Below, piece after piece: positions 1 through 39,882 of a stretch of 39,882 nt of DNA. The position numbers and the translations under genes are program-made. The DNA is from a virus: IMG/VR virus record IMGVR_UViG_3300030419_006516, positions 1-39,882 of that record. One strand, given 5' to 3'. The notes beneath the pieces are model-generated. The model saw nothing but the letters and a program-made list of their open reading frames with translations. It was not told the origin of the DNA and made no database searches. Position 1 is the first letter of the stretch, and each line of letters opens with the position of its first letter.

Positions 1-1644
1 TGTTCCCGAAGTTCCACTAGGGCCTTGGTTTCCTTGAGGGCCTTGGTTTCCTTGAGGGCCAGTCGCGCCTTGAGGGCCAGTTGTACCTTGAGGACCAGTA
101 GCTCCAGTAGCTCCTGAGGTTCCAGATGATCCAGATGAGCCTGAGGAACCAGAAGTTCCTGAAGTCCCTGAACTTCCAGCAGGACCTACAGTTCCTTGAG
201 GGCCTGTGGCTCCTGTTGGGCCTGTGGCTCCTGTTGGGCCTGTGGCTCCTGTTTCTCCTGTGTTTCCTTGAGGACCCGTGTTTCCTTGAGGACCCGTGTT
301 TCCTTGAGGGCCAGTTGCTCCTGAGGTTCCAGATGATCCAGATGATCCAGATGAGCCTGAGGAACCAGATGAGCCTGAAGAGCCAGATGATCCAGAAGTT
401 CCTGAAGTTCCTGAACTTCCAGAAGGACCTACAGTCCCTTGAGGACCAGTCGCGCCTTGAGGACCAGTTGTGCCTTGAGGGCCAGTAGCCCCAGTAGCTC
501 CTGAGGTTCCAGATGATCCAGATGAGCCTGAGGAACCAGAAGTTCCAGAGGTCCCTGAAGTTCCTGAAGTTCCTGAGGTTCCAGCATTACCTTGAGGACC
601 TTGAGGGCCAGTTTCTCCTATTGGTCCTTGGGGGCCAGTAGCCCCAGTAGCTCCTGAGGTTCCAGATGATCCAGATGAGCCTGAGGAACCAGAAGTTCCT
701 GAAGTCCCTGAACTTCCAGCAGGACCTACAGTTCCTTGTGGACCAGTCGCGCCTTGAGGACCAGTTGTGCCTTGAGGGCCAGTTGTGCCTTGAGGGCCAG
801 TAGCCCCAGTAGCTCCTGAGGTTCCAGATGAGCCAGATGAGCCAGATGTACCAGATGAGCCAGATGAACCAGATGAGCCTGAGGAACCAGAAGTTCCTGA
901 AGTCCCTGAACTTCCAGCAGGGCCTACAGTTCCTTGTGGACCAGTCGGGCCAGTTTCTCCTATTGGTCCTTGGGGGCCAGTAGCCCCAGTAGCTCCTGAG
1001 GTTCCAGATGATCCAGATGAACCAGATGTACCAGATGAGCCTGAAGAGCCAGATGATCCAGAAGTTCCTGAAGTTCCTGAACTTCCAGCAGGGCCTACAG
1101 TTCCTTGTGGACCAGTCGCGCCTTGAGGACCAGTAGCTCCAGTAGCTCCTGAGGTTCCAGATGATCCAGATGAGCCTGAGGAGCCAGAAGTTCCAGAGGT
1201 TCCTGAAGTTCCTGAAGAACCTGAAGAGCCAGATGATCCAGAAGTTCCTGAAGTTCCTGAACTTCCAGTAGGACCTACAGTTCCTTGAGGGCCAGTTGCA
1301 CCTTGAGGACCAGTAGCTCCAGTAGCTCCTGAGGTTCCAGATGATCCAGATGATCCTGAGGAACCAGAAGTCCCAGAGGTTCCTGAAGTACCTGAAGTTC
1401 CGCTAGGCCCAGTTGCCCCCGAGGTCCCAGAAGTACCGGCTCCTTGGGGACCTGTTGCTCCTGTTGGACCGGTTGGGCCAGTTGCGCCACCTCCGCATAC
1501 TACCCAAGAACCAGCTTTTTTGATATATATCTTGAGTACGTCAGTAGCGAAATACGTAGCACCGTTAGCAGCCGAGGATAATACTCCTGACTTCTCGCTG
1601 TCCGTGCCTACAAACCTATCTCCTGCGTACCTTCTGACCGACAT
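1..1644 (-). CDS. Collagen-like tail fibre protein, 5' part (3' end off the left edge)
   Basis: The ATG is at 1644 and the frame stays open to the left edge (548 codons seen). The first ~52 residues form a small non-collagen head (start [11 protein letters not shown], then a GATYFATD segment) of a kind found at the N-terminus of phage fibre proteins, probably for virion attachment (inference). From about 1488 leftward the protein is a Gly-X-Y array of about 165 triplets, mostly GTS, GSS, GAT, GPQ and GPT, so very rich in Ser and Thr and almost free of charge. Collagen-like trimers are common shafts of phage fibres, and Thr/Ser in bacterial collagen-like proteins is often O-glycosylated. The gene starts 9 bases after the stop of a TibC-type heptosyltransferase gene and closes that operon. 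No strong Shine-Dalgarno is visible. The C-terminal tip is not in the window. Confidence 0.88.
104..198. repeat. 95-bp direct repeat, copy 1
   Basis: These 95 bases are identical to 644-738. The offset of 540 bp is 60 collagen triplets. Identity at the DNA level, including third codon positions, indicates recent duplication or recombination inside the array. Confidence 0.85.
644..738. repeat. 95-bp direct repeat, copy 2
   Basis: Exact second copy of 104-198 within the same collagen-like gene. The sequences flanking the two copies differ. Confidence 0.85.
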
Positions 1645-1651
1645 TTTAGAT

Positions 1652-1661
1652 AATTACACTA
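1652..1661 (-). promoter_or_regulatory. TAGTGTAATT element before the collagen-like gene
   Basis: The minus strand reads TAGTGTAATT, 7 bases ahead of the ATG at 1644. It overlaps the last codons and stop of the upstream heptosyltransferase gene. The same element occurs before the tape measure gene, the connector gene and both genes of the 17.1-kb divergent junction. It contains TGTAAT, close to a bacterial -10 box. The promoter role is inferred from recurrence only, and the overlap with coding sequence weakens this copy. Confidence 0.3.
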
Positions 1662-2823
1662 TTTTATCTACTTCTTTGATGACTTTATCGGCACTTATTG
1701 ACTTACTGCATTCAAAATTTTTGTTTTCTGGACACCAGTTCCAATCTCCTCGGTCAAATAAATAGTCAGTATTGTGCCAACATCCGTTGCATGCATCTTC
1801 ATTGATGATTCTATGAGGGGTAGAAAACTCATGAAATGCTTTAGTAAAACCAGATATTAAAATTACTTTTTTGTTCAAAGCCCAAGCCACCCAACTCATT
1901 CCAGAGCTTAATCCTATAAAAAAATCACAGTCTCTTATTAGCGTGATAGCGTCTTCAATATTCCTCAAAAAGGGATGAACAACTCCTTTTAACTCCTTTA
2001 AATCCATCCAAGGTAATCTTTCTCTTTGGACTATTACTACTTTATAACCTAAAGAATTTAAATGATCCACCACCCTCTGCCATCCTTCTTCGTTTTGCCA
2101 ATGTTTTAATCCCGCAGTAGAGGCAGTTGAAATGCATACATATTTGCCTTTAGGCTTGAGAGATTTATTCGGAAAACTTGGCTTGTCTAGTTTACATTTT
2201 ATTTCTTTAGGTTCTAGCCCTAGTTGGTCTGAAGCAATTTCAATAAGAGGCAGAGTTCTCCAATCTCTTGGATGGTAATGTTCTATGTTTTCCATATATA
2301 CCCCTATCCACCATTGATATTTTATTTGTAAATGGTTTATTTCCCCGTTTGGTTCTACAAAATTTAATTCTGGGTAAGATTTTTTAAACAAATAGTTGAA
2401 AAAAGTAGCTACATATAATTTACATTTATGGACTTTTCTAAATTCTTCCACTTGAGGCAACCAAGCTATCGTGTCTCCTACAGATTTAGTATCGAAAACT
2501 ATTAAAACATTTTCATTTGACAAGTCTAAGACATGGTCTATTTTTAGTTTATCTTCTTGAAAAACTTTTATATGCCAGTCTATATAATATTTTTCATTTA
2601 CTGATAGCCAATGATTTTTATTTATTTTATTTTCACAAAGAGTCTTTCCGCTCCTTCTGTCAATAAATTGAATTGAGTAAGGACCATCGTCGAAAGAACT
2701 ATCTCCTAATATCTCAACTTTCGCCCCCCTGTTAAAAAACAACTTTATAGTATCTTCGTGGTCTTTTAAGAAAGAGTCAGGATTGAATTCTGTATTTTTA
2801 TACTCTTCTAGAAGATTATCCAT
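1654..2823 (-). CDS. TibC/Aah-type protein O-heptosyltransferase (GT9-like)
   Basis: 389 residues, full length for the family. TibC/Aah enzymes transfer heptose from ADP-heptose to Ser of autotransporter adhesins. The N-terminal lobe starts with the FNRGAKVEI segment, followed by the GT-B motif SVGDTIAWLP near residue 115 and the HKCKLYVA strand. The C-terminal lobe has KHWQNEEGW, GLSSGMSWVAWA and LISGFTKAFHEF, all family hallmarks. A four-Cys cluster closes the protein (C345, C348, C364, C372; CNGCWHN at its start), matching the iron-binding Cys cluster of TibC. The start overlaps the preceding gene by 8 bases, and the next gene is a Ser/Thr-rich collagen-like fibre, a plausible acceptor (inference). 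No autotransporter is encoded nearby. The donor may differ from ADP-heptose. The family call is firm; the substrate is not. Confidence 0.85.
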   Translation of the reverse strand: MDNLLEEYKNTEFNPDSFLKDHEDTIKLFFNRGAKVEILGDSSFDDGPYSIQFIDRRSGKTLCENKINKNHWLSVNEKYYIDWHIKVFQEDKLKIDHVLDLSNENVLIVFDTKSVGDTIAWLPQVEEFRKVHKCKLYVATFFNYLFKKSYPELNFVEPNGEINHLQIKYQWWIGVYMENIEHYHPRDWRTLPLIEIASDQLGLEPKEIKCKLDKPSFPNKSLKPKGKYVCISTASTAGLKHWQNEEGWQRVVDHLNSLGYKVVIVQRERLPWMDLKELKGVVHPFLRNIEDAITLIRDCDFFIGLSSGMSWVAWALNKKVILISGFTKAFHEFSTPHRIINEDACNGCWHNTDYLFDRGDWNWCPENKNFECSKSISADKVIKEVDKIV

Positions 2824-3778
2824 TTTTAAGCTGCCTTAATATCCTGTCTAAAACTTCTGCGATAACAAAAGAGCTTCTTCTTTTGGAAAATTCTCTTGCC
2901 GAATTTACGTGCCCATCCCAGTCCTCAATTATTTTCTGTAAAGCGGCTGTAACCGAAGGCATGTTTGCTTCAGCGGGGGATATTGCTCCTTTATAGTCAG
3001 GAAGCCTGCCTGTGTTTGAAGATATGACAGGCATCCCACTTGACATACATTCAAGAATTTCATGAGTTGGTGAAGCCAAGTCTTTAGGGCGAAAATCTAG
3101 AAGTATATCGTTTTCTTTAACAACGTCTTCAATGTTCCAAGAATCGCAAACTATATTGCATTTAGGATTTGAATCAAAAAAGTTATATTTTTTTAATACG
3201 TTACCAAAAAAATCACATCCATAATTTAAAAATGATATATTTAGACTAAATTTATTAGCAAATTCATTACATAATATATAATTTAATTTATCTTCTCCTT
3301 GGCTATCGTTTTGACCAATACAAATAAGCTTTATGTCATTTAAATTAATTTTAGGTCTATCAAAATTAAAGAGCTTATGATCTTCGAGAATACTATGACT
3401 AAGAAATATGCATTTTTCTTTAAACTCTTCGAAGACTAAAAACCAGTCGTAAGATGGAAATATAGAAAATACAGAGTTTCCAATTGCATATTTCGATTCT
3501 AAATAAGAAGTTGAGCCGACTTTAAAAGCTTCCAGATCATGAAGGTAAAAAATATATTTTTTGCCAGCGTCAGCAAACTCTTTTGCGTCTTTAGCATTAT
3601 GAATAATTATAAAATTATATTCATCGCTTTTTTCCAATGCTTTCGTTAGATTATCAAAGACATCAACAGTATAAAACATCTTTTCGAGCCCAGCTTCCAA
3701 GTTCTCGGACGTTTTCTTTATGTCAAGACTCTCTTGTTGACTTAAACTTCGATCTGTTGAAACAATAGAGATTTTCAT
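2816..3778 (-). CDS. GT-B glycosyltransferase (GT4-like)
   Basis: 320 residues. The second half looks like the donor-binding lobe of family 4 glycosyltransferases. Near residue 240 there is SPTHEILECMSSGMPVIS, then NTGRLPDY, the usual nucleotide-sugar loop and acidic helix. Only the second Glu of the EX7E motif is present; the first position is Ala. The N-terminal half has alternating strand and helix segments (FIIIHNA, YIFYLHDLEAF) fitting a Rossmann lobe, but it is short for the family. No signal peptide or membrane segment is seen, so a cytoplasmic enzyme is likely. It overlaps the next gene by 8 bases and follows the half-TibC gene after 2 bases, so it belongs to the translationally coupled cassette. 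Donor and acceptor cannot be read from the sequence. Confidence 0.7.
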   Translation of the reverse strand: MKISIVSTDRSLSQQESLDIKKTSENLEAGLEKMFYTVDVFDNLTKALEKSDEYNFIIIHNAKDAKEFADAGKKYIFYLHDLEAFKVGSTSYLESKYAIGNSVFSIFPSYDWFLVFEEFKEKCIFLSHSILEDHKLFNFDRPKINLNDIKLICIGQNDSQGEDKLNYILCNEFANKFSLNISFLNYGCDFFGNVLKKYNFFDSNPKCNIVCDSWNIEDVVKENDILLDFRPKDLASPTHEILECMSSGMPVISSNTGRLPDYKGAISPAEANMPSVTAALQKIIEDWDGHVNSAREFSKRRSSFVIAEVLDRILRQLKNG

Positions 3779-3780
3779 TT

Positions 3781-4674
3781 TTAAATATCTATATATTTTA
3801 TTTCACTTGGGACAATCTCTGTCCCTTCGTATTGTTCTTGAGGATTATGCTGCCTAGGGTCAGCCTTTCTTAAAGATAAAGCGGAGTTATCTCTGCCTTT
3901 GAGTTTTTTTAGTTTAGCCTCTAGTCCCATTTTGTCTAAACCTAAAATATGATCAATTATTTCTTGAGATGTTAAGTCTTTCCAATCTATTGGATTCTTA
4001 TAAGACTCATAAAGTTTCCACCAATGTTCCCTAACAAGACCTACGTCCTGCTGAAGAAAATTTCCAAACATATTCCATCCGTTTTCCCACACGGGATAGC
4101 GACCAATTCTATAAGTCGCATAATATCCTTTTTTGTCATTCCAAGTGAATTCCTTTGAAGATGTGTCAGGAATATCAAATGGCTCTTTTTTATCTACATT
4201 ATAAGCTGTCTTATGAATTGGGTCATCGAAGTAAGCATCCTTAGGGAAACATCTTGTTTTGGCCGTATTAAAATTAGAAAAAATTTCATAAAAATCACTA
4301 AATATAAATAAATTACATTTATGTTTTTTCTGGTAAAAAATACATCTATCTAGCCAAATTCTAGCTTCATAAAGATCTTTCGTATCTAATATTATTGCTA
4401 CATTTTTATTACAATCACTATATATGTGTTCAGAGACTAAGATCAGGCCTTCCTGATCGTCGTAATCGTAAACATTAATAAACCAATCGGTATACCATTC
4501 CCTGAAAAGACCATAGGTAGTGTTCGCTGGCCTAACTAAATCGATCAAAAGCCTTGGCTGATATCTATCGCCAAGATAAAATTCGCCAATTTCCACGAGG
4601 TACTCTTTTTGGGGATTTTCAGAATCCCGAATTTCGAAAAAAGGCCCAGCATTGAAAGAGTAGTTAAATTCCAT
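3781..4674 (-). CDS. TibC N-terminal-lobe-like protein lacking the GT domain
   Basis: 297 residues. By eye it aligns with the first ~150 residues of the TibC-like enzyme two genes downstream: FNAGPFFEI against FNRGAKVEI, DWFINVYDY against DWHIKVFQE, and KKHKCNLFIF against KVHKCKLYVA. The enzyme's SVGDTIAW stretch is replaced by KDLYEARIWL, so the Gly-Asp-Thr of the active-site loop is lost. The C-terminal donor-binding lobe and its four-Cys cluster are absent. Instead there is a Trp/Tyr-rich stretch (about 170-220), a basic helix with KLKKLKGRD and a polar tail. It may be a catalytically dead partner or acceptor-recognition subunit (inference). The start overlaps the carbamoyltransferase gene by 11 bases. 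The frame is intact, so it is not simply a decayed gene. Confidence 0.6.
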   Translation of the reverse strand: MEFNYSFNAGPFFEIRDSENPQKEYLVEIGEFYLGDRYQPRLLIDLVRPANTTYGLFREWYTDWFINVYDYDDQEGLILVSEHIYSDCNKNVAIILDTKDLYEARIWLDRCIFYQKKHKCNLFIFSDFYEIFSNFNTAKTRCFPKDAYFDDPIHKTAYNVDKKEPFDIPDTSSKEFTWNDKKGYYATYRIGRYPVWENGWNMFGNFLQQDVGLVREHWWKLYESYKNPIDWKDLTSQEIIDHILGLDKMGLEAKLKKLKGRDNSALSLRKADPRQHNPQEQYEGTEIVPSEIKYIDI

Positions 4675-6283
4675 TTTGATTTTTAAAATAAATATAATCT
4701 TCCGCCACTAGAAGATCAATCATACCGCTCTCTAAATGAGCAAGAGCTTGAGATGGGCTGTCAATTATTGGCTCCCCGTGACCATTAAAAGAAGTATTTA
4801 ACAAGATAGGTAGCCCAGAGATCTTTTCATACGCTTTTAAGATTGAGTGGAACTTAGGATTCCTTTCCTCGTATACTAATTGAGGTCTAGCGGTGCCATC
4901 TGCCTCGTGGACGACAGCTGGAATTTTTTCAGCCCAACCTTCTTTAGTATCGTAACACATTGTCATAAACTCCGCAGCCATTCTTGACTTATTAATATGA
5001 AATATTTCATCTGCTTTCTCTGCTAAGACAAATGGGGCGAAGGGCATGATCTCATGTCTTCCCAACCTTTCGTTTAAAACTTGATGAGTATCAGGGTCTG
5101 TAACTTTAACTAAAATACTTCTTGCTCCTAAAGCTCTTGGCCCGTGCTCGAACTTTCCTTGAAACCAACCTGCTATTTTATTTTGATGCAAATACTCTGC
5201 TAAAAGCTCTGGAGAATACGGAGTTTTAGTATATTCGAAATTTATCGACTTTTCTATTTCTTCATTAGAATAATCTAAACCTAAGAAAACGTTATCTAAC
5301 CTTTTAGTTTTTCTTTCCCCATTTAAATAAGAAATAGTCAAAGCGGCACCAAGAGATAAACCGTCGTCTCCCATAGGGGGAGAAATATAAACTTCCTCCA
5401 CCCAAGGCAGCTCATTGATTTTTTGATTTAGTTTAACATTTGCAAATAGACCTCCTGATAGAACTAACTTTTTATATTCTGGGTATCTAGAATTTAAATC
5501 ATTTAGAAACTTTTTCATTTCTTCTTCTAAAAGAAGCTGAACGTTGTAGGCTATATCTGCTTTATATTCTATTTCTGGACGTTTTAAATCTCGTTTTTCA
5601 GGGTCATCTAAATAATCTAAATGTTTTGTTTTTTTAAGGTTTGTTAAGACAAAAGAAGCTTTCCCCGGGGCATCTGCATAAGAGAAGCTCAAATCTCCAT
5701 TATAAAAAAATATATTATTTAATTGAGAGTATATAATTTCATTATATTTTCCATGAGCAGCGAGCCCTGTAACCTTACCCTCATCTTTCAACATTTGCCA
5801 GCCTAAGTTAACTGTAGTATGAGCGTATATTTGACCAGCAGAAGCAGCAGTCCATAAAGGAATACTTTTGATCAAAGTCATTTTATTATTTTCTGCTAGA
5901 TATACTTTACCAAAATACCTATCTCCTCCTCCGTCGTAAGATACTACTAAAGTTTTATCCGAAAAGCCGGAAGTCAGGTACGCTCCGTAACAATGACAAG
6001 TATGATGATTGATTAGAGTTACTTTTTTAGGGTCAGGATTTAAAACTTTTACAAAATCATTACAAAACGGAGCGCAAACAGCTATATGGTCGAAGTCGTC
6101 AATCTTAAGTTGATACTTCTCCATAATAGTCCTGCAAGCAAGTCTAGGCACCCTTCCAAAATCGTTGCCAGATTTTATCCTCTTAAGCCTTTCCTCTTCT
6201 ATACAACAGATAATCTCTCCGTCTTTGACGTAAGAAGCTGAAGCATTATGGCTTCCTCCAAATATACCTAAAATTTTACTCAT
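4664..6283 (-). CDS. O-carbamoyltransferase, NodU/CmcH/TobZ family
   Basis: 539 residues and apparently complete. The family transfers carbamoyl from carbamoyl phosphate, through carbamoyl-adenylate, to hydroxyls of sugars and antibiotics. The N-terminal Kae1-like domain shows HNASA (from H12), NHHTCHCYGAY (metal-binding His set, near 92), SYDGGGD, KVTGLAAHG and LSGGLFANVKLN. The C-terminal domain shows KFEHGPRALGARSIL, MPFAPFVL and LLNTSFNGHGEPI. Every motif expected of an active enzyme is present. It overlaps its neighbours on both sides (8 and 11 bases), so it is co-translated with glycosyltransferases. The likely role is carbamoylation of the sugar built by the cassette. NodU homologues occur in some phages and many polysaccharide clusters, so the class is certain and the acceptor unknown. 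Confidence 0.93.
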   Translation of the reverse strand: MSKILGIFGGSHNASASYVKDGEIICCIEEERLKRIKSGNDFGRVPRLACRTIMEKYQLKIDDFDHIAVCAPFCNDFVKVLNPDPKKVTLINHHTCHCYGAYLTSGFSDKTLVVSYDGGGDRYFGKVYLAENNKMTLIKSIPLWTAASAGQIYAHTTVNLGWQMLKDEGKVTGLAAHGKYNEIIYSQLNNIFFYNGDLSFSYADAPGKASFVLTNLKKTKHLDYLDDPEKRDLKRPEIEYKADIAYNVQLLLEEEMKKFLNDLNSRYPEYKKLVLSGGLFANVKLNQKINELPWVEEVYISPPMGDDGLSLGAALTISYLNGERKTKRLDNVFLGLDYSNEEIEKSINFEYTKTPYSPELLAEYLHQNKIAGWFQGKFEHGPRALGARSILVKVTDPDTHQVLNERLGRHEIMPFAPFVLAEKADEIFHINKSRMAAEFMTMCYDTKEGWAEKIPAVVHEADGTARPQLVYEERNPKFHSILKAYEKISGLPILLNTSFNGHGEPIIDSPSQALAHLESGMIDLLVAEDYIYFKNQNGI

Positions 6284-9236
6284 AGAGAGATTTTTCGACT
6301 TTGACGTTCACCCAGTCAAGTATTTTAAGATACTCTATACATTCGTTCATCTTCTCAGGGTCTTTCATGCCGTGAAATAGTTTTACTAGGCTTTTGTCTT
6401 TTTTGAAACATAGCCAACCCCTATCGGAGCCTTCGTGTTCATGTATGGCAATTTGAGCCCTATTCATTTCTTCGTTCCAAATATCTTCAACATTACATTC
6501 ATCAAAGTATTTTATAGTATCTACATTAACTGTATTCAAAAACGTTTGAGGCAAACATTTTTTTAGATTATATTTCCAGAAAAGCACATTCACAATTGTT
6601 TCTTCATGGTATGGGGTGAGTCTCCTCCAGTCACTCATTATGTATTTATCCTTGCAGAGAGAGTCCCACTCTTCAATAAACTTTCTGCATTCTGGGCTAA
6701 ACAGGATAGTATTGGTCTGTCTATACCAAGTTCTGTTTTGCTCTGGAACGTTCATTAGGTCCATTAGAGGCTTTTCAACTCCGTATTCTCCGCCTGAAGC
6801 CATAACGAAAAAAGGTCCCTCTGTGACTAGTGGGTAATTCTCTAACTCTTTAGCGTGGTCAAAAACGGAGTCAAAGTTTATATTACAAATCATGTCCGTG
6901 TCTACGTAGACGCAGAGTTCCGCTCCTTTATCCAAGGCGTCCAACATTACTCCTGCTTTTTGCGTTAAAGTTCTAAATGTCCCTTCATCTGTGCCTTTTT
7001 TAAAATAATCCCCTTTCTGGTCTCTTACTAACTCTGGCTCTTTTTTATAATCAGTATAGTAAGGGATTTTTATTAAATTCGGGTAATCGTAGTCAGCCTC
7101 GCAATTCATAGTATACAAAGCTATGGGGACTTCAGAGAACTCAGCAAGACTTTTAACGAGGCATTCGGCGGTTTTTAAATACTGTTCTGTAGTATGAGTT
7201 ATAACCACTTTAGGAGGAAGAGAGATAGACTCTTCGGAAGAGTTTAGAATGTTTGATATAGTCTCACAGTTTTCTTCTATATCGTTACTCAGAAAAGTAA
7301 CATCTGGATTATCGTCGTACGCGCCCATATAAACCTCTAGATTTCTTAAAGCTAGTTTCATGCCCCAAGATAAAGCCTCTTTAATTACTATAGGATTTGT
7401 CTCTCTGTCTTCTGGGCTTCCTTTAGAGGTGAAACAAAACAAATCCATACATTGATAAAATTTTTCGACATCATCTCTTTCTCCCCATATTATACAGTTA
7501 TCTGTCTTGCTTTCAACGACAGGCCCCCAATATTCTTCGAAGTTGCTAGCTAAATTACCTATAAAATGAAAAAGTATTTTTTCTTTTTTTAATTTTTTAG
7601 CATATTCGAATATTTCGCCTTGATTTTTTCTTCTCGTAAAAAGCCCGACATTAAGCACGTGTTTATAGGATGGGTCTAACCCTAAAGCTCTTAAAGACTC
7701 TTCTCTATTTGGTCTTTCTTTTTTTTCTATTGGGTACTCGATAACAACTTTAGGCACATTAAAGTTTTTATATTTTTCTATATGCCATTTACTAATAAAT
7801 ATAAATTTATCAGGAAGATATTTTTTGTATAAATTAGGCTCAAAACCAGAATCATGAGAAGTTTCAAATATCTTATATTTCCTATCTGAAGAATATAGTT
7901 TTCTAGCTAATTCATCTGGAAAACCTGCAAAAGAATATTTCTCTGGAACTTCCTCTAAGTGAACATAGTCAGGTTGAAAGGATTGAATTATGTCCATTAG
8001 CTTGAGCCTGTTTTTTACATGGTCCTCATATTCTTCGTTTAGATTGCCTAGAGTAATGAATCTGTCCTCTGGAACCATGTTCAATATTTTTTCTCTTTGG
8101 ACCACGAAAGCTCCACTCCAAAATGAAAATTCGACTACATAAACGTCACATCCTGCGTCTAAAAGAGTCTCAAGCCTTTTTCTGAAAACCTCAGGCATAC
8201 CTCCTGTAGACAAGTGTTCTGCCACTAACAAGACCTTTGTTTTTTTTGTTTCTTGACTTTTCTCTAAGCCTTTAAAAGAAGAATAAGCTTTAATACAACT
8301 CTCTTTTACTTGTTCTGCCTCTGGATGACACTCAAAAGTCTCTTTCTTTTCTAAGCATGAAATTATTGGGGGCACTCCATGTATTGAGCCCCATTCTGGT
8401 ATACCATATTTGACATCTGAACCACAAAATATATCACAAGGCCCTTTTACATACTCGTATTTATAGTCTTGAGATGCTTTTCTGTAAGGAGCTCTAAGTA
8501 TTGGGTCAATTGAAGAGCCTAATTGAATAATATGGGTTTCTGTTGTACCCGCTAAATGAAGCAAGCCCGAATCCATAGTAACAAAGCACGAAGAGTTATT
8601 TATGACATGCCAAGTCTCATCGAGGCTTAATTTATTACAAAAGTTTATACCTCTTTTTACTTCTATAGGAAAAGCAGTTTTTTCCTGCCTGCCCCAGAAT
8701 CCTGTTTCGTAATTATCTTTTCCAACTATAATGACGGGAACACCAGAGTCGTTTAGCCCGTCGACAAGATCTTGGAACTTTTCTACGCTCCAAGTTCTAG
8801 ATGGCCAAGTGGAGGCGGCGTGAATGCATACGTACCCTGAAGATGGAAAAGAATCAAGCAGGCTTTGGTTAATCGGCTCTGGATAGAAATCACAATGCAT
8901 CTCTTTCGGCTTGAGCATCATTCCTAGTTCAGTAGCGTGAAATTGCCTTATATCATAAGTATTGTGTTTTCTTTCTGGTTCGTGGGTGCCGTGATCAGCT
9001 ATCTTGAAAAAAGTTTTAAATGTTTCGTACTTCTTTTCACACTCTTTAGCTTTTTCGTTCTCATCTCCATCAAACTTTTCAACGCTTAAGACGTATGGGT
9101 TGTTTTGGAAGACTATAGGATTGTGAGTTACCACATGAAACTTTTCTCCATAGCTCGTAGAAAGCTTTCTTAAGATTGGGGTAGAGCAGAGAGTATCCCC
9201 AAAGGCCCTAGACCCTACTAAGTAGCATTTCTCCAT
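6276..9236 (-). CDS. Three-module glycosyltransferase (GT9-like + GT4-like + GT-A)
   Basis: 986 residues with three glycosyltransferase modules. Module 1 (about 1-315) is GT9 heptosyltransferase-like: SRAFGDTLCSTPILRKL at the N-terminus, IHAASTWPSRTWSVEKF, then DSGLLHLAGT. It ends in a spaced Cys set (CDIFC, then two more Cys) resembling the TibC iron site. Module 2 (about 328-665) is GT-B family 4-like: EHLSTGGMPEVFRK, NVGLFTRRKNQGEIF and an intact EX7E in ETNPIVIKEALSWG. Module 3 (about 672-960) is GT-A-like with a DXD motif, YVDTDMIC at D779-D781, and WYRQTNTILFSPE downstream. The start overlaps the HAD gene stop (TAATG) and the end overlaps the carbamoyltransferase gene. One polypeptide could build a short oligosaccharide in sequence (inference). 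No membrane segment is seen. Confidence 0.85.
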   Translation of the reverse strand: MEKCYLVGSRAFGDTLCSTPILRKLSTSYGEKFHVVTHNPIVFQNNPYVLSVEKFDGDENEKAKECEKKYETFKTFFKIADHGTHEPERKHNTYDIRQFHATELGMMLKPKEMHCDFYPEPINQSLLDSFPSSGYVCIHAASTWPSRTWSVEKFQDLVDGLNDSGVPVIIVGKDNYETGFWGRQEKTAFPIEVKRGINFCNKLSLDETWHVINNSSCFVTMDSGLLHLAGTTETHIIQLGSSIDPILRAPYRKASQDYKYEYVKGPCDIFCGSDVKYGIPEWGSIHGVPPIISCLEKKETFECHPEAEQVKESCIKAYSSFKGLEKSQETKKTKVLLVAEHLSTGGMPEVFRKRLETLLDAGCDVYVVEFSFWSGAFVVQREKILNMVPEDRFITLGNLNEEYEDHVKNRLKLMDIIQSFQPDYVHLEEVPEKYSFAGFPDELARKLYSSDRKYKIFETSHDSGFEPNLYKKYLPDKFIFISKWHIEKYKNFNVPKVVIEYPIEKKERPNREESLRALGLDPSYKHVLNVGLFTRRKNQGEIFEYAKKLKKEKILFHFIGNLASNFEEYWGPVVESKTDNCIIWGERDDVEKFYQCMDLFCFTSKGSPEDRETNPIVIKEALSWGMKLALRNLEVYMGAYDDNPDVTFLSNDIEENCETISNILNSSEESISLPPKVVITHTTEQYLKTAECLVKSLAEFSEVPIALYTMNCEADYDYPNLIKIPYYTDYKKEPELVRDQKGDYFKKGTDEGTFRTLTQKAGVMLDALDKGAELCVYVDTDMICNINFDSVFDHAKELENYPLVTEGPFFVMASGGEYGVEKPLMDLMNVPEQNRTWYRQTNTILFSPECRKFIEEWDSLCKDKYIMSDWRRLTPYHEETIVNVLFWKYNLKKCLPQTFLNTVNVDTIKYFDECNVEDIWNEEMNRAQIAIHEHEGSDRGWLCFKKDKSLVKLFHGMKDPEKMNECIEYLKILDWVNVKVEKSLYE

Positions 9237-9664
9237 TACCCTGAAGAATAAGCTCCAGCCATTAAATCTTCCGAAGGAATGCCTTCGTCTCTATTTACAT
9301 TAATAGCGTAAGCTGTTTTAAGGGGCTCTGCGTTGCCTGCAGAGCCAATAGGCTTAATATCGTTAACAAGTACTCTGGGTCCGGCCCTAAGATCGAATAT
9401 GACTCTGTCGTACCTTATCTTAAAATGGTCCAACATTCTTAATGTGTGATCAGAGTGTCTTGCATCTCTAGCTGTTGTTATGACGATTGTGTCTTCCTTG
9501 GGAATTTTATTTAAAAACTTAACGCTTTCGTCAATAGGTTTCTCTTTTTTATGGCTATCATCCCCTGAGTCTTCTATTAAAACATCTAAAGAATCATTAG
9601 AAAGATGTTTAACCAAGGTTCCGTCTATGTCTATAAACCATGTTTTATTAACCGATTCGTACAT
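9236..9664 (-). CDS. HAD-superfamily phosphatase
   Basis: 142 residues, a minimal HAD fold. Motif I is WFIDIDGTLVKH with nucleophile D12 and acid/base D14. Motif II is the Thr in IVITTARDARH. A downstream acidic motif is VLVNDIKP. There is little cap domain, as in small sugar-phosphate or capsule-biosynthesis phosphatases. It opens the sugar cassette and is coupled to the three-module glycosyltransferase by a TAATG overlap, so a role in making a sugar precursor is likely, for example a GmhB-like or capsule-type phosphatase (inference). It lies 36 bases after the TIG protein stop. Nucleic-acid end repair by a PNKP-type phosphatase is an alternative, but the context argues against it. Confidence 0.75.
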   Translation of the reverse strand: MYESVNKTWFIDIDGTLVKHLSNDSLDVLIEDSGDDSHKKEKPIDESVKFLNKIPKEDTIVITTARDARHSDHTLRMLDHFKIRYDRVIFDLRAGPRVLVNDIKPIGSAGNAEPLKTAYAINVNRDEGIPSEDLMAGAYSSG

Positions 9665-9700
9665 CGATTAATAATAGCAAAAACATTGGGAAAAATCCAA

Positions 9701-10288
9701 TTATAAAGTAAAAGAAGACAAGATTATTCCAGTTTCAGAGGGGGAATCTACGTTTATGTATCCAAAAGCGCTATCTTTTGAAGTATAAATTTTCGATTCA
9801 TAGTCATTTCCCGAATGGAGAAAGAGGTTGTTATTTACATGAAGCTCATCTAAATATGTAGTAAAGCTTCCAGTTACAGCTTCGTGATACATTCCCCTTT
9901 TCGATTTTGTACCTCCGAAGCCGGAGGTCACAACCCTAAACATTATACTTTGAGGGAATCTAGGGAAGTCTGTCGGGATTACTCCACTTATTGCAACTTT
10001 GTTAGCTTCTGGCACATAGCTTAAGTTAGCATCCTTTACTAAACCTGTAGTAAAATCTATGCCTGTACTGCTGTTAGATAACAATTCAACGTTAGTGAGG
10101 CCTTTTGCGTCTTTTTTCTCGTCAGCAAAAGAGGGGTGCATTAAGTACAAATTAGTTACCCCGCTTAGTCTGGCTCCGGTTATCGTGAAAGAAGCCCCTA
10201 GTGGGCCAGACGTAGGAGAAAACCCAGATATAGACGGGCCTTGGCTAGTGTTTTCAGCTAAATAATATGTAGGTAGATTTAAAGGCAT
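9701..10288 (-). CDS. Small IPT/TIG-domain virion protein
   Basis: 195 residues. Residues ~17-105 form an IPT/TIG Ig-like domain. The signature is PSISGFSPTSGPLGASF followed by TITGARLSGVTNLYL, the same pattern as in the giant protein encoded 4 bases upstream. The C-terminal half (HVNNNLFLHSGNDYESKIY onward) is beta-rich and looks like the region where fibre proteins attach or end. It has no signal peptide, so export with the virion is likely. It follows the tail-tube and TIG-array genes in one operon and probably encodes an accessory adhesin or fibre component. It may have been detached from the TIG array by gene fission (inference). Confidence 0.7.
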   Translation of the reverse strand: MPLNLPTYYLAENTSQGPSISGFSPTSGPLGASFTITGARLSGVTNLYLMHPSFADEKKDAKGLTNVELLSNSSTGIDFTTGLVKDANLSYVPEANKVAISGVIPTDFPRFPQSIMFRVVTSGFGGTKSKRGMYHEAVTGSFTTYLDELHVNNNLFLHSGNDYESKIYTSKDSAFGYINVDSPSETGIILSSFTL

Positions 10289-10292
10289 TGTG

Positions 10293-13200
10293 TTATGGGC
10301 AAATATCGTCTAGTAGAAATTTATTAATTCTGTCTTGAGCATTCGTAACAAATGCTGGGTCAGGTATTACGTCTTTATCTCCACAATCAATAGAATAGTG
10401 ATCTACAGATCCTCCCTTGGGGGCATCAACTTTTGCGTAATTTCGACCGTCTTCCCACACGTCTAACTCCACTTGTTCATCTATGTTGCAGTTTGTATCA
10501 CATGTAGAGCAAAGAGTCATAATTAAATCAACTTCATGCCCTGCCATTATCGTGCCGACGATGCCAAGACCGCCAAGATTCAAGCCTTCTCCGAAAGTTC
10601 CAGAAAGTATGACTACCCCCGTGTCGTAAGTTCCCCAAGATTTTCCATAAATAGTTTTGTCTCCAGTTAAGTGCCCTGACAGGCTCCCTGTTACAGGGCC
10701 ATAGTAAGACTTGATAGGGTCGTCTTTAGTGGCGATTAGATATTTATCACTTACATTAGTGTGAAATCCTGAAAGATTCTTAGTTACTATTTTGCTCACT
10801 ACTGATTCATCCCAATACCCTTTAAAACCTTTATCAAAACCTTGCTGGGAGAAGGCTTGCCTACCATAAGTCGCTACTAAGTTTCTAGAAACGTTAAAGC
10901 AATTAACTCCTGTCATGTAGAACTGCTCTCCTACTGCAAAAGGCAAGCCGACCAAGCCGTACTTTCCTCCGTCAGAATATGTTTTGTTTGCTCCGGGAGT
11001 AAGTTTTCTTATTTCTCCTGAAATTTCGGGCTGAGGAATAAAGCTCTGAGCAGATTTGTCTACAACCATACCATGAGAGTTTGTAAAGAATGTTTCGTGG
11101 GGGCCGGTAGCTTTAGTTTCGGTTTCTTTTTTGCCGCTAACTAAATATATACTTTCACATTGGATTTCTCTATTTGGATATATGTAAGCTCCTGTAGCTC
11201 CCCAAGTCGTACCCATGTAGCTATTGCCATAATACTTAGCTTTCTTTGTAACGTCAGAAGAATCTACTCCTCCAGAAGGATGCACGAACCTAAAATCTTC
11301 TGCTAGAAATTGATCTTGATTAGGAGGATTCCAAGCTCCTCTAAACCTGAGATCAAGGCCGGGAAAGTTTAGGTTAACTCCTTTTACTAAAATTTTCTGA
11401 TCATCGAGGAAGGCAAGCTCTGGGTTGATTTTTTCTATTCTGCTAAGGAATAATTGATTGGAAGACTCTACTTCGTCTCCTTCTCTACTCTTCAACTTAA
11501 CATAACCGCTCTTCGCTAAATTACTGGGAGTAAGGAAATATAAGCCTGTTCCGCCTTCGAGCATCGTTGGCTTGCAGGGCACTTCTATATAGTATTCAGG
11601 ATTATATGTTATAGCATCTTGTTTGTGAGCAGAAGTGTTGGGAGCAAGGGGATTGCGAATAGTCCCGGGTCCATCAGGAATCATCTCATCCTCATTCAAT
11701 TCCATATTGTCGCCAAGTACCCATCCGCCACCCATTCGAGGCTTCCAGTTTGGATCATTATAATTTACATCTTGGACAAGAGCATCGAGCTTTATCCCAC
11801 TAACAAAAACTGTTCCTACTTTGTCTAAGTTTCTTCCTGATACATAAATTCTTCTATTGAATCCTGCTCCCTCTGGGGTAAACCCATCTATTTGAGGAAC
11901 GGGGGTAAGCATGCTAAGATCCTCATCAGATCTAACGTGTCCTCCCGTAGCCTGCACTACGATTGCTCCCCCTAATGTGCCGGTAGGGACTTGGAAAGAG
12001 AATTGCGTTCCATATATGCTTTTTTCTATGGCGCTATGGCCGTGATTCGTATACTTCCAATTTCCAAGCAAAGGTGAATTTTTAGTTTTTAAATAATTGC
12101 TTGAGGTTATTCGAGTATTTCCTAAACGGACATAGTTTATTCCAGTCAAAAACGCTCCACTGACTGTAACCGTATCCCCTTCTGATGCAGAAGCTCTCAA
12201 AGTAGAGCTACTTTTATCTGTGATACTGAATCCGCTAATAGTAGGCCTTAAGAACGCAAATATGTCATTGTTCTTGTCGGTGATGCTTTTATTAGGGTGG
12301 ACTTTTGAGCCAAAGCCTTTGACTTCGCTTATACTTTTGCCGTTATCGACATAGAACTTAATCCCTGTGTCATTTAAAGCTTGCCTAGACGTTCCTGTTA
12401 GAGCCGGAAGATAGAAGGATAATCCGGTATATTGGCCTGAAAGCTTATGAGTGAGAGTAGAAGCAGTACCAGCGGTTCCTGCTTCTCCCGCTGAGCCTGC
12501 ATTATAGCCACCAGCAGCATAGGAAGTAGTCGGAATGCCTCTGGCTGTATCGCTAAGGTAATCGTTTATATAAACTAAAGAGTTTGGATAAAGGTTTTCT
12601 CCACTTATATAAATTTCATTACTTATAGTTCCGGATAAAGAGTCCTGAGGTGTTATTTCCGTATCTATTTGTACATAAACGCCACTCGGTTTAGGTTCCC
12701 CCATTACTAGCAGTCCAGAGGTTGAAGCCCCGCTGCAAGTGAAAAGACCCCTATCTGTTTCTAAAACTACGTCAAATATGCCATGACCGGTGAATAGGAA
12801 ATTTTGACCTGTCAAATTATCAAACGCGGTTCCAGCTGTCCCTGCTGTACTAGATGATGCCCCTCCTCCAGCCCATCCAGAAGGTATGTCGAATTGAACT
12901 AAATCGGCATTTATACCGTTTGACCCTTTAGAAACATTTAGAGTAGTAGAGAATCCTGAAACGCCTCCATGAATAAGCCCTATGTTTAGTGCTAGGGAGT
13001 TATTAGTATCTTTGCTTGGACGGAGCTGTCCGGAAAGCGTTTCGTCCCCGGCTTTAGACGTGCTTCTTTTAACTAATTTTACTGCAGTAGCCTGATCAAA
13101 GTAATGGCCACTTAGGGTCACTCTCCCTCCAGCCATACCTGAATGTGGGGTAACAGACTTGATTACAGGACATGGCAAGACTGCAGAGAAGTCCATGCCA

Positions 13201-15260
13201 GATGGATGAGATTCCCCTTGGGGGTTAAGTATGCTTAGTAAGCCGCTTTTCGCATTTTGTGGAATAACTCCAGTTAGGACAGTATATGGATTAGTTGCAT
13301 CAGGGTAAACTATCCCCGTGGCTCCATTAAAGTCGACTGAGTAAGCGTTACTAGATGGGGTATCATGATGAGCTGTAACATCATAAAGCAAGTTAGAATA
13401 AAAATTCCCACCAGAAATTCGAATATCTTCCCCTATTTCGCCACTAGCCACTTGGCCTCCGAGTATAAGATCAGAGCTAGAAAAATTACCGCTAATTCCG
13501 GAGATATATACAGTTGGCTCGTAATTTGTTGGAGCTGTTGTCGTAACGCCGCTGGCTCCAGAAATTCTGATGATCCCTCCAGCATAGCCAGTGCTAAGCT
13601 TAGGAGCCGCCATAATCATAGTTTTGTCCCCAATTCTTTCTCCACTTTCAGTTAAGACTTGAAAGCCTGAGCTAGTGGCCCCACTCAAAGGAGCCAAAGG
13701 AAGGTTATTTACCCCACCAGTAGACTGCACAGTTCCTCCGGAAAGATAGGGAGTCATACATGAAAAGCCTTTGCCAGATAAGGTTATCAACCCATTTGGC
13801 CTATTGCTATTAGAGAAGTGGACGGAGTCAATAACAGGAAAAGGTACGAAAAGCCTTCCGTTCATATGGGCGTCATTCGTGCTTGTCGCGTTTCTTAAAG
13901 AAGACTTCAATAATAAATGTCCAGATATGCAGCCATCAGGAACAGTGGCTTTCAATTCAGAAGCAGACCCAATAGCCATTATCTCAAAATCAGCATTCAT
14001 TCTAGTAAGAGACTCGGAACCTTGAGGACCTGAGTCTTTTACGAAAAACACTTCATCGACTTCATTAAAGTATTGACCTTTTACAGTCATCTTGTCTAGG
14101 TATCTACCCACATAAGACTCTGTGTTCCCATCTGACTCATAGTAACCTGTTACTTTTATACCCGGGTCTGTCACGCTAACATTGCTACTAGAAGAAACTC
14201 CATGCTCGCAAGCTTCTGTAAATATTGTAATTTTGTTTGATGTAGCTGCTTGAGGAACAGTAAATTGAATTGTAGTCTTACTAGTGACTGAGTAGTCTCT
14301 TACGTTTACTTCTCCAATTTTAACTTGAGTAACGTCAACGAAGTTTGTTCCGGTTACAGTATAAGCTGTTCCCCAAGCATGAGCTCCTACTGTGTTGGTT
14401 ACGGTCGGGCATACTCCAAGATGAGCTTGCTCAACTGAGAGAGTAGTGGATATCAAGTTGCCAACGGATGTATGTATATTTCTTCTTTTGATTACGCCGC
14501 TAACAGGAAACGTTTCCGATACTCCGGGTAATTCAGGATGTTGAAGGGTTGCTGTTAGGTCTATTGATTTACCATATATAGGCAAATCCCCACTTAACGA
14601 ATCGACCTCTAAGGAGGCTTGAACTACTTTGGGACCAAAGACTACATGGTTGGGAAGTATATCTCCTATTTGATAGCTTGGCTCTACTACGCCAGCATAT
14701 GTATAAGAAAAGCTTCTTATATTGTCTACTCTATGTTTTATTTCTTGAGTCTCGGCACCGACTTCATTAGAAGACATCGTGACATCCTGAACGTTTAAGG
14801 TTGGGGTGTTCTCTGCAGCAATGATGTTAGCCCTGCTAGTTTCAGAATGCTTTCCGCTCAGAGCTCCGAAAAATCTTATTGATGCTGATGCTGAGACTGG
14901 CTGGTTAGGCGAAAAACTGGCATCATAGCTAGTTAAATAACCAGACGAAAAATTTAGTCCTCCAAAGTTTCCGCTTAAGGTTCTATATTTAGAAGCATTT
15001 CCAGAATCATTAATAATATAGTCTTTTAATGGGTCGACTCCGGTAAGACTATAAGTAAGGTTTAGCGTCCCATTTATTCCGTCTTCAGGAGCGAAAGTTC
15101 GAGTATATCTTTTTTCAGCTAAATAAGATGGCGATGCGCTAGCGCTGAGATCTAAAGAAACAGTTTGAGCCAGAAACTCTTTAGGATCAGACCCGGCAGG
15201 CCCTTGAGCTGGGTCATAATCAGCTATAGTAATCTTAGAGTTTTTATAGTTTAAATACAT
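10293..15260 (-). CDS. Giant tail adhesin: tail-tube-like N-terminus plus IPT/TIG array
   Basis: 1655 residues. Residues ~20-275 resemble the two preceding proteins and the major tail protein: LNLTYSLTG, then SSGYLTSYDASF, then a second unit with SFSYTYAG and VEPSYQIGDI. From ~290 onward about ten IPT/TIG-like Ig repeats can be picked out by lines such as VIKSVTPHSGMAGGRVTLSG, VPQIDGFTPEGAG, RPTISGFSI and VIDSVHFSNS. TIG domains are common in adhesins and phage tail decorations. The C-terminus is different, with a four-Cys cluster (LCSTCDTNC, then YSIDCGD) that may bind metal or form disulphides. It starts 1 base after the previous stop. It is likely a surface-binding tail subunit whose N-terminus docks into a tube-like ring (inference). 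Confidence 0.75.
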   Translation of the reverse strand: MYLNYKNSKITIADYDPAQGPAGSDPKEFLAQTVSLDLSASASPSYLAEKRYTRTFAPEDGINGTLNLTYSLTGVDPLKDYIINDSGNASKYRTLSGNFGGLNFSSGYLTSYDASFSPNQPVSASASIRFFGALSGKHSETSRANIIAAENTPTLNVQDVTMSSNEVGAETQEIKHRVDNIRSFSYTYAGVVEPSYQIGDILPNHVVFGPKVVQASLEVDSLSGDLPIYGKSIDLTATLQHPELPGVSETFPVSGVIKRRNIHTSVGNLISTTLSVEQAHLGVCPTVTNTVGAHAWGTAYTVTGTNFVDVTQVKIGEVNVRDYSVTSKTTIQFTVPQAATSNKITIFTEACEHGVSSSSNVSVTDPGIKVTGYYESDGNTESYVGRYLDKMTVKGQYFNEVDEVFFVKDSGPQGSESLTRMNADFEIMAIGSASELKATVPDGCISGHLLLKSSLRNATSTNDAHMNGRLFVPFPVIDSVHFSNSNRPNGLITLSGKGFSCMTPYLSGGTVQSTGGVNNLPLAPLSGATSSGFQVLTESGERIGDKTMIMAAPKLSTGYAGGIIRISGASGVTTTAPTNYEPTVYISGISGNFSSSDLILGGQVASGEIGEDIRISGGNFYSNLLYDVTAHHDTPSSNAYSVDFNGATGIVYPDATNPYTVLTGVIPQNAKSGLLSILNPQGESHPSGMDFSAVLPCPVIKSVTPHSGMAGGRVTLSGHYFDQATAVKLVKRSTSKAGDETLSGQLRPSKDTNNSLALNIGLIHGGVSGFSTTLNVSKGSNGINADLVQFDIPSGWAGGGASSSTAGTAGTAFDNLTGQNFLFTGHGIFDVVLETDRGLFTCSGASTSGLLVMGEPKPSGVYVQIDTEITPQDSLSGTISNEIYISGENLYPNSLVYINDYLSDTARGIPTTSYAAGGYNAGSAGEAGTAGTASTLTHKLSGQYTGLSFYLPALTGTSRQALNDTGIKFYVDNGKSISEVKGFGSKVHPNKSITDKNNDIFAFLRPTISGFSITDKSSSTLRASASEGDTVTVSGAFLTGINYVRLGNTRITSSNYLKTKNSPLLGNWKYTNHGHSAIEKSIYGTQFSFQVPTGTLGGAIVVQATGGHVRSDEDLSMLTPVPQIDGFTPEGAGFNRRIYVSGRNLDKVGTVFVSGIKLDALVQDVNYNDPNWKPRMGGGWVLGDNMELNEDEMIPDGPGTIRNPLAPNTSAHKQDAITYNPEYYIEVPCKPTMLEGGTGLYFLTPSNLAKSGYVKLKSREGDEVESSNQLFLSRIEKINPELAFLDDQKILVKGVNLNFPGLDLRFRGAWNPPNQDQFLAEDFRFVHPSGGVDSSDVTKKAKYYGNSYMGTTWGATGAYIYPNREIQCESIYLVSGKKETETKATGPHETFFTNSHGMVVDKSAQSFIPQPEISGEIRKLTPGANKTYSDGGKYGLVGLPFAVGEQFYMTGVNCFNVSRNLVATYGRQAFSQQGFDKGFKGYWDESVVSKIVTKNLSGFHTNVSDKYLIATKDDPIKSYYGPVTGSLSGHLTGDKTIYGKSWGTYDTGVVILSGTFGEGLNLGGLGIVGTIMAGHEVDLIMTLCSTCDTNCNIDEQVELDVWEDGRNYAKVDAPKGGSVDHYSIDCGDKDVIPDPAFVTNAQDRINKFLLDDICP

Positions 15261-15261
15261 T

Positions 15262-16128
15262 CTAGAAATATCTTGTTGCTACAATTCTTGTTTTCGGAAA
15301 GTCATCTAAGCCTACTTGTACATCAGTCTTAGACATGTGAGCGCCAGAAAGATCTATCGTTAGTGAGGAATCGGGCTTATCATTATTACAAGCTAATAAA
15401 ACAGGAGCGAAAGTAATGTCCCCAGAGAAGCTCCCCGTGTCAGTAAGGCTCAATTCTTGTCCGCTTATACCGCTTACGTGAGCGTTGTAGAATTTAGCTT
15501 TCGTGCTAATTATTGTCTCTGTTCCAGCATAAAATTCAACTTGAGATGGAACTTGCTTGTTGATTACGTAAACAGGGTCATGTTTAGCTTCAAAAGAATA
15601 AGAAAAATCAAAAGTAGGGTTTTTTCTAGGGTGGTTTCCTGATTCAACCAAATAAGTGCTCCATCCGTTAGTAGTAGATTTTGTTGTGTTATATTGGACT
15701 GCAGCGATTCCTGCTGTGCCGTGACTGCCAAAGTTCCCAGCGTGCTTTCCGGAGATTAAATCATAACATTGAAATGTCGCTGAAGCTTCCAGCAACCTGT
15801 TCGGAGCTGAAGTTATCTGATAAGAGTTTAAATAATAATCTCCAGTTGTACCGGCAAATGAAATTCTGGTTTTAGCTTGCCTATTATCTTTTAGTAACCT
15901 AACTACTTCAAAACAAGGCTCTGACTCGGATTCAAGAATGTATGAAATATTAATATTCCCTAGCGCTGGTCCTTTAGCTGATACATAGCTAGACCCTTTT
16001 CTTCCTACTGAATATGTTTCGGAGACATTTGTTTCAATAGACAAGCGAGCTTGATTGGCAAGGATGCCTGTCCAACCGGCTGCCCCTTTGGGTTGCAAAG
16101 CTATATCTACATCTTCGGAATATATCAT
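15262..16128 (-). CDS. Tail-tube-like protein (paralogue 2)
   Basis: 288 residues made of two similar beta-rich halves (about 25-130 and 168-285). Half 1 has the pattern INISYILES followed by DYYLNSYQITSAP and EASATFQCYD. Half 2 has DFSYSFEAKHDPVYVIN. The same lines recur in the neighbouring 304-residue protein, in the N-terminus of the giant TIG protein and in the major tail protein at 34596-36233. It overlaps the upstream gene by an ATGA junction and the next gene begins 1 base after its stop, so the three are likely made in fixed ratio. A tail-tube or distal-tail ring subunit is the best reading, but family membership rests on visual alignment only. Confidence 0.6.
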   Translation of the reverse strand: MIYSEDVDIALQPKGAAGWTGILANQARLSIETNVSETYSVGRKGSSYVSAKGPALGNINISYILESESEPCFEVVRLLKDNRQAKTRISFAGTTGDYYLNSYQITSAPNRLLEASATFQCYDLISGKHAGNFGSHGTAGIAAVQYNTTKSTTNGWSTYLVESGNHPRKNPTFDFSYSFEAKHDPVYVINKQVPSQVEFYAGTETIISTKAKFYNAHVSGISGQELSLTDTGSFSGDITFAPVLLACNNDKPDSSLTIDLSGAHMSKTDVQVGLDDFPKTRIVATRYF

Positions 16129-17039
16129 ACTTTGTTTTTATTTATTAAAGCTCTATAGCCTAAAGTAGCTACTACGTTTCCGTCTATATTAGCCCCATGA
16201 GATTGGGAAACCAAAAGTAAATCAGAAAAAGAGTAAGAAACTATTTCAGACTCTGTATAGTGATCGTAAAAAGTTAAAGTTAGGTTTTCTGCAGTTTCTG
16301 AACAAGGGAAGTCCCTTAACGCTTTCTGTTCATAGCCCGCTTTAGACCCCATATTATGAGCGTCTAAATCTATTTGAAAACTGCATAGAACTTCTATTGG
16401 GAAATTTCTTTTTACTTCTATAGGGGTTTTTTCTCCTAAAGCGTAAATTGGATTTCTTCCTATATTCATAGCTATAGAAAAACTATTTAATCTATTAGAC
16501 TCAAAGTCGTTTATATTGATTTTTAGACTTCTTGGGTCCGCTATCTTTAAATCAAAATCTTTATTTTCATTGCTTTGTATTGAGGAATAGTCGCTAGACA
16601 CTAAAGAGGAAGTGGCTTCGGAGCTTGGGAGTTTTCCTATATTACCTACTACTCCAATTTCTGCATCAACTCTTGGGATTTGCCCTATCCCGCAATTCAA
16701 AGTATAAGAATTCAAAAAACCTGAAGTAAAAGCTATATCTATTGAGTCAGAATCTAGCGATTTACCTTCTTCTGTCTCGTACAGGTAGCCGTTAAACGGA
16801 GAATCTCCTGTATGTTTGATAATCGGGTCTCCAGTAAAAATGAATGAAGAAAGGGATACATTGCCCGCATAAGCCCCATCGACCACATGATGGACACCTG
16901 TTTGACCTATATGACGCAGAGGCACAGAAGGTACAGCATAAGAAAACTGTAAACTTTGAGCGCCTCTTACCTCATTGGTATTAATAAAGAACCTTTGGTT
17001 CTCTCTCCTTAACCTTAATGGACCCGGAATAAACGACAT
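16125..17039 (-). CDS. Tail-tube-like protein (paralogue 1)
   Basis: 304 residues, first gene of the leftward operon. It shows the same two-unit layout as its neighbours: NVSLSSFIFTGDP then SGFLNSYTLNCG in the first half, and NSFSIAMNIGRNPIYALGEK in the second, close to SFSLDFGLSRTPLQRLGVK of the major tail protein. It starts 8 bases after an inverted-repeat element shared with the divergent gpM gene. A distal tail or tail-tube ring protein at the tip is likely, since the locus sits directly beside the tail-tip genes. Which of the paralogues is the functional distal tail protein cannot be decided from sequence. Confidence 0.6.
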   Translation of the reverse strand: MSFIPGPLRLRRENQRFFINTNEVRGAQSLQFSYAVPSVPLRHIGQTGVHHVVDGAYAGNVSLSSFIFTGDPIIKHTGDSPFNGYLYETEEGKSLDSDSIDIAFTSGFLNSYTLNCGIGQIPRVDAEIGVVGNIGKLPSSEATSSLVSSDYSSIQSNENKDFDLKIADPRSLKININDFESNRLNSFSIAMNIGRNPIYALGEKTPIEVKRNFPIEVLCSFQIDLDAHNMGSKAGYEQKALRDFPCSETAENLTLTFYDHYTESEIVSYSFSDLLLVSQSHGANIDGNVVATLGYRALINKNKV

Positions 17040-17047
17040 TCCGAATT

Positions 17048-17080
17048 ATTTACACTAATAAACCGCGATTTAGTGTAAAT
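17048..17080. promoter_or_regulatory. Inverted repeat in the divergent 304-residue gene / gpM junction
   Basis: Two perfect 11-bp arms (17048-17058 and 17070-17080) are separated by 11 bases in the only divergent intergenic region of the window. Each arm carries TAGTGTAAAT reading toward its own gene, 8 bases from the ATG at 17039 and 20 bases from the ATG at 17101. It may be a pair of facing promoter elements or an operator for both operons. There is no T-tract, so a terminator is unlikely. Confidence 0.5.
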
Positions 17081-17100
17081 TCTATTAAGGGTTTAAGGAA

Positions 17101-17736
17101 ATGGCTAATATATACGAAACAAGTACTTTAAACAAACGTGGTCAAGAGCTTTATGAGGCTAGTCAAAACTACGATAAAAACGATGTAGTTAAGGTGGTAA
17201 CCGAATGGGTTAACTCTGGCGGGACCGTGACTGTTGCCACAACAAATACTCAGCCAGATAAAACCGTCCAAAAAACATTCCACTACTACTACGCCCGAAA
17301 AGATGTTACTTCAGGTGGACATGGCTCTGATTTAGCTCCAACTCTATCAGATAACGCTTGGGGTGGAATAGCACAGGTAGAAGGGGCAAAAATCCCAGAA
17401 TTTATTTGGAAACCTTCTTACGCAAGCTCTGTTTCTCATTCTCCGTCAGTGAATAAGGTTACGTTTGGGGATGGGTATGAGCAAAGGATAGGGCAAATGA
17501 TAAATTCTGACCTAATAAGGGTTAATGTGAACTTCGACAAAAGAAGAAAAAAAGAAGCGACAGCAATATTACATTTCTTACATGCTAGAAAATCTACAGA
17601 AAGCTTTTTGTTTTCCCCTCCAGAACCATATAATCCTAGTAACAAAAGATTTTTTGTTTGTAGGTCATGGAGTAATAATTTTAATTTTTTTGACAATTTC
17701 ACTATTCAAGCAACATTTGAAGAAGTAGCTGCATAA
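17101..17736 (+). CDS. Minor tail protein M-like (lambda gpM family)
   Basis: 211 residues against about 110 for lambda gpM. The C-terminal ~115 residues match gpM: PEFIWKPSYASSVSHSPSV, VTFGDGYEQRIGQMINSD, a basic NFDKRRKKEA, then LHFLHA and a final IQATFEEV. gpM helps build the tail tip beneath the tape measure. The extra N-terminal ~90 residues (QNYDKNDVVKVV, YYYARKD, NAWGGI) look like a CBM5/12-type aromatic carbohydrate-binding module (inference). The start has TAAGGG 9 bases upstream. It is the first gene of the plus-strand tail-tip operon and is followed after 1 base by gpL. Confidence 0.85.
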   Translation: MANIYETSTLNKRGQELYEASQNYDKNDVVKVVTEWVNSGGTVTVATTNTQPDKTVQKTFHYYYARKDVTSGGHGSDLAPTLSDNAWGGIAQVEGAKIPEFIWKPSYASSVSHSPSVNKVTFGDGYEQRIGQMINSDLIRVNVNFDKRRKKEATAILHFLHARKSTESFLFSPPEPYNPSNKRFFVCRSWSNNFNFFDNFTIQATFEEVAA

Positions 17737-17737
17737 A

Positions 17738-18784
17738 ATGCCAGACTATACGCAATTAACTACGACTCAAGCTAAATCCGCCTCAAAGGCGCTGATGAAA
17801 GAAGCTGTTCAACCCAGCCCCTCCTCATTAATTAGCATGTTCGAAATAGATTTAAGTGATATTTTAGAAGATAATCAATTTATTTTTTCTAAAACTACTG
17901 ATAACGAAAATGAAAGAATTTTAAGATTCCATAATAGTCAGCCGTATTTAACTCAAAGAAAATCCATAATTTGGAGAGGAGATCAATATTATCCTGCTCC
18001 TTTTAAGATGAGCGGGTTTGAATCCACAATGCAAGGAACCCTGCCTAAACCTAAAATGGGCCTAGCTGTAAATGACTCTAGCGTAAACGCTTTAGCTATA
18101 TTAAAAAGTAAGATTAGAGTTCTTGACGATTTTGTAGGGGCAAAGGTCACCAGATATAAAACATTTGCTAAATTTTTAGACTTTGAAAACTTTGCTGGGG
18201 GAGAAGCTCCTCAAGGTTTTGCTCCCGACACAAAAGCTGAATTCCCAAGGGAAATATATTACATAGAAAGAAAATCTACTGAAAACAAATTTGTTATAGA
18301 GTTTGAATTGGCCTCAAGATTAGATGTCGAGGGAGTTAGAGTCCCTAGAAGGATAATAATGAGCGAAAGATGCCCTTGGTCGTACAGAGGAGAAGGATGC
18401 TGTTACGAATATAAGGATAGGCTAACCACTGTCCACGGAGACAAAACAGTAGCAGATACTTTTAAAGCTCTCCCTAAGGCAACAGAGATAGGGATAGAAA
18501 TGAAAAACTTGTTAGCGATGTCTGAAGAATCTTTCGTAGACAAAGCAGACTGGAAGCCAAATATAGGATATTCTAAAGGAGATTTTATTTATATAGAAAA
18601 GGATTTAGTTAAATATTATTTTATAGCAAAAGGGAATATTCCTAAAGGTATAAAACCTCCAAACGAAAAATACTGGATAGCAGACGAATGCACAAAAGAC
18701 GTTAGGGGGTGCAGGCTGAGATACAAAAACTCCGCTTTGCCTTTTGGGGGATTCCCGTCTGCAGAAAAGCAAAGAGCCGTATAA
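17738..18784 (+). CDS. Minor tail protein L-like, Fe-S tail-tip protein (lambda gpL family)
   Basis: 348 residues. The N-terminal ~200 residues form the beta-rich tip domain (ISMFEIDLSDI, IIWRGDQYYPAPF). The C-terminal domain carries the Cys pattern that binds an iron-sulphur cluster in lambda gpL: C212 in RCPWSYRGEG, C221/C222, C318 in DECTKD and C325 in RGCRLRY. It ends in the family tail LPFGGFPSAEKQ. Between the Cys pairs (about 225-315) is an insert with NIGYSKGDFIYI, YYFIAKGN and a closing YW, which again looks like a CBM5/12-type module. gpL sits at the tail tip between gpM and gpJ. The stop overlaps the next start as TAATG. Confidence 0.9.
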   Translation: MPDYTQLTTTQAKSASKALMKEAVQPSPSSLISMFEIDLSDILEDNQFIFSKTTDNENERILRFHNSQPYLTQRKSIIWRGDQYYPAPFKMSGFESTMQGTLPKPKMGLAVNDSSVNALAILKSKIRVLDDFVGAKVTRYKTFAKFLDFENFAGGEAPQGFAPDTKAEFPREIYYIERKSTENKFVIEFELASRLDVEGVRVPRRIIMSERCPWSYRGEGCCYEYKDRLTTVHGDKTVADTFKALPKATEIGIEMKNLLAMSEESFVDKADWKPNIGYSKGDFIYIEKDLVKYYFIAKGNIPKGIKPPNEKYWIADECTKDVRGCRLRYKNSALPFGGFPSAEKQRAV

Positions 18785-19119
18785 TGAAAATCTCTGATAA
18801 AATTTATTTAGAAATGAAAGAGTTTTCTCAACAGTCTCCTAGAACAGAGGCTTGTGGCTTGTTGTACGAAAATCAAGATGGAAAAATACTTTTTAAAAAG
18901 TGCAAAAACGTTCACTCAAAACCAGAAAAATATTTTGAAATTTCTTGCAAAGAATATTTAAACACTTCTTACATGGGAGAGATAAAAGCCGCATTTCATT
19001 CTCACCCAGAAACAGATGGCCCTTCCGCTGCAGACGAAAGAATGTCTAAGAAATTGGAAGTGCCTTTTATAATATACTCTCTTAAAAAAAATAAATTTTA
19101 TCATTTAAAATGCAGCTAA
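18784..19119 (+). CDS. Stand-alone JAB/MPN (JAMM) domain protein
   Basis: 111 residues from the ATG at 18784, chosen because it overlaps the gpL stop as TAATG. A longer upstream start at 18709 would overlap gpL coding by 76 bases. It contains a complete JAMM metalloprotease set: E22 in TEACGLLYE, HSHP with H72 and H74, S81 and D84. JAB domains normally form the first half of lambda gpK. Here one stands alone directly before a full gpK, with a 10-base overlap, so the tail operon carries two JAB copies. Possible roles are processing of a tail protein or a peptidoglycan/ubiquitin-like isopeptidase activity; the target is unknown. Confidence 0.8.
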   Translation: MKISDKIYLEMKEFSQQSPRTEACGLLYENQDGKILFKKCKNVHSKPEKYFEISCKEYLNTSYMGEIKAAFHSHPETDGPSAADERMSKKLEVPFIIYSLKKNKFYHLKCS

Positions 19120-19865
19120 CAGAAGAACATAAAACTAAAATTAGAAAACAAGCTTTAGAAGAGGCTCCTAAAGAGTGTTGCGGAATTTTATTAAAGAATG
19201 GCGAATTACATGCTTGCGTTAATGTTAGCGGGTTTCCTGAAGAAACATTTGCTATAAATTTCAATAATCTAAAAAACATAAATACAGATGATATAGCAGC
19301 TTTTTATCATTCTCACCCACAAGGAATTGAGCCTAGCTTAACAGATAAGTATTATGCTCATAAAGTTAATTTAAAATCTTTTATATACGCAATAAAAGAA
19401 GACGAATTTTCAAGCTATGAACCAAGTGGATTTTTTGAACTACCTTTAATAGGAAGAGATTTTATAACTAATGAAGTTGATTGTATTACATTAGTTAGAG
19501 ATTATTATAAAAGAAATTTAAATATCAGTATAAAAGATATTAATCATCAAATCAGAGAAATTGAGCCGGGAGAATGGAAAAATCATCCAGAGTTTTGGAA
19601 ATATAATAGAAGAAATAATGAAGAATTAATTCATCTTTTTCAAAATAGAGGCTTTTCTTTAATAGACAGGAAAGATGATATAAAAGAAAATGATTTAATA
19701 CTCTCTGATAATGGGCTTGTAAGAGCTTATTCTCATTGTGCTGTATATATAGGGGCAGAAAGGGTGATCCACCATCCGTACCCAACTAAATCAACAAAAG
19801 AATCAATGAGTTATTTTAAAGGTAGAGGAATGGTTGTAAAAATGAGACATAAATCTATGATGTAA
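19110..19865 (+). CDS. Tail assembly protein K-like: JAB + NlpC/P60 (lambda gpK family)
   Basis: 251 residues, the usual gpK size. Domain 1 (about 1-105) is JAB/JAMM with E22 in KECCGILL, FYHSHP (H67, H69), S76 and D79. Domain 2 (about 112-245) is NlpC/P60, a cysteine peptidase fold acting on peptidoglycan peptides, with catalytic C125 in NEVDCITLVRDYY and the partner His in YSHCAVYIG (H209). gpK is required for lambda tail-tip assembly and may clear the cell wall. It overlaps the upstream JAB gene by 10 bases and the gpI gene by TAATG. Both catalytic sets look intact. Confidence 0.92.
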   Translation: MQLTEEHKTKIRKQALEEAPKECCGILLKNGELHACVNVSGFPEETFAINFNNLKNINTDDIAAFYHSHPQGIEPSLTDKYYAHKVNLKSFIYAIKEDEFSSYEPSGFFELPLIGRDFITNEVDCITLVRDYYKRNLNISIKDINHQIREIEPGEWKNHPEFWKYNRRNNEELIHLFQNRGFSLIDRKDDIKENDLILSDNGLVRAYSHCAVYIGAERVIHHPYPTKSTKESMSYFKGRGMVVKMRHKSMM

Positions 19866-20530
19866 TGAAAAAAGAACTAGTACAAATTAAACTTCATGGA
19901 CACTTGGGTAAGAGCGTCAAAAGGCCAAATTGGTCTTTGGCAGTTAAAAGCGTTGCAGAAGCAGTAAACGCAATCAATAATTTAACTAATAATAAACTCA
20001 AAAAAAGACTAATAAAAGATCATAAAGATAATTTAAAATATAATGTTTTAATTAATGGTAGAGACTTTGAGCACGATGGACCAGTTGATCCTTCTATTCC
20101 TGAATCAATGAGTAATTCAGAACTATGTATAAAAGGCGACTATATAGAAACAATTGATATAATACCGGTAATTGAAGGAGCTGGAGATGGATTGAATATA
20201 CTAACAATGATAGTAGCTGTTGTCCTAATAGTCGTTGGGATAATAATGATACCCACTAACGCCCCGCTAGGATACACAATGATAATGGCTGGGCTTGGGT
20301 TGTTTGCTGCTGGACTAGCGAACCTGCTCGCGAAACCTCCTAAGCCGGGTGAGGTCGACCAGAGCATAGGCTCTTACATGTTTAATGGCCCCCAGAATAC
20401 GACCGAAGAGGGTAATCCTGTTCCTGTCGGGTACGGAAGGCTCCTAGTAGGAAGTCAAATCATAGCAGCTAGCTATGACGTAGATTATTTATCTGCAGAC
20501 CCAGCCGACAAGCCAACTTACACAAGCTAA
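19865..20530 (+). CDS. Tail assembly protein I-like (lambda gpI family)
   Basis: 221 residues. The N-terminal half is ubiquitin-like in pattern (VQIKLHGHLGK, then SVAEAVNAINNL), as in gpI. The centre carries a long hydrophobic region (about 115-160: ILTMIVAVVLIVVG, then TMIMAGLGLFAAGL), a family feature. The C-terminus ends with KPPKPGEVDQS and NPVPVGYGRLLVGS, which matches the conserved end of gpI proteins. It is needed for tail-tip initiation in lambda and is thought not to remain in the mature tail. It sits between K and J as expected and overlaps K by TAATG. Confidence 0.88.
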   Translation: MKKELVQIKLHGHLGKSVKRPNWSLAVKSVAEAVNAINNLTNNKLKKRLIKDHKDNLKYNVLINGRDFEHDGPVDPSIPESMSNSELCIKGDYIETIDIIPVIEGAGDGLNILTMIVAVVLIVVGIIMIPTNAPLGYTMIMAGLGLFAAGLANLLAKPPKPGEVDQSIGSYMFNGPQNTTEEGNPVPVGYGRLLVGSQIIAASYDVDYLSADPADKPTYTS

Positions 20531-20531
20531 C

Positions 20532-23500
20532 ATGATAGAAGACAAGTCAGGAATATTTTTAGCTGGAGCCCATAAAAAGGCAAGGACACCAGAAATTGCC
20601 AAAGAAGGTATAAAGGCAAAAATTGGCGGCGATAAAAAAGCTATATCAAGAACCCAAATTCAGACTCTCGACTTGGTTTCAGAAGGGGAAATAGAAGGGT
20701 TAGTATCTGGTCAATTCTATTATTCTGGTCAATCTGGTGACATTGGTTATGTCTCTGGAAGATTCAAGCCTTACGAGCCTTTCTCGGCGGAATCCACCGC
20801 CGCTGGGGAATCAATAGACGTAGCTAGTTCTGATAATGTTAGATGGCTAAGGTCTGTATACTGGAACGACGTACCATTAGTAGATTCTTCCGAGCAACTA
20901 AATTTCGCCAATATTGATATGGCAATGGTTTTAGGGACTGCCGACGGGCTACAAGATGACGACGAATCTTCTTTTAGTAGAGACGTAACCAGAAGTGCGA
21001 CCAAAACAAGAGTAATAAGTGAGAGATTGAGGGGGCCTAACTTTAATTACGCTAATTTAGATAAAGGCCACTCTAAGCCTACCGAAACATTTTCAGGCCT
21101 TTACGACCCTGATAACCCAGAAAGTGATGGACACAGGAGAGCTGTAATAAACCAAAGAAAATATAGAGTACTGAACAAAAACTGCGCTGCTGTACAAGTA
21201 AATATTAAAATCGCTTCTTTGCAATACAGAGAGCTGCAGAAAGCTAAAAGAATGGGAGACGCCTCTGACGCCACTATTGAGTACATGGTTCAAATAAAAC
21301 CAATATTTACTGTGTTTTCTGAATTACCAGACGCTGTCAGAGATACATTTAATAGAGAAAAACATGAAAGCTGCACAGGAAGAATTACCAAAGGGTTTGT
21401 AAACTCAACTCAAATTGACTTGCCAAATTTATCGGAAAGAGAAGACTTTCTCGGTTGGGAAATAATAGTTATAAGAAAGACTTTTGATTCTTTAGATTCA
21501 AGATATGAAAATACTACTTTTGTTGATAGCTTAACAGAGATATATAGAAGCTCTTTTACATACCCTCATTCAGCAATAGTAAGTTCTAAATTTTCTGCAG
21601 AATTTTTCTCTCAAATACCTAGTAGAAAATTCGACATGAGACTTAAAAAGGTTAAAGTCCCTAGTAATTACAACCCTCTTTTAAGAAATTATGGCCAAAT
21701 CAGCGGAGGAGCCAGATACCAAGGCTCAACTGGACTCAGCACAAATAACTCATCACCATTAGTTCCCTTAAATCAATTTCACAGAACTGGGGAAAAAGCT
21801 GCTGTAGGATCAGGGATATCAACTTGGGAAAGCCAAGACGTGAGCGACTACTCCCAGTCGATTTCTCAAACCGTTTTAAACATAAGCGGTTTAAGTCAAG
21901 AAGAACTTGGCGATTATACTATAAATGGAACTACTGATATATGGGACGGGACATTCAAAGGGGAAAATCAATGGACAGATAACCCAGCTTGGGTTCTTTA
22001 CGACCTACTAATTAATAAAAGATATGGGTTAGGCGACTATGTAGATGAAGATGACATAGATAAGTGGACTTTATATAAGATAGGTCAATATTGCGATCAG
22101 TTAGTACCAGATGGAGAAGGAGGGTTGGAACCTAGATTCTCAGCAAATATACTTTTGAACGCAAGAGAGGAGTCTTTTAAGGTTATCAACAATATGGCAA
22201 GCATATTTAGGGGAATAGCTTACTATGGCCAAGGGAGCATCTTCGCTGTACAAGACAGCTTGAAAGACCCTGTAATGACATTTACTAATAGTAATGTCCA
22301 AAATGGTGTTTTTAATTATCAATCTAGCAACAAAAAGGCGAGACATAACGTAGCTGTAGTAAAATATCTTGATAGAAATGAATTTTATAGACCCGCTGTA
22401 GAATATGTAAAAGACATAGAAAGTATAAAAAAATATGGGGAAAGAGAGGTCGAGGTTACGGCTTACGGGGCGACAAGTAAAACCCAAGCTATGAGATGGG
22501 GAAGATGGACTCTTCTTACAGAAAATATGCAAACAGAGACTGTTGGTTTCACTGCAGGCCTAGAAGGAGCTTATCTGAGGCCCGGAGATGTATTTAGAGT
22601 TAGTGATTCAAATAGGTCAGAGTATAAATTTGGAGGAAGACTTTCTGGCATAAGAATAAATGACGACAAAGGGGCAATCATAACTCTAGACAGATACATG
22701 TCTTTCGAAGGAATGAAAAATGCGGAAGGCGAGGATATGGGTTCAGGAGTTCTTTCTTTAATGGCTCCTACTTATCATTATGATCCCGTAACTACTGAAA
22801 TTGGAGATAGCCGAGATATAGACGATATAAGAAGATCTCAAATATTAGAATATACCTTTTGGACAGGACATGCTCTAGGATCAGACCATGATGACGCTCA
22901 TGGTTTTATTTCTCGCATGTCTGGCCCATCTGGGGAATTCAGAAATGGTTTAATTGAAATTACGTTAACAGGAACTAAATATGAAGCTGATTATATAAAT
23001 ACAGGTAATTATGACTTAGGTTTAAATGCTTCTGAAATGGGAACGATTCCTTTGACTTATACTATACATGACCCTGTAGGAGAAAATCCAGAACCTCAAC
23101 TATATTCAACTTTAAGCGTCAGAGAACAAGATGCCGGAAGCGTAGAAGTAATGGGTTTAGAGTATGCATCCGGAAAATTTGAAAAAGTAGAATCAGATTT
23201 TGAAGCTCAAGTGCCTGAATCCCCATTTCATTCTAGATCTGCGCCCCAAAAACCACGTCTTGAAAGCCTTAGCTACGAGCAGGCAGTTAACAAAATACAT
23301 TACTCAGTTAAAGTAAAACAAAAAACAGAAAAAGATGACCAAGGGAAAGAAGTGACTTATGATGATCCAGATCATAATACTTCCATGATCTATGTATATC
23401 ATAAATATGAGCCGAAAGGGAAAGTCTTACTTAAAGAAAACTTTTTTACAGATATAGAAAATAATGGGCTAGGCTCACCTAATAACCCTTTAAATGATAA

Positions 23501-25199
23501 TTACGCGGAATACCTTATTAGACCTTTTTCAACTAGAGAGACTATAGGAGCAATGGAAGACGTTTTAGAAGTTGGTAAATCGGCAGGGCACCATAGCTTT
23601 GCCTTCTTCAGTATGAATTATTATGGTGAATTTAGCGAAGGGGAGTTTGGGATGATAACAGTAAGCGAAAATCAAGTTGAACAGGATATGCAAGATATAG
23701 AAATAGCAGGGTTGCATAACAGTTCCGATATGTCGCTGGTAAAAACAATAGGCAGTAATACAAGTATTAAGATAATAGACTCAACGCTATTCAATTTAGA
23801 ATGGACTATAAACACGATAGGGACATCAAGAAATTTTTTGAGTTTATACGGGTATTTAGGGACAGAGCGAAGCACCGCAGGAACTGTACTACCAACAGCT
23901 ACTGAGCTTTTTTATCTAATAACCATAAGGGCAGTAGACTTTAGTCCCGCGACTGGACTTGGAAGCTTGTATAACTTCAAAGAATTCCCAACTCATGGAA
24001 CCCCTTGGAACGAAGGCTTTGATCGTTTAGACAGTAACTCAAACATTAGCAACTCCAAGTTTTTAAAGAAATGTTTTGATGTAGCTCAATTAACGACATG
24101 GGCTGTTACGCCAACAGCAAGAGAAGTTCAAATTTCTATAAGAGATCTATTAGATTTTAAAGATTCGGATTCGAATCAAATTAATTATCTTTATGAATAT
24201 GGCCCTCCAAGATCGTACGACGTTGTTGTTGAAGTAATAAATAAAGTAAGAAGCCTGACTTCAGCTTCCCCTTTAGGGCTAGGTAAATACCCAACAACTG
24301 ATTTAGACTCCGACACAGCTGGGACTCAGACGGGATGGGACAGGGTGACCATCAGTAACCCAAGACTACCAACCTTTCTATTACGAAAAGCAGGTGACCC
24401 TGAAATAACAGAAAAAAGTTTTAGCGCTTATAGCACAAGCTCGAATGCGTATACCGCCGCTAATGTAGATATAAATTCTAAAAACGCTTTTGTAACACGC
24501 AACAACAAGTTTTATTTATTGCTACGGAATTATACTGGGACAAAAACCCCCGCTTCCTCTGATGGAGAAGGGTACTGGCTTGAAGTAGACTCGATATGTG
24601 TCGCTACGATTTCCAGACCAAGGAAGAATATCATATCTGTTACTCCAGAAAAGATGATATACTATTCTAGAGCAGCTTCGCCAACATTAACGTCTGAAAA
24701 AGTAAGCTCTGATGGGATTGGCTCCGAAAGACTGGGAGACATAATAAATGGAGGTTTCATAATATACTCATCAAACATAAAAGACTCTGGCGGAAGCTCT
24801 TATTTCGACAGAAACCAAATTTATAACCTGTCGGAAACAGATGCGTATAAAACTGTCGAAAACATCACAAGAGCTGTGAACGCTGAAGAGATTCAAAACC
24901 AAGATGGAACCATAACGCAAAAGAAAGTGAACCAAGAAATCAGCGTTATAACGAAACAGTACGAACCTGATGATTCAATAGGAGGCGAAGGGGAAGACGG
25001 GTTAGACGAAAGAACGTTTGACATCGAAATTCCCGAAAATGTGATAGACAACCCGTCAAAATTCTTTTGTATTTATCCGTACGATGGGTTTGATGGAAGT
25101 GTAATTAATGCATATGGAAAATGGTCTAGCGAAGCTATAGATTACAGAAGGAAAGCAATAGCTTTGTCTAATGTCGTAGATTTGTCTTGGGGATCTTAA
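20532..25199 (+). CDS. Tail tip / host-specificity protein J-like (lambda gpJ family)
   Basis: 1555 residues, longer than the ~1130 of lambda gpJ. The N-terminal ~60 residues have the J entry (ISRTQIQTLDLVSEGEIEGL). The hub domains follow: NPAWVLYDLLINKRYGLGD near 475, then RFSANILLNAREESFKVINN, FAVQDSLKDPV, and the RWTLLTENMQTETVGFTAG / GAYLRPGDVFRV block. The last ~600 residues are less conserved, beta-rich and Asp/Ser-rich. They should hold fibronectin-like and receptor-facing parts, because gpJ C-termini set host range. The start follows the gpI stop closely. It is the longest gene of the plus operon and its product probably forms the trimeric central tip. Confidence 0.92.
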   Translation: MIEDKSGIFLAGAHKKARTPEIAKEGIKAKIGGDKKAISRTQIQTLDLVSEGEIEGLVSGQFYYSGQSGDIGYVSGRFKPYEPFSAESTAAGESIDVASSDNVRWLRSVYWNDVPLVDSSEQLNFANIDMAMVLGTADGLQDDDESSFSRDVTRSATKTRVISERLRGPNFNYANLDKGHSKPTETFSGLYDPDNPESDGHRRAVINQRKYRVLNKNCAAVQVNIKIASLQYRELQKAKRMGDASDATIEYMVQIKPIFTVFSELPDAVRDTFNREKHESCTGRITKGFVNSTQIDLPNLSEREDFLGWEIIVIRKTFDSLDSRYENTTFVDSLTEIYRSSFTYPHSAIVSSKFSAEFFSQIPSRKFDMRLKKVKVPSNYNPLLRNYGQISGGARYQGSTGLSTNNSSPLVPLNQFHRTGEKAAVGSGISTWESQDVSDYSQSISQTVLNISGLSQEELGDYTINGTTDIWDGTFKGENQWTDNPAWVLYDLLINKRYGLGDYVDEDDIDKWTLYKIGQYCDQLVPDGEGGLEPRFSANILLNAREESFKVINNMASIFRGIAYYGQGSIFAVQDSLKDPVMTFTNSNVQNGVFNYQSSNKKARHNVAVVKYLDRNEFYRPAVEYVKDIESIKKYGEREVEVTAYGATSKTQAMRWGRWTLLTENMQTETVGFTAGLEGAYLRPGDVFRVSDSNRSEYKFGGRLSGIRINDDKGAIITLDRYMSFEGMKNAEGEDMGSGVLSLMAPTYHYDPVTTEIGDSRDIDDIRRSQILEYTFWTGHALGSDHDDAHGFISRMSGPSGEFRNGLIEITLTGTKYEADYINTGNYDLGLNASEMGTIPLTYTIHDPVGENPEPQLYSTLSVREQDAGSVEVMGLEYASGKFEKVESDFEAQVPESPFHSRSAPQKPRLESLSYEQAVNKIHYSVKVKQKTEKDDQGKEVTYDDPDHNTSMIYVYHKYEPKGKVLLKENFFTDIENNGLGSPNNPLNDNYAEYLIRPFSTRETIGAMEDVLEVGKSAGHHSFAFFSMNYYGEFSEGEFGMITVSENQVEQDMQDIEIAGLHNSSDMSLVKTIGSNTSIKIIDSTLFNLEWTINTIGTSRNFLSLYGYLGTERSTAGTVLPTATELFYLITIRAVDFSPATGLGSLYNFKEFPTHGTPWNEGFDRLDSNSNISNSKFLKKCFDVAQLTTWAVTPTAREVQISIRDLLDFKDSDSNQINYLYEYGPPRSYDVVVEVINKVRSLTSASPLGLGKYPTTDLDSDTAGTQTGWDRVTISNPRLPTFLLRKAGDPEITEKSFSAYSTSSNAYTAANVDINSKNAFVTRNNKFYLLLRNYTGTKTPASSDGEGYWLEVDSICVATISRPRKNIISVTPEKMIYYSRAASPTLTSEKVSSDGIGSERLGDIINGGFIIYSSNIKDSGGSSYFDRNQIYNLSETDAYKTVENITRAVNAEEIQNQDGTITQKKVNQEISVITKQYEPDDSIGGEGEDGLDERTFDIEIPENVIDNPSKFFCIYPYDGFDGSVINAYGKWSSEAIDYRRKAIALSNVVDLSWGS

Positions 25200-25211
25200 A
25201 ATTAAAATATA

Positions 25212-26075
25212 ATGAACGAACAATTCTCAACGGTTAACTTAACAAAAGGTTCTAACATAATATACGCAGGAACTTCTGCAGATTGGTCTTTAATTAGGGC
25301 TAATAGCTTCTTAAAAGTACAAGGCATATCGACTTTGTATACTATATTAGACACCGAAAAACATTTTTTTATTAAAAAATTTGAAAACAAAGGCAATTCT
25401 GTTATTTCGATTCCTGAAGATACCTCCGCATTTCTTAATCCCGGTGATGAGATAAAAATATCAATAAAAGAATATTTTGTAGATGAATTCTTTCTTAAAG
25501 AAGCGGGAAGTGGTTATGCAGTTGGAGATTTATTAGAAATAGAAAATGAAAATTCAGTAAAAGACTCTTTTGAAGGGAAAACTTTTAAGGCTATATTTAA
25601 AGTCGAAGAGATAGGGTCAGATGGAGATGTAAGAAAAGTTTCTTTAGAGGATAGAGGTAGATATCTTTTACAATCTACTGAAAAAGAAATTAGCAGAATG
25701 AAAGGTGGATACGGGTCAGGCGCTCAAATAGAAATAAGTTTTGTAGAAAGCGGGGATATTAAAATAATTAATAAAACAATATTAGATGTTTATATGGAAG
25801 GGCCTCATTCAATAGTTACTCTGGAGTCCCCTTTTGAACAAAATATTCAAGGAGGAAAACTGTCTTTTGAAAAATGGTCATTAGAAACAAAGCATCCTCA
25901 TCGAGGTAATTCTGCATTTAATAGAGAAGCGACTATTACCAGAGACTTTACCCCTCATTGCAAAATGCCAATTATTCCCGGAACAAATGACGTAACAGAA
26001 TCCCACTATAATAAGACTATATCTATATTAGATAAGAAAATAGAAGAACTAGAAAAAAGACTTGATAACTTATAA
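25212..26075 (+). CDS. Unknown tail-tip accessory protein with C-terminal coiled coil
   Basis: 287 residues, last gene of the plus operon, 12 bases after gpJ. The family is not recognised. The N-terminal ~85 residues are beta-rich (VNLTKGSNIIYAGT). The centre has GSGYAVGDLLEI, FKVEEIGSDGDV and VSLEDRGRYLL, a pattern seen in structural phage proteins with repeated beta modules. The last ~25 residues (ISILDKKIEELEKRLDNL) are a clear heptad coiled coil, which suggests trimerisation. Its position after J is where lambdoid phages place side-fibre or outer-membrane-associated genes, so a tip-bound fibre or J partner is plausible. It ends 1 base before the convergent tape measure stop. Confidence 0.6.
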   Translation: MNEQFSTVNLTKGSNIIYAGTSADWSLIRANSFLKVQGISTLYTILDTEKHFFIKKFENKGNSVISIPEDTSAFLNPGDEIKISIKEYFVDEFFLKEAGSGYAVGDLLEIENENSVKDSFEGKTFKAIFKVEEIGSDGDVRKVSLEDRGRYLLQSTEKEISRMKGGYGSGAQIEISFVESGDIKIINKTILDVYMEGPHSIVTLESPFEQNIQGGKLSFEKWSLETKHPHRGNSAFNREATITRDFTPHCKMPIIPGTNDVTESHYNKTISILDKKIEELEKRLDNL

Positions 26076-26076
26076 A

Positions 26077-29000
26077 TTACCTACCAGCTATGCCATGTTG
26101 TGAAAGCGCCCCTCCGGGGCGTTTTTCATTTAGTATTACATCTAAACAGGCTGTTCTAATGCTTTCGCTCATCGCTACAGCTTTCTCTTCTTCCTGTCTT
26201 TGACTATCCGCGTTTCCATTTCCATTAGAAGATGCTTGCGCATCTGACTTAGCGTTTCCTCCTTTGTCTATATTAATATTAACGGTGACATTATTGTTAG
26301 CAGAGCTTGCGGCAGGAGAAGCAGCGGCTCCTGACTTTTCGCTATTCTTTCCAAAACTGCTTTCGTCTATGGAAGATTTTAAGGCTTCATTAGATTCTAT
26401 AAGCCTGTCAATAACATCGAAACTTCCTCCCCCGGAAGATGTGTCAGGGGAAGCCGCAAAGCCTCCAACCATTCCTCCTTCTCGAAAGCCTTGTGCTTGA
26501 CCTTTGTTAATCTTCTCGAAGAAACCTCGGCCATGTCTGTTGACAGCGTCTCGGTTCATCACCATTTCGCCACCCATTAACATAGCCGGAACGTTATCTA
26601 CGTATCCTCCTGAAGCAAACCCGGGGACAGAGCCTCCCAAATAGCTAGAATACATACTTCCATGACTTGGTTTTACTGGAAGGTTTTTATCGAAGCCTCC
26701 CATTCCTTTTACCATTCCGTAAGACGCAAACATCATAGCCGCGCTAGTGTAAGCTTGAATTAGCCTGCCTTGCTGTTGAGCTTTGTAGGCTTGCATAGCC
26801 TTAGTATGCTGCATGTTATTTCTCAATATAGCGTCTGCAGCCTGTCTTCTTCTTGCTACGTCAGGTCGAGACTCGTCGGTTGCAGCTAAAGCTGAAAGTC
26901 TGGGGCTTATATTATACTTGAAGCTAGTGGGTCTTTTCGGGTCGTTAGGTATAAGAGTGTTAGGAGCATTTAAACTAACCCCTCCTCCTCCTTGCATATT
27001 AAGAGCGTTTAGGTTTCCTGCTCCGTATTTGTCTACAGCGCTTTTACGAATGACGAACTCCCCTTGAGAGAGCATAGCTGGCACATCGTCTCTAAACCCA
27101 GAGCCCCCTCTTACGAGTCCACCGCCAGCATAACCTTTGATGCCTCTAGTTGTAACGTATCCGCCTTTAGCTCCAAAACCCAGCTTAGTTCCCATCGCAT
27201 TAAACATCGCGTCGAATGCGACATCAAATACTTTTGAGCTTAAATTATCTAGTATGTTTACGGCCGCTGTCCTAAGAGCATCACTTAGACTGTCTGCGGA
27301 GAACATAGCTTCGCGTAATGCCCCTTTAAAACCTGTCCTAAGATCGTTTGATATCTCGGCCATCATATTACCCATGTTTTGCATTCCGTCTGCAAAGGAA
27401 TTGGTTCTCATAAAGAACCCTTCTCCCATATTCTTAAGGAAAGGAGTTTGGGCTCCAATCGCGGTTGACGAATATGGTTTTGGTTTTCCTATGCCCGCAG
27501 TGCCTTTTCTTTCCTCCTCTTTAATCTCCGCTGCAGTTCTGAATGTCACGTTACCATCTTCATCGACATCCTGAAAACGCCCTGAGGGGTTTGGGTTTCC
27601 GGCCGCCGCTGATTTAACGGCGTTATAAATTTTAGTTGCAACTTCGTCCACATTCTTTATCGAAAACCCTTGTTCATGTAGAGATTGTAAAATGTCATTA
27701 GTATTCTGAGCTAAAGGTATCGCTAAATCTTCATCAGTCGGCTTAAACCTTTGATCTATTTGAGATTGAGCTATTCTCCCTAAATCTGCTTGAGAGAATT
27801 GCATCCCCATACCTTTGGTTATGGTATCATAATGCTGAATTAAAGACGACTTGAGCTGGCCTCCTCCCCTTTGCATTAAAGTATCCCTAGTCATCGCTCC
27901 CTCTGGTAAAAGCCGAGCTACTTCAGAAAAGGCGTCTAAGTTTTGCAAAGCCATTAAGCCTTTTTGGCGACCACCAATGCCGGGCATGCCCATCATCATT
28001 CTATTAACCCCAAATTGAGTAGCAGTCCCGACCCCTGACTGGTTCTGAAAACCTGCAATGCCACCGGCGAAAGCTTTTTCGCTAGCTTGTTGTATTAAAT
28101 TTAATTGATTTACAAGTCTTATGCCTGCTTCTTCCCCTGCCGCTGTTCTCTCACCTTCCATGGCGATGTATTTTCTGAGAACCTCCAACTCTTCCTTATC
28201 TAGCTCAAGCTTCTGTTTCTTTATGGCGTCTGCTTCAGTTAAGCCTTCTTTACCAGACTCAACGAGAGCGTTTAAGAAATCATCAAAAGACTGCCTTCTC
28301 TGTCTTCCGGTTAGGATAGGACTTCCAACACCAGTAACTGGGCCTGCTCCGGGTTTTATAGTCTTGGCCCATTCCCCCATTTTTGCGAAATCAAAAATAT
28401 TTGGCATTGGCTGATCTGTCCCCGGCCCGCGAGTCGCGCCAAATCCTTTTCTTATATTTTCAATGGTTTGCATCTGGAGGTCTTTAGAGCCTGATGGCAT
28501 AATCATAGACACCCTCTTCTCTCCTGTTATGTAAGGTTGAAGGAATTTCTTCATTCTTGACTGAGGGCCTAAAGCTGCTAGTTGTGTGGTAAGCGGAACT
28601 TTCTGTTGTTGCCTTCGCATATCTGCTCTAGCTATGGCATGATCATACTTAAGTCTTGCTATTGCTCTGTCATCCATTCGGCCTGCAGCCATTTGCATTA
28701 CTCCATCGGCTCTTGCACTAAATTGGCTAGTTTGTATTTGTAAGGCAGATTTCAGTAGTTGGAGATTTGTCGCTAGCTCTTCTACATATGTGTCGTACGC
28801 TTCCGCTACGCCTGTTAGCTCTCCTAGATAATCATCACGCGTCATTCTGCCTTCTCCCGGCGTGATAGGCATGGTTCGAAGCCTAGCCATAGCAGGGAAT
28901 TTCATCGCTATATACTTTGTTAAGGCTCGCTCTATTATAGGGGCATTACCTGTTCCCATAATTCCGCCTCCTGTTCCGGTGTGAAATCCTGCCAACCTGT

Positions 29001-32000
29001 TTGGTCCCGCAAATCGATTCTCATGGGCTCGCGTTCTAAACCCTCTTGCGCCTCTCTCTCGCTCCTCTAGAATCTGCTGACCGTCTTCTCTGTCGTACAT
29101 TGCTTTCTGTTGGCCGAAGGCTCTTAGCACTCTCCCTCTGAGCTCCGAAGGGAGAGCAGCGAAAAAGTCTTCATCTCTTAATCGTCCCGCTTTTCCCGTT
29201 GCTTCCCGCGAGCCCCCCGTAACTGTTGATAATGTATAAACCCTGCCGGGGTCAAACCCGTCTTCGAGATCGAAATCTCTTTTTCCTGTCTTGTCCGCTG
29301 GGCTTCTCCTAATAAACTTGTCAAGCATTCTTTCTTGAACAGTTTTACCCCCATGTTTGGTACCCATAAGCTGCTCTATGAGTACGTCAGCTTGATCCGA
29401 GCTCAATGTACCTGCTGTTCTGGCGCTTTCTATAGCTACATCTAAGCCCTTCATTTGCATCCTCTCTGCTTTTCTTTCCATGACTTTTGCAGCCATGCCT
29501 CTGATGCCTTTTAGTGCTTCTTCATCAGTCCCCCCGGATTCTATATATGTATCTATATGTTGAGAGAACTGCTTTCTTTGCTGTTTTGTGAGCGCATCGG
29601 TGGGAACAGCGCCAAAAGAATTTAAGAAGTTGCTCATAACCTGCGCCGCTTTATCTCCTTGAAGTTCGCCAGAGAAAACTTGATCCATCTGCATTAAGCT
29701 TTTTTCAAAACTTTGTGTAGCGTTGGTTACTTGATTAAGCTGTTCTTGAAGTAGCTCGAAATCTTTTTTAAGTTCTGGTAGAACCGTACTAAAATTGGAG
29801 ATCATATCAGGCACAGCCATTGCTGCGCCTAACCCAGCTCCGACTACAGCTCCTACTGGGCCTCCCCCAATAACTGCGCCCATTGACGCCATTCCTCCTA
29901 TTTGGCCAAGTCCAGACACCACGGAACCCATTCGTTCATTATATAGTACATTTGCCCCTGTGTCTTCTCTTCTTCTCATAGCGGTTTCTGCCATACCCGC
30001 TATCATGGGAATAGCTATCGCTCCTATCATGCCTGCAGTTTGCCATTTTTGAGCGGTAAGCGCTTTTTGTGAGGCCTCAGCTTGGTCTAATGCTGATTTT
30101 GCCCTTTGGCGCTCTTTACCTTTATCCAGCTCATCTTCTATAGTTTGAGAAAGAAGATCCATAGAGGAACTAGATATTTTATATTTTCCAATCAAATATT
30201 CTCTAGCTTTCTTTTCTTTCTCCATGCTTAGAGCGTTACTTGCTGCTTCTTTTGCTAACTTTTGGTAAACTCTGTTAATTTCTCTTTTAGCTGTATTAGA
30301 TGCTGCGACTTCTCCTCCTCTAGCCCCCTGTACCATAATATCCCCTGAATGAAAAACGCCCGGGCCGTGCATCTGCGTCATAGCTTCAATTTTAGCTTGG
30401 GCGCTTGAAGCTGTTCTGGCTGCCCTAGACATCCTCCTTTTGACTCTAGCTGCTGCCTCTGCGCGTTTTATAGCTTCAAATTCTGCAAAATCGTCGAACT
30501 TTGGAAAGCCATCTGGAGTAAGTCCACCCGCTGCAGGAGTAAAGCCGTGAACTTTCTTGAAATTTTTTCTGTAAGCTTGCCCTCCTTTTGAGCTTGCTGG
30601 GGGAATGATCGCAGGTTGAGACATACCGGGAACCTTTTGAATTTTTTCCCTCGTGTTATAAACAACTTTCCCTATCCCTGCTATATTAGTGCTTCTAACT
30701 TGCCCCGGAGTATACCCTGCGGCATAAGCTCCAGCTACTTCTGCCATTGCTGCACCAGCTGGAACAAACCCATGGCTAGCAGTTGGGATATGACCACTGG
30801 CTTTTCCGGGGCGACCTCCCCCAAGAGCCTTAGTTGTTGCTACGTATCCGGCGGCTCCAGCTGCTGAGGCTCCTCTAATTGTAGACATTAGACCAGCTTG
30901 TTCCCTTAATGCGAGAGTGATTCTCGCTTCAGCGTCAGCTCTGCTGATTGTCCCAGCTTGAAGCTGTTTAACTATACTTAGGTTTGAGGTATAAATAGCC
31001 CTCAAGGAAGATTCAGCCTCTTTTATCTCCCTAGTCTTTTTAGACTGCATTCCAAGGTCAACTAGAACCTTTTTGGAAAAAACTAGAAAGTCTTTTGCAA
31101 ACTTGCCAATTAAAAAGAATGCTCCAGCTAGACCGGGGCCGCTTAAGAAAGTACCTATACCTCTAAATACGGCCTCACCTATGGTCTTGCCATATTTTTC
31201 ACCTTCCGCTGGAGCCGGAAGTCCAAGATTGATTATATCTAAGGTTCTATCTATTGCAGGCTTTAACGTTAACTCTCCAGCTGTTGCCGCTAGTCTGCTA
31301 GTTTCCTGAAGAGCTTTGTTTAAACGCGCAGACAGCGTAGTGTTAAGCTCTTCATTCCTCAATGTTGCTTGTTGAGTTGCTTTTCCCGCTATTTCAACAG
31401 CTGACTTGTACCTGCTGTACTCAGAGCCCAAATCCATTAAAGCTGCTTTTAAGTTGTTAACCTGAAATACTCCACCAAGCATTTCTGCGCTAGTTGCTTT
31501 TGTTGCGTCAGAGAGCCCGTCAAATTTTTGTGCGAAGTTCTCAAGGACCTTCATAGCAGGAAGAACGTCTCCGTGAAGATTTTCTACTTCTACTCCAAGT
31601 TTATGAAGCTGATTTAGAACTTCAGGCCTAGCGACCCTAGTAAAGATAGTTTTTAAGCTGTTACCGATTACCGCTCCACCTCTAGCAGTCCTTTCTTGTA
31701 CGGCGGTAACAATCGCCAATAGCTCGTCAAAAGATACTCCCGCCGCTTGAGCCGAGGCTCCAGAACGCTTAATTGCTTCTGCTAAGTCGGTCGAACTAAC
31801 AGCAAAAGCGGCATCAACAGTTGCGAGCTTGTTGACTATTTGAGTTGTAGTTAAAGCGGCTGAGCTAAAACTGTTTACTGCGGCTGTAAGCGCGTTAGTG
31901 GCTTCAACCGTATCCATTCCAGAAAGTCTTGCTAGTACAAGAGCATCTTTCGTTCTCCTTAGCGTCTTTTCAAGACCAAGCCCTTGCCTAGAGAACTCTG

Positions 32001-32409
32001 TTGCGGCTTCTGCTGCTGCTTTGAAAGTTTGTCCAGTGTTAGCTGCAATATCAAAAAGGTCTGAACCAAATTTCTTTAAATTGCCAGAGCTAGCCCCTAA
32101 AACAACATTAATGTCTTTTAGTTGCTTCTCTACTTCTATTGTAGTTTTGAGAAGAAAATCAAACCCTTGAGTCAGTTTGTATAAAATTCCAGCTGAAGCG
32201 GCGAAAGCTACAACACGAGCGTTAGAAGCAGCAAGAGACTTTTGGAACTCACTTAAGTCTCCAGTGATCCTGCCTAAAGGCTGACGAAAAGAACGGTCGT
32301 CTAGCTTTAGAGAAATGCCCTTTTCGGCGCGTTTAAAAGCTTTAGAGACATCTCTCTCTATCTTTCTCCCGTCAAAGCGTACATCTGCGTCTACTCTTAC
32401 TGTTGCCAT
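26077..32409 (-). CDS. Tail tape measure protein
   Basis: 2110 residues. It sets tail length; at the usual ~0.15 nm per residue it predicts a tail near 310 nm. The N-terminal region (about 100-270) has the conserved tape measure block: GLGLEKTLRRTKDALVLA, SGASAQAAGVSFDELLAIV, GGAVIGNSLKTIFTRV. Hydrophobic segments lie near 790-870 (MIGAIAIPMIAGM, GPVGAVVGAGLGAAMAVP), as needed for membrane insertion during DNA entry. The middle is alanine-rich helix. Near residues 1785 and 1945 are two copies of the tape measure C-terminal motif: DDVPAMLSQGEFVI and DNVPAMLMGGEMVM. The start has AGGA 9 bases upstream. The last codons hold the terminator of the opposing operon. Confidence 0.93.
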   Translation of the reverse strand: MATVRVDADVRFDGRKIERDVSKAFKRAEKGISLKLDDRSFRQPLGRITGDLSEFQKSLAASNARVVAFAASAGILYKLTQGFDFLLKTTIEVEKQLKDINVVLGASSGNLKKFGSDLFDIAANTGQTFKAAAEAATEFSRQGLGLEKTLRRTKDALVLARLSGMDTVEATNALTAAVNSFSSAALTTTQIVNKLATVDAAFAVSSTDLAEAIKRSGASAQAAGVSFDELLAIVTAVQERTARGGAVIGNSLKTIFTRVARPEVLNQLHKLGVEVENLHGDVLPAMKVLENFAQKFDGLSDATKATSAEMLGGVFQVNNLKAALMDLGSEYSRYKSAVEIAGKATQQATLRNEELNTTLSARLNKALQETSRLAATAGELTLKPAIDRTLDIINLGLPAPAEGEKYGKTIGEAVFRGIGTFLSGPGLAGAFFLIGKFAKDFLVFSKKVLVDLGMQSKKTREIKEAESSLRAIYTSNLSIVKQLQAGTISRADAEARITLALREQAGLMSTIRGASAAGAAGYVATTKALGGGRPGKASGHIPTASHGFVPAGAAMAEVAGAYAAGYTPGQVRSTNIAGIGKVVYNTREKIQKVPGMSQPAIIPPASSKGGQAYRKNFKKVHGFTPAAGGLTPDGFPKFDDFAEFEAIKRAEAAARVKRRMSRAARTASSAQAKIEAMTQMHGPGVFHSGDIMVQGARGGEVAASNTAKREINRVYQKLAKEAASNALSMEKEKKAREYLIGKYKISSSSMDLLSQTIEDELDKGKERQRAKSALDQAEASQKALTAQKWQTAGMIGAIAIPMIAGMAETAMRRREDTGANVLYNERMGSVVSGLGQIGGMASMGAVIGGGPVGAVVGAGLGAAMAVPDMISNFSTVLPELKKDFELLQEQLNQVTNATQSFEKSLMQMDQVFSGELQGDKAAQVMSNFLNSFGAVPTDALTKQQRKQFSQHIDTYIESGGTDEEALKGIRGMAAKVMERKAERMQMKGLDVAIESARTAGTLSSDQADVLIEQLMGTKHGGKTVQERMLDKFIRRSPADKTGKRDFDLEDGFDPGRVYTLSTVTGGSREATGKAGRLRDEDFFAALPSELRGRVLRAFGQQKAMYDREDGQQILEERERGARGFRTRAHENRFAGPNRLAGFHTGTGGGIMGTGNAPIIERALTKYIAMKFPAMARLRTMPITPGEGRMTRDDYLGELTGVAEAYDTYVEELATNLQLLKSALQIQTSQFSARADGVMQMAAGRMDDRAIARLKYDHAIARADMRRQQQKVPLTTQLAALGPQSRMKKFLQPYITGEKRVSMIMPSGSKDLQMQTIENIRKGFGATRGPGTDQPMPNIFDFAKMGEWAKTIKPGAGPVTGVGSPILTGRQRRQSFDDFLNALVESGKEGLTEADAIKKQKLELDKEELEVLRKYIAMEGERTAAGEEAGIRLVNQLNLIQQASEKAFAGGIAGFQNQSGVGTATQFGVNRMMMGMPGIGGRQKGLMALQNLDAFSEVARLLPEGAMTRDTLMQRGGGQLKSSLIQHYDTITKGMGMQFSQADLGRIAQSQIDQRFKPTDEDLAIPLAQNTNDILQSLHEQGFSIKNVDEVATKIYNAVKSAAAGNPNPSGRFQDVDEDGNVTFRTAAEIKEEERKGTAGIGKPKPYSSTAIGAQTPFLKNMGEGFFMRTNSFADGMQNMGNMMAEISNDLRTGFKGALREAMFSADSLSDALRTAAVNILDNLSSKVFDVAFDAMFNAMGTKLGFGAKGGYVTTRGIKGYAGGGLVRGGSGFRDDVPAMLSQGEFVIRKSAVDKYGAGNLNALNMQGGGGVSLNAPNTLIPNDPKRPTSFKYNISPRLSALAATDESRPDVARRRQAADAILRNNMQHTKAMQAYKAQQQGRLIQAYTSAAMMFASYGMVKGMGGFDKNLPVKPSHGSMYSSYLGGSVPGFASGGYVDNVPAMLMGGEMVMNRDAVNRHGRGFFEKINKGQAQGFREGGMVGGFAASPDTSSGGGSFDVIDRLIESNEALKSSIDESSFGKNSEKSGAAASPAASSANNNVTVNINIDKGGNAKSDAQASSNGNGNADSQRQEEEKAVAMSESIRTACLDVILNEKRPGGALSQHGIAGR
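26103..26127 (+). terminator. Rho-independent terminator of the plus tail-tip operon, inside the tape measure gene
   Basis: A GC stem (CGCCCC / GGGGCG, loop TCC, extended by A-T pairs) is followed by a run of T on the plus strand, 28 bases after the last plus-strand stop. It lies within the final codons of the convergent tape measure gene. On the minus strand the stem is not followed by T, so it should stop mainly rightward transcription. Confidence 0.75.
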
Positions 32410-32414
32410 TACTT

Positions 32415-32431
32415 ATTCCTGTTATAGGAAT
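32415..32431 (-). promoter_or_regulatory. Small hairpin over the tape measure ribosome binding site
   Basis: ATTCCT and AGGAAT form a 6-bp inverted repeat with a 5-base loop, just ahead of the ATG at 32409. The second arm in the mRNA includes the AGGA that should bind the ribosome. It could tune tape measure translation relative to the chaperones, but the stem is weak. Confidence 0.35.
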
Positions 32432-32438
32432 TACACTA
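32429..32438 (-). promoter_or_regulatory. TAGTGTAATT element before the tape measure gene
   Basis: TAGTGTAATT on the minus strand, 19 bases before the tape measure ATG, overlapping the TAG stop of the preceding gene. It is the same element as at 1652-1661, 17048-17080 and 38802-38811. A separate promoter for the very long tape measure gene is possible, but the function is inferred only from recurrence. Confidence 0.35.
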
Positions 32439-33452
32439 TTTAACGCCATGTATCTTCATTAAATCCTGCATACTTAAAGAACCGCCCTTTTTGGAAGCCT
32501 GCTCTGCAAGGCTGATTTTCTTAGTAGATTGACCTTCTTGCTTGTCAAGACCAAGCTTTTCCATCTCTTTATTGGTCGCTCCAACTATGGTAGTAGCGTC
32601 TTTATCTTGGCCGGAATCTACTAGGTGATCAGCGTTTCTGGCTCCTTCGTAGTACTCTATAAGCCCATCTGGGTCGTCATATAAGTAGTCAGGAGCAGGG
32701 TTTTTCGCGTTTTCCATTAGATTCATGTATTTTCTAGCGAAAGTAACCAACTCTGCCTGATGAAAAGTAAGTTCTACTATAGGTTTACCGTAAAAAACCT
32801 GAGGGTTTTTGTCGCAAAGAAAATAGAAATTTAAGAAAAAAGGAGAAACTGATATTCTTTTTATGTTATCAGAGCTGAATTTCTTCATTTTTTCATTATA
32901 TTGACTCTTTATTTTACTGACGGTTTCTACGTCTAAGTCTTCTATTTCTTCTGTAGATAAAAAAGGCTTATTATCCTTTCTTAAAGAAAATAAAATATAA
33001 TATTCTGATATTTTTTTATCAGCGTATAAATCACATGTCAAGCCTAGCAACTCTGATCTTAATAAGGATCTTCTGTATATTTTTGAACTAGCTTCTTCTA
33101 TTTTTTTTTGGACAGGTTTAATGTCTCTTTCAAGAACTAGTTTGTTTTTTGTTTGAATTAAATTTTCTAAATATGAATGGTGCTCATCTAGAAATTGTTC
33201 ATCAGCGTCTGTCCAAGACCCTTCTTTATTTAGGTCTATTAGTTTACTCTTTTCTGTTGGTAGCCCTTTTGATTCTGCTGTTGAGAAGTACTTGTGCCTA
33301 AGCAAATCTATACTTGCTGAGTCTAGGTTGTTTAAATGTCTTATTTCTATTTCTCCATAGGGGTCGACATTTATTAAACTCTGACCATTTATAATTTCTG
33401 CAAAAATTAATTTTAGATCAGCGCTTTTAACTTTTGATTTCTTCAAGGGCAA
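32436..33452 (-). CDS. Putative tail assembly chaperone (gpGT-like position) before the tape measure
   Basis: 338 residues if the TTG at 33452 is used. It lies directly upstream of the tape measure gene, where tailed phages encode the extended tail chaperone. The family is not recognised from motifs. The protein is charged and helical, with Lys/Glu-rich stretches (IEEASSKIYRRSLLRSELL) and a polar C-terminus ending in a short helix (LSMQDLMKIHGVK). The frame is open for only 40 bases upstream of the end of the previous gene and there is no ATG, so it is either started at TTG by coupling or made by a +1 (or -2) ribosomal shift from the 265-residue frame. No classic slippery heptamer is seen. 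The assignment rests on position. Confidence 0.6.
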   Translation of the reverse strand: MPLKKSKVKSADLKLIFAEIINGQSLINVDPYGEIEIRHLNNLDSASIDLLRHKYFSTAESKGLPTEKSKLIDLNKEGSWTDADEQFLDEHHSYLENLIQTKNKLVLERDIKPVQKKIEEASSKIYRRSLLRSELLGLTCDLYADKKISEYYILFSLRKDNKPFLSTEEIEDLDVETVSKIKSQYNEKMKKFSSDNIKRISVSPFFLNFYFLCDKNPQVFYGKPIVELTFHQAELVTFARKYMNLMENAKNPAPDYLYDDPDGLIEYYEGARNADHLVDSGQDKDATTIVGATNKEMEKLGLDKQEGQSTKKISLAEQASKKGGSLSMQDLMKIHGVK

Positions 33453-34224
33453 ACTGTAGTTCTCTGGTTATTTCTTCGTCAGCCCTTTTCGCTACGTTTT
33501 CGAAAGATTCTTGATCGCTTGCCGAACTATTGAACCAGAAGCTAATATAATATAAAAATTTAAACTTTACTTCCATGCTGAAAGCATCTGATGCGTAAGC
33601 CTCGTTCCATTCGTAGTAATCATTAATTCTTTCTTCCATTTTTTGTTCAGTTGTCCCCCAGACGGGAACTTCTGTATCATTAATAGGTTCAACTTCGTAA
33701 GAGAGGGTTAACACCCACCAAACTATAGACTTATTTCTAGCTCTACTTTCTGCTGTTTGGTTAAATAAAGAAGATTTGTTATTTTCAAATACTTGAATTT
33801 GCTGAAGGATAGAGTCCTTTTCTTTTTGTAAAACGTTGAGTTTATTTTTTTGAGCTTTGGTCAGCTTCTTAGTGGTGCCCTCTATTTTCGCTACTTCCTC
33901 CATAACGCCTCTTAAATCAGTATAAAGATCGTCATACGCTTTCTCTTCTGTTGTGGAAAGAAGTCCTCCGTCTTCTTCAAACCGTTTTCTAAGCATTGAC
34001 TCTGTTAGCATTCCAGCTTTGACAGCTCTGGCTAGTTCTACTCCGTAATATAAACTAGCTTCATCAATCATTGAATGAGAAGGCTTTCTTAAGAAGAACT
34101 TGCGGGGGACAAATTTTTTAACTTTTTTAGATTTAGTTGTAGTTGTCCCATCATCTTCGTGGATGACCTCTTCCTCTACGACTTCCTCTTCCTTTTCTAT
34201 AGTAAATTCGTACAGCTTTTTCAT
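33427..34224 (-). CDS. Putative tail assembly chaperone (gpG-like position)
   Basis: 265 residues. The first ~45 are acidic then basic (EKEEEVVEEEVIHEDD, then KSKKVKKFVPRKFFLRKP). The middle is a helical, coiled-coil-prone segment (TKKLTKAQKNKLNVLQKEKDS), and the end is Trp/Tyr-rich then acidic. Its location between the major tail protein and the tape measure, and its 26-base overlap with the next frame, are those of a tail chaperone pair. The start forms an ATGA overlap with the 89-residue gene. Sequence alone does not confirm the family. Confidence 0.6.
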   Translation of the reverse strand: MKKLYEFTIEKEEEVVEEEVIHEDDGTTTTKSKKVKKFVPRKFFLRKPSHSMIDEASLYYGVELARAVKAGMLTESMLRKRFEEDGGLLSTTEEKAYDDLYTDLRGVMEEVAKIEGTTKKLTKAQKNKLNVLQKEKDSILQQIQVFENNKSSLFNQTAESRARNKSIVWWVLTLSYEVEPINDTEVPVWGTTEQKMEERINDYYEWNEAYASDAFSMEVKFKFLYYISFWFNSSASDQESFENVAKRADEEITRELQFALEEIKS

Positions 34225-34490
34225 TCGTCTAAATTATAATCGTCTTTAATGGAAACATCTAATTTTTCTAAGTAATCTTCAATTTCTCGAATACAATCAT
34301 TACCTCCATCTAAGACTTTTTTTCTTACTCTACTATAAGAAGCTGAAGACATTTTTAAGAACCCTTGTTCCTGAAGGTCTTCCAGAATTATAAAAAAAGT
34401 TTTATAGAGATTTATAACTTTCCTATTTATTTGGAACTTTATAAACTCATCTAATTTCGAGTCTATACGTTTTTGATCATTTGAAGACAT
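34221..34490 (-). CDS. Small unknown protein at the head of the chaperone operon
   Basis: 89 residues, almost entirely helical and charged (KRIDSKLDEFIKFQINRKVI, YSRVRKKVLDGGNDC, IEDYLEKLD). The family is not recognised. It is the first gene after a strong terminator, preceded by a perfect TATAAT at 34503-34508, and is translationally coupled (ATGA) to the 265-residue chaperone candidate. A role in tail assembly is inferred from the operon only. Confidence 0.55.
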   Translation of the reverse strand: MSSNDQKRIDSKLDEFIKFQINRKVINLYKTFFIILEDLQEQGFLKMSSASYSRVRKKVLDGGNDCIREIEDYLEKLDVSIKDDYNLDE

Positions 34491-34502
34491 ACCTATATAC
34501 CT

Positions 34503-34508
34503 ATTATA
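34503..34508 (-). promoter_or_regulatory. Candidate -10 box for the chaperone / tape measure operon
   Basis: TATAAT on the minus strand, 12 bases ahead of the ATG at 34490 and just downstream of a terminator. The best -35 match at 17-bp spacing is poor. The short distance implies a very short leader. Confidence 0.4.
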
Positions 34509-34530
34509 CCTTTAACCTATTAAAATCTAC

Positions 34531-34568
34531 ACAAAAAAAAAGAAAAACCCCCGAAAATTCGGGGGTTT
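34531..34568 (-). terminator. Rho-independent terminator after the major tail protein gene
   Basis: Arms AAACCCCCGAA and TTCGGGGGTTT (11 bp each) with a 2-base loop at 34545-34568. On the minus strand a long run of T with a single C interruption follows. It stands 28 bases after the major tail protein stop and should separate abundant tube mRNA from the chaperone and tape measure genes. Confidence 0.9.
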
Positions 34569-34595
34569 GATAAAGAACTATATGGTATTGTAAGA

Positions 34596-36233
34596 TTACA
34601 AGGTCGTAGTCTCTGTCGGGAAGGCAGGTCTGCTAGTCTCAAGTTGAGAATCTATATTAGATGCAGTGACTCCCTTCATAAACAAGCCATTACCACTTTG
34701 GTTTGGCCCGCCAATTTGAGCAGAGAAGTCGAGAGTAACTCCCTTATTGTCTCCGATCGAAGAAGAGAATGACTCAGAATCTAGTTTTGCATTCTTAATT
34801 ATATAAGTAGCTACTGGAAGCCTACCGTCGAAGCTTCTAGTATCATGTGCACTGAAGCTGCCAACGCAATCAGCTGGAGCAGCCATTTCAATCGCGACAT
34901 CGTAACTTCTGTCACAGTTAATGATATCTGCCAAGTTACCTGTAGTAAGGTCGGCTAGAATTGCATCAACAGAAAGAGAGACATTTACCGGAAAGTCAAT
35001 TTCTCTAGAATAAGCATATTTAACTCCGAGCCTTTGCAGAGGAGTCCGAGACAATCCAAAGTCTAGTGAGAAACTTTGAATGTGAGCTGCTGTTACTTCT
35101 CCACCTAGCTCCTCATCTGCCTGTTCTCGTTTGTAACCAGATTGAGTCGGAAGCTCGACACCCGGTACATCGGGATCTTTGAACGAAGATGAACCATCTG
35201 TAGCCCCTGCTCCAGAGAAACCGCTAAGGGCAACTTGCCCTCCTTTTTGGACTTGCCTGAAATACATTCTTATATCTCCCGGACGGAGAGTTGAAAGGTT
35301 CAATAGTCCAGAAGCATCAACTCCTGCGTGTCCGCTAGCTGTTGGCAAGAAGAATACTCCAGCACTCTTTTGTCCATCAACAGGGTTAACAGATGGAAGC
35401 CTGACTCCAGAGTTTCTCCATTCAGAACCATCGCCACCTGCACCGGCCCCAGCGCCGTGAGTGTAGAAACCGCTCCAGCCTTCCTCTGAAAAGCCTTGTG
35501 TGCCCGCGTCTCCTGAATTAAAAGCAATCTTTGTGCCGCCAGCATCGTAAAGGACAGGAACTCCAGAAAATGAAGCCGTAGCGCCTCCGATAGCACCTTC
35601 AGCACCAGTAGCTCTTGATCTCCAAGAGTTTCGGTAGTCATCAGTGCCGACGCCTGAATGACTCATAACTAAACCGCTATTGAAATTCATGTTCAGAGCC
35701 TCTACGCCTACGCTAGCCGTTGGGAGACCTCCAACAGAAGCATCAACACTATAAGAGGTTAAGAAGCCATTACCTATACCGATAATACTCTTCTTTCTGT
35801 TATCCTCATCATTGATCGCGTCTATACCTTCTGCGGATGTTTGAATAAAATAGTTTCTTTGGTCTTTAGTTCCGTCTAGGTAGAATTTTACTGCGGTAGT
35901 TAGACCTTCTCCATCTCCAAATGGATCTGCGCCATGGGCGTTACCTGTGTTACCAATGTTAAAACCTAAGAAATCTTCATTAGCGAAGTTAGCCAAGTAG
36001 TAGCTGAAATCTAGAGATACAGTTGGCGTATCGCTAATGATCCTATCAATTGCAGCCAATTCACCAAATTGATTAATATCAGTTCTAGCGACGTTAAAGC
36101 TGTAATTTGCATTTTGGACGCGGTGTAGCTGCTTAATGCTATTGACACCCTCGTCTTGTTCGTAGCAGTTTTTACCGACTTTTTGGCCAGCGAAAAGTGC
36201 CTCTGAGTTATAAATTACTCTATTTCTTGCCAT
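34596..36233 (-). CDS. Major tail (tube) protein candidate
   Basis: 545 residues, large for a tube protein. Two tube-like units flank a Gly/Ala/Ser-rich central region. Unit 1 (about 45-190): SLDFSYYLANF, GNGFLTSYSVDASVGG. Unit 2 (about 385-540): IQSFSLDFGLSRTPLQRLGVK, DFPVNVSLSVDA. The same lines occur in three proteins at 14.4-17.0 kb. The centre (about 200-380) may be a surface decoration domain. Its place between the tail terminator candidate and the chaperones/tape measure is that of the major tail protein. AAGGA lies upstream of the ATG, and a strong terminator follows, fitting high expression. The tube identity is inferred from position and paralogy, as no database match was possible. 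Confidence 0.72.
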   Translation of the reverse strand: MARNRVIYNSEALFAGQKVGKNCYEQDEGVNSIKQLHRVQNANYSFNVARTDINQFGELAAIDRIISDTPTVSLDFSYYLANFANEDFLGFNIGNTGNAHGADPFGDGEGLTTAVKFYLDGTKDQRNYFIQTSAEGIDAINDEDNRKKSIIGIGNGFLTSYSVDASVGGLPTASVGVEALNMNFNSGLVMSHSGVGTDDYRNSWRSRATGAEGAIGGATASFSGVPVLYDAGGTKIAFNSGDAGTQGFSEEGWSGFYTHGAGAGAGGDGSEWRNSGVRLPSVNPVDGQKSAGVFFLPTASGHAGVDASGLLNLSTLRPGDIRMYFRQVQKGGQVALSGFSGAGATDGSSSFKDPDVPGVELPTQSGYKREQADEELGGEVTAAHIQSFSLDFGLSRTPLQRLGVKYAYSREIDFPVNVSLSVDAILADLTTGNLADIINCDRSYDVAIEMAAPADCVGSFSAHDTRSFDGRLPVATYIIKNAKLDSESFSSSIGDNKGVTLDFSAQIGGPNQSGNGLFMKGVTASNIDSQLETSRPAFPTETTTL

Positions 36234-36259
36234 AATAGTTTAATCCTTTATTTGTCATG

Positions 36260-36265
36260 ATTACA
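36260..36265 (-). promoter_or_regulatory. Candidate -10 box (TGTAAT) before the major tail protein gene
   Basis: TGTAAT on the minus strand, 26 bases ahead of the ATG at 36233, in the 64-base gap after the preceding gene. It shares the TGTAAT core of the TAGTGTAATT elements but not their TAG. A 6-bp pair (GGTCTT / AAGACC) with a long loop spans this gap; no T-tract follows it. Confidence 0.3.
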
Positions 36266-36297
36266 TTTTTTTTAGGTCTTTGTGAAATTAAATATTA

Positions 36298-37179
36298 CTA
36301 AGACCCTCTAGGGTAACGATAAGCTATAGCTTCAAAGTCAATCATACCGAAAAATATATCCGGATTATTGTTTGAAACCTCTGACCCTAACCTATCTGTC
36401 GTAGAAACCGCTACCTCATTAACATAAAGCCTATCTATTACGCCCTTACCGTCTATTACACCGGTATAGTTGAAATTTGTATGATTTTTATAGCCTCCGA
36501 ATACGTTAAATGGATTTTCGCTAGACTTAAGCATAGCTACATGAGTTTGAACTTTATCTCTAAATATCGAACCAATTCCATCTAAATCAAACTGAGAATC
36601 AGCTAAAACAAGCACTCTAATATCCATTATTGTTTGATCCATTCCGGCAAAAGTGAACCCTTCGTTTCGGCTTCCTTTATTAAGGACAAAGCATACTGGA
36701 TAAGTAACTTCCTTAGGAGCTAAGCCTGAAACAGACTGAATCACATCAGAAGAAAGCTTGTATTTTGTTTCAAAAAGTAGTTTTTCCTCTGATTCGCTAG
36801 ATAAGTATGTAGAAAAATCCTTTACAGAATAGACGGAAGTTATTGTGTCTGTCTGCCCAGAGACAAAGTTTACAGTCCCATTGCTGTAGTCTATGTCCCT
36901 AAAAGCATCGTAAGCGTCAGGGCCATTTGTTCCAGACGGGGTAATAAAATCTCCTCCTAGATAAACCCCAGTGGGTATATAATCTGTTGCTCCAGTTATA
37001 GAATGATCTGCAACTATTTGTTTGTACGGCAAGGCATAACTATAATAACCATCATATTGGTCATAAATATCATAATATTGGCCTGACGTATTCGTATAAG
37101 CTTCTCCTTTTAACAATAAAGTATGGTCAAACCATAAAAGGAAGCTTTGCATTACTTGATGGTCAAATTGGCCTTTCAT
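36298..37179 (-). CDS. Tail terminator / tail completion candidate
   Basis: 293 residues, beta-rich with Tyr-rich stretches (YYDIYDQYDGYYSYALPYK). The C-terminal half has VTYPVCFVLNKGSRNEGF, TIMDIRVLVLADSQFDLDG and DIFFGMIDFEAIAYRYP, an alternating strand-helix pattern that fits small phage proteins capping the tail tube. The family is not recognised with certainty. The gene lies between the neck protein and the major tail protein, where the tail terminator is normally found, and starts 2 bases after the neck gene. The function is positional inference. Confidence 0.5.
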   Translation of the reverse strand: MKGQFDHQVMQSFLLWFDHTLLLKGEAYTNTSGQYYDIYDQYDGYYSYALPYKQIVADHSITGATDYIPTGVYLGGDFITPSGTNGPDAYDAFRDIDYSNGTVNFVSGQTDTITSVYSVKDFSTYLSSESEEKLLFETKYKLSSDVIQSVSGLAPKEVTYPVCFVLNKGSRNEGFTFAGMDQTIMDIRVLVLADSQFDLDGIGSIFRDKVQTHVAMLKSSENPFNVFGGYKNHTNFNYTGVIDGKGVIDRLYVNEVAVSTTDRLGSEVSNNNPDIFFGMIDFEAIAYRYPRGS

Positions 37180-37181
37180 TA

Positions 37182-37820
37182 TTAAACTTTTCTAGCTCCG
37201 GTTAAATCTTTCTGAAACTCTCTATATAAAGAGGAAAGGTATGATTGATTTTGAAAACGCCCTGAGCGAACTTTTTGTTTTTTAGACAGAAAAGCTCCTC
37301 CTGACCGACTGCCTTTCCTGTAACCCCTTAACAAAAATTGAAAACCTGAAACTCCAAACTCTACAGCTTTTATCCAACTTCTCGAAGTCCATCTCATTGG
37401 GGTCCTGTCATATATCTCTTCCATTTGTGGCATTTTAACACGATGAGTATATATTATACCCTTGGGGGATGTTTTTACTCTATAGTTTTTTAAAAGGACT
37501 ATATATTTCGTCAGCATGATTCTTAGCGATTCAGCCGGGTCATCGCCATCACGAAAGCCTAAAAACGCAAACAAGTTACTAACTCCCCCTAATGGTCCTC
37601 CGGGGAAATTCATTCCCGGGGAATCTGCGCCTGCGTACATTTGTTGAGTTATTGGGTGATTTTCGAACGCTTCCAAAAAAGCCTCCTTTTTATTTTCGAA
37701 ATTAGAATTTATAATAGGAAAAACAGATTTATGAAAAGCTCTAGAAGATTTTTTAACATCTTTAATAAAAGATTTAGTATCTATTTTCATTCTTTTAAAT
37801 TTTACTCCTCCTCTTGCCAT
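37182..37820 (-). CDS. Neck / tail completion protein candidate (HK97 gp10-like position)
   Basis: 212 residues, very basic, especially at the ends (ARGGVKFKRMKID, RKGSRSGGAFLSKKQKVRSG). The N-terminal third is helical (FIKDVKKSSRAFHKSVFP). The C-terminal part has MRWTSRSWIKAVEFGVSGFQFL. Proteins of this kind and length next to head-closure genes are often the HK97 gp10-like tail completion protein. The call rests on position and composition. It starts 1 base after the stop of the previous gene. Confidence 0.5.
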   Translation of the reverse strand: MARGGVKFKRMKIDTKSFIKDVKKSSRAFHKSVFPIINSNFENKKEAFLEAFENHPITQQMYAGADSPGMNFPGGPLGGVSNLFAFLGFRDGDDPAESLRIMLTKYIVLLKNYRVKTSPKGIIYTHRVKMPQMEEIYDRTPMRWTSRSWIKAVEFGVSGFQFLLRGYRKGSRSGGAFLSKKQKVRSGRFQNQSYLSSLYREFQKDLTGARKV

Positions 37821-37821
37821 T

Positions 37822-38277
37822 TTATTTACTATGTTTTAAAGGAAAAATATAAAATTTTAATCCTAAATAATTTTGTACTCTTTCATCTCCTACTATATTA
37901 AAAGTATTCTCATCAAAAGTTAATTTTAAAGTTTTACCATTTTGTTTTATAAACTTTCTGGCATCTGATTCTACTTTTATTTCAGCGTCTCCGTCAGAAA
38001 ACCTATGGCGGACATCTCCTTCTGATAACATATCCGCCGATTGATTTCCTCGATAAGTTACTATTCCTTGATATACTCCAGATACATGAGTATTTGTAAA
38101 ATGAATTTCTTTTTGTCTTTTTGTATACCCATAATAAGATAATTTCGTTGTAGTATCGCTAGTAGCGGTCCGAGTAGGTTCCTTAAAAACAGTAAAAGTC
38201 TCCTTAAAGGTATCAAAATGATCCTTCAAAGCTCCCGTAAGGTATGCTTTTCCTGTAGCTGGAACTAAACTAGCCAT
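37822..38277 (-). CDS. Head closure / head-tail joining protein candidate
   Basis: 151 residues, beta-rich and compact (IVTYRGNQSADMLSEGD, LKLTFDENTFNIVGD, LGLKFYIFPLKHSK). No family is recognised with confidence. Its place after the connector candidate and before the neck candidate matches the head stopper of siphoviruses. Its start shares bases with the stop of the preceding gene at 38277. Confidence 0.45.
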   Translation of the reverse strand: MASLVPATGKAYLTGALKDHFDTFKETFTVFKEPTRTATSDTTTKLSYYGYTKRQKEIHFTNTHVSGVYQGIVTYRGNQSADMLSEGDVRHRFSDGDAEIKVESDARKFIKQNGKTLKLTFDENTFNIVGDERVQNYLGLKFYIFPLKHSK

Positions 38278-38792
38278 TAATATCTAATTCTGTTAAACTG
38301 TATTTGAGTATAAGTAGGAGAACCTTCGACCGTATCGTCTCCAGCAACTTGCAAAGGCAGAAACTCGAATTTCTTATATCCAGCTATAAGGTGTTGAAGT
38401 TCTTCGTATTCTAGCCTTCTAGCTTGAGCATAAGTCTTGCTAAGCTCGTTTTTGTTGACTTTTTTTACTGTTGCTCCGTCAGAACTAACTTCTATTGTAG
38501 GGTCGCTGGCGGCAGCTCCTAAAGTTTCTCTTAACTTAATGGCGTAGTAATGAACCATATACATTTTTTTCAATATAGCCTTTTCTTCTCTGCCTATTTG
38601 AACATCCACGCTAGAATCGCTATGATATTGCTCTATTTCCAGAGTAGAATCATTAATCTTAAAGACTTTATCGATATAGTTATTTAAGGCTCCGACATTT
38701 GAACGAACCCAAAAAGCTATTGCAGGTATACTTAGGCTACTAGGCTCACCAAGTTCCAAATATATTTCTTGTGCTATGTCTACTACCTTCAC
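38277..38792 (-). CDS. Head-tail connector (adaptor) candidate
   Basis: 171 residues from a GTG at 38792. Mainly helical: VVDIAQEIYLELGEPSSLSI at the N-terminus, AIAFWVRSNVGALNNYIDKV, then a long helix (EEKAILKKMYMVHYYAIKL). This is the shape of the four-helix connector proteins that dock under the portal. The end is beta-rich. It is the first gene of the neck/tail operon in the window. No ATG alternative lies upstream, and the intergenic region holds the TAGTGTAA-type element 9 bases before the GTG. The function is inferred from helix pattern and order. Confidence 0.5.
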   Translation of the reverse strand: MKVVDIAQEIYLELGEPSSLSIPAIAFWVRSNVGALNNYIDKVFKINDSTLEIEQYHSDSSVDVQIGREEKAILKKMYMVHYYAIKLRETLGAAASDPTIEVSSDGATVKKVNKNELSKTYAQARRLEYEELQHLIAGYKKFEFLPLQVAGDDTVEGSPTYTQIQFNRIRY

Positions 38793-38801
38793 GTTACAAA
38801 G

Positions 38802-38811
38802 AATTACACTT
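38802..38811 (-). promoter_or_regulatory. AAGTGTAATT element before the connector gene
   Basis: One mismatch from TAGTGTAATT, 9 bases before the GTG at 38792 in the 56-base gap after the collagen/S74 gene. The gap also has a run of T (38834-38840 region, minus strand) but no clear hairpin. A promoter for the neck operon is plausible. Confidence 0.4.
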
Positions 38812-38848
38812 ATTAAAAAGGAACGATAGTAAAAAAAGATAGATTTTA

Positions 38849-39882
38849 TTAGTCTAGATTAGATACCTGAGTTTTTAAATCTTCAATTTTGCTATCCAAT
38901 TCTTGTAAGGCCTGCACAAAGACCCCCGCCATTCTCTCATAAGATACGGTCATAAAGTCTGGTATATCCCCTGACGGGCCAGAAGCAGAGCCACTTTGCA
39001 CAAGTTCTGGGTAAACAGAATGAACATTTTGAGCAGACAAACCAATCCTTCTGTCGTCCCCGTATATTTCATGGGGAGGAGCATCTGCTGTCCAATCGAA
39101 ATAAAAGCCTGACAGGCTATTTATCCCACTTATAGCATTAGTTAAAACCTCTACGTGTTCTTTATATCTTATATCTGAGCCTGTTCCAGATGGGCCTTGA
39201 GGGCCAGTAGGACCTGTTGGACCTCTTGGGCCTGTTGGACCTGTGTTGCCTGAGTTGCCTTGAGGTCCTGTGGGGCCAGTTGGGCCTGTTCCAGATGGAC
39301 CTTGGTTTCCTTGAGGGCCTTGAGCTCCTGTTGGGCCAGTAGACCCTGTTGGGCCTGTGTTGCCTTGGGGGCCTGTATTTCCTTGAGGACCTTGAGCTCC
39401 TGTTGGGCCAGTAGACCCTGTTGGGCCTGTGTTGCCTTGGGGGCCTGTATTTCCTTGAGGACCTGTATTTCCTTGAGCTCCTTGAGGGCCTGTTGCTCCT
39501 GTTGGGCCAGTAGATCCTGTTGACCCTGTGCTACCTTGGGGACCTGTATTTCCTTGAGGACCTGTATTTCCTTGAGCGCCTTGAGGGCCAGTTGCTCCTG
39601 TTGGGCCTTGAGGGCCAGTTGCCCCTGAAGTTCCTGAGGTTCCAGAGGTTCCTGAAGGGCCTTGATTTCCTTGAGGGCCAGTATTTCCTTGAGGACCTGT
39701 GCCTCCTTGAGGGCCTGTTGCTCCTGTTGGGCCAGTAGATCCTGTTGACCCTGTGTTACCTTGGGGACCTGTATTTCCTTGAGGACCAGTTGCTCCTGAA
39801 GTTCCTGAGGTTCCAGAGGTTCCTGAAGGGCCTTGATTTCCTTGAGGGCCAGTATTTCCTTGAGGACCTGTGCCTCCTTGAG
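38849..39882 (-). CDS. Collagen-like tail fibre with C-terminal S74 self-cleaving chaperone, 3' part
   Basis: The frame runs open from the right edge to the TAA at 38849; the N-terminus is missing. About 233 residues of Gly-X-Y ([18 protein letters not shown], with short GTSGTSG modules) lead straight into a ~109-residue domain starting [13 protein letters not shown]. This is the peptidase S74 / intramolecular chaperone signature: Ser-Asp at the self-cleavage point and Lys five residues after the Ser. Downstream are [18 protein letters not shown] and the closing coiled coil ([19 protein letters not shown]). The domain trimerises fibres and is then cleaved off, leaving a collagen-like shaft. 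One two-residue break (GTG) interrupts the array. Any shorter frame starting at 39040 is only the tail of this gene. Confidence 0.92.
39624..39711. repeat. 88-bp direct repeat, copy 1
   Basis: Identical to 39795-39882, offset 171 bp (19 collagen triplets). The second copy ends exactly at the window edge. Confidence 0.85.
39795..39882. repeat. 88-bp direct repeat, copy 2 (cut by the window edge)
   Basis: Exact copy of 39624-39711 up to the last base of the window. The repeat may continue outside. Confidence 0.85.

Follow-up and report, generated by a model that had tools for sequence, protein, structure and literature searches.

A putative phage-encoded glycosylation cassette couples a TibC-type enzyme with a Ser/Thr-rich collagen-like fibre

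Viral relatives of the bacterial autotransporter heptosyltransferase TibC lie beside genes for Ser/Thr-rich, collagen-like fibres much more often than control genes do, and from the sequence comparisons described here we infer that the linked fibre is probably O-glycosylated by the TibC-type enzyme. The case is built around one stretch of viral DNA, in the following called the window, which comprises positions 1 to 39,882 of the IMG/VR record IMGVR_UViG_3300030419_006516 and is classed there as a linear fragment of 39,882 bases.

Gene content and conservation of the cassette

Positions 1-9664 of the window hold a cassette of sugar-enzyme genes and a collagen-like fibre gene, all on the minus strand (Table 1). 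This had been claimed in a sequence-only reading of the same DNA, and the matches to Pfam, PHROG, TIGR04414, and PDB entries agree with it. The genes follow each other in the order HAD, fusion of GT9, GT4, and GT-A modules, NodU-type carbamoyltransferase, half-TibC, GT4-like glycosyltransferase, TibC, and fibre, with overlaps of 1, 8, 11, and 8 bp and gaps of 2 bp and, between TibC and the start of the fibre, 9 bp. A transmembrane-like stretch was found in none of the cassette enzymes. The fibre gene is incomplete because it runs off the window edge; its sequenced part contains a long run of 164 Gly-X-Y triplets, as is characteristic for collagen-like phage fibres, and 82 of these triplets are G[ST][ST].

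Table 1. Features of the cassette in the window, and chromosomal G[ST][ST]-repeat proteins adjoining TibC homologues
Feature	Position	Strand	Evidence or remark
HAD-superfamily phosphatase-like, 142 aa	9236..9664	-	weak Pfam/PHROG HAD matches
986-aa glycosyltransferase	6276-9236	-	GT9 + GT4 + GT-A modules
Module 1 of the 986-aa protein: GT9 (heptosyltransferase-like) GT-B domain	8262..9236	-	PF01075 1.4e-12
Module 2 of the 986-aa protein: GT4 domain	7167..8246	-	PF00534/PF13692
Module 3 of the 986-aa protein: GT-A, invariant DxD	6276..7166	-	alignment, model, Foldseek
NodU/TobZ-type O-carbamoyltransferase	4664..6283	-	PF16861 5e-54, PF02543 4e-34, phrog_1601
Half-TibC, 297 aa	3781..4674	-	weak TIGR04414 match; Foldseek TibC 4rap E 6e-11
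GT4-like glycosyltransferase	2816..3778	-	weak PF13692/PF00534
Full-length TibC/BAHT-family protein O-glycosyltransferase	1654..2823	-	TIGR04414 284 bits, TibC structure match, conserved residues
Collagen-like fibre gene, N-terminal part, proposed acceptor	1..1644	-	PF01391 3e-72, composition
Lipoprotein-like protein with G[ST][ST] stretch	L101:11133-11441		7 bp from TibC ORF
Lipoprotein- or periplasmic-like protein with G[ST][ST] stretch	L095:3596-3934		adjoins TibC homologue
Lipoprotein- or periplasmic-like protein with G[ST][ST] stretch	L091:11291-11917		adjoins TibC homologue
G[ST][ST] protein of the Methylobacter pair L099/L100	L099:9001-9864		adjoins TibC homologue

Two sister phages (L372/L014 and L352) keep the order of the GT9-GT4-GT-A fusion, the carbamoyltransferase, half-TibC, the GT4-like gene, TibC, and the fibre head. 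Sequence identity is 59-74%, for the GT4-like gene only 34-38%, and the neighbouring tail genes show a similar degree of conservation. At the corresponding place, both sister phages lack the HAD gene, so this gene is probably accessory and does not belong to the core, in contrast to its listing in the sequence-only reading. Its family matches are weak, too, and on these two grounds we rejected it as an enzyme of a heptose pathway.

The rest of the window contains lambda-type tail genes (PHROG matches phrog_14, phrog_18, phrog_30, and phrog_32). A plus-strand tail-tip module is surrounded by minus-strand genes (at 10293, 15262, 16125, and 34596; window 9701-17039 and 34596-36233) that resemble related Ig/TIG-rich tail proteins and have no Pfam or PHROG assignment, the weak TIG match of the gene at 9701 being the only one among them. 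Both contig ends fall inside collagen repeats. At the opposite window edge there is a second collagen-like gene (38849-39880), which is richer in GPQ/GNT and has a Peptidase_S74 chaperone at its C-terminus. A circular genome, in which both collagen ends would be parts of one gene, was rejected because the ends do not overlap and the IMG/VR class is linear. For these reasons, and because no head genes were recognised within the window, the collagen repeats at the left and right ends probably belong to separate genes.

Linkage of TibC relatives to collagen-like genes

A profile scan gave at least 540 viral relatives of TibC, of which 80 were kept. A locus was counted as linked if it contained a Gly-X-Y run of at least ten triplets. 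Such runs are present in 58 of 87 viral TibC loci compared to 3 of 59 large terminase loci (Fisher, 4e-15) and 3 of 44 carbamoyltransferase loci (1e-11), where all loci were taken among the matches listed and are hence not strictly random samples, and where the IMG/VR records are fragments. The terminase loci are shorter than the TibC loci (mean size 10.9 kb versus 17.3 kb), but the carbamoyltransferase loci, at 18.2 kb, are no shorter. Dereplication at 80% identity leaves 53 TibC clusters, the window counted, and 34 of them are linked to Gly-X-Y genes.

The sequence-only reading had proposed to survey phage genomes for TibC-like genes near Gly-X-Y genes, and the linkage is seen in the reverse direction as well. 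TIGR04414 matches were found in 22 of 50 records with Ser/Thr-rich Gly-X-Y genes (20 of them over the cut-off) and in none of 50 records with Pro-rich ones, two samples that may differ in their hosts. Within the size range of 15-82 kb the counts are 10 of 35 against 0 of 34 (p 9e-4). In addition, TibC is located at most 10 kb from the repeat gene in 11 of the 12 long records that carry both, for which random placement predicts a mean of 24% (combined p 4.5e-5, a value that is somewhat optimistic owing to related records). In about one third of the TibC loci no Gly-X-Y gene is in reach, many of these loci being truncated, and TibC is missing from 28 of the 50 Ser/Thr-rich Gly-X-Y records, many of which are fragments. 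The linkage to the fibre module could partly reflect a tendency of sugar genes to gather in the hypervariable regions for host recognition.

One isolated phage, Mel-JY01 of Microcystis, encodes a protein with the annotation methyltransferase FkbM (L011:4747-8430) whose C-terminal part is a TibC domain. Its 1016-aa Gly-X-Y gene (L011:2-3052) is found about 4 kb from this fusion, and the phage offers a culturable test case.

The TibC-type enzyme and its donor sugar

The TibC-type protein of the window matches TIGR04414 with 284 bits, above the curated cut-off of 200 bits, over model positions 7-374, and the crystal structure of TibC (PDB 4rap) with an E-value of 1e-58 over 370 residues. The roles of the TibC residues Asp110, Thr226, Lys230, Trp305, Arg286, and Pro300 and of the iron finger are known (PMC4358343). 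The catalytic Asp110, the donor-phosphate residues Thr226 and Lys230, Trp305, and the four cysteines of the iron finger (C345, C348, C364, and C372) are invariant in all 86 viral sequences, window included, and the window enzyme should thus be active as judged by its residues. Arg286 touches the adenine of ADP-heptose, and its loss weakens TibC (PMC4358343). This arginine is present in 7 and replaced in 79 of the 86 viral enzymes, and is alanine in the window. The position of Pro300, the residue selecting D,D-heptose (PMC4358343), is serine in 61 and glycine in 24 of the 86 viral enzymes. Because the arginine that reads the adenine is lost in most viral enzymes, it cannot be assumed that their donor is ADP-heptose. 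The heptose-based glycan that had been proposed before is therefore not borne out, and that the sugar on the fibre is a heptose seems to us possible but somewhat doubtful.

The viral enzymes resemble the bacterial autotransporter heptosyltransferases TibC and AAH (TIGR04414; PDB 4RAP and 4RB4) over their full length, including the N-terminal barrel, the catalytic Asp, the phosphate-binding Thr and Lys, the sugar-contacting Trp, and the iron finger with its four cysteines. They differ, however, in mostly lacking Arg286, in having Ser or Gly instead of Pro300, in being separated by a 100/100 branch, and in often being fused to other glycosyltransferases. Also, TibC and AAH adjoin autotransporters while the viral enzymes adjoin fibres with Gly-Ser/Thr repeats. 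An autotransporter neighbour, the usual acceptor of TibC/BAHT enzymes, is not found in the window, where the Gly-X-Y fibre is present instead. Further hallmarks of the TibC/BAHT family are the transfer of heptose to Ser of proteins and a dodecameric assembly.

Companion glycosyltransferases

The 986-aa glycosyltransferase consists of three modules, as had been proposed, and the third can now be specified as a GT-A fold. This module has no Pfam match, but its DxD motif is invariant in 17 aligned sequences, and its model (pLDDT 88) matches the GT-A galactosyltransferases of family GT6 in Foldseek with an E-value of 1e-5. Relatives of the GT4 module are present in 70 of the 87 viral TibC loci, those of the GT9 module in 30, and those of the fast-evolving GT4-like gene in 21. 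In four other loci (L005-L007 and L009, around 11000-13900) sulfotransferase-like and kinase-like genes were seen by eye to adjoin TibC and the fibre, a hint that other phages may carry sulfated glycans on their fibres.

Carbamoyltransferase and half-TibC

The carbamoyltransferase contains both the N and the C domain of the Carbam_trans family and matches carbamoyltransferases in the PDB with E-values of 1e-55. It shares the domain order and a strong sequence match with the O-carbamoyltransferases TobZ and NodU, but is coupled to the half-TibC protein, and its acceptor is only putative. Half-TibC comprises the N-terminal beta-barrel and the N-lobe of TibC, and its model (pLDDT 74) shows the TibC fold across the N-terminal half, with TibC as the best Foldseek match. 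The donor lobe with its residues (Lys230) and the cysteine motif of the iron finger are all absent, so that the protein is not a complete GT-B fold, and the position of the catalytic Asp is mostly Glu in an alignment by eye. In GT-B enzymes the acceptor is usually bound by the N-lobe. Therefore, half-TibC may be an acceptor-binding remnant.

The half-TibC gene directly follows the carbamoyltransferase in most of the 44 carbamoyltransferase loci (33 by tblastn), and 26 of 27 carbamoyltransferase (NodU) records have a TIGR04414 match, which is a full-length enzyme in 10. As far as gene neighbourhoods tell, the two form a conserved module, often without a collagen gene nearby. Several of the loci L352-L387 contain a tandem pair of carbamoyltransferases. 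No half-TibC was found in annotated phage records. A general linkage between carbamoyltransferases and collagen-like genes was dropped, as a Gly-X-Y run is in reach in only 3 of the 44 loci. The carbamoylated fibre glycan of the sequence-only reading is plausible for the lineage of the window, but the linkage gives no indication of it beyond this lineage, and we regard carbamoylation of the fibre glycan as slightly short of an even prospect. The role of half-TibC as an adaptor we infer from these arrangements. A wider proposal has two parts: that a distinct TibC subfamily, shared by phages and bacteria, is devoted to the O-glycosylation of Gly-[Ser/Thr]-[Ser/Thr] repeat proteins, and that in the lineage of the window the half-TibC, having lost the donor lobe, is an acceptor-binding adaptor bringing the carbamoyltransferase to its substrate. 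It is rather unlikely that both parts hold.

TibC homologues in bacterial chromosomes

TibC relatives in bacterial genomes often have as neighbours small proteins that look exported and contain G[ST][ST] repeats (Table 1), and recognisable phage genes are not present around these chromosomal pairs (L101, L095, L091, and L099/L100). The higher-scoring bacterial members (480-650 bits in a whole-genome search) are canonical enzymes, mostly beside autotransporter-like genes. Searches of 369 and another 300 bacterial genomes did not reveal TibC/G[ST][ST] pairs beyond the known ones, and the family is rare. In the maximum-likelihood tree, a 100/100 branch separates the repeat-linked group from the autotransporter group, and the chromosomal pairs do not fall at a single position among the viral sequences. 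The strongest argument for a G[ST][ST] acceptor is that one enzyme subfamily is repeatedly found beside one type of repeat, both in phages and in bacterial chromosomes.

Alternative explanations

The best-known alternative is that the cassette alters the LPS or O-antigen of the host, for example to block superinfection. Its place beside the fibre would then have no other cause than that the two evolve together within the host-recognition module. Family GT9 is that of the LPS heptosyltransferases, and glycosyltransferases in the host-recognition clusters of pelagimyophages have been interpreted as modifiers of host LPS/O-antigen (PMC7029224). However, the proven acceptors of the TibC family are proteins, the cassette encodes no membrane protein, and the association is specific to Ser/Thr-rich over Pro-rich repeats and extends to bacterial chromosomes without any fibre module, which makes this explanation improbable.

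Slightly less probable still is that TibC glycosylates another virion or host protein, such as an Ig-like tail protein or an adhesin, and not the fibre. Canonical TibC relatives modify autotransporters, and some TibC loci are devoid of any Gly-X-Y gene, the entire records of L010, L013, and L075 having no collagen match. The TibC homologue of L010 (9998-11086) is part of a T4-like structural module and is encoded just upstream of a tail-sheath-like gene, and because its record lacks a collagen match the acceptor must be something other than collagen there. Against this explanation for the window stands the association with G[ST][ST] proteins, which is bidirectional, specific for composition, and found across a deep tree.

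Modification of phage DNA by the enzymes, above all by the carbamoyltransferase (carbamoylated or glycosylated hydroxymethyl bases), has a precedent in the phage carbamoyltransferase of the NodU/TobZ superfamily that makes 5-carbamoyloxymethylcytosine (PMC8670742), but is disfavoured and very improbable given that thymidylate synthase accompanies the DNA-type carbamoyltransferases and that contigs on which group-1 glycosyltransferases flank the carbamoyltransferase were unmodified (PMC8670742), that no TET/JBP gene scored over the cut-off in 34 records (the window being a fragment), that the cassette sits in the tail module, and that no action on DNA is known for TibC-type enzymes.

Proposed mechanism and precedents

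Glycosylation of the phage's own fibre remains the preferred reading, and the cassette would then be a phage-encoded operon for virion glycosylation. The TibC-type enzyme would add the first sugar to Ser or Thr of the G[ST][ST] repeats in the cytoplasm of the infected cell before assembly, and the GT9, GT4, GT-A, and GT4-like modules would extend the glycan afterwards, in this presumed order of addition. The NodU-type carbamoyltransferase may carbamoylate the glycan, probably guided by half-TibC, which retains the acceptor side of the TibC fold. The modification might stiffen the fibre, protect it from proteases, mask it, or influence the choice of receptor. From the earlier proposal of a protein O-glycosylation cassette aimed at the own fibre, the core is carried by the linkage in both directions, the sister phages, and the bacterial pairs, but its claims on HAD, heptose, and carbamoyl linkage are not.

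Virion glycosylation by phage-encoded glycosyltransferases has reportedly been observed in mycobacteriophages. There, too, phage enzymes decorate structural proteins of the phage, but they belong to other GT families, and the acceptors are capsid and tail proteins. For phage Maravista, a glycosylated capsid has been suggested (PMC11256854). The closest parallel in gene arrangement is found in Clostridioides difficile, in which sgtA adjoins bclA3 and SgtA glycosylates Thr and Ser in the collagen repeats (PMC7157674). As in this system (and BclA of Bacillus), the glycosyltransferase gene of the window lies beside a collagen-like gene, whose repeat Thr/Ser would be the target. SgtA, however, uses UDP-GlcNAc and the GPT repeats of a spore protein and is by its description not of the TibC family, while the window combines a TibC-family enzyme with a G[ST][ST] phage fibre. 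In the literature searched, we found neither a paper joining phage, collagen-like proteins, and heptosyltransferase, nor a report of a dedicated modifying enzyme for Ser/Thr-rich Gly-X-Y phage fibres.

Conclusions

Ser/Thr-rich Gly-X-Y fibres are a common feature of environmental phages. If the proposed reading is true, a large class of phage fibres would be glycosylated by enzymes that were previously tied to bacterial autotransporters, which would have a bearing on fibre stability, host recognition, and the laboratory production of fibres. The bacterial G[ST][ST]-repeat proteins would gain a testable modification, and the carbamoyltransferases a candidate targeting partner.
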